From Clostridia bacterium (GTDB lineage: Bacteria; Bacillota; Clostridia; Oscillospirales; Acutalibacteraceae), in contig JAFYVN010000010.1 of assembly GCA_017549105.1 (NCBI GenBank), positions 81,261 to 142,168 on the forward strand: DNA of 60,908 bases. The letters are read 5' to 3'. The first letter of the stretch is position 1; the number at the start of each line of letters is the position of its first letter. This document shows, piece after piece, positions 1 to 60,908 of the stretch. The translations under genes were made by a program, and so were the position numbers. Under the pieces are notes generated by a model. That model worked only from the letters and a program-made list of their open reading frames with translations. It did not search any database and was not told where the DNA came from.

Positions 1-62
1 CATTGCTTTGCTTCGCCGATTTCACGCATACAGCCCATGCATAAATTATCTGAACTTATCAT
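1..62 (-). CDS. Partial leftward gene, N-terminus only (Cys-rich start)
   Basis: Only the first 20 codons lie in the window; the gene runs off the left edge. The start is ATG at 60-62, with an AAGGAG ribosome binding site about 8 nt upstream on the minus strand. The visible peptide begins MISSDNLCMGCMREIGEA, so it has a C-x-x-C pair at residues 8 and 11, which suggests half of a zinc ribbon. Clostridial Ser/Thr kinase-like proteins with an N-terminal zinc ribbon begin in a similar way, but this is a weak recollection and the fragment is too short to assign. It is divergent from the glycogen operon. Confidence 0.55.
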   Translation of the reverse strand, partial: MISSDNLCMGCMREIGEAKQ

Positions 63-247
63 TTTGCGCTCCTTGCAGTTTGATATGTTTTGTGCCGCAA
101 ACTGGCATTATAATTCTCATTATAAACCGAAATAATGATATCAAATATGTGCAATCTTGTCAATGAAGGTGACATAATTGTAACTTTTATCGTCAATTTG
201 TTAAACTTTTACGGTAATATTTTGTTATTAATATTTTTAATCTGCCC

Positions 248-276
248 TTGAAATGATAATTAATAATTGTTATAAT
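248..276 (+). promoter_or_regulatory. Sigma-A promoter of the glycogen operon
   Basis: A TTGAAA box at 248-253 and a perfect TATAAT at 271-276 are separated by 17 nt. Transcription would start near 283, about 25 nt before the glgB start codon, leaving room for the GGAGG site at 292-296. The rest of 63-247 is AT-rich with no gene visible. Confidence 0.7.
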
Positions 277-306
277 TATACTAATTAAAACGGAGGTTTG
301 CATTTT

Positions 307-2208
307 ATGAAAAACAATAAAAGCAATATCCCTCTTTATCTGTTTCACGAGGGCACAAATGCCAAGGCTTATGAGTATCTCGGTTCTCATCCGTGTGATG
401 GCGGGGTTGTGTTCAGAGTCTGGGCTCCCAACGCCGAAAGCGTAGGTGTTGCAGGTGATTTCAACGGCTGGAATGCCGATTGCGCTCCTATGGAGAAAAT
501 CAGCGACGGAATCTGGGAATGCACACTTTCAAACGTCAAAAAGTTTGATTCATATAAATACCGCATACGCACAAGGGACGGACGAGATCTTTTCAAAAGC
601 GACCCCTATGCGTTTCATGCCGAAACCAGACCTGATACGGCGTCAAAATATTATGATTCGCTCGATTTTGCCTGGACGGATAAACCGTGGATGAAAAAGA
701 GAAAGGGCAGAGATATCTATTCTTCTCCCGTCAACATTTACGAAGTTCACGCAGGTTCGTGGCAGACCTACGATGACGGAAATCCGCTTTCCTACAGAGA
801 ACTTGCCGACAGACTTGTTCCTTATGTCAAGGAAATGGGTTATACCCACATCGAGCTGCTCCCGATTCTTGAGCATCCGTTTGACGGCTCGTGGGGATAT
901 CAGGTGACGGGTTATTTTGCGCCCACCTCACGCTACGGCACTCCCGATGATTTTGCATATTTTGTAGATAAAGCACACTCGGAGAATATCGGTGTTATCC
1001 TTGACTGGGTGCCTGCTCATTTCCCGAAAGATGCCTTCGGCCTTTATGAATTTGACGGCACACCCTGTTATGAGTATCCCGACCCGCGAAAGGGCGAGCA
1101 TTATCAGTGGGGTACCAAGGTTTTTGACTACGGCAGACCTGAGGTCTGTTCGTTCCTGATGTCCAGTGCAATGTTCTGGATTGATAAATACCACATCGAC
1201 GGACTTCGTGTTGATGCGGTTGCATCGATGCTTTACCTTGATTACGGCAGAGATGACGGACACTGGATTGCCAATATGTATGGCGGAAACGAAAATCTTG
1301 AAGCGGTTGCGTTTCTTCAGAAGCTCAACGAAAGTATTTTCAGAGAATACGGCGACGTTATGATGATTGCGGAAGAAAGCACAGCGTGGCCGATGGTTTC
1401 AAAGCCGACCTTTATGGGCGGTCTCGGATTCAACTTCAAGTGGAATATGGGCTGGATGAACGATTGCCTGCGATACTTCTCGCTTGACGGTATCCACAGA
1501 AAGCATCATCACGATTGCCTTACATTCTCGTTCTTCTATGCGTTTTCAGAAAATTTTGTTCTTCCAATTTCGCACGATGAGGTTGTTCACGGCAAGTGCT
1601 CACTTATCAACAAGATGCCCGGCAGTTACGAAGAAAAGTTTGCGGGTGTGCGTTCGTTCCTCGGTTATATGATGTCGCATCCCGGCAAAAAGCTTCTGTT
1701 TATGGGAAGTGAATTCGGTCAGTTCATCGAATGGAATTATAAGCAGCCGCTTGACTGGATGCTTCTCGGTTACGATGCCCACAGGCAGTTCAAGAATTAC
1801 GTTGCAGCTCTCAATGCGTTCTATCTCAAAAACGCTCCTCTCTGGGAGGATGACTACAGCTGGGACGGTTTCAGCTGGATAGTCAGCGACGACAGAGACA
1901 ATTCCGTTGTTGCGTACACGAGACGAGACAAGAGCGGCAACGAAATCATTTCGGTCTTCAACTTCACAACCGTAACCAGGCAGAAATATTGCTTCGGCGT
2001 ACCCAAAGAGGGCACCTACAGAGTTGTTTTCAGCTCCGCTTCTCCCGAATTTGGCGGCAAGGGCGAAAGCACCGTCGGTTCGGTCAAAGCAAAAAAGAAA
2101 CCTATGCACGGATACGATTACAGCATCGAGATTGATATTGAAGGTCTCAGCTGCATGTATATAAAGAATACTTCGAGAAAAAAATCGCCGCTGAATGCCG
2201 GCAAATGA
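307..2208 (+). CDS. glgB: 1,4-alpha-glucan branching enzyme
   Basis: Forms alpha-1,6 branches in glycogen by cutting and transferring alpha-1,4 chains; cytoplasmic. The 633-residue protein has an N-terminal CBM48/E-set domain (around residues 20-115) followed by a GH13 barrel. Catalytic motifs are visible: [10 protein letters not shown] (nucleophile Asp), MIAEEST (acid/base Glu) and SHDEVVHGK (third acid). It is shorter than the ~730-residue E. coli type because it lacks the extra N-terminal domain. ATG at 307 is preferred over the upstream TTG at 298, because it sits 10 nt after GGAGG and the TTG overlaps that site. It is the first gene of the glycogen operon. Confidence 0.96.
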
Positions 2209-2302
2209 GTCGTAATATAAAAATCCCCGACATTCATCAGCAATTTTTAAATATTCATAATCGTTTATCAATTTTCAATTTCAATATAAGGAGGAACCCC
2301 CA

Positions 2303-3517
2303 ATGGCAGTTAAACCCGAATGCATAGCAATGCTCCTTGCAGGCGGTCAGGGCAGCCGTCTCGGCATTCTGACAAAAAACATCGCAAAGCCTGCCGTGCC
2401 CTACGGCGGTAAATACCGCATCATCGACTTTCCGCTTTCAAACTGTGTCAACTCCGGCATTTATACCGTCGGTGTTCTGACTCAGTATCAGCCGCTTGAA
2501 CTCAACGATTATATCGGCAACGGCCGTCCCTGGGATCTTGACCGTGCCAACGGCGGCGTACATATTCTTTCCCCTTATCAGCAAATCAAGGGTACAGAGT
2601 GGTACAAAGGTACCGCAAACGCAATTTATCAGAATATCAACTTCATCGAAAGATATGACCCCGAATATGTTCTTATTCTTTCGGGCGACCATATCTACAA
2701 GATGGATTATTCAAAGATGCTTGATTACCATAAGGAAAAGAACGCAGACTGCACAATTGCAATGCTTGAAGTTTCGTGGGAAGAAGCAAGCCGTTTCGGT
2801 CTTATGATTGTAAACGAAGACGGCTCAATCAGCGAATTTGAAGAAAAACCCAAGAATCCCAGAAGCAACAAAGCTTCGATGGGTGTTTATATCTTCAACT
2901 GGAAGAAGCTCAGAAAGTATCTTATTGAGGATGAGGCTAAGGAAGGCTCGGGCAACGACTTCGGCCACGACGTTATTCCCGCAATGCACGCAGCAGGCGA
3001 GAGAATGTTTGCTTATCAGTTTGACGGATACTGGAAAGACGTCGGCACAATCAGCAGCCTCTGGGATGCAAATCTTGACCTTCTCAACCCCAAGGTTGAC
3101 CTTGACCTCAACGATGACAGCTGGAGAATCTATTCGCGTTCGCCTGCAGCTCCCCCCCATTATGTCGGCACGGATGCGGTTGTTGAGAATTCAATGATAA
3201 CCGAAGGCTGTGAAATCAACGGCAAGATTGATTTCTCCGTTCTCTTTGCAAACGTAACCGTTGAAGAGGGTGCAGAGGTCAAATATTCAATCGTAATGCC
3301 CGGCACCGTCATCAAAAAGGGTGCTGTTGTGCAGTATTCCATAGTTGCTGAAAACGCTGTCATCGAAGAGGGTGCGGTTGTTGGCGAAAGCCCCGAGAAT
3401 ATGAAAAACATCGAAGATTGGGGCGTGGCCGTTATCGGCAACGGAGTTAAAATCGGCAAGGGCGCAAAGATTGCTCCCGATACTATGACAGACAGCGATG
3501 TAGGAGGTGCAGAATAA
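2303..3517 (+). CDS. glgC: Glucose-1-phosphate adenylyltransferase, catalytic subunit
   Basis: Makes ADP-glucose from glucose 1-phosphate and ATP, the committed step of glycogen synthesis. The 404-residue protein has the nucleotidyltransferase motif [11 protein letters not shown] near the N-terminus, [13 protein letters not shown], the [10 protein letters not shown] metal-binding Asp motif and a C-terminal left-handed beta-helix region with hexapeptide-like repeats. The start codon follows AAGGAGG by 8 nt. Its stop overlaps the glgD start by one base, so the two subunits are translationally coupled and probably form a heteromeric enzyme, as in other Firmicutes. Confidence 0.96.
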
Positions 3518-4629
3518 TGTCCGCAAAAAAAGTTCTCGGCATTATCTTTTCAAATGCCTATGATGAAGCTCTTCCCCAGCTTACCGCATTAAGAACGATG
3601 GGTTCTGTTCCTTTTGCGGCGCGTTACCGCCTTATCGACTTCCCTCTTTCCAATATGGTTAACTCGGGAGTTCCTCAGGTCGGCGTTATCACCAAGAGCA
3701 ATTATCGCTCTCTTATGGACCATATCGGCACAGGCAAGCCCTGGGACCTTTCGAGAAAAAGAGAAGGTATGACTCTTCTTCCGCCCTACGATACTCCCGG
3801 CGCAGGCATAACAATCGGCAAGGCTGACGCGCTCTACGGCTGTATCGATTATATCAGCGATTCGCAGAAGGAGCACGTTCTTCTCGTTGACTGCAACGTT
3901 GTGTGCAGTATGGATTATTCAAAGCTTATCAAGGCTCACACCGCAAACGATGCGGATATCACCATTGCATACGCAAACGGCGAACCTCCCGTAATCAATG
4001 GCGGCACTGAGCTTGTTATGGACGAAAACGGCAGAGTAACCGCAACCCGTCTCATCGACTGCTACAGCGGAAGCACATGCTATTCGCTGAAGGTTATGAT
4101 TATCAGAAGAACCCTTCTCGAAAGACTTCTTCACGAGGCTCACAGCGCAAAGATTGTTGACATCGAAACAATGATTTCAAAGAACATCGGCCACCTGAGA
4201 GTTTACGGCTACGAAGAAAAAGGCTTTGTAAGAGTTCTTAACTCGCTCCAGAGCTACTATGATATCAGTCTTGAACTCCTTAAGGCTGAAAACAGAAAAG
4301 AACTCTTCTCTGCGGACAGACCTGTTTATACCAAGGTCAGAGACCAGGTTCCCGCAGTTTACGGCATCGGCGCAAACGTAAAGAATTCTCTTATCGCAGA
4401 CGGATGCCATATTTACGGAGAAGTTGAAAACTGTATCCTTTTCAGAGGCGTAACGGTTGAAAAAGGCGCAAAAATCAAAGATTCAATCATTATGCAGGAT
4501 ACTTTCGTTGGCGAAAATTCAAACCTCAGCTGTGTAATCATCGATAAATCAGCTGTTGTCAAACCCAACAAAACGCTTTGCGGCGATTCAAGCTACCCTG
4601 TTTATATCGGCAAGGGAATTGTTATCTGA
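3517..4629 (+). CDS. glgD: GlgD, non-catalytic partner of ADP-glucose pyrophosphorylase
   Basis: A paralogue of GlgC, 370 residues long. The IDFPLSNMVNSG fold motif is kept, but the catalytic signatures are lost: the Gly-rich GGxGSRL loop is replaced by FSNAYDEALPQ, and [10 protein letters not shown] has become VDCNVVCSMDY. This is the known pattern of Firmicutes GlgD, which modulates or stabilises GlgC rather than catalysing the reaction. It begins inside the glgC stop codon (TAATG) and is followed 16 nt later by a membrane protein gene. Confidence 0.93.
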   Translation: MSAKKVLGIIFSNAYDEALPQLTALRTMGSVPFAARYRLIDFPLSNMVNSGVPQVGVITKSNYRSLMDHIGTGKPWDLSRKREGMTLLPPYDTPGAGITIGKADALYGCIDYISDSQKEHVLLVDCNVVCSMDYSKLIKAHTANDADITIAYANGEPPVINGGTELVMDENGRVTATRLIDCYSGSTCYSLKVMIIRRTLLERLLHEAHSAKIVDIETMISKNIGHLRVYGYEEKGFVRVLNSLQSYYDISLELLKAENRKELFSADRPVYTKVRDQVPAVYGIGANVKNSLIADGCHIYGEVENCILFRGVTVEKGAKIKDSIIMQDTFVGENSNLSCVIIDKSAVVKPNKTLCGDSSYPVYIGKGIVI

Positions 4630-4645
4630 GAAAGTGTGAAAGTTA

Positions 4646-5590
4646 ATGTCCGGTAAAAATATTTTAACAGCTGCTGTAGGTGTGTTTGCGCTTATTCTTG
4701 TTGTTATCGTTATTCTTGTAAAAACAGGCTCTTTTGACAGAGTTGAAGAAACAACAGAGGTTGAAACCATTATCGAAACCTCAATTGTTGTTGAAACCGA
4801 AACCAACGAAGAAGGCAGCATTGAATACGTAACTGCTTTGCATTATTATCCGAAGCCCAAGTATTCATCAAACCACACCTATCCCACAACAAAAAAGAAG
4901 ACCACCGTTCCAAGGTCAACCACCACTACCGTTCCTATGCTCGAGATGACTGATTTCGTGCCTGTTACAGATGAAAACGGTATTCCGCAGTTTGACGAAA
5001 ACGGTGTTCCGTTCACAGAGATGCTGACCTATACCGTTCCTGCGGACAGCACAACAACCACAGAACCCACCACGGAATTTGTTCCGAGAACAGAGGGTGT
5101 TGTTGTTACCAACAGATGGGGCAGAGAAGAAAAGGATGAAGACGGCAATCCGATCACGGAAATGGTTACTCTTGATGCTCCGCCCACAACTCTTCGTGAC
5201 CTCTGGAGCGAAAATCTTCAGAGCGGAACAACCAACAAGGACGGTAAGGATGATAAGGTTAACCTGAAGAGAGACGATTCTCTTGCTCAGGCGGTTGTTG
5301 ACCAGATCAACAGAGACCGTGAAGCAGAAGGTCTTGCGCCTCTCGAACACGCTTCAAGCCTTAAGGCAACAGCAAGAACAAACAGTATGGAGCTTGCTCT
5401 TCCCGAGGTTTACGGCGAACCTTCCGCACCCGGTGCTTATACTCTTATTACCACCTACGGAGGTAATCCGATTTATCAGACCGTCAAAGCAGCAAACAGC
5501 GCAAAGGCAATGGGTGAAGAAACAACCCAGATCGGTGTAGGCATTGTTGTTTACGAAGGTCAGTATTATACAACAGTTATCTTTAACTGA
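4646..5590 (+). CDS. Membrane-anchored protein with degenerate CAP-like domain, inside the glycogen operon
   Basis: 314 residues. One N-terminal membrane segment (about residues 6-26) is followed by a long low-complexity Thr/Glu/Pro stretch containing Thr runs and two similar DENG.P-type segments. The C-terminal ~110 residues resemble a CAP/SCP domain (QINRDREAEGLAPL, then a TQIGVGIVVY strand). The His residues of the usual CAP tetrad are not evident and the domain is short, so it is probably not a classic CAP fold with full site. The C-terminal part should face outside. It lies 16 nt after glgD and 14 nt before glgA, so it is co-transcribed with glycogen synthesis genes, an unexplained pairing. 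Function unknown. Confidence 0.8.
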   Translation: MSGKNILTAAVGVFALILVVIVILVKTGSFDRVEETTEVETIIETSIVVETETNEEGSIEYVTALHYYPKPKYSSNHTYPTTKKKTTVPRSTTTTVPMLEMTDFVPVTDENGIPQFDENGVPFTEMLTYTVPADSTTTTEPTTEFVPRTEGVVVTNRWGREEKDEDGNPITEMVTLDAPPTTLRDLWSENLQSGTTNKDGKDDKVNLKRDDSLAQAVVDQINRDREAEGLAPLEHASSLKATARTNSMELALPEVYGEPSAPGAYTLITTYGGNPIYQTVKAANSAKAMGEETTQIGVGIVVYEGQYYTTVIFN

Positions 5591-5604
5591 GAAAGGAAAA
5601 CAAA

Positions 5605-7023
5605 ATGAAAGTTCTTTACGTTGCAAGTGAAGCTCTTCCCTTCGCCGCAAGCGGCGGCCTCGCCGATGTTGCGGGTTCGCTCCCTCAGGCTCTCAGAAGA
5701 CGTAAAATTGCCGCAAGAGTGGTTATGCCTCTCTACGGTTCAATCAGCGACGAAATGCGCGCAAGTATGAAGTTCATAACAAGCATAATGGTTCCCGTTT
5801 CGTGGCGCAGACAGTATTGCGGTATTTTTGAAGCCAAAGCGGGCGGTGTTATATATTATCTTATAGATAACGAATACTATTTCAAGAGAAACGGTCTTTA
5901 CGGTCATTATGATGACGGAGAGAGATTCGCGTTCTTCTCAAGAGCGGTTCTTGAAATTCTTCCTTATATCGATTTCAAGCCCGATATTATCCATTGCAAT
6001 GACTGGCAGTCGGCTCTCGTTCCTGTTTACTACACAACCATTTACGGCCACAGAGAAGGCTACACGGGCATCAAAACCGTGTTCACCATTCACAATATCC
6101 AGTATCAGGGCAAATACGGCACAGAAATACTCGGCGACGTATTCGGCCTCGGTGAAGAACACGCATCGCTCCTTCAGTTCGGCGACTGTCTCAACCTTAT
6201 GAAGGGCGGTATTGAGTGCGCCAATAAGGTCACAACCGTAAGCAACACCTATGCGTGTGAAATTCTTGATCCGTGGTTCAGCCACGGTCTTGACCCCATT
6301 CTCAAAGAAAGAAGCTATAAGCTCAGCGGTATTCTCAACGGTATCGATACGGTCAACTACGACCCCGAAAAGGATAAGGATATTTTTGCGAACTATTCAG
6401 CAAAGGACCCCGAAGGCAAAAAGGTCAACAAGGCTGCTCTTCAGGAGCTTTTCAATCTTCCCGTCAGAGAAGATGTTCCCGTTATGGGAATCGTAACAAG
6501 ACTTGTTGCACACAAGGGTCTTGACCTTATCAAGAGAATTATGTGGGATCTTCTTTCAACAACCGATATGCAGCTTGTTGTGCTCGGTTCGGGCGATTGG
6601 GAATATGAAGCATTCTTTAAGGAGCTTGCATCGGCTTTCCCCGAAAAGGTTGGTCTTCGTCTCGGCTTTGTTCCCGATCTTGCAAGAAAAATATATGCGG
6701 GCAGTGATTTGTTCCTTATGCCCTCAAAGAGTGAGCCTTGCGGTCTTTCCCAGATGGTTGCTCTGCGATACGGCTCAATTCCCATCGTAAGAGAAACCGG
6801 CGGTCTTAAGGATACCATTACCGACAGCGGTGACGGTAAGGGCAACGGCTTTACATTCAAGAGCTATGATGCGTACGATATGCTCGATGCAATCAGACGC
6901 GCTCTCGGAGCTTATTATGATAAGGAATACTGGCAGAAGCTTGTTGTCAGAGCGCTTAAGTGCGACAACAGCTGGAGCCGTTCGGCAAAGGAATATATCA
7001 GCCTTTACGAATCGATTCTCTGA
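5605..7023 (+). CDS. glgA: Glycogen synthase (ADP-glucose, GT5)
   Basis: Transfers glucose from ADP-glucose to the growing alpha-1,4-glucan. The 472-residue length is typical. The N-terminal acceptor motif is present as ASGGLADVAGSLP, HCNDWQSALVP matches the conserved HxHDW-type segment, and the C-terminal donor domain has GLDLIKRI and PSKSEPCGLSQ, the E-x7-E type region of GT5. It is the last gene of the glycogen operon and is followed at once by a strong terminator. Confidence 0.96.
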   Translation: MKVLYVASEALPFAASGGLADVAGSLPQALRRRKIAARVVMPLYGSISDEMRASMKFITSIMVPVSWRRQYCGIFEAKAGGVIYYLIDNEYYFKRNGLYGHYDDGERFAFFSRAVLEILPYIDFKPDIIHCNDWQSALVPVYYTTIYGHREGYTGIKTVFTIHNIQYQGKYGTEILGDVFGLGEEHASLLQFGDCLNLMKGGIECANKVTTVSNTYACEILDPWFSHGLDPILKERSYKLSGILNGIDTVNYDPEKDKDIFANYSAKDPEGKKVNKAALQELFNLPVREDVPVMGIVTRLVAHKGLDLIKRIMWDLLSTTDMQLVVLGSGDWEYEAFFKELASAFPEKVGLRLGFVPDLARKIYAGSDLFLMPSKSEPCGLSQMVALRYGSIPIVRETGGLKDTITDSGDGKGNGFTFKSYDAYDMLDAIRRALGAYYDKEYWQKLVVRALKCDNSWSRSAKEYISLYESIL

Positions 7024-7027
7024 TATC

Positions 7028-7058
7028 AAAAAACCACCCGTTTTTTACGGGTGGTTTT
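7028..7058. terminator. Terminator between glgA and the XRE regulator
   Basis: A 12-bp stem (AAAACCACCCGT / ACGGGTGGTTTT) around a short T-rich loop, flanked by A and T runs. It can act in both directions, ending glgA and the converging regulator gene. Confidence 0.85.
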
Positions 7059-7065
7059 GATTGGT

Positions 7066-7719
7066 TTATCTCAAAAATTCAAACGGAACAGGCGGACACT
7101 TTGAGGTTGTGCTGTTGACAATGAAATTTTCTGCTTCTTCAACGAGTGTTTTTACCGCTTCGGGAACAGGTTCGTTCGGCACGGGAGATTTGCTTTTTGG
7201 CGGTTTGACTGCATCGTAGGCGGCAAGCTCGATAATTCCGAGATATGTCGGGTTACAGCAGACCTCTCCGTCAGCATAGGCTCTGCCGCACCAGTTTTTC
7301 GGCAAGTTACCCGCCTTCGCCTGAATAAGAATAATTTTGTAGAGCGCAATCGCATAGAGCATATCAAGGCGCATACCGCCCGAAATGTCGGTGCTTTTGA
7401 GAAGCTGACTGATAATAGTGCCGGCTTTGATAAACGTTTTTCCGGTCGGGTTTGAATCTGAAATTGAGTGGTCGTTGAGTATATCGTTTGCAAGAACGTC
7501 AAGCTCATTACGGTCGTTTGTGCGTCCAAGCAGATAGTCGCACGAAACTCCGTAAAAATCCGCAACCTTTATCAGAAAGCTCTGACCGCATTCTCTTATT
7601 CCTTTTTCGTAGTGAGAGAGGAGTGCCTGTGAAATTCCGAGTCTTGCGGCGGCTTCTTTTTGACTGAGACCTTTTTCTTTTCGCAGTTCGGTCAATATTA
7701 TCGGAAAGTTTTTATCCAT
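7066..7719 (-). CDS. XRE-family transcriptional regulator
   Basis: 217 residues. The N-terminal ~65 residues are a helix-turn-helix of the XRE/Cro type (LRKEKGLSQKEAAARLGIS, then LSHYEKGIRECG). The C-terminal ~150 residues are unrecognised and probably sense a ligand or mediate oligomerisation. It lies convergent to glgA and divergent from the glycan-use locus starting at 7824. An 18-bp near-palindrome just upstream of its start suggests self-regulation and perhaps control of the divergent genes. The target is inferred from position only. Confidence 0.85.
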   Translation of the reverse strand: MDKNFPIILTELRKEKGLSQKEAAARLGISQALLSHYEKGIRECGQSFLIKVADFYGVSCDYLLGRTNDRNELDVLANDILNDHSISDSNPTGKTFIKAGTIISQLLKSTDISGGMRLDMLYAIALYKIILIQAKAGNLPKNWCGRAYADGEVCCNPTYLGIIELAAYDAVKPPKSKSPVPNEPVPEAVKTLVEEAENFIVNSTTSKCPPVPFEFLR

Positions 7720-7739
7720 AACAAATCCTCACAGTATAA

Positions 7740-7757
7740 TATAATAAATTCATTATA
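7740..7757. promoter_or_regulatory. Near-palindrome in the XRE/phosphatase intergenic region
   Basis: TATAATAAATTCATTATA has 9-base arms with one mismatch and overlaps promoter-like AT-rich sequence, about 21 nt upstream of the XRE start codon. It is a candidate operator for the divergent promoters. AT-rich palindromes also occur by chance. Confidence 0.35.
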
Positions 7758-7823
7758 TAGTTTTTTATACATTTTGTATATTGATAATTTTCACGAAAAT
7801 CAACACCTTTTTTTGGAGGAAAA

Positions 7824-8456
7824 ATGAAATCCTATACCATTCATTTTATAAGGAATGCCCTCACGGACGAAAACCTTGAAGGCAGATACATAGGTCACAC
7901 AAATGTCGAAATCAGCGAAGAAGGCAAGGCACAGCTTGCGCAGATGAAAAACGAGCTTGTCTATCCACCTGTTGATGCTGTTTTCACAAGTCCGCTCAAA
8001 CGCTGTTTGCAGACAGCGGAAATACTTTATCCCGAAAATAAACCCCTTGTCATTGAAGGGTTAATCGAATATAATTTCGGTGAGTTTGAAAACAAAACTG
8101 CCGAACAGCTTGAAAAATATGAGGAGTTTCCCCGCTGGCTTGCGGGTGAAAAAGGCGTAAAGCCTCCCTACGGTGAAAGCAATGAGGAATTTACCAAAAG
8201 AGTTTGTGACACATTTGAGAAGATTGCCGAAGGTCTTATGAAAACCGGCACAACCTCTGCCGCAATCATCACTCATGGCGGAGTTATTATGACCGTGCTT
8301 GCGGCTTACGGTATTCCCGAATATCCCATGCACGAGTGGCTCACTCCCAACGGCTGCGGATTTACCGTCAAGGTTAATCCTTCCCTCTGGATGAGAGCCA
8401 AGAAATTTGAAGTTTTCAGTGAATTCCCGTACGAAAGAGAAGAACTACCTGACTAA
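7824..8456 (+). CDS. Histidine-phosphatase-family protein lacking the catalytic histidine
   Basis: 210 residues with the phosphoglycerate mutase-like fold: IRNALTDENLEGRYIGHT at the N-terminus, TSPLKRCLQTAEIL, a Glu/Tyr-rich middle (EYNFGEFE) and ITHGGV with His151. In normal members the N-terminal motif is R-H-G-E-T and its His carries the phosphate. Here the aligned residues are R10-N11-A12-L13-T14, so the nucleophile is Asn. The protein is probably not a classical phosphatase; it may bind phosphorylated ligands or use another mechanism. It starts after TTTGGAGG and lies 18 nt before the GH35 gene, in the same operon. Confidence 0.85.
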   Translation: MKSYTIHFIRNALTDENLEGRYIGHTNVEISEEGKAQLAQMKNELVYPPVDAVFTSPLKRCLQTAEILYPENKPLVIEGLIEYNFGEFENKTAEQLEKYEEFPRWLAGEKGVKPPYGESNEEFTKRVCDTFEKIAEGLMKTGTTSAAIITHGGVIMTVLAAYGIPEYPMHEWLTPNGCGFTVKVNPSLWMRAKKFEVFSEFPYEREELPD

Positions 8457-8474
8457 TTAATTTGGAGGAAAGAT

Positions 8475-10223
8475 ATGAATACATTTGCTATCGAAAAAGA
8501 CGGATTTAAACTCAACGGTGAGGATTTCAGAATCATTGCCGGAGCTATCCATTATTTCAGAGTCCCTGCTGAATATTGGCGTGACAGACTCATCAAGCTC
8601 AAAGCTTGCGGCTTCAATACCGTTGAAACCTATGTTGCCTGGAATCTTCACGAACCCAAAGAGGGTGTTTACGATTATTCCGATATGCTCGATATCGAAA
8701 AATTCCTCGATATCGCTGCTGAACTCGGCCTCTATGCCATTGTCCGTCCCGGTCCGTACATCTGCTCAGAATGGGATTTCGGCGGTCTGCCCTGGTGGCT
8801 TCTCAAGAACGATTCAATGGCGCTCCGCTGTATGGACAAGGATTATCTTGCAGCGGTTGACAGATTCTATGACGATTTCATTCCCAGAATCGCAAAGCAC
8901 CAGATAACAAAGGGCGGCAACGTCATCCTTGTTCAGGTCGAAAATGAATACGGCAGCTACGGTGACGACAGCGAATATATCCGCTACATCGCAAAGGGTA
9001 TTGCCGACAGAGGAATCGATGTTCCATTCTTCACCTCTGACGGTGCGGAATATCAGATGCTTACGGGCGGCACTGTTCCCGAAATCCACAAGACAGCAAA
9101 CTTCGGTTCAAGAGCAAAAGAGCAGTTTGCACGTCTTCGCGAATATCAGCCCGACGGACCTCTTATGTGTACCGAATTCTGGAACGGTTGGTTTGACCAT
9201 TGGACTGAGGAACACCATAGCCGTGACCCGCAGGATGCCGCAGATGCTATGGACGAAATCCTTTCAATGGGTGCAAGCCTTTCGGCTTATATGTTCCACG
9301 GTGGCACAAACTTCGGCTATATGAACGGTGCAAACGACTACGATGCATACGAGCCGACCATTTCGAGCTATGACGACGATGCTCCCGTTAACGAAAACGG
9401 TGAGCTTACCGAAAAATACTATAAATTCAGAGAAGTTATTTCAAAATACGCACCCATCCCCGATGTTGAAATGCCTGCTCCCATAAAAAAGAAAAAGTAC
9501 GGTGATATTGAATTCACTCATTCTGCAAAGCTTTTTGATAACCTTGATGTTCTTTCGACTCCCGTTGAATCCGTTATGCCTTTGACAATGGAAAAGCTTG
9601 ACCAGGGTTACGGTTTTGTGCTTTACAAAGCAAATGTCAGAGGTCCCAGAGATCCGCAGAAGGTGCGCCTTCAGGATGTTCACGACAGAGGATATATCTA
9701 TCTTGACGGTGAATTTGTCGGTGTTCAGTACAGAAACGACAAGGAACCGCAGAATATTGTTGCAATCGAAGAGGGTGGCCAGGAGCTTGCTGTTCTCGTT
9801 GAGAATATGGGCAGAGTCAACTACGGTGCAAAGCTTAAGGATGCAAAGGGTATTACTCAGGGCATCGGCTTCGGCAACAACTTTGTTTATCATTGGACAA
9901 ACTATCCGCTCCCGCTTGATGACGTTTCGGGTGTTGATTTCAAAGAAGGAGTTCCCGCTTTTGACGGCACACCCGTTCTCCTTAAAGCTGAGTTTGAAGT
10001 TGACGAATGTTGCGATACCTTCGTGAAGCTTCCCGATTTCAAGAAGGGTATCATTATCGTTAATAACAGAGTTCTTTCAAGGCATTGGGAGGTTGGTCCT
10101 CAGCGCTCGGCTTACCTTCCCGCACCGTTCCTCAAGGAAGGCAAAAATGAAATCGTTGTTCTTGAACTCGAAGGCTATAAAAAGCCTGCCGTTCTTCTTG
10201 ATGACGAACCCGATTTAGGATAA
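8475..10223 (+). CDS. Beta-galactosidase, GH35
   Basis: Hydrolyses terminal beta-galactosyl residues. The 582-residue protein has the family signature ETYVAWNLHEP, the substrate loop RPGPYICSEWDFGGLPWWL, the acid/base Glu in QVENEYGSYG and the nucleophile Glu in CTEFWNGWFDHW. C-terminal beta domains (jelly-roll-like) cover about residues 380-580. No signal peptide is visible, so it acts in the cytoplasm on imported oligosaccharides. It sits between the degenerate phosphatase (18 nt) and the secreted GH92 enzyme (31 nt). Confidence 0.94.
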   Translation: MNTFAIEKDGFKLNGEDFRIIAGAIHYFRVPAEYWRDRLIKLKACGFNTVETYVAWNLHEPKEGVYDYSDMLDIEKFLDIAAELGLYAIVRPGPYICSEWDFGGLPWWLLKNDSMALRCMDKDYLAAVDRFYDDFIPRIAKHQITKGGNVILVQVENEYGSYGDDSEYIRYIAKGIADRGIDVPFFTSDGAEYQMLTGGTVPEIHKTANFGSRAKEQFARLREYQPDGPLMCTEFWNGWFDHWTEEHHSRDPQDAADAMDEILSMGASLSAYMFHGGTNFGYMNGANDYDAYEPTISSYDDDAPVNENGELTEKYYKFREVISKYAPIPDVEMPAPIKKKKYGDIEFTHSAKLFDNLDVLSTPVESVMPLTMEKLDQGYGFVLYKANVRGPRDPQKVRLQDVHDRGYIYLDGEFVGVQYRNDKEPQNIVAIEEGGQELAVLVENMGRVNYGAKLKDAKGITQGIGFGNNFVYHWTNYPLPLDDVSGVDFKEGVPAFDGTPVLLKAEFEVDECCDTFVKLPDFKKGIIIVNNRVLSRHWEVGPQRSAYLPAPFLKEGKNEIVVLELEGYKKPAVLLDDEPDLG

Positions 10224-10254
10224 TTCATTCCGAATAAAAAGGGGAGAGAGAAAC

Positions 10255-12516
10255 ATGTGGAAAATAATCAGAGTTTTTGTGGCAGTTCTTCTTTCGTTTG
10301 AAACAATGTTTACCGGTATAATAAACGGTGTAAGCTTTAATAACGATATTGAAATGCCCGAAGTTGTTGCGGGTGAATACGGAAAATATGTTGACCCGTT
10401 CATCGGTACGGGCGGTACTCCCTGGACCTGTGGCATGCTCAGTCCGGCTGCAACCGTTCCCTTCGGAGCGGTCAGACTCGGACCCGACACAAGCTTTGTT
10501 GGCGGTATTTACATAACCAAGCTGAACACATCGGGTTATTACTATGAGCAGGGCCACATCAAAGGCTTCAGCCACTCAAGGCTTTCGGGCACGGGTGCCG
10601 AGGACTATTCCCATTTCAGAGTAACACCCGTCAGCGGCAACGGTAAGGTTGCCGTTATGCCTTATTCACACGATAAAGAAACCGCTTCTCCCGGCTACTA
10701 TGCGGTTTATCTTCCCACGGTCGGCTGTCTTGCCGAGATGACAGCGGATACCCGCACCGGTGTTCACCGCTACAGCTTCTTTGACTCCGACGATGCACGT
10801 CTTTATATTGACGTTACAAGCGGTTCGGCGCAGGAAGATTCCTATGACGGTTATGTTGAATTCGACGAGAAAACCGGCATTATAACGGGCGGATGCGTTA
10901 TCGACGGTCAGTTTTCGGGCAGGTCTGACGGACTTCCTGCATATTTTGCCGCAGTAACAAGCAAACCCGTTGTTTCCTACGAAGTAAAATCCGATGCAAC
11001 CGACTGCGGTATTGACCTCAACTTTGGCAATCTCAAAAATGAGAGCGTTGAAATCAAGGTCGGTATCAGCTATGTCAGCGTGGAAAATGCGTTGCTTAAT
11101 CTTAATACCGAAACAGACGGCAAGTGGTTTGACGGTGTGTATAAAAACGCAGTTGAAGAGTGGGAAGCCCGACTTTCTTCAATAAAAATTGATTCTGACG
11201 GTGAAACTAAAACCGAATTTTATACTGCGCTTTATCATTCAATGCTTATGCCGACCGATTTCACCGATGTCAACGGTGAATATCTGGGATTTGACAAAGA
11301 GACCCATGTTGCAGACGGTTTCACTTACAGAACAGATATGTCGCTCTGGGATACAGTAAGAACGACCAACCCGCTTTACACTCTCATTGCCGAGGAGATT
11401 CAGGTTGACTGTCTCAAGAGCCTTGTGAACATGGCTGAGCAGGGCGCAGGTGTTATTCCCAGATGGCCTATGGGCGCAGGCTACACAGGCTCGATGATAG
11501 GCGATGCCGCAAACATTATGATTGCCGAGAGCTATCTTAAGGGTATCACCGATTTTGATGCTGAAGCGGCACTTGAATTTATGAAATACACGTCCGAAAA
11601 TGCAGTTAATAAGGACGGCAGAGATTATATCAATGAATATAACAAATACGGTTATGTTCCCCAGGATATTGAAGGGGTCAACAAATCCGTCAGCCGTACT
11701 CTTGAATATGCCTGGGCAGATGCAGCAATTGCTTCGCTCGCCAAAGCGCTCGGTAAGGATGACGATGCCGAAAAATACGGTGCGAAGTCGATGTACTATA
11801 AGAATGTTTTCAATCCCGAAACCAAGTATTTCCAGGCAAGAAATACCGACGGAAGTTTCGTCTGGAATTTCAGTCCCTATATAACAACATTCTATGATGC
11901 TGTTATGATAAAGAAATTTGCCGACTGCTATTGCGAAGGAAGTGCAAGGCAGTGGAGATGGAATGTTTTCCACGATATTGACGGTATGATTGAACTTTTC
12001 GGCTCTGAGGAATATTTCGTCAGCGAGCTTGAAGACTTTATGGAGGATGCATCTCTCACAAGAGCGGCGATTGACCCCGGCGACGGCTGGTGGGTAGGTA
12101 ATCAGCACGATATCCATACTCCTTATCTTTTCAGCAATGCAGGCAGACCCGACCTCACCCAGAAGTGGGTGCGCTGGACGCTTGATAACCGTTTCAGCAC
12201 CGATATAAACGGTCTTGACGGTAACGATGACGGCGGCACTCTCAGTGCGTGGTATGTGTTCTCATCAATCGGATTCTATCCTCTTGCGGGAAGCGATAAA
12301 TACTGGATCGGTTCACCTTGCGTGGATAAGGCCGAAATAAAGCTTTCAAACGGAAACATTCTCAATGTTACCGCGAAAAATCAGAATGCAGATAATGTTT
12401 ATGTCAAGTCCGTTACTCTCAACGGTGAAAAGCTTAACGGTTGCTATGTAACCCATGCTCAGCTTACAGGCGGCGGCAACCTTGTTTTTGAAATGAGTGC
12501 AACACCGACAGAATAA
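10255..12516 (+). CDS. Secreted GH92 alpha-mannosidase family protein with Glu-to-Gln acid position
   Basis: 753 residues. An N-terminal hydrophobic segment (about residues 5-25) suggests export. GH92 hallmarks are clear: YVDPFIGTGG, PFGAVRLGPDT, the GHIKGFSHSRLSGTGAEDY segment and the C-terminal GLDGNDDGGTLSAWYVFSS-type motif with the calcium/base Asp pair at 658-659. GH92 enzymes are calcium-dependent exo-alpha-mannosidases. At the usual general-acid position, normally N-E-P, this protein has N-Q617-H. A Glu-to-Gln change here is known from a GH92 enzyme that cleaves mannose-1-phosphate-mannose links, where no acid is needed. The substrate may therefore be a mannosyl phosphodiester. Confidence 0.92.
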   Translation: MWKIIRVFVAVLLSFETMFTGIINGVSFNNDIEMPEVVAGEYGKYVDPFIGTGGTPWTCGMLSPAATVPFGAVRLGPDTSFVGGIYITKLNTSGYYYEQGHIKGFSHSRLSGTGAEDYSHFRVTPVSGNGKVAVMPYSHDKETASPGYYAVYLPTVGCLAEMTADTRTGVHRYSFFDSDDARLYIDVTSGSAQEDSYDGYVEFDEKTGIITGGCVIDGQFSGRSDGLPAYFAAVTSKPVVSYEVKSDATDCGIDLNFGNLKNESVEIKVGISYVSVENALLNLNTETDGKWFDGVYKNAVEEWEARLSSIKIDSDGETKTEFYTALYHSMLMPTDFTDVNGEYLGFDKETHVADGFTYRTDMSLWDTVRTTNPLYTLIAEEIQVDCLKSLVNMAEQGAGVIPRWPMGAGYTGSMIGDAANIMIAESYLKGITDFDAEAALEFMKYTSENAVNKDGRDYINEYNKYGYVPQDIEGVNKSVSRTLEYAWADAAIASLAKALGKDDDAEKYGAKSMYYKNVFNPETKYFQARNTDGSFVWNFSPYITTFYDAVMIKKFADCYCEGSARQWRWNVFHDIDGMIELFGSEEYFVSELEDFMEDASLTRAAIDPGDGWWVGNQHDIHTPYLFSNAGRPDLTQKWVRWTLDNRFSTDINGLDGNDDGGTLSAWYVFSSIGFYPLAGSDKYWIGSPCVDKAEIKLSNGNILNVTAKNQNADNVYVKSVTLNGEKLNGCYVTHAQLTGGGNLVFEMSATPTE

Positions 12517-12527
12517 AGCGGGTATTC

Positions 12528-12556
12528 TTGACTGCTTATGTATATTAATATATAAT
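12528..12556 (+). promoter_or_regulatory. Internal sigma-A promoter before the CBM9-like gene
   Basis: TTGACT at 12528-12533 and TATAAT at 12551-12556, 17 nt apart, lie in the 70-nt gap after the GH92 gene. This gives the three downstream genes their own transcript in addition to read-through. Confidence 0.65.
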
Positions 12557-12586
12557 ATCAGACAATAAATCTACGGAGGTAATACT

Positions 12587-13207
12587 TTGGAATATATTGC
12601 TCCGATTTTCGTTTCTGCTGCCGAGGCGAAGGATTTTCCTGTTGCGGCGATTGATTCGTTTATGTGGGATGTCAACGGCTGTAAACCCGAAAGCTATGCA
12701 GCGATGTTTGCTGTTGAAGGTGAAGGGATTCACGCCCTTCTGTGGTCGTTCGAAGAGGATATCCGATGCGAATGCACAAAGCGTGATGACCCCGTTTATA
12801 CCGACAGTTGCCTTGAAATTTTCCTTATGCCTGTTGAAGGTGACAAACGCTATGTCAATTTTGAAGTGAACCCCAAGGGTGTTTATCTTTCTCAGATAGG
12901 TACCTGCCGTGAGGACAGGGTGTTCATAAAAGAGCTTAGCGACCTTGAACCCGTTATTCATCCTATGGAAATTGAGGAGGACGGTAAAAAAGCCTGGGGA
13001 TATGAAATAATTATCTCCGAAAGCTTTATTTCTGACCTTTATCAGACCGATTTCAGAATAGGAGAAACAACAATAAAAGGTAATTTCTATAAATGTGCCG
13101 ACGGTGCAATGCTGCCTCATTACGGCTCACATTTCCCTGTTGCAACAGAAAATCCTGATTTTCACAGACCCGAATTTTTCGGAACCATCTCATTCAGAAA
13201 GGCTTGA
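12587..13207 (+). CDS. Carbohydrate-binding family 9-like protein
   Basis: 206 residues, beginning with TTG 6 nt after a perfect GGAGGT; no ATG is better placed. The sequence fits the CBM9-like domain: DDPVYTDSCLEIF, NFEVNPKGVY, GNFYKCADG, PHYGSHFPV and the final FHRPEFFGTISF. Such single-domain proteins often accompany glycoside hydrolases. There is no signal peptide or catalytic domain, so it probably binds a sugar or oligosaccharide in the cytoplasm. It lies 6 nt before the kinase gene. Confidence 0.8.
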   Translation: MEYIAPIFVSAAEAKDFPVAAIDSFMWDVNGCKPESYAAMFAVEGEGIHALLWSFEEDIRCECTKRDDPVYTDSCLEIFLMPVEGDKRYVNFEVNPKGVYLSQIGTCREDRVFIKELSDLEPVIHPMEIEEDGKKAWGYEIIISESFISDLYQTDFRIGETTIKGNFYKCADGAMLPHYGSHFPVATENPDFHRPEFFGTISFRKA

Positions 13208-13213
13208 ATTATA

Positions 13214-14341
13214 ATGGAAAACGTAAAAAATATAAATGAACTTCTCAGCGTGTTCAGTTTCAGCGGCGAATTTGAAAAATTTTCTCAGCTTCATGACGGA
13301 CACATCAACAACACCTTCAGATTTGATTTCCGTGAAGCTGACGGCTCAGTCAACAGATATCTTGTTCAGGAAGTCAACACCTATGTTTTCAAGGACTATG
13401 ACGGTCTTATGAAGAATGTTATGGGCGTTACTGCTTTTATGCAGAAGAAGGTTGCCGAAAACGGCGGTGACGTTAAAAGAGAATGCCTCACAGTTATCCC
13501 CACAACCGAAGGTAAACCCTATTACCTTGACGGTGAGGGCAGATGCTGGAGATGTTATAACTTCATTTACGATACCCATTCTTGCCAGTTTGTTGACTGC
13601 GCAGAAACCTTCTATAAGGCTGCGAAGGCTTTCGGTAAATTCCAGAATATGCTTGCAGATTACCCCATCGATTCTCTCAGCGAAACAATTCCCAATTTCC
13701 ACAACACAGTTTCAAGATTTGCCGATTTCAAAAAGGCTGTTGCGGATAACCTTTCGGGCAGAGCAGATCAGGTTAAGGAAGAAATCGATTTTGTGCTCGC
13801 AAGAGAAAAGGATTGCTCCGTGCTTCTTGACCTTGTTGCAGAGGGCAAGCTTCCTCTCCGCGTAACTCATAACGACACAAAGCTCAACAATGTTATGTTT
13901 GATAACGAAACCAACGAAGGCATCTGCGTTGTTGACCTTGACACAGTTATGCCCGGACTTTCGCTCTACGATTTCGGTGACAGTATCCGTTTTGGTGCAA
14001 ATACTGCTGCAGAGGATGAAAAAGACGTTTCAAAGGTATCGCTCAGTCTTGAGTTTTTCAAGGCGTATGCGCTTGGTTATCTTTCAACCGCAGGCGAGAG
14101 CCTTGTCGCAGAGGAAATCAATCAGCTTGCATTCTCGTCAAAGCTTATGACCCTCGAATGCGGTATGCGTTTCCTCGGTGACTTCATCAACGGTGATGTT
14201 TATTTCAAAACCGAATATCCTGAACACAATCTCGTCAGAAGCCGCACTCAGTTTGCACTTGTTGCCGATATGGAAAAGAAGATGGCTCAGATGCAGGAGG
14301 CTGTTGCAGACTGTTGCCGTGAACTCGGAATCGAGAAATGA
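13214..14341 (+). CDS. Aminoglycoside-phosphotransferase-fold sugar kinase, N-acetylhexosamine 1-kinase-like
   Basis: 375 residues with the APH/choline-kinase fold. GHINNTFRF forms the nucleotide loop, VTHNDTKLNNVMF contains the catalytic Asp (HxDxxxxN type) and VVDLDTVMPG carries the metal-binding Asp. The combination resembles NahK, which phosphorylates GlcNAc or GalNAc at C1 for entry to UDP-HexNAc metabolism. The neighbouring GH35 and GH92 enzymes fit use of host-type glycans. No galacto-N-biose phosphorylase is present in the window, so the exact substrate is inferred. It overlaps the next gene by 4 nt. Confidence 0.82.
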   Translation: MENVKNINELLSVFSFSGEFEKFSQLHDGHINNTFRFDFREADGSVNRYLVQEVNTYVFKDYDGLMKNVMGVTAFMQKKVAENGGDVKRECLTVIPTTEGKPYYLDGEGRCWRCYNFIYDTHSCQFVDCAETFYKAAKAFGKFQNMLADYPIDSLSETIPNFHNTVSRFADFKKAVADNLSGRADQVKEEIDFVLAREKDCSVLLDLVAEGKLPLRVTHNDTKLNNVMFDNETNEGICVVDLDTVMPGLSLYDFGDSIRFGANTAAEDEKDVSKVSLSLEFFKAYALGYLSTAGESLVAEEINQLAFSSKLMTLECGMRFLGDFINGDVYFKTEYPEHNLVRSRTQFALVADMEKKMAQMQEAVADCCRELGIEK

Positions 14342-14676
14342 ACAGCCGTGAAATCCTGACTGAAACCGAATTCAAAGCGCGCTATCTGCGTTGGAGAATA
14401 AAAAACGATATCGGTATGATTATGCCGCAGGACGAAGATATTGATGATTATGCTTCGGTTTATCCCATGCCTGATTTCGATTATGTTCACACCCAATCTC
14501 TTGCAGATGAAAACGGAGATCTGATAACTCTTCTCAAAGGCAATGTTCATCTGAGCGCCTGGCAGACAAGGAATCATAAAAAGCCGAGGGACTTCGATTT
14601 TTATCTCGTGCTGAAAACACTTACGGATTCGCCCGAGGTTGAACCGTTTCCGATGGGATATATAGTTATTGACTAA
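14338..14676 (+). CDS. Small unknown protein, last gene of the glycan locus
   Basis: 112 residues, acidic, rich in Asp and aromatic residues, with no membrane segment or recognised motif (contains WQTRNHKKPRDFDFYLV). Its start overlaps the kinase stop by 4 nt (ATGA), so it is translationally coupled to it, and a terminator follows directly. Function unknown. Confidence 0.7.
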   Translation: MNSREILTETEFKARYLRWRIKNDIGMIMPQDEDIDDYASVYPMPDFDYVHTQSLADENGDLITLLKGNVHLSAWQTRNHKKPRDFDFYLVLKTLTDSPEVEPFPMGYIVID

Positions 14677-14678
14677 AC

Positions 14679-14716
14679 AAAAAAGGGACTGTTGAAAAAC
14701 AGTCCCTTGATTTTTT
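14679..14716. terminator. Bidirectional terminator between the glycan locus and kdgK
   Basis: An 11-bp stem (AAGGGACTGTT / AACAGTCCCTT) with a 4-nt loop, A-rich on the left and TTTTTT on the right. It serves the two converging operons. Confidence 0.85.
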
Positions 14717-14720
14717 GCGT

Positions 14721-15743
14721 TTATCTCTGAACTCTGCCCGAGCCGTCGCCGCCTGCGAGCTTTTCAACTTCAGCAACGCTCACTCTGTTGAAGTCGCCCT
14801 CAACCGAATGCTTGAGTGCTGAAGCAGCTACGGCAAATTCAATTGCCTCCTGAGTGGTTTTGCCACTGAGAAGTGCATAAATCAGTCCACCGCCAAAGCT
14901 GTCGCCACCGCCAACTCTGTCAACGATGTGAAGGTGATATTCCTTCGAGAAGCAGTAGTTTTCGCCGTCGTAGAGCATACCTGCCCAATCGTTGTCACTT
15001 GCGGAAATTGAGGTTCTGAGAGTGATTGCAACCTTCTCAAAGCTGAATTTGTCGGCAAGCTGTTTTGCAACCGACTTGTAGCCCTCTTTGTTGAGCTTAC
15101 CGCCGTAGATATCGGTGTTTTCTGCTTCGATGCCGAAAACATCCTTTGCATCCTCTTCGTTTGAAATGCAGACATCAACATACTTGCAAAGCTCGCTCAT
15201 AGCCTCTCTTGCTTCGGCTCTTGTCCAGAGCTTGCCTCTGTAGTTGAGGTCGCACGAAATCTTAACGCCCTTTGCCTTTGCTGCAATGCAAGCCTGCTTG
15301 CAGATTTCAACAAGATTTGCGCCGAGAGCGGGAGTGATGCCTGTGAAATGGAACCAGTCTGCGCCCTCAAAGATTGCATCCCAGTCAAAATCTTCGGGAG
15401 ATGATTCCTGGATAGCAGAATGAGCTCTGTCATAGATGCAGACGCTGCCTCTCTGCGATGCACCTTTTTCAAGGAAATATATGCCTACTCTGTCGCCACC
15501 GCGAACGATTTTTGAAGTGTCAACACCGAAATAACGGAGTGAATTGACAGCCGCCTGACCGATTGCGTGAGCGGGGAGCTTTGTTACGAATGCCGAATCA
15601 AAGCCGTAGTTTGCGAGTGAAACGGAGACATTTGCTTCACCGCCGCCAAAAGTAGCCTGAAGCTGGTCATCCTGGAAGAAACGGTAATATCCGTTGGGTG
15701 CAAGGCGAAGCATAATTTCGCCAAAGGTTACTACTCTTGCCAT
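14721..15743 (-). CDS. kdgK: 2-keto-3-deoxygluconate kinase
   Basis: Phosphorylates KDG to KDPG. The 340-residue protein is a PfkB-family kinase with FGEIMLRLAP at the N-terminus, the GGGEANVSVSLANYG substrate region and VGGGDSFGGGL with the catalytic Asp (usual form GAGD). It starts within the stop codon of the aldolase gene (TAATG), so expression is coupled. The downstream position of the aldolase substrate and the upstream mannonate dehydratase give the specificity. Confidence 0.9.
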   Translation of the reverse strand: MARVVTFGEIMLRLAPNGYYRFFQDDQLQATFGGGEANVSVSLANYGFDSAFVTKLPAHAIGQAAVNSLRYFGVDTSKIVRGGDRVGIYFLEKGASQRGSVCIYDRAHSAIQESSPEDFDWDAIFEGADWFHFTGITPALGANLVEICKQACIAAKAKGVKISCDLNYRGKLWTRAEAREAMSELCKYVDVCISNEEDAKDVFGIEAENTDIYGGKLNKEGYKSVAKQLADKFSFEKVAITLRTSISASDNDWAGMLYDGENYCFSKEYHLHIVDRVGGGDSFGGGLIYALLSGKTTQEAIEFAVAASALKHSVEGDFNRVSVAEVEKLAGGDGSGRVQR

Positions 15744-16384
15744 TATCCTCTTGCCTCCTTAACAATTTCAACCGACTGCTTGCAAAGTGCGATGATTTCA
15801 TCCCACTTCTGATTGTCGATGAGATCTGCGGTTACCATATATGAGCCGCCGCAAGCCGCGATGACGGGGCAAGCGAGATATTCACCGAGATTCTTGAGAG
15901 AAATACCACCTGTAGGCATAACCTTGAACATCGGGAACGGTGCGCTCATTGCCTTGATTTTGTCAAGACCGCCGCTCTGCTCTGCAGGGAAGAATTTGAG
16001 CACGTCAAGACCGAGTCTGTAAGCGGTGTGATAATCGGTGGGAGTGGTGCATCCCGCGTAGATGGGAACATTCTTTGACTGGCAGTACTTGACGATTTCT
16101 TCGTCAAGACCGGGGGTTACAATGAATTTTGCACCCGCTGCGATTGCTTCGTCAACCTGTGCGGTTGTGAGCACTGTGCCGGCGCCGACGAGCATTTCGG
16201 GCACGTTTTCGCTCATAAGCTTTATTGCCGTTGCCGCACCTGCCGCACGGAATGTGACCTCTGCAACGGGCACTCCGCCCTCAACGAGAGCCTTTGCGAG
16301 TGCAACGGAATCTCTCTCGGGATTGTTTAATTTGATAACCGGCACAACACCGATTGACATTATTTTTTCTGAAATAGCGTTCAT
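15743..16384 (-). CDS. eda: KDPG/KHG aldolase
   Basis: Splits 2-keto-3-deoxy-6-phosphogluconate to pyruvate and glyceraldehyde 3-phosphate. 213 residues, the usual size. Motifs are VAEVTFRA with the conserved Glu, GAGTVLTTAQVDEAI, FIVTPG, the Schiff-base Lys in VLKFFPAE and MPTGGIS. It lies 15 nt after uxuA and overlaps kdgK by one base, in one leftward operon. Confidence 0.93.
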   Translation of the reverse strand: MNAISEKIMSIGVVPVIKLNNPERDSVALAKALVEGGVPVAEVTFRAAGAATAIKLMSENVPEMLVGAGTVLTTAQVDEAIAAGAKFIVTPGLDEEIVKYCQSKNVPIYAGCTTPTDYHTAYRLGLDVLKFFPAEQSGGLDKIKAMSAPFPMFKVMPTGGISLKNLGEYLACPVIAACGGSYMVTADLIDNQKWDEIIALCKQSVEIVKEARG

Positions 16385-16399
16385 TGTTTATTCCTCCGA

Positions 16400-17446
16400 T
16401 TATTTATTTGCCTTCTCGCAGGCTTCAAAAAGTCCGTTGATATATGCCGCACCGAGCGCACGGTCATAGAGTCCGTAGCCGGGTTTACCTGTTTCGCCCC
16501 AGATCATTCTGCCGTGATCGGGTCTTACATAGCCGTCAAATCCCGTTTCAACAAGAGCTTTTGTGATATCATACATATCAAGGCTTCCGCAGTTTGAAAG
16601 ATGACCGCTTTCTTCAAAGCTGCCGTCTTCCATAATAAGGATGTTTCTCATATGCATAAATGCGATTCTGTCTGCTGCGCTGTATTTGCGTACCATCGCA
16701 ACAACGTCGTTTGATGCGGCGCAGCCGAGCGAGCCTGTGCAAAGACAAAGGCTGTTTGCGGGAGAGTCAACAATCGCAAGCATTCTGTCGAGGTTTTCTT
16801 CGTTGGTGATGATTCTGGGAAGACCGAAAATGGGATACGGGGGGTCATCGGGATGAATTGCCATTCTTACTTCGCATTCCTCTGCAACGGGGATAACCTT
16901 CTTAAGAAATCTTTCAAGATTTGCCCAGAGTCCTTCTTCACCTATTTCGCCGTAAGCGTTGATGAGTTCTCTGACTTCATCCTGGGTATAGCTTGAATCC
17001 CAGCCGGGGAGGTGAATGTCGTCCTTGAGAGGGTCAAGACCCTTCATCTGCTCCCAATACATAACAAGGCTTGTTGAGCCGTCGGGAGCTTTTTTATCGA
17101 GCTGGGTACGTGTCCAGTCGAAAACGGGCATAAAGTTATAGGTTACGCATTTAACGCCGTATTTGGCGCATCTGCGGATATTTTCGCAGTAAACTTCGAT
17201 GAGCTTGTCAACCTCGCCTCTGCCGAGCTTGATATCTTCGTGAACGGGTATTGATTCAACAACGTCAAAAACAAGACCGTTATCTTCACACTGTTTTGCC
17301 ATTTTTGCAATGCTTTCTTCGGGCCAGACTTCGCCGGGTTTAACATCGTAAACCGCACTTACAATGCTTTTCATATTGGGAATCTGACGGATATATTCGA
17401 GCGAAACGGGGTCGGAATCGCCATACCAGCGGAATGACATCTTCAT
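16400..17446 (-). CDS. uxuA: Mannonate dehydratase
   Basis: Dehydrates D-mannonate to KDG in glucuronate breakdown. 348 residues from ATG at 17446, which has AGGAGGCT at 7-14 nt upstream; an in-frame ATG 24 nt further up lacks a site. Family features include MKMSFRWYG at the start, NLERFLKKVIPVAEE, MAIHPDDPP, the Cys-containing LCLCTGSLG and VRPDHGRMIWGE near the end. It heads the uxuA-eda-kdgK operon. Glucuronate isomerase and fructuronate reductase are not in the window. Confidence 0.94.
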   Translation of the reverse strand: MKMSFRWYGDSDPVSLEYIRQIPNMKSIVSAVYDVKPGEVWPEESIAKMAKQCEDNGLVFDVVESIPVHEDIKLGRGEVDKLIEVYCENIRRCAKYGVKCVTYNFMPVFDWTRTQLDKKAPDGSTSLVMYWEQMKGLDPLKDDIHLPGWDSSYTQDEVRELINAYGEIGEEGLWANLERFLKKVIPVAEECEVRMAIHPDDPPYPIFGLPRIITNEENLDRMLAIVDSPANSLCLCTGSLGCAASNDVVAMVRKYSAADRIAFMHMRNILIMEDGSFEESGHLSNCGSLDMYDITKALVETGFDGYVRPDHGRMIWGETGKPGYGLYDRALGAAYINGLFEACEKANK

Positions 17447-17550
17447 AATTACAGCCTCCTGAAAAATCAAATTAATACATTCTAATTATATCACGAGTTT
17501 TTTTCAATAGCAATGAAATATTGTTGAATTAACAGTAAAATTTTAAGCAT

Positions 17551-17595
17551 AAAAAACCGACCGAAGAGCAAAATGCTTTCGGTCGGTTGCTTTTT
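17551..17595 (-). terminator. Terminator of the HPr gene
   Basis: An 11-bp stem (AACCGACCGAA / TTCGGTCGGTT) with an inner GCAAAATGC extension. On the minus strand it ends in a run of T, and it lies just downstream of the HPr stop. Confidence 0.85.
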
Positions 17596-17612
17596 TGTAA
17601 GTTAAAAATAAA

Positions 17613-17876
17613 TTATTCTGCGAAACCTGATTCAACGAGCTTTACAAGCTCAAGAACAGCCTGCTCTTCGTCGGGACCGCCGGCGATGATGCGGATATCT
17701 GTTCCGCCCATAATGCCGAGTGAAAGAACACCGAGAAGGCTCTTTGCATTGACTCTGCGCTCCTCTTTTTCTACCCAGATTGATGACTTGAACTCGTTTG
17801 CCTTCTGGATGAAGAAGGTTGCAGGACGTGCATGAAGTCCAACCTGATTCTGAACTGTTACATCTTTAACAAACAT
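17613..17876 (-). CDS. HPr-like phosphocarrier protein
   Basis: 87 residues. It has the phosphorylation site GLHARPA with His15 and the regulatory Ser46 in AKSLLGVLSLG (KSIMGVMSLG in Bacillus HPr), so it can in principle serve both PTS phosphotransfer and catabolite repression through Ser46. The gene is alone, not next to ptsI, with its own promoter and terminator. A role in both PTS and CcpA-type regulation is inferred. Confidence 0.93.
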   Translation of the reverse strand: MFVKDVTVQNQVGLHARPATFFIQKANEFKSSIWVEKEERRVNAKSLLGVLSLGIMGGTDIRIIAGGPDEEQAVLELVKLVESGFAE

Positions 17877-17920
17877 AATCTATATCTCCCACGATGAAAA
17901 TTTTCTTACTGATACAGTAT

Positions 17921-17948
17921 ATTATATCATAAATCTTTGCTTCGTCAA
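17921..17948 (-). promoter_or_regulatory. Sigma-A promoter of the HPr gene
   Basis: On the minus strand a TTGACG box (17943-17948) and TATAAT (17921-17926) are separated by 16 nt, about 45 nt upstream of the start codon. The rest of the 17877-18222 gap holds no gene; the part at 18170-18215 is a terminator. Confidence 0.65.
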
Positions 17949-18169
17949 CAATTTTGGCAAGAGTTTTGACGTCCTGTTGAATAATTCGGCTTGTCGGCCA
18001 AAGTGCGGGCATTCAAAAATTTTTCTTTTGGTAATATTGACGGACAAAAAACATTCCGCAAACAGATTTTTCTGATTCGGACAGTAATATAAGTTTAATC
18101 TTTAAGATGAAAAAAGTCAATGTGCAAAAGTTATATTGTTTATTTTATAAAAAACAGATAACTCTGCCA

Positions 18170-18215
18170 TTTTCAACAAAAAAGGACCGCCTTTTGAAAG
18201 ACAGCCCTTTTACGG
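18170..18215 (-). terminator. Imperfect terminator of the 3D-domain gene
   Basis: On the minus strand an interrupted stem (GGGCTGTC facing GGCGGTCC, with mismatches) is followed by TTTTTTG, 8-50 nt after the stop codon of the 3D-domain gene. Confidence 0.5.
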
Positions 18216-18222
18216 TAATCAA

Positions 18223-19479
18223 TCAGTTAAGCACATAAATCTTAACGCCTCTGTTACCCCAGTCGTCACACATATCTTCATTGTCCATATAGAGGTCGAT
18301 GTCTGTGTTACCCATCTTAACAAAGCCGCCAGTGTCAGCCGCAATGCAGTAGCCGTAAACATAGCTGCCGTCTGCGGAAACAACATAAAGCTCTGTTCCG
18401 TAAGGATATTCTTTGGGGTCAACCGCAATATGACCGGGCATGGGTTTTCTGCCGGAAGCGGTTTCGGGGTCACCCGTATAGGCTGTTGCTTTGCCTTCAA
18501 CGCAGTATGCGTAGTCTACGGGAATGCCGTTTTTATCAAGCTTAAGGTCAGCGGGCACTGCAAGATCGGAAATCGGAGCATCGTTATTCTTATGAGAAGC
18601 AAGAGTGGCTCTTTTCTTTGTGCCTACCTTAATGACTTCATCGACGGGAGTCTTTGTAACCTTCTCACGCTCAAAGATTTTTTCATCGAGCTTGCCGTCA
18701 ATGTATTTTGCGGTATAGAAAACTCTTTTTTCACCGTCAACACCTTTGCTTACAACAACTTTTTCGTCAATAAACATTTCGTCGCTGTAGATAATTTCGG
18801 TGCCGTGTTCAACGGTCTGAGTTTCAATTTCTGTGTCATATTTAACTTTGAAAATTCTGATGTCGGTCAATCCGTTGAGCGGAGTATCAAGCGAAGGAAC
18901 AACAATGTCGTCCTTGCCGAGTTCTATTCCCGACTTTTCAACTGCATCTTTAACAGTGCCTTTTGTTATAAAGAGCTTCTTCGATTTACCCTCTGAATTG
19001 ATATTTACACCGAAGGCTCTTTTGATGAAAACCCTCATTTCGTCAAAAGCGTTTTTATAGGGTTCTGCACTGATTTCGTCATTCTCGCCAAGGCTGATGC
19101 CTTCCTTGCCGAACATATCACCGAGGCTGTCACCGTAACCGACAAAGTAGGATATGATGCCGTTATCCTCAACTCTGATGATGCTGGCTCTTTCGATAAC
19201 GATAACACCGCCTTTGCCGACAGTGAAATCCGAAAGGTCGAGGTCGTCATTTGCACCAAGTGTGAAGCCTGCCTGTTTGCAAAGCTCACGGGGGTTGTTT
19301 GTTTTGGCTGATATGCTTACCGATTTTTCTCCGTCAGTTACGGTTACATCGTATCCGCCTGTTGCAGCGAAGGTTGTTACCGTTACCGAGCAAACGAAAA
19401 GAAACGTGATGACGGCAGTAAGAATCTTAAAGCTCGTCTTTTTTGTTCTCGCGTTTTCGGATACAGAATTTGTAATCAT
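18223..19479 (-). CDS. Cell-wall protein with DUF348, G5 and 3D domains (YabE/Rpf-like)
   Basis: 418 residues. An N-terminal membrane/signal segment (about residues 17-38) is followed by repeated DUF348 domains (VTDGEKSVSISAKTNNPRELC is the first; about residues 45-205), a G5-type stretch (about 215-290) and a C-terminal 3D domain (about 330-418) with AADTGGFVKMGNTDIDLY. 3D domains are named for three conserved Asp residues and occur in cell-wall lytic enzymes related to MltA and resuscitation-promoting factors. It probably acts on peptidoglycan outside the membrane. The gene is monocistronic with its own strong promoter. Confidence 0.9.
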   Translation of the reverse strand: MITNSVSENARTKKTSFKILTAVITFLFVCSVTVTTFAATGGYDVTVTDGEKSVSISAKTNNPRELCKQAGFTLGANDDLDLSDFTVGKGGVIVIERASIIRVEDNGIISYFVGYGDSLGDMFGKEGISLGENDEISAEPYKNAFDEMRVFIKRAFGVNINSEGKSKKLFITKGTVKDAVEKSGIELGKDDIVVPSLDTPLNGLTDIRIFKVKYDTEIETQTVEHGTEIIYSDEMFIDEKVVVSKGVDGEKRVFYTAKYIDGKLDEKIFEREKVTKTPVDEVIKVGTKKRATLASHKNNDAPISDLAVPADLKLDKNGIPVDYAYCVEGKATAYTGDPETASGRKPMPGHIAVDPKEYPYGTELYVVSADGSYVYGYCIAADTGGFVKMGNTDIDLYMDNEDMCDDWGNRGVKIYVLN

Positions 19480-19586
19480 AAAACACTCCTTATTTTGCGC
19501 ATTAGTAGATTTTTGGATGGCCTTTTTGCCGCGGCATTTCTGCCGTTTTTGGGGTCAAACATCGATTTCCTTTTGCAACGCGTCAC

Positions 19587-19615
19587 ATTATATTGACAAA
19601 AGTTTGATTTGTCAA
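19587..19615 (-). promoter_or_regulatory. Sigma-A promoter with an embedded inverted repeat, 3D-domain gene
   Basis: On the minus strand TTGACA (19610-19615) and TATAAT (19587-19592) are 17 nt apart, both perfect. The -35 box and spacer also form an inverted repeat TTGACAAA-N7-TTTGTCAA, a candidate operator. The transcript would start near 19580, with a ~100-nt leader that contains a small hairpin CGGCA-GAAA-TGCCG (19532-19545). The remaining upstream DNA to 19893 has two short hairpins and no gene. Confidence 0.75.
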
Positions 19616-19893
19616 ATTTTTTTCACAACAAATTTTGTGCAATTTGCACAAAGCGGTTTTTGCTTTTTGTTAAAATAGAATTATGTCACTTTGGTCGGGT
19701 TGCGGTATCTGTGAAAAAATGTCAATTTCTTTGTAAGAAACAGAAAAAGTTACAAACGGTTACAAAAGGCCGAAAATGAGCGTTATTATTCCTGTTAAGA
19801 ATAATAATCGGCAATTTCGTCAATTGCCTTTATAAGGGTTCAAAGGTATTATTGACCGATTTTGCCAGCATTAATCATATGCAATTGACTGAG

Positions 19894-19933
19894 AAAAAAG
19901 AATACCCCGTGCACAGCAAAATCTGCGCACGGG
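19894..19933 (-). terminator. Terminator of the GH36 gene
   Basis: A long stem (CCCGTGCgCAG / CTGtGCACGGG on the minus strand) is followed by TATTCTTTTTTC, about 40 nt after the stop codon. Confidence 0.8.
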
Positions 19934-19969
19934 ATAAGCCTATATTAAAGTATATTAATATACATTATA

Positions 19970-22102
19970 TTATATAGATTTGAAGAGAATCAGCTCCGAT
20001 GAGAGTGTGGAAGGCAGCGTGATTTTAAGTCCTCTTGTCATCAGTTCATATCCGCTTATGTTGAATGATGCACCGCTGTTGTCGAGCGTAATCTGATAGT
20101 TTGATGCAGGATTTGTGCTTTTGGGAATGATGTTGAAATCCGTTTTTCCGCATGGGAATGAGAACACTCCAATGGCACCTTTTTGGCAATCGGGTGAAGC
20201 AATTTCGAACACGCATCCTTCATCGGGATTCTTTGCAGCTTCGGGTGTGTGGTGGAAGACTTTGGCTTCGGGAAGAAATCCCCTGATAAAGTTCTTGTAA
20301 ACATCAACGCTGTGGCGCACAAAATCCGCCTGCTCTGTGTTCAATTCAGCGCCTGCAGGTGCAATTACGTTGAGTGTCATATGGGTGAGCATGGTGTTTC
20401 TCATCTGTACATCGAGCGAACAGAATTCGTGGCAACCCATACCCGCAAAAAGACGGTCAACCCTTTCGGGAGGCAGAGCAAGGGTCATACCGTTGGTTAT
20501 CATAACGGAACGAGGTGCTCTCTGACAGTCGGATACCCAGGTGTGATTGAAATTTTTCATCATACCGAGGTCGGTTCTCGCACCTCCGCCGGCACAGTTT
20601 TCAAAAATGACATCAGGGAAACGCTTCTTAAGATTATTATACATTTTATATACATTATTAATATGGCGTACCGAAACGCATTCGGGAATACCTGAACCCG
20701 TATCACGGATTGCGAAATAATCTCTGTATGAAATATTGTGGTCAACTCTGAGCAGGTCGAGTTTGTAGTCGGTAATGATTCTCGCAAGTTCGTTTTCTGC
20801 CCACTGTGCAACTTCAGTGCGGCTCATATCAATGTAATTTCTGCTTCTGTTGCCGAATATATCCGATCCAAACCAATCGGGATGTTCGGAGGCAACGCCC
20901 GAAAGTTTTCCGACGTTTTCGATATCAACCCAGAGTCCGAACTTCATTCCAAGAGAATGGCAGTAATCCGAAAGTTCTGCGAGACCGTCAGGATAACGTT
21001 CGGGATTTGGAAGGTTAATTCCGTTGAATTCGCCCCATTCGGTCTGTCTGTCGGGAGGACACTCCCAACCGGCATCAACGATAAAAACTTCTGCGCCGAG
21101 TGATGCAAACTGACGCATAAAATCCTTGGAATCATCAATGCTCATTGTGTGTTCGGCACCCATTCCCGCACCGACGAGGCAAGCCGTCTGGTCTGCTTCG
21201 GGCATATTGAGAACACTTTTTCTTATATGGTTGTGCATATCGTTGACCGCATCGTCAAGGCTTCCGCACATAATTCCGAAATGCACTTCGGGAGTAGTGA
21301 ATGTTTCGCCTGCGGGGATAACGGTAATCGGTTTGTGAGATGTGATTTCGGCTTTGAAGGCAAGAGAGGTGAAATTTCTTTCTTCGCTTGCGTTGTAATC
21401 AACCGAAAATCTGCAGCCTCCGCTCCAACCGATCTGACAGGTGTAGATTGTACCGGTTATGTTGTTGCGGATAAAAATAATGGGGTGACGGAAACGGTCA
21501 CGTCCGAAACGTGTATCAACAGAGAATATGTCGGGAGAGAGAGGTTTCCAGGCGAATTCGCCTTCTTTACCCCATTGGTCATTTGTGAAATATCCGACGG
21601 AATAAAGCTCATCAATGCCGTGGTTTGTGAGCATTCTTCTGTCAAAGCCTTCAACCCCTCCGCTGATAAGCGAAAGACGGCTCAGGCACACGGGCTTATC
21701 TGAATTATTGATTATTTCGATGTATCTTGTGAGCATTTGTGTGCCGTCAAGAAGTGTGTGGATTTTCAGAGTGACGGGTTTGATTTTGCTTTTCAGAGCA
21801 AGAATACATTCTGTTGAATTTTCGTTTTCTTCTGTTTCAAAACCGATAAATTCAAGTCGGTAATCGATGCTCTGACCGTCAATTTCTATGTTGAACGCAG
21901 AAGGCTCTGCAAAATCGTTGGCATTCAGTCTTGAAGGGAATCCCGAAAGCACATTCAGCGGATAGCCGGCTGCATTGTGACCCGACGAAATGAGCACACC
22001 GTTAAGAAGCGTTTCTTCACGCACGGCAAGTCCGCTTCGGTAACAGAAAACGGGGGTTTCACACGGCTGATAATATATATTTCTGAAGGGTTGATTTTTC
22101 AT
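19970..22102 (-). CDS. Alpha-galactosidase, GH36 (cytoplasmic)
   Basis: 710 residues from ATG at 22102, which is preceded by GAGGTGAC. An N-terminal beta-sandwich (to about residue 290) is followed by a barrel. Conserved pieces are FIVDAGWE, GMKFGLWVDIENVG, the nucleophile Asp454 in DLLRVDHN (KWDMN in typical members) and the acid/base Asp525 in WVSDCQR. It removes alpha-1,6-galactose from raffinose-type or galactomannan sugars, acting in the cytoplasm as no signal peptide is seen. The gene is monocistronic. DLLRVDHN is a divergent form, so other alpha-galactoside or alpha-GalNAc specificity is possible. Confidence 0.9.
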   Translation of the reverse strand: MKNQPFRNIYYQPCETPVFCYRSGLAVREETLLNGVLISSGHNAAGYPLNVLSGFPSRLNANDFAEPSAFNIEIDGQSIDYRLEFIGFETEENENSTECILALKSKIKPVTLKIHTLLDGTQMLTRYIEIINNSDKPVCLSRLSLISGGVEGFDRRMLTNHGIDELYSVGYFTNDQWGKEGEFAWKPLSPDIFSVDTRFGRDRFRHPIIFIRNNITGTIYTCQIGWSGGCRFSVDYNASEERNFTSLAFKAEITSHKPITVIPAGETFTTPEVHFGIMCGSLDDAVNDMHNHIRKSVLNMPEADQTACLVGAGMGAEHTMSIDDSKDFMRQFASLGAEVFIVDAGWECPPDRQTEWGEFNGINLPNPERYPDGLAELSDYCHSLGMKFGLWVDIENVGKLSGVASEHPDWFGSDIFGNRSRNYIDMSRTEVAQWAENELARIITDYKLDLLRVDHNISYRDYFAIRDTGSGIPECVSVRHINNVYKMYNNLKKRFPDVIFENCAGGGARTDLGMMKNFNHTWVSDCQRAPRSVMITNGMTLALPPERVDRLFAGMGCHEFCSLDVQMRNTMLTHMTLNVIAPAGAELNTEQADFVRHSVDVYKNFIRGFLPEAKVFHHTPEAAKNPDEGCVFEIASPDCQKGAIGVFSFPCGKTDFNIIPKSTNPASNYQITLDNSGASFNISGYELMTRGLKITLPSTLSSELILFKSI

Positions 22103-22226
22103 TAATGTCACCTCTGTAATATAAGTATACATTAAAATTATGAGATGTCAAACAGATATTCTGTTGACTTTTTTTCTGCGAAGTATTAAAATGCAGATTA
22201 TAAAATCTGTGGAGGCAAACAAAAAA

Positions 22227-22949
22227 ATGACAGGTACTCTCGTCAACTGCATTGCAGTTATAGTCGGCGGACTTATAGGTCTGCTTTTCAAAAAAGGTAT
22301 AAAACCCGCATATGCGGAGTCTGTCAATAAAGCTCTCGGTCTTGCGGTGTTTATTATTGGTATCAACGGTGTTGTTGCGAATATGTTCACCGTTGAAAAC
22401 GGAAAAATATCGAGCAGCGGAGAACTTCTGCTGGTGGTTTTTCTTGTTGCGGGAACTTTGATTGGAGAACTTCTTAAGCTTGATGACCGTTTCGGCAGAT
22501 TCTGCAATAAAATCGAAAACAAATTCAAAGCAAAAGGATTTGCGTCGGGGTTTATAAACGGAACGGTGCTTTTCTGCGTGGGTGCGATGTCGATTATCGG
22601 CTCAATCAACGACGGTTTGACGGGCGACAGTTCGATTCTTTTTGTCAAGAGTGCGCTTGACGGAGTTAATGCAATTATCTTTGGCGCAACGCTCGGCTTC
22701 GGTGTTATTTTCACTTGCATTCCGATGCTGATTTACCAGGGCGGTATTTCGCTTCTTGCGGGTACGCTCAGCGGTGTTCTTCAGGGAGAGCTTCTTGAGC
22801 AGGTGTGTATGGTCGGATATGCAATAATTATGGCAATCGGATTTAACTTCCTTCTTGAAAAGAAGTTCAGAACGCTCAATATGATTCCTGCTCTGATTTT
22901 GCCGATTGTTTATCATTACATTCTGATGTTGATTGATTATATTAAATAA
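22227..22949 (+). CDS. DUF554 membrane protein
   Basis: 240 residues from ATG at 22227, which follows GGAGG by 11 nt; the longer in-frame extension lacks a site. It begins MTGTLVNCIAVIVGGLIGL and has about six or seven hydrophobic segments, FCVGAMSIIGSINDG and LDGVNAIIFGATLGFGV, all typical of DUF554 (YdfK/YqgA). This family is a membrane protein of uncertain transport role. It converges on the next gene with a shared terminator. Confidence 0.9.
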   Translation: MTGTLVNCIAVIVGGLIGLLFKKGIKPAYAESVNKALGLAVFIIGINGVVANMFTVENGKISSSGELLLVVFLVAGTLIGELLKLDDRFGRFCNKIENKFKAKGFASGFINGTVLFCVGAMSIIGSINDGLTGDSSILFVKSALDGVNAIIFGATLGFGVIFTCIPMLIYQGGISLLAGTLSGVLQGELLEQVCMVGYAIIMAIGFNFLLEKKFRTLNMIPALILPIVYHYILMLIDYIK

Positions 22950-22992
22950 AAAAACTGCCGGGTGTTCTTATGAACACCCGGCAGAAATTTTT
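22949..22992. terminator. Bidirectional terminator after DUF554
   Basis: A perfect 13-bp stem (CTGCCGGGTGTTC / GAACACCCGGCAG), with poly-A on the left and ATTTTTG on the right. It ends both converging genes. Confidence 0.9.
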
Positions 22993-23001
22993 GTTATGTT
23001 T

Positions 23002-24417
23002 TTATTTGGTCAGACCGATATCATCGAACATACCGAAGAGAAGAGCAAGACCCTTTTCCCAAAGACCGCCTGTGCTGAGGATAAGGTCGGGAAGTGTGTT
23101 AAAGAGGAAGTTGAAAGCGGTAACAAAGAATTCACCGATAACAGTGAAAACGTTTCTGTTGGGACCAACTTCGACTTCTTTCTCTAATGTGATTGTTCCT
23201 GCAGGTTTCCAGTTGTTGCCGCCGTTGTATCTTTCAACCTTGAAAACAACATACATTGTTGTTTTGGAGTTTGCGTGTGCGCTGCCGGGAATAACTTCTG
23301 TTTTGCCGTTCTTGATGGGGAATTGTTCGCCCTTGGCATCGAAATAGATATAGTCGGGAATAAATCTTGTATCACCGAATTCTGCAAGGTAAAGGTCATC
23401 GGGACCGTCGCCTGAAACAGAAACTTCGATAGGTGCATTAGCGTATATTTTGCCTTCTGCAAAAGTAACCTTGCAGTCAGCAAGAGAAGCTTCTACACGG
23501 GGCTTTGAGTTTGTTCTGAACTCAAGGATTGCACTTGAGGGGTTGGGATCCTGAACAGCGGGATCGTAAGCTCTTCTTGCGATAACGCCGTAAATTGTGT
23601 TAGCCTTAAGGTTTTTGAATTCGCCTGAGTACTGCCAGGTCTTGCCCTTATCGATTGAGAATTCAATCTTTTTGTCTTTGTCTGCTTCTGCGCACTTAAC
23701 AATAACTGTTGTGTCTGTTTTGTCAAGAAGAACGGGCTTGCCAACAGCGGTCTTATCGCCTGCCTTGAGAGTTCTTACAGTGATGCTTACGGGATCACTT
23801 GCATATTTGGTTGTTGTTTCTTTTCTTCTGATTGAAAGAACATACTTTGTGTTTGCGCTGAGACCTTCAAAAACAACGGTCTTATCGCTCCAGTTGTAAG
23901 TCTTGACAACATTGCCTTTTTCGTCGGTAAGACGGTATTCACAGTCTGTAACCTTGGTTACTGTGATTGATTTTGAAGTAACCTTTGAAGCAACGGGAGC
24001 ATTGGGAGCTGCGTGCTTATCCTTGATTGTTTCGGATTTTTCGGGTGAATAGAGAAGTGAACCGTCGGGCTTTCCGATGTAAGCTTTGAAAGTGTACTTC
24101 TGACCGGGGGTGAGGTTAACATAAAGCCAGCTGCCGTTGTTGAGGTCAACATAGCTTGCTGAAGGTGAAACCTGAATGTAAACCTTGTAGCCGGGAACTA
24201 CGGGAAGCTTAACGGTAATGGTTTTGTCTGCATCACTCTTTGTGAGAGTGGGAGCGGGAATGCTTGTGGGAACAGCGGGAGCTGTAGGCTGTGTTGTGGG
24301 TTCGCTCGGTGTTCCTGCGGTTGCTGCACTTGCCGAAACTGCCATACCTGAGAACATCATAAGCACAGCAAGAAGAAGCGCAAGCATTCTTTTTGTTACT
24401 GAGTTTGTTTTTGTCAT
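23002..24417 (-). CDS. Secreted protein with FN3-like domains and hydrophobic C-terminal tail
   Basis: 471 residues. A clear signal peptide (MLALLLAVLMMFSGMAVSASA, residues 11-31) is followed by a short Thr/Pro linker and three or four FN3-like beta domains, seen from repeating strands such as CEYRLTDEKGNVV, TKYVLSIRR and PVSITVRTL. One of these domains is closely related to the FN3-like domain of the protein at 27394. The last ~45 residues are hydrophobic and aromatic (FFVTAFNFLFNTLPDLIL), unlike a sortase signal. It probably acts at the cell surface; function unknown. Confidence 0.85.
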   Translation of the reverse strand: MTKTNSVTKRMLALLLAVLMMFSGMAVSASAATAGTPSEPTTQPTAPAVPTSIPAPTLTKSDADKTITVKLPVVPGYKVYIQVSPSASYVDLNNGSWLYVNLTPGQKYTFKAYIGKPDGSLLYSPEKSETIKDKHAAPNAPVASKVTSKSITVTKVTDCEYRLTDEKGNVVKTYNWSDKTVVFEGLSANTKYVLSIRRKETTTKYASDPVSITVRTLKAGDKTAVGKPVLLDKTDTTVIVKCAEADKDKKIEFSIDKGKTWQYSGEFKNLKANTIYGVIARRAYDPAVQDPNPSSAILEFRTNSKPRVEASLADCKVTFAEGKIYANAPIEVSVSGDGPDDLYLAEFGDTRFIPDYIYFDAKGEQFPIKNGKTEVIPGSAHANSKTTMYVVFKVERYNGGNNWKPAGTITLEKEVEVGPNRNVFTVIGEFFVTAFNFLFNTLPDLILSTGGLWEKGLALLFGMFDDIGLTK

Positions 24418-24558
24418 TTTTTTATCCTCCGTTTTATATTTTCCCCAAAAATCAGGGGATGTATAAACGGATTATAACACATCATCCCGAAAAATGGAAT
24501 AGGTAAATTTTAATATTTTATTAATTTTAGGAAAATAATTACTTAAAAATGAAAACAA

Positions 24559-24586
24559 TTGACTTTTTCGGCTTGTGAGCTATACT
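24559..24586 (+). promoter_or_regulatory. Sigma-A promoter of the C_GCAxxG_C_C gene
   Basis: TTGACT at 24559-24564 and TATACT at 24581-24586 are separated by 16 nt, about 30 nt before the ATG at 24616. Confidence 0.6.
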
Positions 24587-24615
24587 ATATTTATCAAACC
24601 CAAAAGGAGAAACAT

Positions 24616-25068
24616 ATGAACAGACCCGACGAAGCAAAAAAACTTTTTGAGTGCGGATGCAACTGCTGTCAGGCGGTATTCTGCGCTTTTCTTGATGAAA
24701 CAAATATGACAAAAGAGGATGCTCTGCGTCTTTCCGCAGGATTTGGCGGAGGATTCGGCAGACTGCGTGAGGTCTGCGGTGCCGTCAGCGGAATGACGAT
24801 GGTACTTTCCAATAAATTTGCATCAGCCGACCCGAATAATAAGGAAGAAAAAGCTGCTCTCTATGCGCTTATTCAGAAGGCGGCGGGTGATTTCAAGGAA
24901 GAAAACGGCTCGATTATCTGCCGTGAACTTCTCGGTCTTGAAGAGAAGAACTCATCTCCCGTACCCGAAGAGAGAACAAAAGAATATTATAAAAAACGTC
25001 CCTGTTCAGAGCTTGTAAGATGTGCGGCAGAGATAACGGAAAAATATCTGAATGCACCCGAAAAATAA
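24616..25068 (+). CDS. C_GCAxxG_C_C family protein
   Basis: 150 residues from ATG at 24616, preceded by AAAGGAGA. It carries the family Cys pattern: CGCNCCQAVFCAF, then GGGFGRLREVCGAVSGM, and later ICRELLG and CSELVRCAAEI. The family is thought to be a small redox or metal-binding protein common in anaerobes; its function is not established. The gene is alone between its promoter and the isomerase gene. Confidence 0.92.
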   Translation: MNRPDEAKKLFECGCNCCQAVFCAFLDETNMTKEDALRLSAGFGGGFGRLREVCGAVSGMTMVLSNKFASADPNNKEEKAALYALIQKAAGDFKEENGSIICRELLGLEEKNSSPVPEERTKEYYKKRPCSELVRCAAEITEKYLNAPEK

Positions 25069-25170
25069 TTATAAATATTTTTTATTTCTACTTGTATTAA
25101 ATTTTCACTTGTGCTACTATATATAGCGTAACTATACATTCGTAATAATAAATTTAGGAGTGAACTTTAA

Positions 25171-25998
25171 ATGAAACTTCCCGTGGCTGTCCAGCTCTAT
25201 TCCGTTCGCGACGAAATGGAAAAGGATTTTTACGGCACAATTCAGACGATGAAAGACCTTGGCTATGACGGTGTTGAGTTTGCAGGTCTTTTCGGTGAAG
25301 ACCCCGAAAAAATAAAGGCATTCTGCGCAGAAATCGGTATTGTTCCCATTTCGGCTCACGTTCCTTACTACGATATGCTCGAAAATCCTGAAGCAGTGCT
25401 TTCGGACTATGCAAAAATCGGCTGTAAGTATGTTGTTGTTCCTTATCTTACCGAAGAATGCAGACCCGGCACAGACGGCTTTGCTGCAACTGTTGAAGGT
25501 ATCCGCAAAATCGGTGAAGCCGCAAAGGCACTCGGTCTGCAGCTTCTTTATCATAACCACGATTTCGAATTTGTCACCATCGACGGTGAGTATGCTCTTG
25601 ATGTGCTTTATTCAAGCATTCCCGAGGATCTTCTCAAAACAGAGATTGACTGCTGTTGGGTAAACGTTGCAGGCGTTAATCCTGCAGAATATGTTGAAAA
25701 ATACAGTGGACGTTCGCCTGTTGTTCATCTCAAGGACTTCAAGAAGAGCGGCGACAATCTCGGCAAGCTTTATGACCTCATCGGTATTGACGGCGAAGAA
25801 GAGCAAGAGGAAGAAGAGGATGCATTCTCGTTTATGCCTGTCGGCTATGGTGTTCAGGATATCCCCGCAATTCTTGCCGCTTGCGAAAACGCAGGTGCAC
25901 AGTGGGTTGTTGTTGAGCAGGATTCACCCGCAAAGGGCGACACTCCGCTTAACTCCGTAAAGCTCAGCAGAGAATATCTTAAAACTCTTAATTGGTAA
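25171..25998 (+). CDS. Sugar phosphate isomerase/epimerase (AP endonuclease 2 fold)
   Basis: 275 residues of the TIM-barrel family that includes inosose dehydratases and sugar epimerases. Motifs are QLYSVRDEM at the start, HVPYYDML, LYHNHDFEF, TEIDCCWVNVAG and VVVEQD; these His, Glu and Asp residues bind the metal. An acidic insertion (EEEQEEEED, around residues 210-218) is unusual. It lies upstream of a Gfo/Idh oxidoreductase, a common pairing in catabolism of rare sugars and glycosides. Substrate unknown. Confidence 0.88.
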   Translation: MKLPVAVQLYSVRDEMEKDFYGTIQTMKDLGYDGVEFAGLFGEDPEKIKAFCAEIGIVPISAHVPYYDMLENPEAVLSDYAKIGCKYVVVPYLTEECRPGTDGFAATVEGIRKIGEAAKALGLQLLYHNHDFEFVTIDGEYALDVLYSSIPEDLLKTEIDCCWVNVAGVNPAEYVEKYSGRSPVVHLKDFKKSGDNLGKLYDLIGIDGEEEQEEEEDAFSFMPVGYGVQDIPAILAACENAGAQWVVVEQDSPAKGDTPLNSVKLSREYLKTLNW

Positions 25999-26030
25999 AT
26001 TTTGAATAAAAAGCGAATAATGAAAGATCA

Positions 26031-26094
26031 TGGACCGGCTCTGCCTATGACCGATTTTATATAAACGGTTGCGTCAGTATCCGCCGGTCATTCT
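26031..26094 (+). other. Long-armed hairpin between isomerase and oxidoreductase genes
   Basis: GACCGGC near 26034 and GCCGGTC near 26086 could pair across a ~45-nt loop that has a second weaker pairing (GACCG / CGGTT). It is not followed by a T run, so it may be a mRNA-stabilising or processing element; chance cannot be excluded. Confidence 0.3.
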
Positions 26095-26146
26095 TCGTTA
26101 TTCACTTTCAATTCTTTATAAAAAGCTTATAAGTGAGGTAACTATT

Positions 26147-27289
26147 ATGTCAGAAAATATTCTTGATAAGTTCAAAAATGCTCCTGCTGACGAAAAAGTC
26201 AGAGATATGAGCAAAAAAATCAAGATCGGTATTATCGGCACAGGCTGGATTGCAGAAGCTCACGTAAAGGCATATCAGAAATGCCCCGATGTTGAAATCG
26301 TTGCTGCTGCAGACCTTGTTCTCGGTAAGGCAGAGGCTTTCTGCGAAAGATACGGTGTTGAGGGTGACGTTAAGTTCTTCCCCAGCCACAAGGAACTTAT
26401 TGATGCAGGTATCTGCGATGCAGTAAGCGTTTGTACATACAATGCAACTCACGCTGAATGTACAATCTATGCTCTTGAACACAATGTAAGCGTTCTTCTT
26501 GAAAAGCCCATGTGCGTTACTCTTGAAGAAGCTGTTGCAATCTGCAAGGCAGAGAAGGCAAGCAAGGGTGTTCTTTCAATCGGCTTCCAGCCCCGTTTCG
26601 ACGAAAATATGAAGATGCTCAAGAGAGTTGTTCAGTCGGGCGAACTCGGTCAGATTTATTACATCCAGACCGGTGGCGGCAGAAGAAGAGGTATTCCCAC
26701 TCCCTTCGGCACATCATTTATCGAAAAAGAAACAGCAGGCATCGGTGCTCTCGGCGATATCGGTTGCTACTCACTCGATATGGTTCTTAACTCAATCGGC
26801 TATCCCAAGCCGCTTACAGTTTCGGGCTACAAGTCAGACTTCTTCGGCAAGAGCCCCTCATATGAGCATCACGACGTATTCGGCGTTGATGACTTTGCAG
26901 CAGGTTTCATCCGTCTTGAAGGCGGCATTATCCTCGACTTCAGAATTGCATGGGCAATGAACCTCGATACTCCGGGCGACACAATCATTATGGGTACAAA
27001 GGGTTCGGTAAGAGTTCCTTCAACAGAATGCTGGAACGGCAGCATCGGCGGACCTCTTGTTATTTACCATGAAATCGCAGGCGAGCAGATTGAAACCTAC
27101 ATTCCCATGAAGGAGAACGATGTTGATTGCTTCGACATCAAGATCCGTTCATTTGTTGATGCTGTTAAGGAAGACGGTGAAGCTCCCGTTCCCTGCAGCC
27201 AGATTCTCTATAACCAGGCTATTATCGACGGTATCTCACGTTCCGCAGAGCTTGGCAGAGAAATCGAAATCGAAATTCCCGAAATCTAA
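26147..27289 (+). CDS. Gfo/Idh/MocA-family oxidoreductase
   Basis: 380 residues from ATG at 26147, preceded by GTGAGGT. About 28 extra residues precede the Rossmann motif GIIGTGWIAEAH. LLEKPMC is the EKP motif with the catalytic Lys, and GALGDIGCYSLD is the conserved sheet-domain segment with the Asp and following region. NAD(P)-dependent oxidation of a sugar, inositol or glycoside is expected. It is probably functionally linked to the isomerase 150 nt upstream. Confidence 0.9.
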   Translation: MSENILDKFKNAPADEKVRDMSKKIKIGIIGTGWIAEAHVKAYQKCPDVEIVAAADLVLGKAEAFCERYGVEGDVKFFPSHKELIDAGICDAVSVCTYNATHAECTIYALEHNVSVLLEKPMCVTLEEAVAICKAEKASKGVLSIGFQPRFDENMKMLKRVVQSGELGQIYYIQTGGGRRRGIPTPFGTSFIEKETAGIGALGDIGCYSLDMVLNSIGYPKPLTVSGYKSDFFGKSPSYEHHDVFGVDDFAAGFIRLEGGIILDFRIAWAMNLDTPGDTIIMGTKGSVRVPSTECWNGSIGGPLVIYHEIAGEQIETYIPMKENDVDCFDIKIRSFVDAVKEDGEAPVPCSQILYNQAIIDGISRSAELGREIEIEIPEI

Positions 27290-27302
27290 ATGCATAATTT
27301 TA

Positions 27303-27336
27303 CAGCCGACGGGTAATACCGTCGGCTATTGCTTTT
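27303..27336 (+). terminator. Terminator after the oxidoreductase
   Basis: A 9-bp GC-rich stem (AGCCGACGG / CCGTCGGCT) with a 6-nt loop, followed by ATTGCTTTT. Confidence 0.8.
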
Positions 27337-27393
27337 CTACAGAATTTGTGATAATATATAATGTATTAATATTCGCAAAAGGGGGATAAAAGT

Positions 27394-29934
27394 ATGTGGT
27401 TAACTTGTGACTGCAATTTTTTTGTTAAGCTTATAAGTTTGTTCATACTTATTTTTGCGATTGTTGTTAACGGCATAGGCAATTTTCTCGGTATTGGTGA
27501 CCTTATTGAAACCGAGCCGCATTCGTGCTACACAACAACCGTAACCGAGGAGTCAACAACCGCTCCTTACACAACAGAACCGATGACAGAGGAACCGACG
27601 TCAACAGAACCTCATGCAACTGTTGTTCCGACTACCGAAAAAACAACTCTTGCGCCCACAACAGAGCAGGTGAAAACAACAGCTTCCGCTCCTTCGTCAA
27701 CGGTTATTCAGTCAACCGAAATTCAGACAACCGAACAGCTGACAACGACAGTTCCGACAACTGTTGTTCCTACAATTCCCGGTCCGACTTTCGGTCCACC
27801 CGTAATAATCAAACCCACAACAACTCAGGCACCTGCCGTAACCGAAGAGCCGACAACTCAGCCTCCATTAACAACCGAAGCTCCGGCAACGCAGACAACA
27901 ACGCAGGTTCCTACTACCGCTGAACCTACCACTCAGCAGCCGACCACCGAACCTGAAAAAATATATGTCATTCCTCAGCCGCAGGTAACTGTGTTTGATG
28001 ATATATGCAGTATTCTTGTAATTCCGCCTGTTGTTGACGGATGCGATGATATAACTCTTGCAATCGAGCCCGAAGCACAGTATGTTGATATGGGTGGCGG
28101 TATGCAGGGTTTTGTCGGTGTTACTCCGGGTGAAACATATTCAATCACCGTGAGAGGAACAGTCAACGGTGTTGACGAGAGCTCAAAGCCTGTTGTTGTT
28201 ACGGTTTATGACCCCGTTACTCCTGCGGCACCCGTTATTAAGTCAGTAACTTATAATTCAATCACGGTAGAATACGATGAAAGATGTGAATACCGTATTT
28301 TTGACGAAAACAGAGGTTGTGTCGGCGACTGGAGTGACAGCGTTCACTTCGAAAATCTTGAACCTGACACGAACCACAGCATTGAAGTTAGATATAAGAC
28401 TACCGATATTCACGCAAACACCAATGAAGATGCCAACAAGGCAACTGCTTATGTAAGAACCCTTTCCGCGCCCACAACAACTGCCGCTCCGACCACTGCG
28501 GCACCTACAACCACAAAGCCGAGAACAACAAGACCTTCGACCACAAAAAGACCTGCGGTTTCAACAACCAAAGCGCCCACAACCGAAAAAGGTCCGTATG
28601 TCAATACTGCAAGCGAAATTGCACTTGCCGTTTTTGGCGGAAGCCATCGTGAGATAAAAGATAAAGGCGATGTTATCGGCTATTCGAGTACCGTAATCAA
28701 TAATATGGCTGAAATTTCTGACGGCAGTTATGTTGTTTGCGGCACAACTCCGTCTCTTGACGGCGATTTTGAGAGTTACGGTGGTTCGGCGGGTAATTGG
28801 TTAGCACCGGTTTCCTTTGTTGCAAAATTTTCAAGAGCGGGAACCGTTGAATGGATAAAACTTTATGGTGACCCGAAATATACTGTTTCTCTTAACGACA
28901 TAGCTGTTCTCGGCAACGGAAATATCGTTACCGTCGGAACATATACCCAGTCATCTGTTTACGGTCAAAAAGGCGGCAACGATGCCGTGATAATCACTCT
29001 TTCACCTCAGGGCAAAGAGCTTTCAAGAAATATCCACAGAGGTACGGGTGACGACTTCTTCTATTGCGTAAGCGCAACCGCAGACGGTTATGCCGTTGGC
29101 GGCAAAACAACTTCAACCGACGGCGCGTTCCTTGGTGTACCCGGAATGAGTGCGATTGTTATTAATTTCAACAGCAATAACGAAGTTCTCTGGAAGCATT
29201 ATTTCAACGGCTCAAAGAGCAGCAGTATAAGCGGAATTGATGTTGACAAAGACGGCAACATTTTTCTTGCTTGCGTAACCACCGCAACCGACGGAATGTT
29301 TGAAGCGTTTGACGGGCTTTTCGGTAGCTATTCCGACACCGTCATTATGAAGTTCAACTACGCCGGCGATTATCAGTGGCACTATGTTATAGCAACCTCG
29401 GGTTCGGATGAATTTGATTCAATAGCGGCTGACGGAAAGGGCGGATGCCTTGTTGCGGGCAACTATGTTCTCAATTCAGCGGCTTCTCCCGATGGCACAC
29501 TCAAGGGAATTCACAATTGCGGCGATACCGATGCGCTTGCAATCCGTCTTAACAAAAACGGAGGCAGACAGTGGTACAGCATCATTTCAGGTTTCAAAGA
29601 TGACTATATCACCGATGTTGTGAAAACTGACGGTGGCTTTGCTGTAACGGGTTACACAACCTCATCAAACCGTGAATTTGCATCAATCGGCAACAAGGGC
29701 GGTACAGACGGCTTCGTCTGTTTCCTTGATGTAAACGGCACAATAGTCGAAACGCTTTCTCAAGCGGGATTCGGTGATGATGCCGCACTCTGCCTTGCAT
29801 ATTCGTCTGATAACCGTGAACTTCTTGTTGCGGGCAGAACAATATCAACCGACGGAAGCTTTAAGGACATCAATATTTATAACGACACAAGATGTTTCGT
29901 CGGCAGATATAAAATCAGTTTGAGAAATTATTAA
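27394..29934 (+). CDS. Large secreted Thr-rich protein with FN3-like domain and beta-propeller
   Basis: 846 residues. The N-terminus has a hydrophobic aromatic export/anchor segment (about residues 9-33). Residues ~45-195 are a Thr/Glu/Pro-rich stalk with TTE, TTEP and TTTQ repeats, followed by a beta domain (about 200-270), an FN3-like domain (about 275-355), a second Thr/Pro linker, and a C-terminal ~440-residue propeller with recurring GGNDAVIITLS, STDGAF and GGTDGFVCFLD type blades. Propellers of this kind occur in surface-associated proteins. Its FN3-like domain resembles that of the protein at 23002. Function is unknown, perhaps binding. Confidence 0.85.
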   Translation: MWLTCDCNFFVKLISLFILIFAIVVNGIGNFLGIGDLIETEPHSCYTTTVTEESTTAPYTTEPMTEEPTSTEPHATVVPTTEKTTLAPTTEQVKTTASAPSSTVIQSTEIQTTEQLTTTVPTTVVPTIPGPTFGPPVIIKPTTTQAPAVTEEPTTQPPLTTEAPATQTTTQVPTTAEPTTQQPTTEPEKIYVIPQPQVTVFDDICSILVIPPVVDGCDDITLAIEPEAQYVDMGGGMQGFVGVTPGETYSITVRGTVNGVDESSKPVVVTVYDPVTPAAPVIKSVTYNSITVEYDERCEYRIFDENRGCVGDWSDSVHFENLEPDTNHSIEVRYKTTDIHANTNEDANKATAYVRTLSAPTTTAAPTTAAPTTTKPRTTRPSTTKRPAVSTTKAPTTEKGPYVNTASEIALAVFGGSHREIKDKGDVIGYSSTVINNMAEISDGSYVVCGTTPSLDGDFESYGGSAGNWLAPVSFVAKFSRAGTVEWIKLYGDPKYTVSLNDIAVLGNGNIVTVGTYTQSSVYGQKGGNDAVIITLSPQGKELSRNIHRGTGDDFFYCVSATADGYAVGGKTTSTDGAFLGVPGMSAIVINFNSNNEVLWKHYFNGSKSSSISGIDVDKDGNIFLACVTTATDGMFEAFDGLFGSYSDTVIMKFNYAGDYQWHYVIATSGSDEFDSIAADGKGGCLVAGNYVLNSAASPDGTLKGIHNCGDTDALAIRLNKNGGRQWYSIISGFKDDYITDVVKTDGGFAVTGYTTSSNREFASIGNKGGTDGFVCFLDVNGTIVETLSQAGFGDDAALCLAYSSDNRELLVAGRTISTDGSFKDINIYNDTRCFVGRYKISLRNY

Positions 29935-29951
29935 TATAGGTATAACAAAAA

Positions 29952-29992
29952 CTTACCCCGGCAGTACATTGTGTACCGCCGGGGGTGTTTTT
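29952..29992 (+). terminator. Terminator after the Thr-rich propeller protein
   Basis: A stem of CCCCGGCaGTAC facing GTACcGCCGGGG, followed by GTGTTTTTAT. It may also shield the converging gene. Confidence 0.85.
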
Positions 29993-30033
29993 ATGAAGTT
30001 TTTATAATGAGTTGGTTTTGATAAATGTTCAGA

Positions 30034-32817
30034 TTATGTCCAACCACAAAGGGGGATCCAACCGGTAACGCCGTTATATGTTACTTTACCCCAAATCTGT
30101 CCCCCGGGTTCACCCATTGTTCCCGTATAACCAACTTGATTTATGGTTACTGTGGTATTGGCAGGAACAGAGCCTACTCTGGTGGGTGACGAGCTTAAGT
30201 TGTTGCGAATATAATTTGTTGCAGAGGTGATTTTATACAAAGACAGTGTGTATGTGTAAACATCACTGTAATAACCTCTTTCATGATATCTGATTTTAAC
30301 CGTTCCTGGCTGTGCGATATACAAATAATCTCCACTTACTACTGCATTGCCGCTTACAACTTCCCAACCGCTGGCACCCCACCCGGCGATGTTAGAGTAA
30401 GATACAGTAGGAAGAGGTGTTCTCCAACCTACGAATTCTCCTCCTGACACAATTACTCCGGGAGATGTTGAATAAGATCTTATCAACCATACATTAGAAC
30501 CGGTTGTGCTTTGATAACTGCTTCCGCTGTAACTGCTGAGTGTTACCGATGGAGTGGGAACCGTTACTTTGCATTGCTGTGATACTGTTATACCGTCAAT
30601 TGTTGCGCTGACTGTGAAGTAATCTGTACCTGGATTTCTGCCTGTTACTGCATATCCGTATGAAGTTGTTTCAACATCGAAAACAGAGGTGTTGCTTGAT
30701 AATGTCGTTGAATTTGTTGATGGAGTTACTGTAGGAAAGTCAACATAAACAGTTTCATTCACAAGAACCGTAATGTTTGGCATAGGAGACATAATTGGAG
30801 CTGCTTGCCATACAGCATAAAGAGTTGTGTTTGAAATCAAATAAATTATGTCTCCTGCAACATAGTCAGCGTAATATGCTGCACTGCTTGTTGACCAACC
30901 GAGGAAGTTATAACCCGAACGGGTAGGAACAGATGAGCTGATTGTGTATGTTGTGTTGCCAGATTGAGCAGAAGGGGGATTGCTACCGCCGTTTGCGTTA
31001 TATGAAAGGGTATAGGTGTTCTTGCTCCATACAGCATAGAGAGTGGTGTTGGTAGAGATCGTTATTTTATCGCCTGCTCTGTAGCTTGCGGATGTTGCAG
31101 AACTGCTCTTTGACCAACCGAGGAAGTTATAACCCGAACGGGTAGGAACAGATGAGCTGATTGTGTATGTTGTGTTGCCAGATTGAGCAGAAGGGGGGTT
31201 ACTACCGCCGTTTGCGTTATATGAGAGAGTATATTTTTTTTGCAAAGCGATTTTTGCACTTCCGTTACCTCTTAACTTGGGAACAGCTGCAGGTTCATAT
31301 TTATAATCAGAGTTCTTACGGTAATTATAGTCGTTGATGCCATAAGTACTTGTTGCATTATCAAAAGCCTGCTTTGCGGTTTTTCCGGAGAACAATTGAT
31401 CAACCCAAGTTTTCATAAATTCTCGGGAGTAGTTTGCCATAACAGAATTATGGAAGCCTACAACAGCCTCAGCGCCACATTTAATAAGAGCGTCGGGAAA
31501 CGAATATGTGTAGTTGTTGTTTTGACCTAAAAAACAGCATGATTCAGAAAAAACGAAAAGACCGTCCAGAGTACTGCTTTGATAATTATCTGTGAACAGT
31601 TGAGGTGAAATTGCATATATTTTACTTCCGTCAGAAAGTTGTGCAGAGTAAATTGAGCCGGCTTTAAGATCACTTGCGTATTCTTCCAAATTCTGATTGG
31701 TTACCTTTTCTGTAAGGCAGAAAAGCGGCGTAGTGTCAGCGCAAGTTCCGTGACCGCTGAAACAAAGTATTTCGTAGTTAGGATCTATATTTTTTAAATC
31801 TCTGATAGTGACAGCTTTGTCAATATCGGTATTGAGCTTTTTGTTTTCCCAGTCTTTTTCTGTGCTGGAATAAAAAGGTTCACGATATGAAGGGTTGTCG
31901 GAAGGCATATTAAATGAAAACATAATTAAAGCATCGGTTGTTGACGAACTTGCGATAGCTGATAAATCACTTTCGTGCGTTTCTTGATTGAGTTTTGTTT
32001 GAGTTGAGTCTGATGATAGAACATTTACGGTTCCGTTTGTTTCGCCACCAAATTCTTCGAGTAAAATTACGCCTTTAACTCCATTGTAATATTCAAAAGT
32101 ATATGTACTTGAATATGTATTAAAGCTGTTTGTGTTTGCTTCAACAAGTTTTTCATCAGCAAGAACATCAAATGCGTTATTAAGTTCGTTCTTCTTTTCT
32201 GAAACCGACATTGATTGGAAATCAGGCTGATTTACAATTTCCATCATTTCATCATCAACTTTTTTCATTTCAGCAATTTCATTGTTTGTGAGAGTGTCTG
32301 AGTCACTGAAAAGGGTGGTTACACACAAATATGTTGAAATGCCGCCGAATTTGATTTCAAGGTTTTGAGTGTTTTTTGCTCGGTTGTCGGAATAATCTAA
32401 AACCGGAAGAGCGGATGTCAAAGAGAATATGTTTTTAAAGAAAACAAGGATTTTTTGGAAGAAATTCAGTTTTGAACAGCTTGAGGAAAGTATGATTTCA
32501 AAAGAAAAATTATAACTTTCTCCTGGCGCCAAGGAAACACAATCAGCTTTTGCAACTCCTTTACTATAAAGAAGCATATGTTCTTCGGAAGAAGCCAAAA
32601 CCGTTACATCCGGAGCAGTTTTATTACTTGTGTTTTTTACCGTTACAGTAACCAAAGCAGAATCAAGAACACTGTAGCTTGTTTTGTTTGTGTTGATTTC
32701 GGTTGAGAGTATAATTTTATCGTTGTTGTTTGCAGCGGTGCTTACCGTGATGCACGTTGTAACCAACAAAGCAACAGATAAAATGATACATAGGACTCGT
32801 TTGATTTTTTTCATCAT
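30034..32817 (-). CDS. Secreted caspase-like protein with InlB repeats and C-terminal SH3 domain
   Basis: 927 residues (the second ATG, at 32814, is better spaced from AGAGGT). A signal peptide (residues 1-28) precedes a CARDB-like beta domain interrupted by a hydrophobic stretch FFQKILVFFKNIF. A caspase/CHAT/C25-like domain follows, with His356 in CFSGHGTC and Cys427 in VFSESCCFLG, the expected His-Cys dyad. Then come two nearly identical ~73-residue InlB/Listeria-Bacteroides repeats (SYNANGGS ... LYAVW), a bacterial Ig-like region, another beta region and an SH3-like end (GKVTYNGVTGWIPL). It is probably an extracellular cysteine peptidase that binds a surface. Substrate unknown. Confidence 0.85.
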   Translation of the reverse strand: MMKKIKRVLCIILSVALLVTTCITVSTAANNNDKIILSTEINTNKTSYSVLDSALVTVTVKNTSNKTAPDVTVLASSEEHMLLYSKGVAKADCVSLAPGESYNFSFEIILSSSCSKLNFFQKILVFFKNIFSLTSALPVLDYSDNRAKNTQNLEIKFGGISTYLCVTTLFSDSDTLTNNEIAEMKKVDDEMMEIVNQPDFQSMSVSEKKNELNNAFDVLADEKLVEANTNSFNTYSSTYTFEYYNGVKGVILLEEFGGETNGTVNVLSSDSTQTKLNQETHESDLSAIASSSTTDALIMFSFNMPSDNPSYREPFYSSTEKDWENKKLNTDIDKAVTIRDLKNIDPNYEILCFSGHGTCADTTPLFCLTEKVTNQNLEEYASDLKAGSIYSAQLSDGSKIYAISPQLFTDNYQSSTLDGLFVFSESCCFLGQNNNYTYSFPDALIKCGAEAVVGFHNSVMANYSREFMKTWVDQLFSGKTAKQAFDNATSTYGINDYNYRKNSDYKYEPAAVPKLRGNGSAKIALQKKYTLSYNANGGSNPPSAQSGNTTYTISSSVPTRSGYNFLGWSKSSSATSASYRAGDKITISTNTTLYAVWSKNTYTLSYNANGGSNPPSAQSGNTTYTISSSVPTRSGYNFLGWSTSSAAYYADYVAGDIIYLISNTTLYAVWQAAPIMSPMPNITVLVNETVYVDFPTVTPSTNSTTLSSNTSVFDVETTSYGYAVTGRNPGTDYFTVSATIDGITVSQQCKVTVPTPSVTLSSYSGSSYQSTTGSNVWLIRSYSTSPGVIVSGGEFVGWRTPLPTVSYSNIAGWGASGWEVVSGNAVVSGDYLYIAQPGTVKIRYHERGYYSDVYTYTLSLYKITSATNYIRNNLSSSPTRVGSVPANTTVTINQVGYTGTMGEPGGQIWGKVTYNGVTGWIPLCGWT
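30892..31232 (-). repeat. Two near-identical InlB-repeat DNA segments in the caspase-like gene
   Basis: About 125 bp starting at 30892 and again at 31111 (219-bp period, 73 codons) are almost identical, including the CGGGTAGGAACAGATGAGCT stretch. Copy number could vary by slippage or recombination. Confidence 0.8.
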
Positions 32818-33202
32818 TTTACCTCTTTAATTTAAATTTCTTTATTTTAATCCCAAATTGAATTATTTTTGAGTGCAGAGTTTTCAATTCATAATCTGGA
32901 ATTGATTTTGTAAAATTTATCATTTACAACTTAGGAGCGATGTTTCATCGCCTGTCAAAATCGCGCATTTTCAGACTTTCAAAGAACACACCAATGTTGA
33001 TTATGAATCCACCTTTGACAAAAGGGACATTACACCCAAAATGAAAACAATGTTTATATAAAAATATTTGTAAATATGAAATATTCTGAAGTGGGAAAGT
33101 TTTCAGAGTTTGCGGAGCAGCTTTTTGAGTAACTTTATCAGTCGCTTTAGACACTTTTTTCTTTAAGTAGAAGGCAAATAGAGTTACAGGATGAAAATAA
33201 AA
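32818..33202. other. 385-bp AT-rich gap between two large secreted protein genes
   Basis: No convincing gene. A small hairpin GCGATG-TTT-CATCGC occurs at about 32938-32952. A 69-codon minus-strand reading frame at 32945-33154 lacks a good ribosome binding site and any recognisable protein features. Upstream of the caspase-like gene the sequence should contain its promoter, but I see no strong match. Confidence 0.4.
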
Positions 33203-35332
33203 TCAGAAGTTAGTTTTTATCATTTCGGGAATAACCTTTGTCATACCGAACAGCTTTTTAAAGAATGCTATAATCTTCTGGAAAATGCCTGCGTTTGAGG
33301 TCATTGTCTGGCTGTCGGAGCTGATTTCCTTACCGTTTGCATCAACAACGGTTGCAGTAAATGTTGTATTGCCGTTTGCGGAGGGAGAAACTGTGCAGAT
33401 TGTTCCGTCGCTGGATGCGGCAAAAGTAAAGTTGCTGTTGTCGGCAGTCCATACAACCTTTGCACCACTGGGCAGATTTTTAACATCTGCATGAAGAATG
33501 ATGCTGTCGCCATAGGCGATTGATGTTGTTGAGGGAATACGGATAGTAACAGTTGTTACGATGCTCGGTTTAGTAGCCGGGGTTGACGGCTTGGTTGCGG
33601 GTACTGTGGGCTTGGTTGTGGGGGTTGACGGTTTGGTTGTGGGCTGGCTTGTGCTTGTCCAATGAGCATAAACCGTTGTGTTCTTTGAGATTACGGTTGA
33701 GGTTGTAATCTTTGTTCCGCCGCTTGCGGCTGTATACCAACCGTCGAACTTATAACCCGAACGTGTGGGAGTTGCAAGAGTGCCTGCTGTAGGTGTTGCA
33801 TACTGAGCGTAAAGAGTAACGTTGCTGTTTGCCGAATATGTAGCACCCGCTTTGTAGGATGTACCCTTGCCGTTCTGCGATGTGTTCCAGTTCATAAACT
33901 TGCAGTTGAGAGTCTTGCTTGCGGGTGAAACACTGCCACCGTTAGCGTTATAGGTGATAGTGTATTTCTTGGTGGGAACTGAACTTGAAAGAGTCAGTGA
34001 TGAACCGTGATTTTTGGTCTGGCTTGCAGGCGCACCCGAACCACCGTTAGCGTTATATGAAACGGTGTAGGTTGCGACCTGTTCTTTAACAGTGAAATAA
34101 TATTTATCGGTGCAAGAAGTCAAAGATTCATTTTCACCGCATACGGTTACGATTTCTGTATAGTATGAACCGGCAGGCAGATTTATTGAAAGGCTGGGAT
34201 TAAGCTTCGATAAACTGTAAGTTACTTTTTCGGTAGAATATAATGAATAAGAACCGTTTTGCTGACGATATATTCTTACAGTAAAATAATCTGCTTGATC
34301 GACATCGCTTGCTGCAACGTTACGTGCGTTCCATTTGATTTCGGTTGAAGTGTTACTGTTTCCGGTTGTTACTGTTACATCTGTTGCGGCAGGAGGTGCA
34401 GGATTGCACAGCGAACAGTCTGAATCAGGACTTGTTTGTGTGCTTCTTGATGTTTCATTGCAACCGCTTCTTGAACATTTATAAACATTGTAGTGAGGGT
34501 GTGCACTTTCTGTATAATCGTATGAACTGAAATCATGACCCAGTGCATACTGGTATGTTGAAGTGTAACTGTGACCGCAGCTGCAGGTATATACATAATA
34601 GCCGTCAGTTGTGCAAGTAGCAGAATAGGTTGCTGTTACGGAGTATGAGTGGGCATGGTTACAGGTTTCACAAGAAGCCAGATAGTTTGTTTCGTTTTTG
34701 TTTACTTCGGTTGCACTGCAGTATTTACACTGGTATTCATTGTAATGAGGATGAGCCTTCCAACACCATAAAAACACACTGAAATCGTGGGTGTGTGTGG
34801 TGTTATATGTATAAGTTTCATTTCTCGGGTTGATATTACTGTTTTTGTTGTAATATGTTCCTGTTGTTATTTGGAAGTGCAAATGATTTCCACTAGAGTT
34901 TCCTGTTGAACCGATTTTGCCGATTTCCTGACCGGCAGAAACAGTTGCACCAACATAAATGTTAGAAGGGATAGAGTTTGCTTTCATGTGAGCATAGCCG
35001 TAAAATCTTCCGTCAGGTCCTTTGATAACGACACCGGTTCCGAAACCATCGCATTTTACGCCGTTACTACCCATTGAAGATCCGTTATGTTGCTGAGTAC
35101 ATTTGAATACGTTTGTTACTTTGCCTGATGTTGCTGAAACAATTATTGCATTACCAGAAGATGAATCTGCAATATCAATTGCGCATCCGGAATGGTAACC
35201 TTGAGTCAGCTTAGTGGTGTTTGCAGGAACCGGCCAAACAAGGGTTAAACTTCCTGCTACGCAAACGAGGGATGTACTTACTGTCCCCAAAATAACTATA
35301 ATTGACAGAAGTACGGAAATTAATTTCTTCAT
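33203..35332 (-). CDS. Secreted M23 peptidase with Cys-rich modules and InlB repeats
   Basis: 709 residues. After a signal peptide (1-27), an M23/LytM domain (about 30-170) has HSGCAIDIAD (two residues longer between His and Asp than the usual HxGxD), AHMKANS and GNHLHFQI, the HxH zinc motif. Next are Cys-rich modules with repeated HPHYNxYxC ... CxxC patterns (about 185-315), a FN3-like domain, degenerate InlB repeats (SYNANGGS, TYNANGGS, LYAQY, VYAHW), a Thr/Pro/Lys linker, an Ig-like domain and a C-terminal hydrophobic tail FQKIIAFFKKLFGM. It probably cleaves peptidoglycan cross-links. Confidence 0.88.
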   Translation of the reverse strand: MKKLISVLLSIIVILGTVSTSLVCVAGSLTLVWPVPANTTKLTQGYHSGCAIDIADSSSGNAIIVSATSGKVTNVFKCTQQHNGSSMGSNGVKCDGFGTGVVIKGPDGRFYGYAHMKANSIPSNIYVGATVSAGQEIGKIGSTGNSSGNHLHFQITTGTYYNKNSNINPRNETYTYNTTHTHDFSVFLWCWKAHPHYNEYQCKYCSATEVNKNETNYLASCETCNHAHSYSVTATYSATCTTDGYYVYTCSCGHSYTSTYQYALGHDFSSYDYTESAHPHYNVYKCSRSGCNETSRSTQTSPDSDCSLCNPAPPAATDVTVTTGNSNTSTEIKWNARNVAASDVDQADYFTVRIYRQQNGSYSLYSTEKVTYSLSKLNPSLSINLPAGSYYTEIVTVCGENESLTSCTDKYYFTVKEQVATYTVSYNANGGSGAPASQTKNHGSSLTLSSSVPTKKYTITYNANGGSVSPASKTLNCKFMNWNTSQNGKGTSYKAGATYSANSNVTLYAQYATPTAGTLATPTRSGYKFDGWYTAASGGTKITTSTVISKNTTVYAHWTSTSQPTTKPSTPTTKPTVPATKPSTPATKPSIVTTVTIRIPSTTSIAYGDSIILHADVKNLPSGAKVVWTADNSNFTFAASSDGTICTVSPSANGNTTFTATVVDANGKEISSDSQTMTSNAGIFQKIIAFFKKLFGMTKVIPEMIKTNF

Positions 35333-35607
35333 TTTTTAAAACTCCTTTTGTTTTGATATTCTATATAAACCCCTAAGGGGATTGTTTTTGAGTGAAGAGT
35401 TCAGAATGCAGAGCTTTTTAAGTGCAAAGTTCAAAATGCAAAGTGAAAAGTGAAGGGTCGCTTCGCTCCGATTATATTTTTGACTGTATATTCTTATAGG
35501 ACGAATTGATCTGAACTGCCGAAATAAAAACGGATTTGCCGTGCTATGGTAAGGAACGTATATCATCCGTTCCGATGTTGAATTTTTGTGAAAACCATCG
35601 GCATCAC

Positions 35608-35677
35608 CGTAGGGGCGTTCTTTGAACGCCCGAAAAACTCAGCGCTTTTTGGCGGACGACGAAACGTCGTCCCTACG
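35608..35677. repeat. MITE/REP-like palindromic element with two inner hairpins
   Basis: Outer arms CGTAGGG (35608-35614) and CCCTACG (35671-35677) enclose two hairpins: GGGCGTTC-TTT-GAACGCCC at 35613-35631 and GGACGAC-GAAAC-GTCGTCC at 35654-35672. The three-arm shape and ~70 bp size are typical of small non-autonomous repeats in Clostridia genomes. The rest of the 35333-36032 gap has no gene; 35390-35455 contains short direct repeats of the GTGCAAAGTTCAAAATGC type. Confidence 0.6.
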
Positions 35678-35997
35678 TTGTTGAGGTTGCTTTTTGCGGT
35701 TTTTCGGATAAAACAAGCTTTTAAACTACCATTTGGTTGGTATTGGATTTGCCAATACGCCCGCCGGTTTTAAATCCCTACATAAATAAAGACCCTGGTT
35801 TTTGGGTAAATATTCAATAAAATCCGCAAGTTTGTGCAGAATGACGGAGAAAAAATGCGTTTTTGTTTAATCTGACGAATTAAAATGTATACGATAATAA
35901 ACAAATATGTTGTGTCTATCAAAATTGACAATGTCGATTAGAGTATACATCAACATCCGTAAAATTGCAACATATATTTATAATGTATATATAAATA

Positions 35998-36027
35998 ACG
36001 GACCGTTCCGCAAAAAGAACAGTCCGT
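35998..36027 (-). terminator. Probable terminator of the radical SAM gene
   Basis: An 11-bp stem with one mismatch (ACGGACcGTTC / GAACaGTCCGT) just after the stop codon on the minus strand. The following T run is weak (TTATTTAT). Confidence 0.5.
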
Positions 36028-36032
36028 TAATG

Positions 36033-37499
36033 TCATTTTTTGAAATATAATCCGTATTTTTTTCGTATTTTCGGATGGAAAAATATTGTGAATGTTTTTG
36101 CCAGGCTATAGGCTGTGTAAAAACCGCTTCGTATGAAGTGCGTAAAACCTCTTCCGCTCATCGACTTAAGTGTGTTAGCGAGAACTTTGAAAAATTGCTC
36201 GTCTGACGAATCTCCGCTTTTTGCAAAAATTCCCCGAAGTCTGAAATATTTTCTTATTGTCATAAGTTCAAGTGTGCTGACCTCGGTTGCGTTGACCGTC
36301 ACATCATCAGCAAAAGTAACCTTTGAATATTCCTCGAGAGTTTTCGGGGGAATCATCTTGCCGTTTTCAACAAGCTCACGCTGAATCTTTGTACCGGGCA
36401 GGGGAGTGAAGCATCCAAATGCAACAACCGCCCCTTCAATCTGCTTTGCGAGAGTGACTGTTGATTTGAGGTCTTCTTCGGTTTCTCCCGGGAAACCAAT
36501 CATAAACATAACGATCGGAACGATGCCCGCTTTCAGACAGTTTGTGATGTTGCTGACAATCTTATCAAGCGGAGTTTTTTTATTGACACTTCTGAGAATT
36601 CTTTCCGAACCCGATTCAACACCGTAAATCATACATCTGCATCCGGAGTCATACATCGTTTTGTAGTCTTCAACGTCGTTTATTATGCCGATTCTCAGAT
36701 AACCGCTCCAGCAGGTATCAAGACCGCTGTTGACCATTGTTTTGCAGAAATCCATAACCTGATTGCGGTTAAGGAACATCAGGTCGTCTGTGAAATCAAA
36801 TCCGCCTGCACCGTGGTTATCGATAAGATAACGCATTTCACCGATTACGTGGTCAATCGGTCGCTGACGTCGTGTCGAACAGTGAAATTCAGGGTTGTAG
36901 CAGTAAGTGCAGGTGCCGAAACACCCTTTGGAAAGATACGTGCTGAGCATATTGCCGTAGCCGTATGAAGTCTGAAAGTAGTTTTCGGGTCTGACGAGCG
37001 ACCAGTCAAGCATCGGAAGAGTTGAAAGGTCGATAAACTCTCTGTCGGGAGTGCGGATAAATTTTCCGTCTCTTATGTATCCGAGACCGTAAATGCCGTC
37101 AAATTCTTCACCGTTGTCAAAAGTGTTTGCAAGCTCTAACCAGGTATATTCGCCTTCGTTGAAACTTATGTAATCAACATAACCGCTCGTAAGCGTTTCT
37201 TCGGGAATGGTAGAAGGCATTATTCCGCCCCATATAACGGGTATGCCCATCGATTTTGCTTCTTTAGAAATATGAATTGCATCTTTTATAAATGCAAACG
37301 AGATTACTGAAATGCCGATAATGTCGGGTCTGCGTTTTTTTAATACATCCTTTACGCTGTCAGTTTCAAAAAATCTGTCGCAGATGGTTGCACTGTGACC
37401 GTTAGCGTTAAGATATGTTGCGATGGACATTATCCCGAGCGGAGGATATGATGCTCTGAACGAGTCTTCAATCCTCGGATAAAAAAATACCGCTCTCAT
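36033..37499 (-). CDS. B12-binding-domain radical SAM protein
   Basis: 488 residues from ATG at 37499 (AGAGGAA upstream; an in-frame ATG 21 nt earlier is less well placed). The N-terminal ~140 residues form a cobalamin-binding-type domain (IIGISVISF, IPVIWGGIMPS). The radical SAM cluster motif follows as SKGCFGTCTYCYNP (CxxxCxxC, near residue 200), with GVESGSERIL and IGFPGETEEDL downstream. Members methylate or rearrange lipids, antibiotics or natural products. There are no biosynthetic neighbours to indicate the substrate. Confidence 0.92.
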   Translation of the reverse strand: MRAVFFYPRIEDSFRASYPPLGIMSIATYLNANGHSATICDRFFETDSVKDVLKKRRPDIIGISVISFAFIKDAIHISKEAKSMGIPVIWGGIMPSTIPEETLTSGYVDYISFNEGEYTWLELANTFDNGEEFDGIYGLGYIRDGKFIRTPDREFIDLSTLPMLDWSLVRPENYFQTSYGYGNMLSTYLSKGCFGTCTYCYNPEFHCSTRRQRPIDHVIGEMRYLIDNHGAGGFDFTDDLMFLNRNQVMDFCKTMVNSGLDTCWSGYLRIGIINDVEDYKTMYDSGCRCMIYGVESGSERILRSVNKKTPLDKIVSNITNCLKAGIVPIVMFMIGFPGETEEDLKSTVTLAKQIEGAVVAFGCFTPLPGTKIQRELVENGKMIPPKTLEEYSKVTFADDVTVNATEVSTLELMTIRKYFRLRGIFAKSGDSSDEQFFKVLANTLKSMSGRGFTHFIRSGFYTAYSLAKTFTIFFHPKIRKKYGLYFKK

Positions 37500-37898
37500 A
37501 TATAATTCCTCTTTCCTCAATATGTTCTTTTACAGAACATAAAATAATTATAATCCCGAAAAATATACAGTGTCAATGTTCGAAAAAGAAATTATACAAA
37601 AGAAAATTAAATTAATTATATTTGTATAAAGATTAATCGTTGGTATACATATATGCACATAAATCCAAGGAATAATTTTATTTTTAACATATACAGTTCT
37701 ATTTGTTTAAAAAGAAATTAATAAAAGAAATTACAGGTGACACGGTTTTGCGCAAAATAAGATTGTAATTTCTTCTTTGAAAGGATAATGTTGAAAAATT
37801 TTTTAAAAATCGCAAGTGAGCTTTTGCTATGAAAAAACGAGAAAAAATGAGCAAATGAGAGATTGCGAAATATAAATTAAAAAAGTTTAAAAAAACTA

Positions 37899-37927
37899 TT
37901 GACAGAATCGGAACCTTATGATAATAT
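37899..37927 (+). promoter_or_regulatory. Sigma-A promoter of rplM-rpsI
   Basis: A perfect TTGACA at 37899-37904 and TAATAT at 37922-37927 are separated by 17 nt, about 30 nt before the rplM start. The rest of the 37500-37898 gap is AT-rich with no gene seen. Confidence 0.75.
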
Positions 37928-37961
37928 ATGCAAGCACAAAAAATTAAACGGAGGAAAAGTT

Positions 37962-38390
37962 ATGTCTACTTATATGCCTAAAGCGGGCGACATCACCCGT
38001 AAGTGGTATGTGATCGATGCAGCAGGTAAGCCCATGGGTAAGGTTGCTGTTGAAGCTGCAAGACTTCTTCGCGGCAAGCATAAGCCCATCTTCACACCTC
38101 ACGCAGACTGCGGCGATCATGTAATCATCATCAACGCTGAGAAAGCAGTTCTCACAGGCAACAAACTCGACCAGAAGATGTACTATCATCACACAGGCTA
38201 CATCGGTCATCTCAAAGAGGTTAAGTACAGCACTCTTATGAAGACAAGATCCGATTTCGCTATGACACTTGCTGTTAAGGGTATGGTTCCCGATACAGTT
38301 ATCGGCCGTAAGGCTCTCACCAGACTTCGCGTATTTAAGGGCGCAGAACACACACATGCTGCTCAGAAGCCCGAAGCATGGGAATTTTAA
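37962..38390 (+). CDS. rplM: Ribosomal protein L13
   Basis: 142 residues, component of the large ribosomal subunit. Starts at ATG 37962 after GGAGGAAAAG. Family features: RKWYVIDAAGKPMG, HKPIFTPHADCGDHVI and VKGMVPDTVIGRKALTRLRVFKG. The longer in-frame reading frame from 37899 overlaps the promoter and is not used. It is co-transcribed with rpsI, 19 nt downstream. Confidence 0.98.
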   Translation: MSTYMPKAGDITRKWYVIDAAGKPMGKVAVEAARLLRGKHKPIFTPHADCGDHVIIINAEKAVLTGNKLDQKMYYHHTGYIGHLKEVKYSTLMKTRSDFAMTLAVKGMVPDTVIGRKALTRLRVFKGAEHTHAAQKPEAWEF

Positions 38391-38409
38391 GAAAGGGAGG
38401 CAATAAATA

Positions 38410-38808
38410 ATGTACGAGACAAATCCTTATTTCTATGGTACAGGCCGTAGAAAGAGCTCAGTTGCCAGAGTACGCGTTTATGCAGGTACAGGCAAGATTA
38501 TAATCAACGACAGAGAGATCGACGATTATTTCGGTCTTGAAACACTCAAGCTCATCGTTCGTCAGCCTCTCGCTCTTACAGACACAGCTGAGAAGTTTGA
38601 CATCATCTGCCGTGTAGGTGGCGGCGGTGTAACAGGCCAGGCAGGTGCTATCCGTCACGGTATCGCACGTGCACTTCTTCAGTACGACGAAAATCTTCGT
38701 CCCGCCCTCAAGAAGGCAGGTTTCCTTACCAGAGACCCCAGAATGAAGGAAAGAAAGAAGTACGGTCTCAAAGGCGCACGTCGTGCACCCCAGTTCTCAA
38801 AGAGATAA
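38410..38808 (+). CDS. rpsI: Ribosomal protein S9; 3' end is the integration site
   Basis: 132 residues, component of the small ribosomal subunit, with the conserved [13 protein letters not shown] start and the C-terminal basic tail ending in FSKR that reaches the P-site tRNA. The last codons and the following terminator are duplicated at 52867-52935, marking the insertion site of a mobile element. The reading frame here remains complete, so the element left the protein intact. Confidence 0.98.
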
Positions 38809-38862
38809 TTTTTCCCGAATGGGAATTATCGAAAACCCTTGGAATCTCAACGGTTCCAAGGG
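38792..38862. mobile_element. attL: left junction repeat of the integrative element
   Basis: This 71-bp stretch matches 52867-52935 with only a few differences. It starts with a 20-bp identical block covering the end of rpsI and its stop codon (38792-38811), and continues through the conserved CCCGAATGGG and ATTATCGAAAACCCTTGGAATC to the terminator stem. The integrase gene lies nearby at 39526. Confidence 0.85.
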
Positions 38863-38875
38863 CTATTTTCTTTTT
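38833..38875 (+). terminator. Terminator of rplM-rpsI (left copy)
   Basis: AACCCTTGGAA pairs with TTCCAAGGG, followed by a TATTTTCTTTTT stretch. It is duplicated, with a changed loop, at the right end of the element. Confidence 0.85.
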
Positions 38876-38894
38876 AAGAATAATCCTAAAATCC

Positions 38895-38915
38895 AAAATG
38901 TCAATATTTTGTCAA
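38895..38915 (+). repeat. Candidate integrase arm-type site, left copy
   Basis: AAAATGTCAATATTTTGTCAA, identical in sequence and orientation to 52680-52700. Inside it TGTCAA occurs twice with an 11-bp period, the spacing known for arm sites of Tn916-type integrases. Confidence 0.6.
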
Positions 38916-38920
38916 TAATT

Positions 38921-38960
38921 AAAAAAAAACACAGGAAAACAATCTGTTTCCTGTGTTTAC
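38921..38960 (-). terminator. Leftward terminator at the element left end
   Basis: AACACAGGAAA pairs with TTTCCTGTGTT; on the minus strand the stem is followed by a run of nine T. It ends the leftward rep-xis-int-unknown transcript before it reaches rpsI. Confidence 0.75.
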
Positions 38961-38978
38961 GCATTTCTAAAATAAATG

Positions 38979-39060
38979 TCCCCTTCCGGTCCGCAGTTCA
39001 CACCGAAGTGTGCCTAAGCGTAAGGGGCTCTGTCATATATATTATATACAGAGTCTGATG
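38979..39060. other. Structured non-coding stretch near the left end
   Basis: CCCCTT and AAGGGG enclose an inner CACAC-CGAA-GTGTG hairpin (about 38980-39028), followed at once by a second hairpin of CTCTGT facing ACAGAG (about 39029-39054). No gene is visible. It may be a recombination or transfer site, or the end of a small RNA; undetermined. Confidence 0.35.
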
Positions 39061-39099
39061 ACAAAAGTCAATAGCTTTTTATTGTGTTACATAAAATGA

Positions 39100-39480
39100 T
39101 TACATTATAAATGTTTCAACCATATCTTTTGTTAATTCTGCAGAACTCCAAAAATCAATCAAACGTAACGTTTCTTTATTGGATAAGCGAATTTCTATTC
39201 TTTTGGAGTTTTTGTTTGTTTTGATTTTCTTCTCATCTATTTTTTTGCGCAACATGGTATTTACAGCGTCAAAAAACCATTCGCCTATGTTGTCTTCGTT
39301 CTTTTCTGACTCATCCGTAATAATGTAGTAGAACACAAGATGATCGCTTTTGCATAAATCGCCGTTTTCATCAGTTGATTCATAATATCCTGCACTATAT
39401 ACATGCAGATTATTGTTTGGATAACCTAATTCTCGGAGAGTTGTTGCTGCTGCGATTCTATGGGGTGTAAGTATAGTCAT
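39100..39480 (-). CDS. Unknown 126-residue protein, downstream of integrase
   Basis: No recognised domain. Mixed alpha/beta with charged C-terminal half (KKIDEKKIKTNKNSKR). It begins 45 nt after the integrase stop on the same strand and follows a well-placed AAAGGAA site, so it is probably transcribed with int. A role in integration is possible from position only. Confidence 0.65.
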   Translation of the reverse strand: MTILTPHRIAAATTLRELGYPNNNLHVYSAGYYESTDENGDLCKSDHLVFYYIITDESEKNEDNIGEWFFDAVNTMLRKKIDEKKIKTNKNSKRIEIRLSNKETLRLIDFWSSAELTKDMVETFIM

Positions 39481-39525
39481 AATATAAATTCCTTTCGTTT
39501 TTAGATTTTGTTGTTTGATTGTTGA

Positions 39526-40752
39526 TTATCCGTTCCACACAAGTGAAGCGAATTTTTCGTTTGCGGCCTGCTGTGCATCTTTGTTGCTGTGGCAATATAA
39601 CGAAAGCGTAATTTCGATCGATCTGTGACCCAATTTTGTAGATACGGTTTTGATGTCTGCGCCGCTTTGTATCATAATCGTTGCCATTGTATGTCTGAAC
39701 TTATGAGGATGACAATCTTCAATGCCGTACTTCTCACCGAATTTTCTAAGATACGCAGTAGGAGCCTGAGGGTTTATTCTTTTGCCGTCAAGGTGTGTGA
39801 AGATATGTTTTGGTGTCGGTAAATTCTGCCCCTCAACAACCTCTTTCTGGAGTGTTTTCCATTTTTTCAGAATTTCTATAACCTGAGGGTTCGCATAAAC
39901 GTCTCTTTCTTTTTTGCTTTTTGTGTTTGTGTCGTAGACCCCCTTGCCTTCCGTGTACTGTGCATTGTTCACGATATGAATTCTGCCGCTTGCGAAATCA
40001 ATATCCGCCCATCTAAGACCGCAGGCTTCTCCGCGACGCATTCCTGTATCGGCAAGAAGATAAATCATTGCCTGCCACATCGAAGGCTCTTTTTCTGAGC
40101 AGAGCAGAATCTTTTTCAACTCTTCCACAGAAAATGTCTCAACCTTTTCCTCGCCCTCGTTATCAACAGGCTTCTCGATATTTTTCATCGGATTTGATGC
40201 AATCAGATTTTGCTTTACGCACCACGTGAGAAACGCAGACAGAGTTGCATAATGCTTTCTGACTGTAGAAATCCTGAGTTCACAGTCATACGAAAGAAAA
40301 TCAATATAAGCCTGACAATTGTCCTCGCTAATATCTTCAAGCTTCTTATTTCCGAACATCGTCAGAGCTCGTTTCATCGTGGTTCTGATGCCGGTAATGG
40401 TGTTAATCTTCTTTTTTCTGGTTTTGCTGATATATAATTCAAAGGCATCGAAAAAAATAATTTTTCCGGCTTCTTTTTTTGCCTGCAATCTGGCTATTTC
40501 CAGCTTCTCAGCTTTAATTTCTTCTTTTGTTTTGACTTCGCCTCTGTCGCAAGCAACCTGAAAATTAGCTTTTGCAATATCAAGCTCTTTTTGCTGACGC
40601 TTTTTAGCCCACTTATCCCAGTCTTCGGGCAGTTTCCAAACTGTGGAATAGGGAGTAATTTGCTTACCGTTAGCATCATAGCCTCTGGATACCTTTATTC
40701 TGTATCCTGTTAATTCTTTATCCTTATTATACACAGGTGTTGCACTTGCCAT
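39526..40752 (-). CDS. int: Tyrosine integrase (Tn916/phage family)
   Basis: 408 residues from ATG at 40752, preceded by AAAGGA. It has an N-terminal arm-binding region (about 1-60), a SAM-like core-binding domain (about 115-205) and a catalytic domain with Arg239 in DTGMRRGEACGLRW, HPHKFRHTMAT, LGHRS and the nucleophile Tyr386 in SLYCHS. It should recombine the attL/attR repeats at rpsI. It follows the xis-like gene and is transcribed leftwards, away from the cargo. Confidence 0.95.
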   Translation of the reverse strand: MASATPVYNKDKELTGYRIKVSRGYDANGKQITPYSTVWKLPEDWDKWAKKRQQKELDIAKANFQVACDRGEVKTKEEIKAEKLEIARLQAKKEAGKIIFFDAFELYISKTRKKKINTITGIRTTMKRALTMFGNKKLEDISEDNCQAYIDFLSYDCELRISTVRKHYATLSAFLTWCVKQNLIASNPMKNIEKPVDNEGEEKVETFSVEELKKILLCSEKEPSMWQAMIYLLADTGMRRGEACGLRWADIDFASGRIHIVNNAQYTEGKGVYDTNTKSKKERDVYANPQVIEILKKWKTLQKEVVEGQNLPTPKHIFTHLDGKRINPQAPTAYLRKFGEKYGIEDCHPHKFRHTMATIMIQSGADIKTVSTKLGHRSIEITLSLYCHSNKDAQQAANEKFASLVWNG

Positions 40753-40837
40753 TGTTTTTTCATCCTTTCGGTTTTTATTGATTTGCCTGCCCCTCCTGTG
40801 CAGAAGGGGCAGATGATATTGATTTTGACACAACATC

Positions 40838-41023
40838 TTATGCTGCTGTGTTTTCGTGAGCTTCGAAATACTCCATCATCTTGGGGTAGTTGATGAGATA
40901 CTTCATACCGGACTTGTGATAGCTGATTTCATTTGCCTTAGCAAGGTCTCGTATGTAATGAGCGCTCATACCGCTCGCCTTTGCTGCATCGTTGATTGAC
41001 ATATATGTAGGTGTAGTTTTCAT
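40838..41023 (-). CDS. xis: Excisionase-like helix-turn-helix protein
   Basis: 61 residues: MSINDAAKASGMSAHYIRDLAKANEISYHKSG is a winged-helix of the excisionase/MerR type, the size of known directionality factors. It lies 86 nt upstream of the int start, both leftwards. It probably bends DNA and controls excision. Confidence 0.85.
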   Translation of the reverse strand: MKTTPTYMSINDAAKASGMSAHYIRDLAKANEISYHKSGMKYLINYPKMMEYFEAHENTAA

Positions 41024-41113
41024 AATTAATAATTCCTTTCGTTATACAAAAATATTTATAAAAAATTGTGTCGGTTGCCTATAGTACAGTTTTACTCGCC
41101 TTTTTGTAAAAAA

Positions 41114-42469
41114 CTAAATCCTTCTATGGTAGAGAGGAGGTCTTACAATAACACTCTTAACTGTAGAGAAACGATAATCGGGATATGTTGGTCTTGCCTT
41201 CTTCTTACCGTTATAATCGGAACATCTGCAGTTGATAATCTCTGTTGCTTTGTTTGTGAAACCGGAATGTGGATTGTACTTAACAAACGAAGCATCAAGC
41301 TTCTTAATCGGTACATCTGGTTTATCGAGAACAACAAGCTCTGAAGGTTCAACGATTTCATCCGCTTCAGTAGTTGCAGCAACTGTTTCGTCTTCGATAT
41401 ATTCGAAATCTGAACGGTGACAAACATTATCTATGAAGCTTATTCTGTAATTCAGCTTTGTGTAGAGAATGCTTATCTCTGCATCCTGTGCAAGATTAAG
41501 GCAAGCATTGTAGATGACACGGTTACCCTTCTGAGAATGAAACGAGTGACAGCCTTCTTCGTTTATCTGCATCATATTTGCAAGAAGGTGGTCAAGCTTA
41601 TACTTCAGATATGAAGGCTTCTCGCCTTTGGGGTTTGTACTGTATTCAGCCTTTTTGGCGTTGTAGCAATCGGTTATTAGCTTTTCATATTCATTCTCTG
41701 GAACGAAATCGTAAATCAGATTCCGAGAGGTAAGAAGATAAGCGAAACGGTTGTTGGCTTTCTTGAACATCTTTTCAACACTGCCGAACACCTTGCCGTC
41801 ATAAGCACTGAACGGCTCCTTGCATCTCATTTCAAGCCTCAGTGTGTTTTTTATTTTATTTTGGTCTTCTTTCGCTTTATCCTGCTCTTTCGCTTTATCA
41901 TAAAGAACGATATCTAATTTCTTCGAAGTAAAGCAGTAACCGTCAATGTCATAATCATAGGTCTTGCTGCCTGAACGACCGGGCTTCAAATATTTAAAGT
42001 ACATATTCCGGAACAGTCGGCAGAATTCTTCCTGTTCTTCTATACCGTTGATGCAAAATGAAAAGCTGTGGTCGATTCTCCTTACATCAAAAACATCAAA
42101 ATAAATCGGGTTCGCCGCAAGGTCAACGTTGATGTTGTAGCAGGTTAAAATATCCTTGGCTTCATAGTTCAGAATATTGCTGTCCTTATACAGAAAACCG
42201 GTTGTGTTATCGCCATAAAGGACCTTCGGAACCGAAAACTCGATAAATACATTGTCGTAGGGCTTGTCCTTCAGCTTCTTGTAAATGAACTTTGCGGTCG
42301 CATTGAGAAAAGGTATATCACCTAAGTAATGGTATTTGCGTTTGTTATCCCAAAGCCATGTTCCTTTGACAGGAAGAATTTCTTCCGCTGGGTGGCAAGC
42401 TTTGATTGTGTCGACAAAAACCTCTTTCGGAAAAGGCTGTTTCAACTCTTTGATAAACTCTTTGTTCAT
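41114..42469 (-). CDS. rep: Phage/plasmid replication protein, gene II/X-like
   Basis: 451 residues from ATG at 42469, preceded by AGGAGA. Features match the gene II/X family that starts rolling-circle replication in filamentous phages and related plasmids: VDTIKACHP near the start, FIEFSVPKVLYGDN, KKLDIVLYDKAKEQ and LRLEMRCKE. The identification rests on this motif pattern and is moderate. The ~110 C-terminal residues are unlike the core. Presence in a chromosomal element suggests the excised circle can replicate. A 9-bp perfect palindrome lies 30 nt upstream. Confidence 0.7.
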   Translation of the reverse strand: MNKEFIKELKQPFPKEVFVDTIKACHPAEEILPVKGTWLWDNKRKYHYLGDIPFLNATAKFIYKKLKDKPYDNVFIEFSVPKVLYGDNTTGFLYKDSNILNYEAKDILTCYNINVDLAANPIYFDVFDVRRIDHSFSFCINGIEEQEEFCRLFRNMYFKYLKPGRSGSKTYDYDIDGYCFTSKKLDIVLYDKAKEQDKAKEDQNKIKNTLRLEMRCKEPFSAYDGKVFGSVEKMFKKANNRFAYLLTSRNLIYDFVPENEYEKLITDCYNAKKAEYSTNPKGEKPSYLKYKLDHLLANMMQINEEGCHSFHSQKGNRVIYNACLNLAQDAEISILYTKLNYRISFIDNVCHRSDFEYIEDETVAATTEADEIVEPSELVVLDKPDVPIKKLDASFVKYNPHSGFTNKATEIINCRCSDYNGKKKARPTYPDYRFSTVKSVIVRPPLYHRRI

Positions 42470-42497
42470 GACATGTCTCCTTCTGCGTTTTTGAGTG

Positions 42498-42518
42498 TCT
42501 TGTGCACTTTGCACAAGA
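42498..42518. promoter_or_regulatory. Perfect palindrome upstream of rep
   Basis: TCTTGTGCA-CTT-TGCACAAGA, 9-bp arms around 3 nt, 29 nt upstream of the rep ATG. It may be an operator for rep or part of a replication origin hairpin. Confidence 0.5.
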
Positions 42519-42715
42519 AGTATGTACGAAACGCTTTTTAATTCGTGTTTCTGAACAAGATTTTTTTTAAAAAACGACAAAAAGTTGACATGTTTTGTTA
42601 AGAAATTACCAAAAACAGGAAAAATCTTTGTGGATAACGAACAAGGTTTTACGAAGCTTAAGTAGGTTTTGTTGGTCAGATTTCATGAAAAAATAAATTT
42701 TTCAAGCTAAAAAAT

Positions 42716-42745
42716 AATGCCCCGCAAATACCTTGCGGAGCACCA
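42716..42745 (-). terminator. Terminator of the CAP operon
   Basis: TGCcCCGCAA pairs with TTGCGGaGCA; on the minus strand it is followed by TTATTTTTTAG. It lies about 100 nt after the CAP-gene stop. Confidence 0.75.
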
Positions 42746-42843
42746 TTCTGTTTGTATGAGCATAAAGATGGTAATTAATTAAATAAATCATCTATAATAC
42801 CGTTGCAAGCATCAGCGGAATGCCTACAAACGGTTATTTTTTT

Positions 42844-43389
42844 CTACCTTGCAAATAATTGGACTGCATAAAAATATCCTTCATCGGATTCTAAAACGCA
42901 TATTCCTGAATAAGTCCACTCTCCCAAAAGAATTTTTTTATGAGTTTCTGAGGATAACCAGAGACTTAACGCATATGACGGCGAGAAGGTCTTTTGAGAA
43001 CGTATGATGACGATATTCTCGCCGTAAGCATCATAAACCATACCGTTTTCTTCAAAGACAGTATAGAATCTTGAAGAATCGGGTCTCAGGTGACCTTGGG
43101 CAACAAGCTGTTCACAGACCCGTATATAAGAAAGCTGCGAGATTTCACAGCTGTGCACAAGCTTGTCCAATCCTACGTCCTCTCTCGCCCGATTACAGAG
43201 TTCGAAAAGTTCGACTGCATCTTTGCTGTGAACATTGCCGGAAGAGCTCACAGAGCATTCTGTTGAAGAACAGACGGGCTCTGCGGTTGTGATTTCGTCA
43301 AAAGGTATTGAGATAACATCTTTCTTTTCCGAAACAAAGGACATAAGCATTAAGATTATTGAAATAAGAATTGATAAAACCTTTTTGAT
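42844..43389 (-). CDS. Secreted CAP-domain protein with possible ATC start codon
   Basis: About 181 residues. A CAP/SCP domain follows a signal peptide; visible CAP pieces are NRAREDVGLDKL, the GENIVII strand with the conserved Glu and a C-terminal YFYAVQLFAR strand. The first in-frame ATG (43350) lies in the middle of the hydrophobic signal, but the frame stays open upstream, giving KKVLSILISIILMLMSF after an ATC codon at 43387-43389 that is 7 nt past a perfect GGAGG. Either ATC starts translation or the start codon was lost. The gap to the upstream gene is 2 nt. Confidence 0.75.
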   Translation of the reverse strand: MKKVLSILISIILMLMSFVSEKKDVISIPFDEITTAEPVCSSTECSVSSSGNVHSKDAVELFELCNRAREDVGLDKLVHSCEISQLSYIRVCEQLVAQGHLRPDSSRFYTVFEENGMVYDAYGENIVIIRSQKTFSPSYALSLWLSSETHKKILLGEWTYSGICVLESDEGYFYAVQLFAR

Positions 43390-43391
43390 AT

Positions 43392-43826
43392 CTATTCCTC
43401 CTCTGCATAATCAAAATCAAAAATAAGTTTGCCGTCATAATCAATATACACGTGAGCTAAAATCTTGGTTTCACATGATTGATCGATAAAGAGCAGAAGG
43501 GCATCTGTAATGATACCTTCCCCATATTCTGGGTTTTGCAGAATCAGCATTCTGTTGTCGTATCCGCCGAAGACCTCGATGTGCGTGTCATCGATTGACA
43601 AACTGCCTTTGAATTTAGTTTCAGGATCTTCGATGAGCCTTGCAACAAATTTGCTTTGACCGTCCGTTTCGCAAAACAGCAATCCCGATTGTTCTGAATC
43701 CGAGATTGATCCGACTACGAATTTCACACCGTCTTTAAATCTGAAGAAGCGTATTTCGTTATCTTCGGGCAAAGCGTGAGCGAAGTAACAAGCCGTGTGG
43801 TTCATCATAAACATATTTTTCAACAT
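43392..43826 (-). CDS. Unknown acidic protein, CAP operon
   Basis: 144 residues, beta-rich and acidic, ending FDYAEEE. It starts 7 nt after GGAGG. No recognised motif. Its end contains the ribosome binding site of the CAP gene, so the two are tightly coupled. Possibly works with the CAP protein at the surface or in the cell; undetermined. Confidence 0.65.
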   Translation of the reverse strand: MLKNMFMMNHTACYFAHALPEDNEIRFFRFKDGVKFVVGSISDSEQSGLLFCETDGQSKFVARLIEDPETKFKGSLSIDDTHIEVFGGYDNRMLILQNPEYGEGIITDALLLFIDQSCETKILAHVYIDYDGKLIFDFDYAEEE

Positions 43827-43838
43827 TCCGGATCCTCC

Positions 43839-44279
43839 TTATGCAAACTCTATCATCATCATGCCGTCCTTGACATAGCAGCGAATGAAAAGTCGGGTTG
43901 ATTTTCCGTCAAAAAATCCGACCGTAATACCGTCAGACCTGATATCCTGATAATAGTCATTTCTGAATATGAAAATTTTTCCGTTGGGCATCCGAACTTC
44001 CGTCTGATCATCGTATGCACCGGGTTCGATTATGTATCGTCCACCGTCGTATGTCCATTTTTCTTCCGGCGGATATTCTTTCTTCTTCAGATCAAAACCA
44101 TCTTCGGTTCGCTTGAAAAAGAGAAAATAGTTTTCGGAATCAAGAATGGAAGCTATGGGCTTTTGGGAATGGCAGGTATCACAGAAAAAATCTAACGAAT
44201 TATGACCTTTGCCGGATAACTTGATTGAAAATGTGGCTTTTTCGCCTTTGGTTGAAACAGTAATTGCTTTGGTTAACAT
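43839..44279 (-). CDS. Unknown protein with a CxxC pair, first gene of CAP operon
   Basis: 146 residues, beta-rich, with FFCDTCH near residue 32 as the only distinct motif (could bind a metal, or be redox active). Followed after 12 nt by the acidic unknown protein. Starts after GGAGGAAT. Not recognised; the three-gene set seems to be specific cargo of the element. Confidence 0.65.
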   Translation of the reverse strand: MLTKAITVSTKGEKATFSIKLSGKGHNSLDFFCDTCHSQKPIASILDSENYFLFFKRTEDGFDLKKKEYPPEEKWTYDGGRYIIEPGAYDDQTEVRMPNGKIFIFRNDYYQDIRSDGITVGFFDGKSTRLFIRCYVKDGMMMIEFA

Positions 44280-45033
44280 TGTGTTATTCCTCCTGATATT
44301 TGAATTTAAATTTTTACAAATCGTACTACGACATTTTTCGTTTAGTACAAGTTACGAAAACTTCCCTGTCTTGCCCCGCTGAAAAACAAGACAGGGAATT
44401 GCTGTTGTTCCCGATGCAGATGTTTATGACATAAAATGATATACAAGGCGTCGGAGATCTGCTTTTGGGAGTGTTTAATCTAACAGTCAATAGGAGGTAG
44501 ACGAATCAGACAAACATAGACAACAGCTTATTGCATCTCAACAGCGTCAAGGGACCGCTGTTGCTACGCTAAATTTTTTGATAAACAAAATACAGCACTG
44601 CGGGTGATATATGAGACGTATTGGATTGTGCTGCTCGCTTTTACAGGTTTGAGCGGTCGCTCAGATCGGTGTTATAGTACAAACCACCGTCCTTCGCAAC
44701 AAGGTCTTCAACTCAAAAATATTCCTCCTCTTACATTCAGTTTGTAGATGATACAATTCGATAAAAAGGCAAGGTTATTACTTATCATCCGAGAAATCTC
44801 CCTTGACGATTTCTCAGATAAAACTCCTGTTGCCTCGTCGGTATCATATAAAGTATGTAAGATTGACATTGCTTGTACGAATCATGTTTGGGAATGATTT
44901 AAAAATTCGTTGATACTAAAGGAGTTATATAGGATATATTTAAAAAAGCACAAAATTATAAATCTACAGAATTTATTTTTATTGTTGTGTTTTGAGGAGA
45001 ATGATGATATAATCAAAGCGAAGAAGGTGACTT
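44280..45033. other. 754-bp hairpin-rich non-coding region of the element
   Basis: No gene of useful length. Several strong inverted repeats are present: a perfect 12-bp stem TTCCCTGTCTTG / CAAGACAGGGAA at 44362-44398, CAACAGCG / CGCTGTTG at about 44539-44563, TGAGCG-GT-CGCTCA near 44649-44662, and a nested structure at 44768-44834 (GGCAAGG / CCTgTTGCC enclosing GAGAAAT / ATTTCTC). It could hold an RNA gene or a replication origin for the rep protein. Confidence 0.55.
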
Positions 45034-45684
45034 ATGAATCATCAGGATAAACTAACAAATAAAAACTTCCCCAACGGGTTTGCGACAACTGCCGAACTGA
45101 AATCTGCAGGTATCAGCGGATACTGTATCAATCAGCTTTGTCAAAACGGCGATATTGTCAGAATCAAACACGGACTGTATAAAATAAAAACCTTGAAGAT
45201 AAGCGACAAGCGAGATGTTATTCTTGCCGCTGTTCCTCAAGGTGTGTTTTGCATGAGTGAAGCATTATTTATTCACGGCTTCAGAAAGAGAAAACCGTAT
45301 AAACACGAAATTGCTGTTCCGAGAGGTTTGGTTCACTCGAACAGCAGGTTTATAAAAGACATTGACTTGCAGATTTACTATGTTAAACCCGAACATTTTG
45401 AAATCGGAAAGACTGTTTCGGCAGACGGATTGCCTTGCTATGACCTTGAACGCACAATTTGCGACTATTTCAAAAATCACACACGTATCAGTTGGCGCAG
45501 ACTGCGAGATCTTTCAAAGGCATACCGTCGCTATGACGGTAAAGACATAGGCAAATTAAAATCCTATGCAAAAAAACTTAATCTCTCCGTTGCTGCTTTG
45601 CAGAAAATGGATTGGATGATATTTAAGCATTTTGAAGAAAAGAAGAAACAGAAAAAGCGTAAAAAGAGAAGAACCCGCAGCTGA
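45034..45684 (+). CDS. AbiEi-like antitoxin/transcriptional regulator domain protein
   Basis: 216 residues. The N-terminal winged-helix (FATTAELKSAGISGYCINQLCQNGD, then IVRIKHGLYKI) and the following VPQGVFCMSEALFIHGF segment match the AbiEi antitoxin of type IV toxin-antitoxin systems. The C-terminus is strongly basic. No AbiEii nucleotidyltransferase toxin follows; a terminator does, then the Fic gene. It may be an orphan regulator. It starts after GAAGGTG. Confidence 0.8.
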   Translation: MNHQDKLTNKNFPNGFATTAELKSAGISGYCINQLCQNGDIVRIKHGLYKIKTLKISDKRDVILAAVPQGVFCMSEALFIHGFRKRKPYKHEIAVPRGLVHSNSRFIKDIDLQIYYVKPEHFEIGKTVSADGLPCYDLERTICDYFKNHTRISWRRLRDLSKAYRRYDGKDIGKLKSYAKKLNLSVAALQKMDWMIFKHFEEKKKQKKRKKRRTRS

Positions 45685-45703
45685 TTCGGCTGCGGGTTTG
45701 CTA
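45670..45703 (+). terminator. Terminator after the AbiEi-like gene
   Basis: CCCGCAGC pairs with GCTGCGGG, followed by TTTGCT. It overlaps the last codon. Confidence 0.75.
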
Positions 45704-45762
45704 TATTTCCTATAAATCACTATGTTTGGGGAAATATCTTTTTGATTATTTAAAAATAGTTA

Positions 45763-45799
45763 TTGATATCCTTCCTGAAACGTGATAAACTTATCATGT
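45763..45799 (+). promoter_or_regulatory. Fic-gene promoter overlapped by a palindromic operator
   Basis: TTGATA at 45763-45768 and TAAACT at 45786-45791, 17 nt apart. The -10 is inside the palindrome ACGTGATAA-AC-TTATCATGT (45780-45799), 9-base arms with one mismatch. Binding here would block RNA polymerase, which suggests autoregulation by the HTH-Fic protein. Confidence 0.65.
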
Positions 45800-45828
45800 A
45801 TTATCGTATCCGAACGGAGGTACACTCT

Positions 45829-46734
45829 ATGAACTATATAAAAGCGTCTCAGGCGGCGGAAAAATGGGGCATTTCCCCCAGAAGAGTCCGTATGCTCTGT
45901 GCAGAAGGAAAGATAGAAGGTGCTGTTCAGAAAGGCAAGCTCTATATGATTCCTGAAAACGCACAGAAACCTGCTGACGGCAGAGTTAAATATAACATCT
46001 TCGCAGATATCGAAGCTAAAAAGGCTCGTCTTTCAGAGATGAGACCGCTTACCGCAGGTGAGGTTGAACGCCTTCGTGAAGAGTTTATGATTGAGTTCAC
46101 CTACAACTCCAATGCTATCGAGGGAAACACTCTCACGCTTAAAGAAACAGCAATGGCTCTTGAGGGCATGACAATCGACCAGAAGCCTCTCAAAGACCAT
46201 CTCGAAGCCGTAGGACACAGAGATGCGTTCCTTTATGTGCAGGATATTGCAACAAAGGATATGCCCATCAGCGAGAGCGTAATCAAAAACATTCATTCCC
46301 TTGTTCTCATCAACAAACCCGAAGACAAGGGCGTTTACCGCAGAATTCCCGTTCGAATTATGGGAGCTTATACAGAGCCTCTTCAGCCGTATATGGTTCA
46401 GCCTGCGATGGAAGGACTTCTGATTAAAGACAAAAATCGTGCCGAAACGATGAATATCATCGAGCGTATTGCCCGTTTCCACCTTGAATTTGAGGGCATA
46501 CACCCCTTTATCGACGGCAACGGCAGAACAGGCAGACTTGTTCTAAACCTCGACCTCATCCGCAACGGCTATCCGCCTATAAACGTCAAATTCACAGACA
46601 GAAAGCGTTATTACGAAGCCTTCGATGCCTATTACCGTGATAACGATGCAACAAAAATGACCGCCCTCATCGCAGAATATGTCAACGAAAGACTGGATGA
46701 GTATTTGGCGATTTTAGAAAACAGCCTTGTTTAA
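45829..46734 (+). CDS. HTH-Fic protein (AMPylase family, class II inhibitory helix)
   Basis: 301 residues from ATG at 45829, 7 nt after CGGAGGT. The N-terminal ~45 residues are a DNA-binding helix-turn-helix (KASQAAEKWGISPRRVRMLC). The Fic domain follows: an inhibitory helix motif S-x-x-x-E98-G (SNAIEGN), then HPFIDGNGRTGR with catalytic His225. Fic enzymes usually attach AMP to target hydroxyls and are restrained by the Glu of the inhibitory helix. The HTH and the palindrome on its promoter suggest an autoregulated toxin-antitoxin-like unit in one protein. Confidence 0.92.
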   Translation: MNYIKASQAAEKWGISPRRVRMLCAEGKIEGAVQKGKLYMIPENAQKPADGRVKYNIFADIEAKKARLSEMRPLTAGEVERLREEFMIEFTYNSNAIEGNTLTLKETAMALEGMTIDQKPLKDHLEAVGHRDAFLYVQDIATKDMPISESVIKNIHSLVLINKPEDKGVYRRIPVRIMGAYTEPLQPYMVQPAMEGLLIKDKNRAETMNIIERIARFHLEFEGIHPFIDGNGRTGRLVLNLDLIRNGYPPINVKFTDRKRYYEAFDAYYRDNDATKMTALIAEYVNERLDEYLAILENSLV

Positions 46735-46873
46735 ATTAATTTGATAATTGTAAAAGATTTTTGCAATAGAATCGTACAAATTATATTTTGTGCTAATCTA
46801 TTGCATTTTTTGTTTTTTTATGATAGAGTAGTAAAGTAGTTAGCTTACTTATGTACTTTTGGGAGGTGATGGA

Positions 46874-47200
46874 GTGGCAAAAAAAGAATATGCAGAAGGA
46901 AGTTTCGGTGCATACTTCGTGAAGCTCATTAAAGACCATGATTATTCACAAGCGAAATTTGCTTCGGACTTGGGCGTGTCTAAAACATATCTGTTTGATG
47001 TGTTCAACGGACGAGTTAAACCACCCACTCCCGATATGCAAGACCGCATTATTGAGCTTTTACGCCTGACTGACGATGAAAAGAATGATTTTTACAGTAA
47101 GGCGGCTGATGGGCGGCATGAGCTACCCAAGGATATTGTCGAGTATCTTACAAATAATCAAACTGAGATTGATTGTCTCAGAGAAAGAATGAGGGCGTAA
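46874..47200 (+). CDS. Helix-turn-helix protein, first gene of the restriction-modification operon
   Basis: 108 residues from GTG at 46874, 7 nt after GGGAGG. XRE-type helix-turn-helix (YSQAKFASDLGVSKTYLFDVFNGR). It stops 2 nt before the restriction-modification gene, so it is co-translated. An inverted repeat AAGTA-N7-TACTT at 46834-46850 upstream could be its operator. It may act like the controller (C) proteins of restriction-modification systems. Confidence 0.8.
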   Translation: MAKKEYAEGSFGAYFVKLIKDHDYSQAKFASDLGVSKTYLFDVFNGRVKPPTPDMQDRIIELLRLTDDEKNDFYSKAADGRHELPKDIVEYLTNNQTEIDCLRERMRA

Positions 47201-47202
47201 TT

Positions 47203-49053
47203 ATGGCAAATGAAGCAAAAACCTATGCTATTTTCCGAGATATGCTGAGAAGCAAAGGTTATTATGATGATAAAGATGTTGTAGTAGAAGAACAAAAAAG
47301 TGATAACGCTAAAATTGACAAGCTGTTAAAGAATGCGTCTAAAAAGGGAAACAAGAACGGATATCCCGACTTTATTCTGTATTCAAAAGCCTATCCCGAA
47401 CTGATTATTGTAGTTGAGGCTAAGGCTGACATTAACAAACACGAAAGTGAAACGCGGGACAACTACGCCGATTATGCGGTTGACGGTGCTTTGTTGTATG
47501 CTTCTTTCTTGTCAAAAGAGTTTGATGTTCTTGCTATAGGTATTAGTGGTGAGGAAGAACACCGCTTTAAGATGTCCCATTATCTTCATTTGAAAGAAGA
47601 CAAAAAGGCATATCCTCTTTTTGATGATATCCTCTTGACCGTAAAAGAGTATTTTGACGGCATCAATCAGAGTAACTACAAGTTTAATCAAGATTACGCA
47701 AAATTGATTGCCTATACAAAAACTCTGAACGAGACACTTCATGCAAAGAAAATCAAGGAGTCTCAGCGTGCTTTGCTCATAAGTGGCATTTTGATTGCGT
47801 TAAAAGATAGGGCGTTTAAGGACGGATATAAGAAACATGAGAAAGTAACACAGCTTGTTAAGGCTCTCTATACCGCTATAGATGGTCAGCTATCAAGCGG
47901 CGATATTCCTCAGAAGAAAATAGATGTCTTAACACAGGCGTTTGGCTTTGTTAAGACAAACCCAGCATTGACCGATGCGAAAACTGGAAAGAAGTTCCTT
48001 GAAGACCTTATTGATGAAATTGACCGAGAGATAAATGGTTTCATGGTCACACATCAGTATGTAGATACAGTTAGCCAGTTCTACATAGAGTTTTTAAGAT
48101 ACGCCAATAACGACAAAGGACTTGGTATTGTATTAACTCCGCCGCATATTACGGATTTGTTCGCAGAATTGGCTGGAGTTGATAAAAACAGCGTAGTACT
48201 CGATAACTGTTGCGGTACAGGAGGCTTCTTGATTAGTGCTATGAAGCGTATGCTTATTGATGCTAAAGGAGACCAAGCTAAAGAAAAAGATATCAAGGGG
48301 AAACAGTTAATCGGCATCGAATTTCAAGATGATATTTATACGCTCCTTATTTCCAATATGATTATTCATCGTGATGGCAGAACCAACATTTATTGGGGAG
48401 ACTGTTTTAAGGAAATAGAAGATGTTAAAAAGAATTTCAAACCAACAGTCGGTCTTCTGAATCCTCCGTATAAAACCAAATCGGCAGACATAGAAGAATT
48501 TGAATTCATTCTTAATAATCTTGCTGCGCTTGAACCTGGTGGAACGTGTATTGCCATTATTCCTATAAGTTGTGTAATCGAGAAAACAGATGTTGCCGAA
48601 AATTTGAGAAAACGTCTTTTGGAAAAACACACCCTTGAAGCAGTTCTTTCGATGCCAGAAGAATTGTTTCATAATTCAAAAGTGAATACGGTTACCTGTG
48701 CTGTAATTATTACAGCACATAAGCCTCATCCTAAGGGAAAGAAGACTTGGTTCGCATATTGTCGTGACGATGGCTTTGTAAAACTGAAAAATAAAGGTCG
48801 TATTGATGCAAACCATACTTGGGATAGCATTCGCAACAAATGGGTAACGGCATATAGAAACCGCGAAATAATTGAGAACTTTAGCTTGATGAAAGAAGTT
48901 ACAGCAAAAGACGAATGGTGTTCAGAAGCTTATTTTGAAACATCATATGATGACTTTTCAATAGAAGACTATTCCGAAACAGTTAAAAACTACATTTTGT
49001 TCTCCATGAGAATGCAAAATTCACAACTTGAAGAAACTGAGGAGGAAGAATAA
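47203..49053 (+). CDS. BcgI-A-like fused nuclease/DNA methyltransferase, type IIB system
   Basis: 616 residues. The N-terminal ~150 residues carry a PD-(D/E)xK nuclease site: Pro55-Asp56 in GYPDFIL and Glu72-Ala-Lys74 in VVEAKAD. A helical linker (about 160-290) is followed by an N6-adenine methyltransferase with AdoMet motif LDNCCGTGGF (Asp334) and NPPY (Asn420). Size (about 70 kDa) and domain order fit the A subunit of BcgI, which cuts on both sides of its site. It starts 2 nt after the HTH stop and ends 1 nt before the specificity gene. HsdR is absent, consistent with a one-protein nuclease-methylase. Confidence 0.85.
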   Translation: MANEAKTYAIFRDMLRSKGYYDDKDVVVEEQKSDNAKIDKLLKNASKKGNKNGYPDFILYSKAYPELIIVVEAKADINKHESETRDNYADYAVDGALLYASFLSKEFDVLAIGISGEEEHRFKMSHYLHLKEDKKAYPLFDDILLTVKEYFDGINQSNYKFNQDYAKLIAYTKTLNETLHAKKIKESQRALLISGILIALKDRAFKDGYKKHEKVTQLVKALYTAIDGQLSSGDIPQKKIDVLTQAFGFVKTNPALTDAKTGKKFLEDLIDEIDREINGFMVTHQYVDTVSQFYIEFLRYANNDKGLGIVLTPPHITDLFAELAGVDKNSVVLDNCCGTGGFLISAMKRMLIDAKGDQAKEKDIKGKQLIGIEFQDDIYTLLISNMIIHRDGRTNIYWGDCFKEIEDVKKNFKPTVGLLNPPYKTKSADIEEFEFILNNLAALEPGGTCIAIIPISCVIEKTDVAENLRKRLLEKHTLEAVLSMPEELFHNSKVNTVTCAVIITAHKPHPKGKKTWFAYCRDDGFVKLKNKGRIDANHTWDSIRNKWVTAYRNREIIENFSLMKEVTAKDEWCSEAYFETSYDDFSIEDYSETVKNYILFSMRMQNSQLEETEEEE

Positions 49054-49054
49054 T

Positions 49055-50059
49055 ATGAAGATAGTCCCATTAACTGATTTGTTTTTGCCAGTTGTAGGAA
49101 TTGCTTCTTCTCAGGTTTCCAGGCATCCTAAAGGTAACGAATATGATGTTCCATACATTAGACCATCAAAAACACAAAACGGAAGTATTGATGATTATGT
49201 AGATAAGCGATTTATTCCCGATGAAAAAATATTTCCAGCAAATACACTATACGTATCGACAGACGGACAAGGTAGCCATACATATTCATATGTTTCTGTA
49301 TTTGAATTCGTTCCTAATAGCAATGTTACTGTTTTAATTCCCAAAAGGGAAATGAGCTTAGAAGAAAAACTGTATTATGCTCATTGTATTACACAAAACA
49401 GATATAAGTTTTCATATGGTAGAAAACCCAAAGGGAAGCGTTTAGAGGCAATTCAAATACCTGAGAGTATGCCTGATTGTATTGTTAATGGTTTTATAAG
49501 AAACAAGAGCGAAGAACTTATAAAAACAACAGAGTTTCCTGTTGATACATCTTCGTATCCTAACAGCAAGAAAACTGTACCACTTGACCAACTCTTTTAT
49601 GTGGAAAATGGTGTCGCTTCATCCCAAGTTTTTCGAAGTATGACCAAAGAAAACGCAAATTGGATTCCATATATAAGGCCATCATATAAACAGGAAACAA
49701 GCATTGACGCTTATGTAAATAAAAACCTTGTTTCTTCTGATAAAGTGTTTCCCGCAGGAAGTTTATATGTTTCTACTAATGGTCAAGGTAGCCACACATT
49801 CTCATATGTATCAACAACTGAATTTGTGCCTAATAGTGATGTGTCGGTTCTTATTCCTAAAAGAAAAATGAGTTTGCAGGAAAAACTATTTTATGCTCAA
49901 TGTATCACAAATAATAGGTATAAATTCTCGTATGGTAGAAAGCCGAAAGGAGCACGTTTAAAAGCAATACAGCTTCCTGAATATCCTCCTAAATATGTTA
50001 CAGATTATACTATCGATAAAGTGGTGGATAGTTTTTCTAAAGTTTTAGATATAGTGTGA
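49055..50059 (+). CDS. BcgI-B-like specificity subunit with two near-duplicate TRDs
   Basis: 334 residues, close to the ~39 kDa B subunit of BcgI. ATG at 49055 is 1 nt after the nuclease-methylase stop; GGAGG lies 9 nt upstream. The two halves (about 1-150 and 170-334) align end to end at about two thirds identity by eye, each with ASSQV, PYIRPS, LYVST.GQGSHT, EFVPNS and the identical NRYKFSYGRKPKG. Each half is expected to read half a split recognition site. The halves are so similar that the half-sites may be the same. Confidence 0.85.
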   Translation: MKIVPLTDLFLPVVGIASSQVSRHPKGNEYDVPYIRPSKTQNGSIDDYVDKRFIPDEKIFPANTLYVSTDGQGSHTYSYVSVFEFVPNSNVTVLIPKREMSLEEKLYYAHCITQNRYKFSYGRKPKGKRLEAIQIPESMPDCIVNGFIRNKSEELIKTTEFPVDTSSYPNSKKTVPLDQLFYVENGVASSQVFRSMTKENANWIPYIRPSYKQETSIDAYVNKNLVSSDKVFPAGSLYVSTNGQGSHTFSYVSTTEFVPNSDVSVLIPKRKMSLQEKLFYAQCITNNRYKFSYGRKPKGARLKAIQLPEYPPKYVTDYTIDKVVDSFSKVLDIV

Positions 50060-50113
50060 GTTAGATGAATGACAATTTACATAATATTTAAACCGATTTA
50101 TGGTTGAGAACAT

Positions 50114-50140
50114 AAAAGCCCGTCTTTGCGACGGGCTTTT
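50114..50140 (+). terminator. Terminator of the restriction-modification operon
   Basis: AAAAGCCCGTC-TTTGC-GACGGGCTTTT, a perfect 11-bp stem with a T run, about 55 nt after the specificity-gene stop. The following sequence has a direct repeat of TTGTGCGCTA.AG near 50138 and 50178. Confidence 0.85.
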
Positions 50141-50263
50141 GTGCGCTACAGAGGCCATATTGCTTAATTCGCGTTAAAGATTGTGCGCTATAGAACGTGA
50201 CGTGGCGGGCAGATATCTGTTAAAATAGTTATACAGAAAACGAAGTGGCGGAAAGAGGTTTTT

Positions 50264-50530
50264 ATGGCTGGGTTCATTGAAGATTTTTATTACGGCAATG
50301 TGGAAACACAGAATTGCACACCCGAATTCGGAAATGAGCTTAAGAAAAAACTTGGTGCTTTGACCGCGCTTGAAAAACAGCTTTCCGACAGACTGACGGG
50401 CGAAGAAAAAGAATTGTTTCTGAGCTATGTAGAAAAATACAATGAGTTTAACTCACTCTCTGTTGCAGACAGTTTTATAAATGCTTTTCGAATTTCTTCA
50501 AAATTCACTTATGATATGTTTGTCCGATAA
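50264..50530 (+). CDS. Small helical protein, DUF6809-like
   Basis: 88 residues, alpha-helical, with ALEKQLSDRLTGEEKELFLSYVEKYNEFNSL resembling the small Firmicutes family I recall as DUF6809, of unknown function and often found on mobile elements. It starts 11 nt after AAAGAGG. The family name is given with low certainty. Confidence 0.65.
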   Translation: MAGFIEDFYYGNVETQNCTPEFGNELKKKLGALTALEKQLSDRLTGEEKELFLSYVEKYNEFNSLSVADSFINAFRISSKFTYDMFVR

Positions 50531-50564
50531 CCTCCTCCTTTCGTTTTGAGGGTCATGACATAAA

Positions 50565-50593
50565 ATGCTCCACAGAAAATATCTGCGGAGCAT
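50565..50593. terminator. Terminator between the small helical protein and the nitroreductase remnant
   Basis: ATGCTCCaCAGA pairs with TCTGcGGAGCAT around a 5-nt loop. T-rich sequence follows on both strands only weakly. Confidence 0.6.
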
Positions 50594-50599
50594 TTGTGT

Positions 50600-51130
50600 T
50601 TATTTAATGAAATTGGTTTTGATTTTGTTTTCGGGGATATCACGCAGTTCGTATTTCTCATCTGTCTGACCGAGAATGATTGCACAGCAAGGAACCATTC
50701 CTTCGGGGAGGTTGAGTTCTTTCAGAAGCTCATCGTTATCGTTGAGGAATCTGACCGCACCCCAGATGTGGCAGGAGCCTATGCCGAGTTCGGTAGCGGC
50801 GATTGCCATATTCTGAACAAGAATTGCAGCGTTTGAGAAGTTCACGTTAACGCTTTTGAGGTCGGTTGAGGTAATAAGCGACGAAACAAGAATAACCGTC
50901 GGTGCGCCGTAGAAAGGTCTGTGACCGCTTTCGCTTTCGCAGTAGTCTTCCCACTTGTTCAGAAACTCACGGTTGCTGATAACCGTAATGTTCAGCGTGT
51001 CAAAAAGTGCTCTGCCGACAGGTGATGCGTAAGCTGCTTTGAGAATCAGATTGAGTTAGGATTCCGTTATGTTTTCGCCGTTATATGTACGAATTGATCT
51101 TCTGCTGAAAAGATTATCAAATGTATTCAT
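50600..51130 (-). pseudogene. Nitroreductase family, broken by an in-frame stop
   Basis: Reading leftward from ATG at 51130 gives a normal nitroreductase start (FDNLFSRRSIRTYN), then TAA at codon 25 (51056-51058), then an uninterrupted remainder in the same frame (LNLILKAAYASPVGRA, AAILVQNMAIAATELGIGSC, IILGQTDEKYELR) to 50600. A CAA to TAA change would explain it. Ribosome binding site and length (176 codons) are otherwise intact, so the loss is recent. Confidence 0.85.
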
Positions 51131-51223
51131 AGCTTTTCTCCTTTATTTCTGTATAGGATAATTATAATTCTGCCGGAACCCGATGTCAACATTCGCGTTG
51201 CCTCATGTTTTTGCGTGTTTCTG

Positions 51224-51287
51224 GAATTATTCGCTCATCTTTTTGTGAATTTCGTGAATTATTCACTCGTTTTTTTGCAATTTCATT
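51224..51287. repeat. Imperfect 32-bp tandem repeat upstream of the ATPase gene
   Basis: Two copies begin with GAATTATTC (51224 and 51256); the second also makes the palindrome GTGAATTATTCAC. They lie just before the promoter of the ATPase gene, a plausible regulator-binding region. Confidence 0.45.
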
Positions 51288-51315
51288 GACTTTTCAGCCG
51301 AATTATGTGTATAAT
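51286..51315 (+). promoter_or_regulatory. Sigma-A promoter of the ATPase gene
   Basis: TTGACT at 51286-51291 and TATAAT at 51310-51315, 18 nt apart, about 30 nt before the start codon. Confidence 0.65.
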
Positions 51316-51346
51316 GTTACTGTAAATATCTTATTCGGAGGATAAT

Positions 51347-52681
51347 ATGGCTTATTTAAAACGAAAAGTTGACATTTTCCTTTCAGAATGGAAAAACAAT
51401 CCTGACAAAAAGCCGCTGATCATCAAAGGTCCACGACAGGTGGGAAAAACCGAGTCGATAAGAACTTTCGCAAAAGCAAATTATAAGAATCTGATTGAGA
51501 TTAACTTTGTTGAAGAACCTAAATATAAAATGATTATTTCAGACGGATACAAAGCCGACGACATTATCAAAAACATTTCTTTGCTTGATCCTTCAAAAAG
51601 ATTTGAGGAAGGCAATACCCTGCTTTTTTTTGACGAGTTGCAGGAATTTCCTGAAATCTCTACTGCCTTAAAGTTCTTTAAAATTGATGGCAGGTTTGAC
51701 GTTATATGCAGCGGTTCTATGCTTGGAATCAACTATCGCAAAATCGAAAGCAACAGTGTTGGCTACAAAACAGACTATGAAATGTATTCTCTTGATTTTG
51801 AGGAATTTTTATGGGCAAAGGGATATGGCGATGATTTCACCGAAAATCTGCTGAATCATATGAAAACCCTGACACCATTCAATGAGCTTGAGCTCAGTGT
51901 GTGCAATTCTCTGTTTCTGGATTTCAGTATTCTCGGCGGTATGCCTGCAGTTGTCAGAGAATACATTGCTAAAGGCACGTTTGAAGGCTCTCTTGATGTT
52001 CAACGTCAGCTCATAGCCGACTATAAAGAAGATATCCGAAAATATGCCGAAGGAATGGATCAGACACGAATTCTGAACGTGTTCAATCAGATTCCGCCTC
52101 AGCTTGCAAAGGATAACAAGAAGTTTCAGATTTCCAAGGTTGCATCCGGTGCCAGATTCAAAGACTACAGAGGTTGCATTGAATGGCTTTGCGATGCAGG
52201 TATGATTAACATCTGCTATTGCCTGAACTTCCCTGAACTGCCTCTCACCGGAAACTATGACGAAACAAAATATAAACTTTATTTCGGAGACACCGGGCTG
52301 CTTGTTGCAATGCTTGATGAAGAGGCTCAGGATGATTTGCGTGCTAACAAAAATCTCGGAGTCTATAAGGGTGCATTATACGAAAATATGGTTTCTGAAG
52401 CATTCAAAAAGAGCGGCCTGAACTTGTATTATTATAAGCGTGAGGACTCAACCCTTGAAGAAGACTTCTTCGTCAGAACTGCAGATGAGCTTATTCCTGT
52501 TGAGGTTAAAGCGGCAAACGGGAAATCAAAGTCCTTGCGTACACTTATCGAAAGTGACAAATACACGGATATCCGAAGCGGCATCAAGCTGACCGGCGGG
52601 AACATAGGCTTCTCGGATAGAATCACAACCTTTCCCTATTTCTGTACTTTTCTGATGAAACGTTATTTGAAAGGGAAATAA
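51347..52681 (+). CDS. AAA ATPase with DUF4143 (AAA_14)
   Basis: 444 residues: Walker A GPRQVGKT (about 27-34), Walker B LLFFDELQEF, then a C-terminal DUF4143 region containing a nuclease-like VEVKAANGKS segment. The family is widespread in bacteria and archaea, in many copies per genome, and has no settled function; links to mobile elements and conflict systems are suspected. It is the last gene of the element, 185 bp before attR. Confidence 0.92.
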   Translation: MAYLKRKVDIFLSEWKNNPDKKPLIIKGPRQVGKTESIRTFAKANYKNLIEINFVEEPKYKMIISDGYKADDIIKNISLLDPSKRFEEGNTLLFFDELQEFPEISTALKFFKIDGRFDVICSGSMLGINYRKIESNSVGYKTDYEMYSLDFEEFLWAKGYGDDFTENLLNHMKTLTPFNELELSVCNSLFLDFSILGGMPAVVREYIAKGTFEGSLDVQRQLIADYKEDIRKYAEGMDQTRILNVFNQIPPQLAKDNKKFQISKVASGARFKDYRGCIEWLCDAGMINICYCLNFPELPLTGNYDETKYKLYFGDTGLLVAMLDEEAQDDLRANKNLGVYKGALYENMVSEAFKKSGLNLYYYKREDSTLEEDFFVRTADELIPVEVKAANGKSKSLRTLIESDKYTDIRSGIKLTGGNIGFSDRITTFPYFCTFLMKRYLKGK

Positions 52682-52700
52682 AATGTCAATATTTTGTCAA
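52680..52700 (+). repeat. Candidate integrase arm-type site, right copy
   Basis: Identical to 38895-38915, in the same orientation, with TGTCAA repeated at an 11-bp period. It overlaps the stop codon region of the ATPase gene. Confidence 0.6.
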
Positions 52701-52866
52701 CAAGTCAGGATATTGGAACTTTTTCTGGGTCGGTTACAAACTGCGGCAAGTTACGGCAAATGTCTTTTTATTGATTTTTTGCCCGTTTGTCAACGTCAAT
52801 CTGAGCAAAATGGAAGATTAGAGCAAGTTATGACAAGCAAAAACAAGATAATCTAATTACATTCAA

Positions 52867-52935
52867 GTTCTCAAAGAGATAATTTATCCCGAATGGGGAT
52901 TATCGAAAACCCTTGGAATCAACCGATTCCAAGGG
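52867..52935. mobile_element. attR: right junction repeat of the integrative element
   Basis: A second copy of the rpsI tail and terminator, starting with the 20-bp identical block 52867-52886. No rpsI body precedes it, which shows it is a junction and not a gene. The terminator stem is kept with a different loop. Confidence 0.85.
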
Positions 52936-52945
52936 TTCTTTTTTG

Positions 52946-52980
52946 CTAAAAGCTCCGCAGATTTTTCTGCGGAGCTTTCA
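52946..52980 (-). terminator. Terminator of the GxGYxYP-type gene
   Basis: AAAGCTCCGCAG pairs with CTGCGGAGCTTT. On the minus strand it is followed by TTTTAGC, just after the stop codon. Confidence 0.8.
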
Positions 52981-52991
52981 AATTTTGTTTT

Positions 52992-54680
52992 TTAGTTGGG
53001 TTGAGCGAATTCATGAGGGATATTCTGCTCTACTGCTGCAAGGAGCTTATCAACGGCAATAACCTCAACGCTGTCATCAAGCTGGCTGACGAAATATGCA
53101 AGGTCGTCGGGACCGACTGTCCACGGGTGAACATTGATTACCGTGTAGCCGTTAATGGTTTTTATGTCGGCAGGTTTTGCGTTTATGATTGCGGCCTGCT
53201 CTGCAAGCCATTCGTTGGTCACATCACTTGCGTTTCCGCTGGGATACCAGAGGCTGAAGCCGACAGTTACAAACGGTTTATCATCTGAGAAAAAGACTCT
53301 TCCTCCGCCACCGGCATAGTTATCGGGGTCGAGCTGGAGAATGCCGCCTTTGATATTGTCATATCTCGAAAAATATCCGAGTCTTTTCTGCATGCTGTAA
53401 TCAAATGTACCGTCTTTGATTTCGTCCAGAAGGGTCATAATTCCGAGTCCAGAATCTAGCATAGCAGATGCGGTATAATCCGAGAATGCTCTGAGTTCTT
53501 CGGAGTTCATTTTGGTTACTCTTGCGTATCCACCGCCCGAAGGACCGGTGATGAATGTTGCGTTGTCTGAATTTGCGAGTGTTCTCTTTACGTCAACATC
53601 GGTAAGTTCTGATGCAATCGGAGCAAATGTCCAGCTTACAGGTGTATCAAGACCGTAGCTCTGCCAGGTATGAAATTCTCCGAAACCGTTCTGAATCCAC
53701 TGCAGATTATCACCGTCGCTGTAAACAATTGCAACATAATGCTTTTCGGGGTCAAGCTCAACATCGCCTTCAAACGGAGCATCAAACTTTTCGTCTGTTG
53801 CGTTGAACGATGAGAGAATGCTGAGGTTGAATGAATGGTCGGAGGGGATAACATAATGTCCGTATCGGGATGCCGATTCGGTAAATTTAAACTCATACTG
53901 ACACCAGCCGAAGATTGATGACGAGGGTTCGAGATCTTTCATAACACTGTCGCGGAAAAGTCTGCCTTCATAATCGCTGTCTTCGATATACATTATAAAA
54001 ATATTCTGCTGAACAGCGAAATCTCTCATTCCCTGTGCATAGTAATACATATGAACAAGACTGTCGTTGCGGAAGTTATCCTTGTATTCTTTGTAGAAAT
54101 TTTTCAGATATTTGAGGTCTATGTTATCACTGCTGATGTCAGCACGTTTTTCAAGACCGAGATTGATAACGGTTTCTTCATCTGCAGGTGTAACAGGAAG
54201 CCAACCGTTGATTGTTGTGAGATTTATTGCGGTGTTGAGCTGACCGTGGTCCTCTGCTGTTGCAAAGAGGGTGTAGCCGTTGTCTGAAATATACGGTTTG
54301 AATTTTGATATAATGGCATCGAATTTCCAGGGGTTACCCGTTTCGTCGTTATAGACAAGAGTGTAACCGGCATTTTCAAGTTCATTGAGAGCGTTACGGT
54401 TTGTTTCGTAACCGAAATCGATGAAAATCCGGGGCTTGTCTTTGGCAACAAGACCTTGAAGTGCAATGACAGTATGGCGCTGGGCATTCGAGAGGGTTGA
54501 GGCTTTGATAACGGTTATTTCATCCGCAAGCTCAGGCTCATCAAATTTTTTGTTCATTTCAATAAGTGCCTGTTCGCTCAGAGGTTCGGGTGCTTTGGTG
54601 AGTAAAGCGGCATCCATTGTGTTGAAGAGGATAGAAAACATCATAACGATAAAAGAAATACCGAATCTTATTTTTTCCAT
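52992..54680 (-). CDS. Secreted GxGYxYP-type putative glycoside hydrolase
   Basis: 562 residues. Signal-like N-terminus (RFGISFIVMMFSILFNTMDAA). The body resembles the GxGYxYP putative glycoside hydrolase family: VIALQGLVAKDKPRIFIDF near residue 70, VAIVYSDGDNLQW and GPSGGGYARV, the variant here of the name-giving motif (Tyr kept, last Tyr-Pro replaced). It is probably an extracellular sugar-degrading or sugar-binding enzyme; activity has not been shown for the family as far as I know. Confidence 0.8.
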   Translation of the reverse strand: MEKIRFGISFIVMMFSILFNTMDAALLTKAPEPLSEQALIEMNKKFDEPELADEITVIKASTLSNAQRHTVIALQGLVAKDKPRIFIDFGYETNRNALNELENAGYTLVYNDETGNPWKFDAIISKFKPYISDNGYTLFATAEDHGQLNTAINLTTINGWLPVTPADEETVINLGLEKRADISSDNIDLKYLKNFYKEYKDNFRNDSLVHMYYYAQGMRDFAVQQNIFIMYIEDSDYEGRLFRDSVMKDLEPSSSIFGWCQYEFKFTESASRYGHYVIPSDHSFNLSILSSFNATDEKFDAPFEGDVELDPEKHYVAIVYSDGDNLQWIQNGFGEFHTWQSYGLDTPVSWTFAPIASELTDVDVKRTLANSDNATFITGPSGGGYARVTKMNSEELRAFSDYTASAMLDSGLGIMTLLDEIKDGTFDYSMQKRLGYFSRYDNIKGGILQLDPDNYAGGGGRVFFSDDKPFVTVGFSLWYPSGNASDVTNEWLAEQAAIINAKPADIKTINGYTVINVHPWTVGPDDLAYFVSQLDDSVEVIAVDKLLAAVEQNIPHEFAQPN

Positions 54681-54715
54681 ATTTATTTGCTCCTGATTTT
54701 TGAAAATTAATTTTT

Positions 54716-54752
54716 AAGAAAAACGCCTGCAGAGCATAGGATTCTGCAGGCG
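54716..54752 (-). terminator. Terminator of the phosphoribosyltransferase-like gene
   Basis: CGCCTGCAGA pairs with TCTGCAGGCG; on the minus strand it is followed by TTTTTC. Confidence 0.85.
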
Positions 54753-54764
54753 GTAATAATTTTA

Positions 54765-55409
54765 TCAGAGCTTTGAAAATCCGTGGCTGTTGATGAGGGC
54801 ATCAAGCTTTTTGCCTTCCTTACAAAGCGGACACTCATGAGCAGGGATTGAGAAATATCCGGGAAGGTCGTTGGGGTTGAAAACGGAATTGACAGTATAA
54901 CCGTCGCATTCGCTTGCAGTTGCAAAGATTGATGCAACGCCGACAACTTCACCGCCATAGTATCTGACAGCTTCCATTGCAGCCTTGACCGTACCGCCGG
55001 TTGCAACCGAAACAGCAAGAACAAGAACGTGCTTGCCCTTTATCATAGGAACAATGTTATCTCTGAACATAATCTGAGAACTGCTTGTTGTTTCGGGGGT
55101 AACAACATAAATTGTCTGGTGAGCGTTGATGTTCATCCAATGGTTTTTGGTGAGTTCTTCGGCAAGGCAAGCGCCGATAACCTCTGTGCCGTCGAGGCAG
55201 AGAATGGTATCGACTATATTAACTTTGTAGTTGCTGTTGCTGCAAAGCTCCTGTGCAACGGCTTTTGCTTCTGAAAGACGGGATTTTTGCGCCGCAACGT
55301 CAATATAATAATTACTGTGAGCGTGATTGGTTGCGAAATGACCCTTTGCAACTCGCAGATAAAGGTCGTTTCTTTTGGTTTTTATTTTTGTAATGCTTGA
55401 TGTAGGCAT
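54765..55409 (-). CDS. Phosphoribosyltransferase-fold protein with altered PRPP loop
   Basis: 214 residues resembling orotate phosphoribosyltransferases: YYIDVAAQKSRL near the start, then VLVLAVSVATGGTVKAAMEAVRYYGG as PRPP-binding region, and a C-terminal PLCKEGKKLDALINSHG. In active enzymes the PRPP loop reads VxVVDDVxTTG; the two acidic residues are replaced here by Ala-Val. The fold is clear, but catalysis is doubtful. The C-terminal Cys pair is a further difference. It may bind nucleotides or act as a regulator (compare PurR). Confidence 0.8.
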   Translation of the reverse strand: MPTSSITKIKTKRNDLYLRVAKGHFATNHAHSNYYIDVAAQKSRLSEAKAVAQELCSNSNYKVNIVDTILCLDGTEVIGACLAEELTKNHWMNINAHQTIYVVTPETTSSSQIMFRDNIVPMIKGKHVLVLAVSVATGGTVKAAMEAVRYYGGEVVGVASIFATASECDGYTVNSVFNPNDLPGYFSIPAHECPLCKEGKKLDALINSHGFSKL

Positions 55410-55518
55410 AAAAATCCTCCTTAATTCCTATGGGATATAAATTATTGTATAACACTTATATCAAAAATGCAAGAAAAATATTACAAAAAACATAAAGTTT
55501 TATGCAAATTAACTATAA

Positions 55519-57237
55519 TTATTTTATAAATGTCATTCCCGATGTCGGCACATCAAGTTCCGTAACAGGTGAACCAATCATTCCGCTTGCAATTTCTTCG
55601 CCCATACAGTTAACGGTCCGGAATTTTTTGCCTTCTGCACCTCTGATGATGAGTGATTTATGCATTGATGCATTAACAGCAACGGTTTCGCAAGCGTTTA
55701 CTTCAATAACGGGATTGGTGAATGAAGTTATAACTTCTTTATCGCCAAGTGCCGAACGGGCGGTGCTGTAGTTGGATTCGGGGTTGGTTGCAGTCAGCTT
55801 ACCGTCAAGAAGAACATCCTTCCATTCTTTCCAGAACGAAATGTAATATTTCAGCATTCTGTAATGCGCTTCGGGAAGTTTGTCAACACGCATTGAGACC
55901 TGCGGTACACCGTAAAGAATGCTTGCAAACTGGAGGGCTGCATTTTCGGCTGTATCCTCATAATTCCACATTATCATATCGGAATGAACAGCGGTTTTGC
56001 CCGAAGTCATACGCAGGTTTATAATTCCGATTCGGTTTTTGAGTATATCGCAGGGGCAGTCGCCGACACGGAGCATATTCCCGTATTTACGGATTGAAGG
56101 ACCTACATATGACTGACGGAACTCAATCATAATGTCGGGATTTATGGCTGTGAGTGATGCGCGGATTTCGGTCATAAGAACGTGGATTGCATCTTCGAGT
56201 GAGGGATAGTCACGCTTTTCGTCGGGTTCAAGGGATTTTCCTTTGAGGATGAATGAATCGATGAAGTCGAGCTTCAGACCGTCGAGACCCCAATCTCTGA
56301 CCGCTTTTCCGTATATGCCGATAAGGTATTCACGAACCTTTTTGTATCTCGGGTCAAGACCGAAGAATGTTTTGTCATCGCCCGAGCCTTCAAGAAACAT
56401 TCCTTCAAATTCCTTGAATTTTTCGGTGTAAATACCCATAAACGGAACCGAGTACCATAGAATAACCTTCATACCGATATCGTGGATATCCTTTATGAGC
56501 GAAGCCATATCACCCATCTTTTTGGGAGCAACCTGCCAGTCACCGCAGTAGGCATATCCGCGGTTGTTGTCGTCTGTCTGCCAGCCGTCATCTATGATGA
56601 CTGTTTCAAGTCCGATTTCTTTTGACGCTCTGCATTCTTTGAGAATTTCTTCTCTGTCGAGCATCTGGTGAAAGCTGTACCAGAGCGAATCCATCGGCAT
56701 TTTTGCGCTTTCAGGCACATAGGCGGATTCATAACCGCATTCGTTTTCCCACCATTCGGTTGTGTCATAAATGCTGTCATAATAGGGGATTGAACGCATA
56801 TCAAAACGCACCGTTGCAGTATAATTGCAGGTTGGCGAAGTGGGTTTTGTGAAAAACTCGATTTCGCAGGCGAGGGTAGCATCTTCCTCGCGGATACCGG
56901 TACGGATGCTTATGGGAGTGTCAACATCCGAAACCGAAACGCACAGCTTGTTTTTGCCGTCCTTTGAAATGAGCGACTGAATTGGCATCCACGATGCCAG
57001 ACGTGACTGAATCGAGAGCTTGCCCCATTCAAAGGCAAGACCGTGAATGTCGAGCAGAGAGGGGTTCCATGTCGAACAGCAGTCACTTGCGCTGAAATTC
57101 CATCTGATGAAAAACGGCTCGGGAATCTCGGGAGAGGGCATAGTCATATTGACGGTCAGATAAAGAATATCGCCGATTGCGTTTTCAGTAAGGTTTACAG
57201 CAGCGTTTTTATTGCCGCCAGAAACTGAAAAATTCAT
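55519..57237 (-). CDS. Alpha-galactosidase-like GH36 protein (second)
   Basis: 572 residues, no signal peptide. GH36 barrel motifs: VIIDDGWQTDD, GMKVILWYSVP, nucleophile Asp324 in GLKLDFID and acid/base Asp393 in RVGDCPCD. The N-terminal beta domain is short. Distinct from the GH36 protein at 19970, so substrate preferences are likely to differ. Starts after AAAGGAAAG. It is probably cytoplasmic. The preceding (downstream) phosphoribosyltransferase-like gene is separated by about 110 nt. Confidence 0.88.
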   Translation of the reverse strand: MNFSVSGGNKNAAVNLTENAIGDILYLTVNMTMPSPEIPEPFFIRWNFSASDCCSTWNPSLLDIHGLAFEWGKLSIQSRLASWMPIQSLISKDGKNKLCVSVSDVDTPISIRTGIREEDATLACEIEFFTKPTSPTCNYTATVRFDMRSIPYYDSIYDTTEWWENECGYESAYVPESAKMPMDSLWYSFHQMLDREEILKECRASKEIGLETVIIDDGWQTDDNNRGYAYCGDWQVAPKKMGDMASLIKDIHDIGMKVILWYSVPFMGIYTEKFKEFEGMFLEGSGDDKTFFGLDPRYKKVREYLIGIYGKAVRDWGLDGLKLDFIDSFILKGKSLEPDEKRDYPSLEDAIHVLMTEIRASLTAINPDIMIEFRQSYVGPSIRKYGNMLRVGDCPCDILKNRIGIINLRMTSGKTAVHSDMIMWNYEDTAENAALQFASILYGVPQVSMRVDKLPEAHYRMLKYYISFWKEWKDVLLDGKLTATNPESNYSTARSALGDKEVITSFTNPVIEVNACETVAVNASMHKSLIIRGAEGKKFRTVNCMGEEIASGMIGSPVTELDVPTSGMTFIK

Positions 57238-57370
57238 AATATCTTTCCTTTCACGGAGAATATTGATTAAAGTATAATATCTTTGTCGGGATAAATCAAT
57301 AGCCTTGTGCTTTACTTTTTCCTTTGGATGTTATATAATCCGAATGTATCAATTTCAGCGGAGGTTTGTT

Positions 57371-57838
57371 ATGGCGTTCGGCAAAGCTAAAGAGCATTTA
57401 AAAAAATACGGTATGGAAGACAGAGTCATGGAGTTTGATGTTTCGTCGGCAACCGTTAGCGAAGCGGCAAAGGCGGTTGGCAGCAGTGAAGGCGAAATTG
57501 CCAAAACGCTGTCATTCCTTGTTGATGAAAAAGCCATTCTGATTGTTGTTGCAGGAGATTGCAAGATAGATAACGCAAAATATAAAGCATATTTTCACGC
57601 AAAAGCAAAGATGCTTCCGTTTGAAAGCGTTGAGGAGCTTATCGGTCACGCCGTCGGCGGAGTATGTCCCTTCGGAATCAACGGGGGAGTTGAGGTTTAT
57701 CTTGACGAATCGCTGAAAAGATTTGAGATTGTTTATCCCGCCTGCGGAAGCTCAAACAGTGCGGTTAAGCTGAATATTCCCGAGCTTGAAAAGGCTTCGG
57801 AATTCAAATGCTGGATTGATGTTTGCAGGGCAATATAA
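57371..57838 (+). CDS. YbaK/EbsC-family deacylase
   Basis: 155 residues from ATG at 57371, 8 nt after GGAGG. The fold motif runs from AKTLSFLVDEKAILIVVAGD through KIDNAKYKAYF and ends VCPFGINGGVEVYLDESL. These proteins hydrolyse misacylated tRNAs such as Cys-tRNA(Pro), with a conserved Lys in the K-x-D/N region. Specificity within the family is not set by sequence here. Confidence 0.9.
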   Translation: MAFGKAKEHLKKYGMEDRVMEFDVSSATVSEAAKAVGSSEGEIAKTLSFLVDEKAILIVVAGDCKIDNAKYKAYFHAKAKMLPFESVEELIGHAVGGVCPFGINGGVEVYLDESLKRFEIVYPACGSSNSAVKLNIPELEKASEFKCWIDVCRAI

Positions 57839-58021
57839 AAAATCAAGCCCCTTGAAAAAGGAACTGTAATGCAAAGTGAGACTGAGGTCTGATTTTGTTT
57901 AAAATTATATATTTATTGATTTGAAGCCGGCGGAATTGCTCCGTTGGCTTCTTCGTATTTACGGATATATTCTCCGGCTATAAACTTATACTATATATAG
58001 TATTATTTCTATAAATTCATA
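57839..58021. other. Intergenic region after the YbaK gene, nothing clear
   Basis: AT-rich with a weak CAAGCCCCTTGAAAAAGG hairpin and an AT-rich palindromic stretch at 57990-58000. No gene seen. Confidence 0.4.
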
Positions 58022-58050
58022 TTGACATCAATTTGATATAAGTTTATAAT
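58022..58050 (+). promoter_or_regulatory. Sigma-A promoter of the LRR surface protein
   Basis: Perfect TTGACA (58022-58027) and TATAAT (58045-58050), 17 nt apart. The transcript would start near 58057, about 300 nt before the start codon. Confidence 0.8.
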
Positions 58051-58056
58051 GAAGGC

Positions 58057-58360
58057 ACCATAAAAAGATGCAAAAATCAGTTGTTGCCGACAAAAACAAT
58101 TCTGCTGTCATATAAAAATGATGGTTAAAACCAAATTGCGGTTTATGATTCAGGCTTCCTCTGATGAGGAAGCTGTTGCATAGCGACTGAAGGAGAGACG
58201 GTTTTGCAATTAAATGCTTAGCCTATGGCTTTATGCTTTTCTCTCCCTCCGTCTTTTGCCTCACAAAATCCGCAACAGGAAATTAATCAGTGTTTATTCA
58301 ACCTGTGACAGAGGATTGGCAGAAAAACGGATTTATGCATCGGAATTTAAGGAGGACAAA
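58057..58360 (+). promoter_or_regulatory. Long structured 5' leader of the LRR surface protein
   Basis: About 300 nt of untranslated RNA. TTGCGG (58136) and CCGCAA (58270) could close a ~140-nt domain that holds the perfect hairpin GCTTCCT-CTGATG-AGGAAGC (58154-58173) and two mutually exclusive pairings: GGAGAGA with TCTCTCC, or GACGG with CCGTC followed by TTTTG, a terminator-like form. It does not match any riboswitch consensus I remember. Confidence 0.45.
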
Positions 58361-60908
58361 ATGGGCAAAACAAAAACCTTTTCCAAAAAAGCGGTAAGTA
58401 TTGTAATTGCAATGCTTATGATGGTTGTTGTTGCAACACTTGCTTTTTCGGGAACCATCGCTTCAGCCGAAACCTCGGGTGATTTTACTTATACCGTGTC
58501 AGGCTCTAATGCAACAATCACAGGATATTCAGGTTCGGCAACAAACCTTGTGATTCCTTCAAAATTGAACGGAAACAATGTTGTGAAAATCAATGCACGA
58601 ACTTTTGAAGGTAACAATAATATTGTCTCTGTTACAATTCCTGCTTCTGTTAATGTGATTGGTGGTTCCTATAATGATGGTGCTTTTCAAGATTGTAAAA
58701 ATCTTAAAACCGTTACATTTGCAGAAGGATCAACAGATGCTTTTATAGAACAGTATGCGTTTATAAACTGTTTGTCACTTGAGAGCGTTTCGCTTCCCGG
58801 AAATTATAGTTCTATCGGAACAAGAGCGTTTCAGGGATGCTCGTCTATGAAGTCTTTTGAATGGAAAAAGTCGTCTTATTCCTTTGCAAATCAATCGATT
58901 TCAGATAACGCTTTTCATGGCTGTTCAAGCCTTTCAACTTTATCGTTGCCTACTACATTGAAGAGTATAGCTGCATCAGCATTTAGAAGCTGTAATTCAC
59001 TTGTGAATGTTGTTATTCCGGAAGGTGTTACAAGTATAGCTAACGGTACATTTTGGGGATGCTCAAAACTTGCCAACGTTACTTTACCTTCTACCTTAAA
59101 AACCATTGGCGGATCCTATAATGATGGTGCTTTCCAGGATTGTAAAAATCTTAGAACAGTTTCATTTGCAGAAGGTTCGTCAGATGCGAGTATAGAGCAA
59201 TATGCGTTTATAAATTGTTTGTCACTTGAGGGTGTTTCACTTCCGGGTAACTATACATATATAGGAACAAGAGCTTTCCAGGGTTGTATATCTATAGAAA
59301 TTTTCGAATGGAAAAAGTCATCTTCTTCAGAAGCGAATCAATCGATTGGTGACAATGCTTTTAATGGTTGTTCAAATCTTTCAACCTTATCATTACCTAC
59401 CACATTGAAAAGCATAGGAGCATCAGCGTTTAGAAGCTGCACATTTCTCACAAAAGTTTTTATTCCTGAAGGCGTTATCAATATAGATAGAGGTGCGTTT
59501 TGGGGTTGTGCAAAGCTTTCGGAAGTTACTTTGCCTTCTACCTTAAAAACCATCGGTGGTTCCTATAATGATGGCGCTTTCCAGGATTGTAAAAGGCTTA
59601 AAACCGTTACATTTGCGGAAGGCTCATCGGATGCAACAATAGAACAATATGCGTTTATTAATTGCACTGAACTTGAAAATATTATAATTCCTGGTAATTA
59701 TACATTTATTGGAACACGAGCATTTCAAGGATGTTCAGCTATGAAGTCGTTCGAGTGGAAAAAATCAACTTCTTCATATGCGAACCAGTCAATTGGTGAT
59801 AACGCATTCAACAGTTGTTCAAGCCTTTCAAGCTTATCGTTGCCAACTACATTGAAAAGCATAGCGGCATCGGCATTCAGAAGCTGTAACTCACTTGTAA
59901 GCGTTATTATTCCAGAAGGTGTTACCAATATAGATAGAGGTGCGTTTTGGGGATGCTCTAATCTTACCGATGTTTCATTACCCTCTACCTTAACGGTTGT
60001 TGGCGGTGCTTATAACGATGGCGCTTTCCAAGACTGTAAAAAATTAAAAACTGTTACATTTGCAGAAGGTTCATCAGATGCAATAATAGAACAATATGCG
60101 TTCATCAATTGTATTGAGCTTGCGAAGGTTACAATTCCGTGTAACTATACCCATATTGGAACAAGAGCTTTCCAGGGATGCACTTCTCTTAAGTCTGTTG
60201 AATGGAAGAAATCATCTTACTCCTATGCTAACCAATCAATTGGCGACAATGCATTTCATGGTTGTTCAAGTCTTGTAAGATTGTCTTTACCTACTACGTT
60301 AAAAAGTATAGCGGCATCTGCTTTTAGAAGTTGTACTTCTCTTGAAATAGTTATTATTCCGGAAAGCGTTGAATCTATAGCTAATGGTACGTTTTGGGGA
60401 TGTTCAAAGCTTACTACAGTTTCATTACCGTCCACTTTAAAAGTTATTGAAGGCTCTTATAATGATGGTGCTTTTCAAAATTGTCATTCACTGACTACTG
60501 TTATTTTTGCTGAAGGCGATAGAGACTTATCTATAGGAAGATATACGTTTAATACTTGTGAAAGTCTGACAATAGTACATCTTCCTTTAAATCTTATCTC
60601 AATAGATAGAAACTGTTTTGATGCTTCAAAGACCAACCTCATAATCTGTGCAAAGAGTATAGATTCATATGCAAAAACCTACGCAGATGAAAATGGTATT
60701 CCGTTTACTATTTGCGGTGGCGGACACGAAACACCTGATATTCCAGATGCCCCCGATACCCCCGACGTCCCCGATACTCCCGTTGTAACAACTTACACAC
60801 TCTCCTACGATGCAAACGGCGGTTCAGGTGCTCCTGCTGCTCAGACCGGTGCATCAGAATACACAATCAGCACTGTTGCTCCCGTAAAAGACGGCTACAA
60901 GTTCCTCG
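58361..60908 (+). CDS. BspA-type leucine-rich-repeat surface protein, truncated at window end
   Basis: At least 849 residues, open at the window edge. Starts at ATG 58361 after AAGGAGG. The signal peptide contains IVIAMLMMVVVATLAF. The body consists of LRR_5/BspA repeats of the type IGTRAFQGCSS, ISDNAFHGCSSL and LPTTLKSIAASAF. A 149-residue (447-bp) super-repeat recurs four times without any change in length. After residue ~770 a Pro/Asp linker (DTPDVPDTP) leads to an InlB repeat starting SYDANGGSGAPA that continues past the window. Such proteins are adhesins or binding proteins of the cell surface. Confidence 0.9.
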   Translation, partial: MGKTKTFSKKAVSIVIAMLMMVVVATLAFSGTIASAETSGDFTYTVSGSNATITGYSGSATNLVIPSKLNGNNVVKINARTFEGNNNIVSVTIPASVNVIGGSYNDGAFQDCKNLKTVTFAEGSTDAFIEQYAFINCLSLESVSLPGNYSSIGTRAFQGCSSMKSFEWKKSSYSFANQSISDNAFHGCSSLSTLSLPTTLKSIAASAFRSCNSLVNVVIPEGVTSIANGTFWGCSKLANVTLPSTLKTIGGSYNDGAFQDCKNLRTVSFAEGSSDASIEQYAFINCLSLEGVSLPGNYTYIGTRAFQGCISIEIFEWKKSSSSEANQSIGDNAFNGCSNLSTLSLPTTLKSIGASAFRSCTFLTKVFIPEGVINIDRGAFWGCAKLSEVTLPSTLKTIGGSYNDGAFQDCKRLKTVTFAEGSSDATIEQYAFINCTELENIIIPGNYTFIGTRAFQGCSAMKSFEWKKSTSSYANQSIGDNAFNSCSSLSSLSLPTTLKSIAASAFRSCNSLVSVIIPEGVTNIDRGAFWGCSNLTDVSLPSTLTVVGGAYNDGAFQDCKKLKTVTFAEGSSDAIIEQYAFINCIELAKVTIPCNYTHIGTRAFQGCTSLKSVEWKKSSYSYANQSIGDNAFHGCSSLVRLSLPTTLKSIAASAFRSCTSLEIVIIPESVESIANGTFWGCSKLTTVSLPSTLKVIEGSYNDGAFQNCHSLTTVIFAEGDRDLSIGRYTFNTCESLTIVHLPLNLISIDRNCFDASKTNLIICAKSIDSYAKTYADENGIPFTICGGGHETPDIPDAPDTPDVPDTPVVTTYTLSYDANGGSGAPAAQTGASEYTISTVAPVKDGYKFL
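58661..60468 (+). repeat. 447-bp tandem super-repeat in the LRR gene
   Basis: The landmark GG.GGTTCCTATAATGATGG occurs at 58661, 59108, 59555, 60002 and 60449, exactly 447 bp apart each time. Copies differ by scattered substitutions but not by insertions or deletions, so they arose by duplication of a 149-codon unit. Recombination between copies could change the repeat number. Confidence 0.9.

Follow-up and report, generated by a model that had tools for sequence, protein, structure and literature searches.

A putative integrative mobilizable element at the 3′ end of rpsI in an uncultured gut Clostridia genus

Why should the end of a ribosomal protein gene recur, together with its terminator, some 14 kb downstream of that gene? 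The window analysed here, a stretch of DNA of 60,908 bp in all, belongs to a single metagenome-assembled genome that is 63.9% complete; the host is an uncultured gut bacterium, and the samples of its relatives came from ruminants. The ORF of rpsI (ribosomal protein S9; 38410..38808, + strand) ends in a 20-bp core, AGTTCTCAAAGAGATAATTT (38792..38811, +), that contains its last codons and is repeated exactly at 52866..52885 (+), where no rpsI lies upstream. No other site in the window matches this core, even at up to four mismatches. The first-pass annotation had described the duplication of the rpsI tail and terminator without the rest of the gene, and this is what we observe, save that the right core begins at 52866 and not at 52867. 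The two tail copies, terminators included, are identical in 65 of 73 aligned columns and are spaced by 14,074 bp; the longest word common to both ends is 22 bp, as against at most 12 bp in 500 random pairs of the same size drawn from the window. As detailed below, we consider it highly probable that these 14,074 bp are a site-specific integrative element, and an integrative mobilizable element (IME) is its most likely class. The stretch is probably mobile and would be a further, putative example of a well-known type.

The target gene has only one match in its own genome and was detected in 31 of the 36 other genus genomes searched, the full-length matches being 85–100% identical. A tRNA was discarded as the integration target, the window containing none. 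Each core is followed by a terminator-like hairpin, at 38812..38875 (+, z −4.2) on the left and at 52886..52950 (+, z −5.0) on the right. The crossover point is the 20-bp core, and the left terminator must therefore be element DNA, an rpsI terminator copy carried by the element. The right one would be the chromosome's own terminator, displaced, and the two genes further downstream of it are shared with an uninserted locus in a relative (G002:C31). It follows that the circle junction predicted earlier, 52866 to 38863, is misplaced by about 50 bp; the excised circle should instead join 52865, the core and 38812. In nine genomes, the window's among them, the left terminator at rpsI leads into a left end that contains the arm, and a diverged form of this junction is found in G020. 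In G032, terminator and arm recur at an internal att site that follows another insert. In all five genomes for which both ends were found (the window's, G011, G020, G027 and G033, the ends lying on different contigs in the last two), the loops of the left and right terminators differ.

A second pair of exact repeats, of 21 bp, AAAATGTCAATATTTTGTCAA, lies near the two ends at 38895..38915 (+) and 52680..52700 (+), and the left copy is kept in congeners. A 19-bp part of it matches the window only at these two positions with up to three mismatches allowed. Judged from sequence, these repeats are probably arm-type integrase binding sites.

The integrase and excisionase-like genes reported next to the left core by the first-pass annotation are both recovered by profile. 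The tyrosine integrase (39526..40836, −; Phage_integrase, E 2e-36) has an open reading frame with the core motifs TGMRRGE and HKFRH, and its orthologs lie at rpsI; an integrase thus adjoins a target-gene end that is duplicated at both ends of the element, as required of a site-specific integrative element. Beside it, the HTH_17 protein (40838..41023, −; E 2.3e-6, with weak PHROG excisionase matches), 98% identical over 57 aa to its G032 counterpart, is likely the excisionase. A small ORF at 39100..39480 (−) has one weak PHROG match (E 0.033) and none to Pfam, NCBIfam or PADLOC at the limits used. The left module also retains a CAP-domain, YkwD-like protein (42844..43350, −) and two proteins without assigned function (43392..43826 and 43839..44279, both −). 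These last two were considered as paralogs and rejected as such, their similarity not being significant.

Comparison with relatives ties this integrase to rpsI. All ten integrases found at 62% identity or more (those of the window, G032, G023, G036, G033, G008, G006, G027, SIG575 and SIG594) are located at this gene, although the genes of G006 and SIG594 are partial, the G027 rpsI contig stops within the integrase gene, and a stop interrupts the matches of G008 and G023. Nine of the ten rpsI-located sequences in a 20-row integrase tree cluster together, G078 standing apart; long branches lead to G025, G147 and G117, and rows classed as other were checked for rpsI within about 1.5 kb or less per side (7.9–20 kb in all for G172, G166, G187, G042 and G093). 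A separate list of ten loci included a gammaproteobacterial one (23% identity), which was left out, and seven apparent repeats of the G genomes, which were not recounted.

A search of relatives for a site lacking the insert, as suggested in the first-pass annotation, identified G002:C31, where rpsI and its terminator are followed by one unrelated, intervening gene and then by the window's right-flank genes (54765-55409 and 55519-57237; 92.5% and 81% aa identity). In the G002 assembly, with 5% contamination, rpsI is present twice, on C44 with a left end and on C31 without one, and G002 may for this reason be a mixture of strains. G017:C12 likewise lacks the insert, with an altered core; no base-for-base empty site was found among the relatives compared. 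A right end in G064 leads, some 2.5 kb on, to the same two right-flank genes as in the window.

Across relatives the left module is kept and the middle is variable. The right module (50138-52944) is 96.2% identical to G020, as against 89.2% for 37914-38934, which comprises mainly rplM-rpsI coding sequence and the left end, and the identity falls to 79.3% in the right-flank gene; the nearest kin of the left module are genomes other than G020, at about 82–86%. This mosaic of identities points to horizontal exchange and supports, at the level of sequence, the view that parts have been swapped between elements. Such comparisons likewise support the boundaries of the element, its target specificity, the insert-free site, the conserved ends and the turnover of cargo. 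The mobile island proposed by the first-pass annotation is strengthened by the insert-free site, the ten rpsI-located integrases and the mosaicism.

The same data could also reflect accretion of two elements or islands, in which the left module arrived with the integrase and the AAA_14 right end was left by an older rpsI island. The closeness of the right module to G020, an island in which no integrase was found, with the left module's kin elsewhere, suggests as much, and tandem insertions do occur: another insert lies between rpsI and the integrase element in G032, SIG575 and SIG594. By eye, the insert ahead in G032 carries repressor-like and other phage-like ORFs. Against accretion, no third core was found inside the 14 kb, and DUF6809 and the nitroreductase are neighbours of the right end in a number of elements, those of G027 and G011 among them, so that homologous recombination accounts for the pairing equally well. 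We therefore regard accretion as a possible but tentative account. It is less probable, and in our view unlikely, that a formerly mobile island has become fixed, its repeat a fossil and its defence genes retained by selection. Islands of 8.5 kb in G011 and 16.4 kb in G020 do have both att copies with no integrase found, and the window's nitroreductase-like gene is interrupted; the open integrase frame with its core motifs, the two exact cores and the two exact 21-bp repeats argue otherwise. G018, G013, G021 and G010, which have tail repeats at rpsI, were excluded from the element counts; we noticed no integrase-like ORF in their ORF lists. An integrating phage satellite or filamentous-phage-like provirus, with a G2P-type initiator and packaged by a helper phage, is improbable: the joint presence of a tyrosine integrase, a Xis-like gene and a Phage_CRI-like initiator, the phage-like ORFs of the G032 tandem and distant integrase relatives in 2,264 of 50,697 phage records (all below 60% identity, the best row reaching 33% over 90% of the query) speak for it, but Pfam detects no capsid, terminase, coat or morphogenesis family among the 16 element ORFs, IMG/VR scans with a few short patterns gave no confirmed integrase or initiator relative, two exact end patterns are missing from the viral contigs, and the initiator has no match in the phages or plasmids searched.

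We retain the integrative mobilizable element as the most likely reading. The replication protein noted by the first-pass annotation is indeed encoded in the left module (41114..42469, −; the start codon was chosen by us, the mechanical ORF beginning at 42580). Its match to Phage_CRI (PF05144; E 0.0037) scores 17.4 bits, below the curated cut-off of 21.7; with the E-value limit set to 10, seven of eight initiator homologs match this family (best 1.7e-7), the cut-off is exceeded in G032 and G002, and the motifs RxD, YDK and RxE are kept. This similarity is suggestive only of a relationship to Phage_CRI/Rep_trans-type initiators, which have relaxases among their members. A plain Rep_trans protein (PF02486) was rejected, with no Pfam match in the host genome and 1.3% probability in hhalign against two Rep_trans proteins. 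Among 14 control genomes, both families match in Bacillus subtilis only, Phage_CRI there below the cut-off, and solved structures gave no sequence match. The Pfam scan of the 16 element ORFs found no coupling protein or mating genes. Unlike an integrative conjugative element, the stretch has no complete conjugation module among these ORFs, and the absence of its own mating-pore genes is as expected of an integrative mobilizable element. The statement that the island lacks transfer genes is too strong, since proteins of the type that this initiator resembles function as relaxases in certain elements. A VirD4-type match is absent from the host's own genome; of 45 genus genomes, 12 have one. The oriT-relevant scan of two intergenic stretches returned generic inverted repeats only, and Rfam gave no match at the gathering threshold across 37500-54000.

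The middle of the element carries the dense defence and toxin-like cargo announced earlier, matched by profile in the case of AbiEi, Fic and the type IIG system. An AbiEi-like antitoxin/regulator (45034..45684, +; AbiEi_4; PADLOC AbiEi, E 3.9e-40) and a Fic protein with HPFIDGNGRTGR and SNAIEG motifs (45763..46734, +) precede an HTH regulator (46859..47200, +) upstream of the restriction gene. The latter encodes a fused type IIG restriction-methyltransferase (47173..49053, +; PADLOC PDLC03608, E 9.2e-191; PD...EAK and NPPY motifs) and is followed by a specificity subunit (49028..50059, +; PADLOC Specificity_II, E 1.8e-79) with two similar halves (63% identical over 148 aa). A fused nuclease and methylase with a specificity subunit is as expected of type IIG restriction-modification, and the fused enzyme with a separate specificity subunit would be a BcgI-like arrangement. 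The right module keeps DUF6809 (50264..50530, +), the interrupted nitroreductase-like gene (50600..51130, −), with an 81-aa ORF only as against 176 aa in G020 and G011, and an AAA_14/DUF4143 ATPase (51347..52681, +; PADLOC PDC-S01) that is 99% identical in G020. Several of the cargo genes likely serve anti-virus defence.

Based on the above data, we infer a mechanism for excision, replication, mobilization and cargo function. The tyrosine integrase would recombine the 20-bp chromosomal core, made up of the last rpsI codons, the stop and a few bases, with the identical core on the element's circle, probably by binding the 21-bp repeat near each end. The element would bring the end codons of rpsI and a terminator copy beside the left arm and displace the chromosome's own terminator to the right end; since it carries both, insertion would leave rpsI with its coding end and with a terminator. 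The HTH_17 protein would act as excisionase, and the Phage_CRI-like initiator would nick the excised circle and replicate it by rolling circle, and may also supply relaxase function to a helper conjugation system. The type IIG system, AbiEi, Fic and AAA_14 may serve defence and retention. More speculatively, the elements may form an undescribed family with a filamentous-phage-type (G2P/Phage_CRI-like) initiator as relaxase, near-confined in these searches to one gut Clostridia genus, inserting by replacing the rpsI end and terminator of the host with copies that they bring along, the terminator type differing by element lineage; a literature search that did not use MAG names as terms returned no paper title describing the element.

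With these results, rpsI-targeting elements, described in streptococci, would come to include members from an uncultured genus of gut Clostridia. The exactly placed ends, the probable arm sites and the empty-site comparison make excision directly testable, and two kept ends around a variable middle suggest a modular carrier of defence genes, which also occurs in decayed and tandem forms, as anticipated for elements of this type. Were the initiator a relaxase, it would add one more replication-initiator type to the non-canonical relaxases. As described for Rep_trans/MobT initiators (PMC4797284, PMC5714925), RxD, YxKxxE (E in seven of eight rows) and RxE occur in the same order; the Pfam match here is Phage_CRI and not Rep_trans, and the profile comparison is not significant. 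The rpsI 3′ end is presented as an established integration site in streptococci, whose IMEs and genomic islands, according to the same descriptions, share the tyrosine integrase, direct repeats and tandem accretion, as well as replication-initiator-like relaxases and, in some IMEs, restriction or toxin-antitoxin systems (PMC5357655, PMC5704250, PMC7168690). The present element differs in its host, in the lack of a detected coupling protein and, comparing descriptions, in its initiator, which is Phage_CRI-like and not MobT, MobV or Rep_2. Elements described as having lost integration and transfer genes while retaining attL and attR (CIMEs; PMC5704250) resemble the G011 and G020 islands, whereas the window's element retains its integrase.

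The two ends of the island carry the same rpsI-derived sequence. The core, AGTTCTCAAAGAGATAATTT (20 bp), lies at 38792, where it comprises the last rpsI codons, the stop and a few further bases; it recurs exactly at 52866, at a core-to-core length of 14,074 bp, and even when 4 mismatches are allowed the window has no third copy. The likeness continues downstream of the core through a terminator-like hairpin (folding z-scores of -4.2, left, and -5.0, right); with the terminator included, 65 of 73 aligned columns match. The rpsI-tail and terminator repeat reported in the first-pass annotation is borne out. A second exact repeat of 21 bp, probably an integrase arm site, lies inside both ends (38895-38915 and 52680-52700). 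The longest word common to the two ends measures 22 bp; among 500 random pairs it never exceeds 12 bp. The G+C content is 38.8% from core to core vs 42.5% and 41.7% in the flanks.

Recombination within the core would make all DNA to the right of it in the left copy element DNA, and three observations agree with such an ownership of the left terminator. It is continuous with a conserved arm at rpsI in eight other genomes (diverged in G020); G032 has this terminator and arm starting from an internal att site ~6.9 kb behind rpsI, past another insert; and the loop differs between left and right terminators in all five genomes with both ends, two of which (G027 and G033) have these ends on different contigs. 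The integrase-bearing elements of SIG575 and SIG594 have a different terminator type. Because the left terminator would thus belong to the element, the circle junction should read 52865 - core - 38812, which replaces the earlier proposal of 52866 joined to 38863. On a contig of G033 (C3; L164:13616-13922), the right end runs directly into a terminator resembling that of the left end, with a degenerate arm; this may represent either a tandem whose second element was deleted or a circle-type junction.

All ten integrases found at 62% identity or more are located at rpsI (window, G032, G023, G036, G033, G008, G006, G027, SIG575 and SIG594; records L171-L176 and L179 were counted once with the G genomes, without double counting). 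The gene is partial in G006 and SIG594, the rpsI contig of G027 ends within it, and the matches in G008 and G023 are interrupted by a stop. Two more distant integrases, in G078 (about 41%) and G025 (about 30%), also lie at rpsI; no rpsI was found within the fetched 7.9-20 kb around five integrases at 37% or less (G172, G166, G187, G042 and G093). A tree of 20 integrase rows places nine of the ten located at rpsI in one group, with G078 outside. Ten named records were found with the integrase. Nine belong to MAGs of Clostridia or Oscillospiraceae, and the titles of six mention the gut of goat, sheep or deer; the remaining record, from Gammaproteobacteria and with 23% identity, was dropped.

Among 45 genomes of the genus, the window's own (G000) included, the left end is present in 11 (G000, G002, G006, G008, G011, G020, G023, G027, G032, G033 and G036; diverged, at 79%, in G020) and the right end with core and terminator in seven (G000, G011, G064, G033, G020, G027 and G031). 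A single contig spans both ends in the window, G011 and G020; the integrase is present in the window and was not found in the other two. In G017:C18 (L159:16433-16618) and G002:C66 (L160:4033-4225), the right arm precedes an incomplete core (12 or 18 of its 20 bases) and then non-rpsI sequence; these may be secondary sites, remnants or contaminating DNA. In G067:C9 and G002:C35, no more than part of the arm is present. G008:C32:5761-5843 (L158), away from rpsI, weakly resembles (74%) a portion of the left terminator and arm. The rpsI tail and terminator also recur 1.4-3.5 kb behind rpsI in G018, G013, G021 and G010 (L076, L084, L078 and L083), with no integrase-like ORF noticed in between.

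The intact site that the first-pass annotation proposed to look for in relatives was recovered in part. G002:C31 lacks the insert: its rpsI and terminator are followed by a gene identified by eye as beta-glucosidase-like, and this by the two genes of the window's right flank. G017:C12 also lacks the insert, with an altered core. A base-for-base junction was not found, since the GxGYxYP gene, the immediate right neighbour in the window, comes after the right end in G020 as well. In G064, the two right-flank genes come about 2.5 kb after the right end. G002 may combine two strains: this MAG is 5% contaminated and has a second rpsI copy, on C44, with the left end.

The island is composed of parts with different relatives. 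Its left part, all directed towards rpsI, encodes a small ORF, the tyrosine integrase, an HTH_17 protein, a replication initiator, a CAP-domain protein and two unknown proteins; about 39526-44424 is found at 82-86% identity in G036, G027 and G023. A nearly identical 346-aa ORF separates the left end from the integrase in G023, G008 and G033 (L064, L063 and L066), at about 1550-2590 with rpsI turned to the + strand; the window has no ORF of about that length there. The middle encodes, in order, an AbiEi-like protein, a Fic protein, an HTH regulator, a fused type IIG restriction-methylation enzyme and its specificity subunit (49028-50059), whose halves are 63% identical over 148 aa and might recognize a nearly symmetrical site. 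Among 14 loci chosen for comparison, 44865-50138 is matched only once, by part of the G011 Fic gene. The right part, from 50138 onward, encodes DUF6809, a nitroreductase-like gene and an AAA_14/DUF4143 ATPase; it is partly common to G036, G023 and G011, and common to G020 at 96.2% over 2,807 bp. Elsewhere the same genome pair reaches 89.2% over 37914-38934 (mainly rplM-rpsI coding sequence and the left end) and 79.3% in the right-flank gene, which points to horizontal exchange. The nitroreductase-like frame (50600-51130) is interrupted in the window and open, as 176-aa ORFs, in G020 and G011; a relative of 196 aa is located close to rpsI in G017, where the insert is absent. The islands of G011 (8.5 kb) and G020 (16.4 kb) have both att copies, no integrase was found in either, and they resemble cis-mobilizable forms; tandem accretion seems to have taken place in G032, SIG575 and SIG594. 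The ORFs between the att copies of the G011 island (L073) include, as judged by eye, AbiEi/AbiEii-like, adenine-methylase-like and ATP-binding ones.

Homologs of the initiator occur in 9 of 396 genomes searched, eight of them in this genus; the ninth, a weak match (E 2.2e-5), comes from a different genus of the same family. Phage_CRI (PF05144) is matched by seven of eight homologs when E-values up to 10 are allowed, the best being 1.7e-7; the initiator of the window (E 0.0037) falls below the cut-off, and those of G032 and G002 lie above it in the genome search. R131, D133, Y190, K192, R211 and E213 are kept in all eight aligned rows, in the order of the Rep_trans motifs RxD, YxKxxE and RxE as laid out in PMC5714925; similar motifs are ascribed to Phage_CRI proteins in PMC5714925 and PMC4797284. 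Alignment to two Rep_trans proteins (hhalign) gave a probability of only 1.3%, though the YDK and RxE region was aligned. A VirD4-type coupling protein, the sign of a possible helper, is present in 12 of the 45 genomes of the genus and was not found in the window's own incomplete genome (1.24 Mb, 63.9% complete, 12 contigs).

The first-pass annotation had described a replication protein and no transfer genes; the initiator stands, and the second statement has to be softened, because PMC5357655 counts initiator-type non-canonical relaxases in 129 of 144 streptococcal IMEs, and a lone initiator need not mean that transfer genes are lacking. The rpsI 3' end is an established target of streptococcal IMEs and ICEs, the IMEs there having three integrase families, short- and long-type repeats and tandem accretion, according to PMC5357655, PMC4701971, PMC7168690 and PMC5704250. 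The window's putative mobilizable element shares the anatomy given for them.
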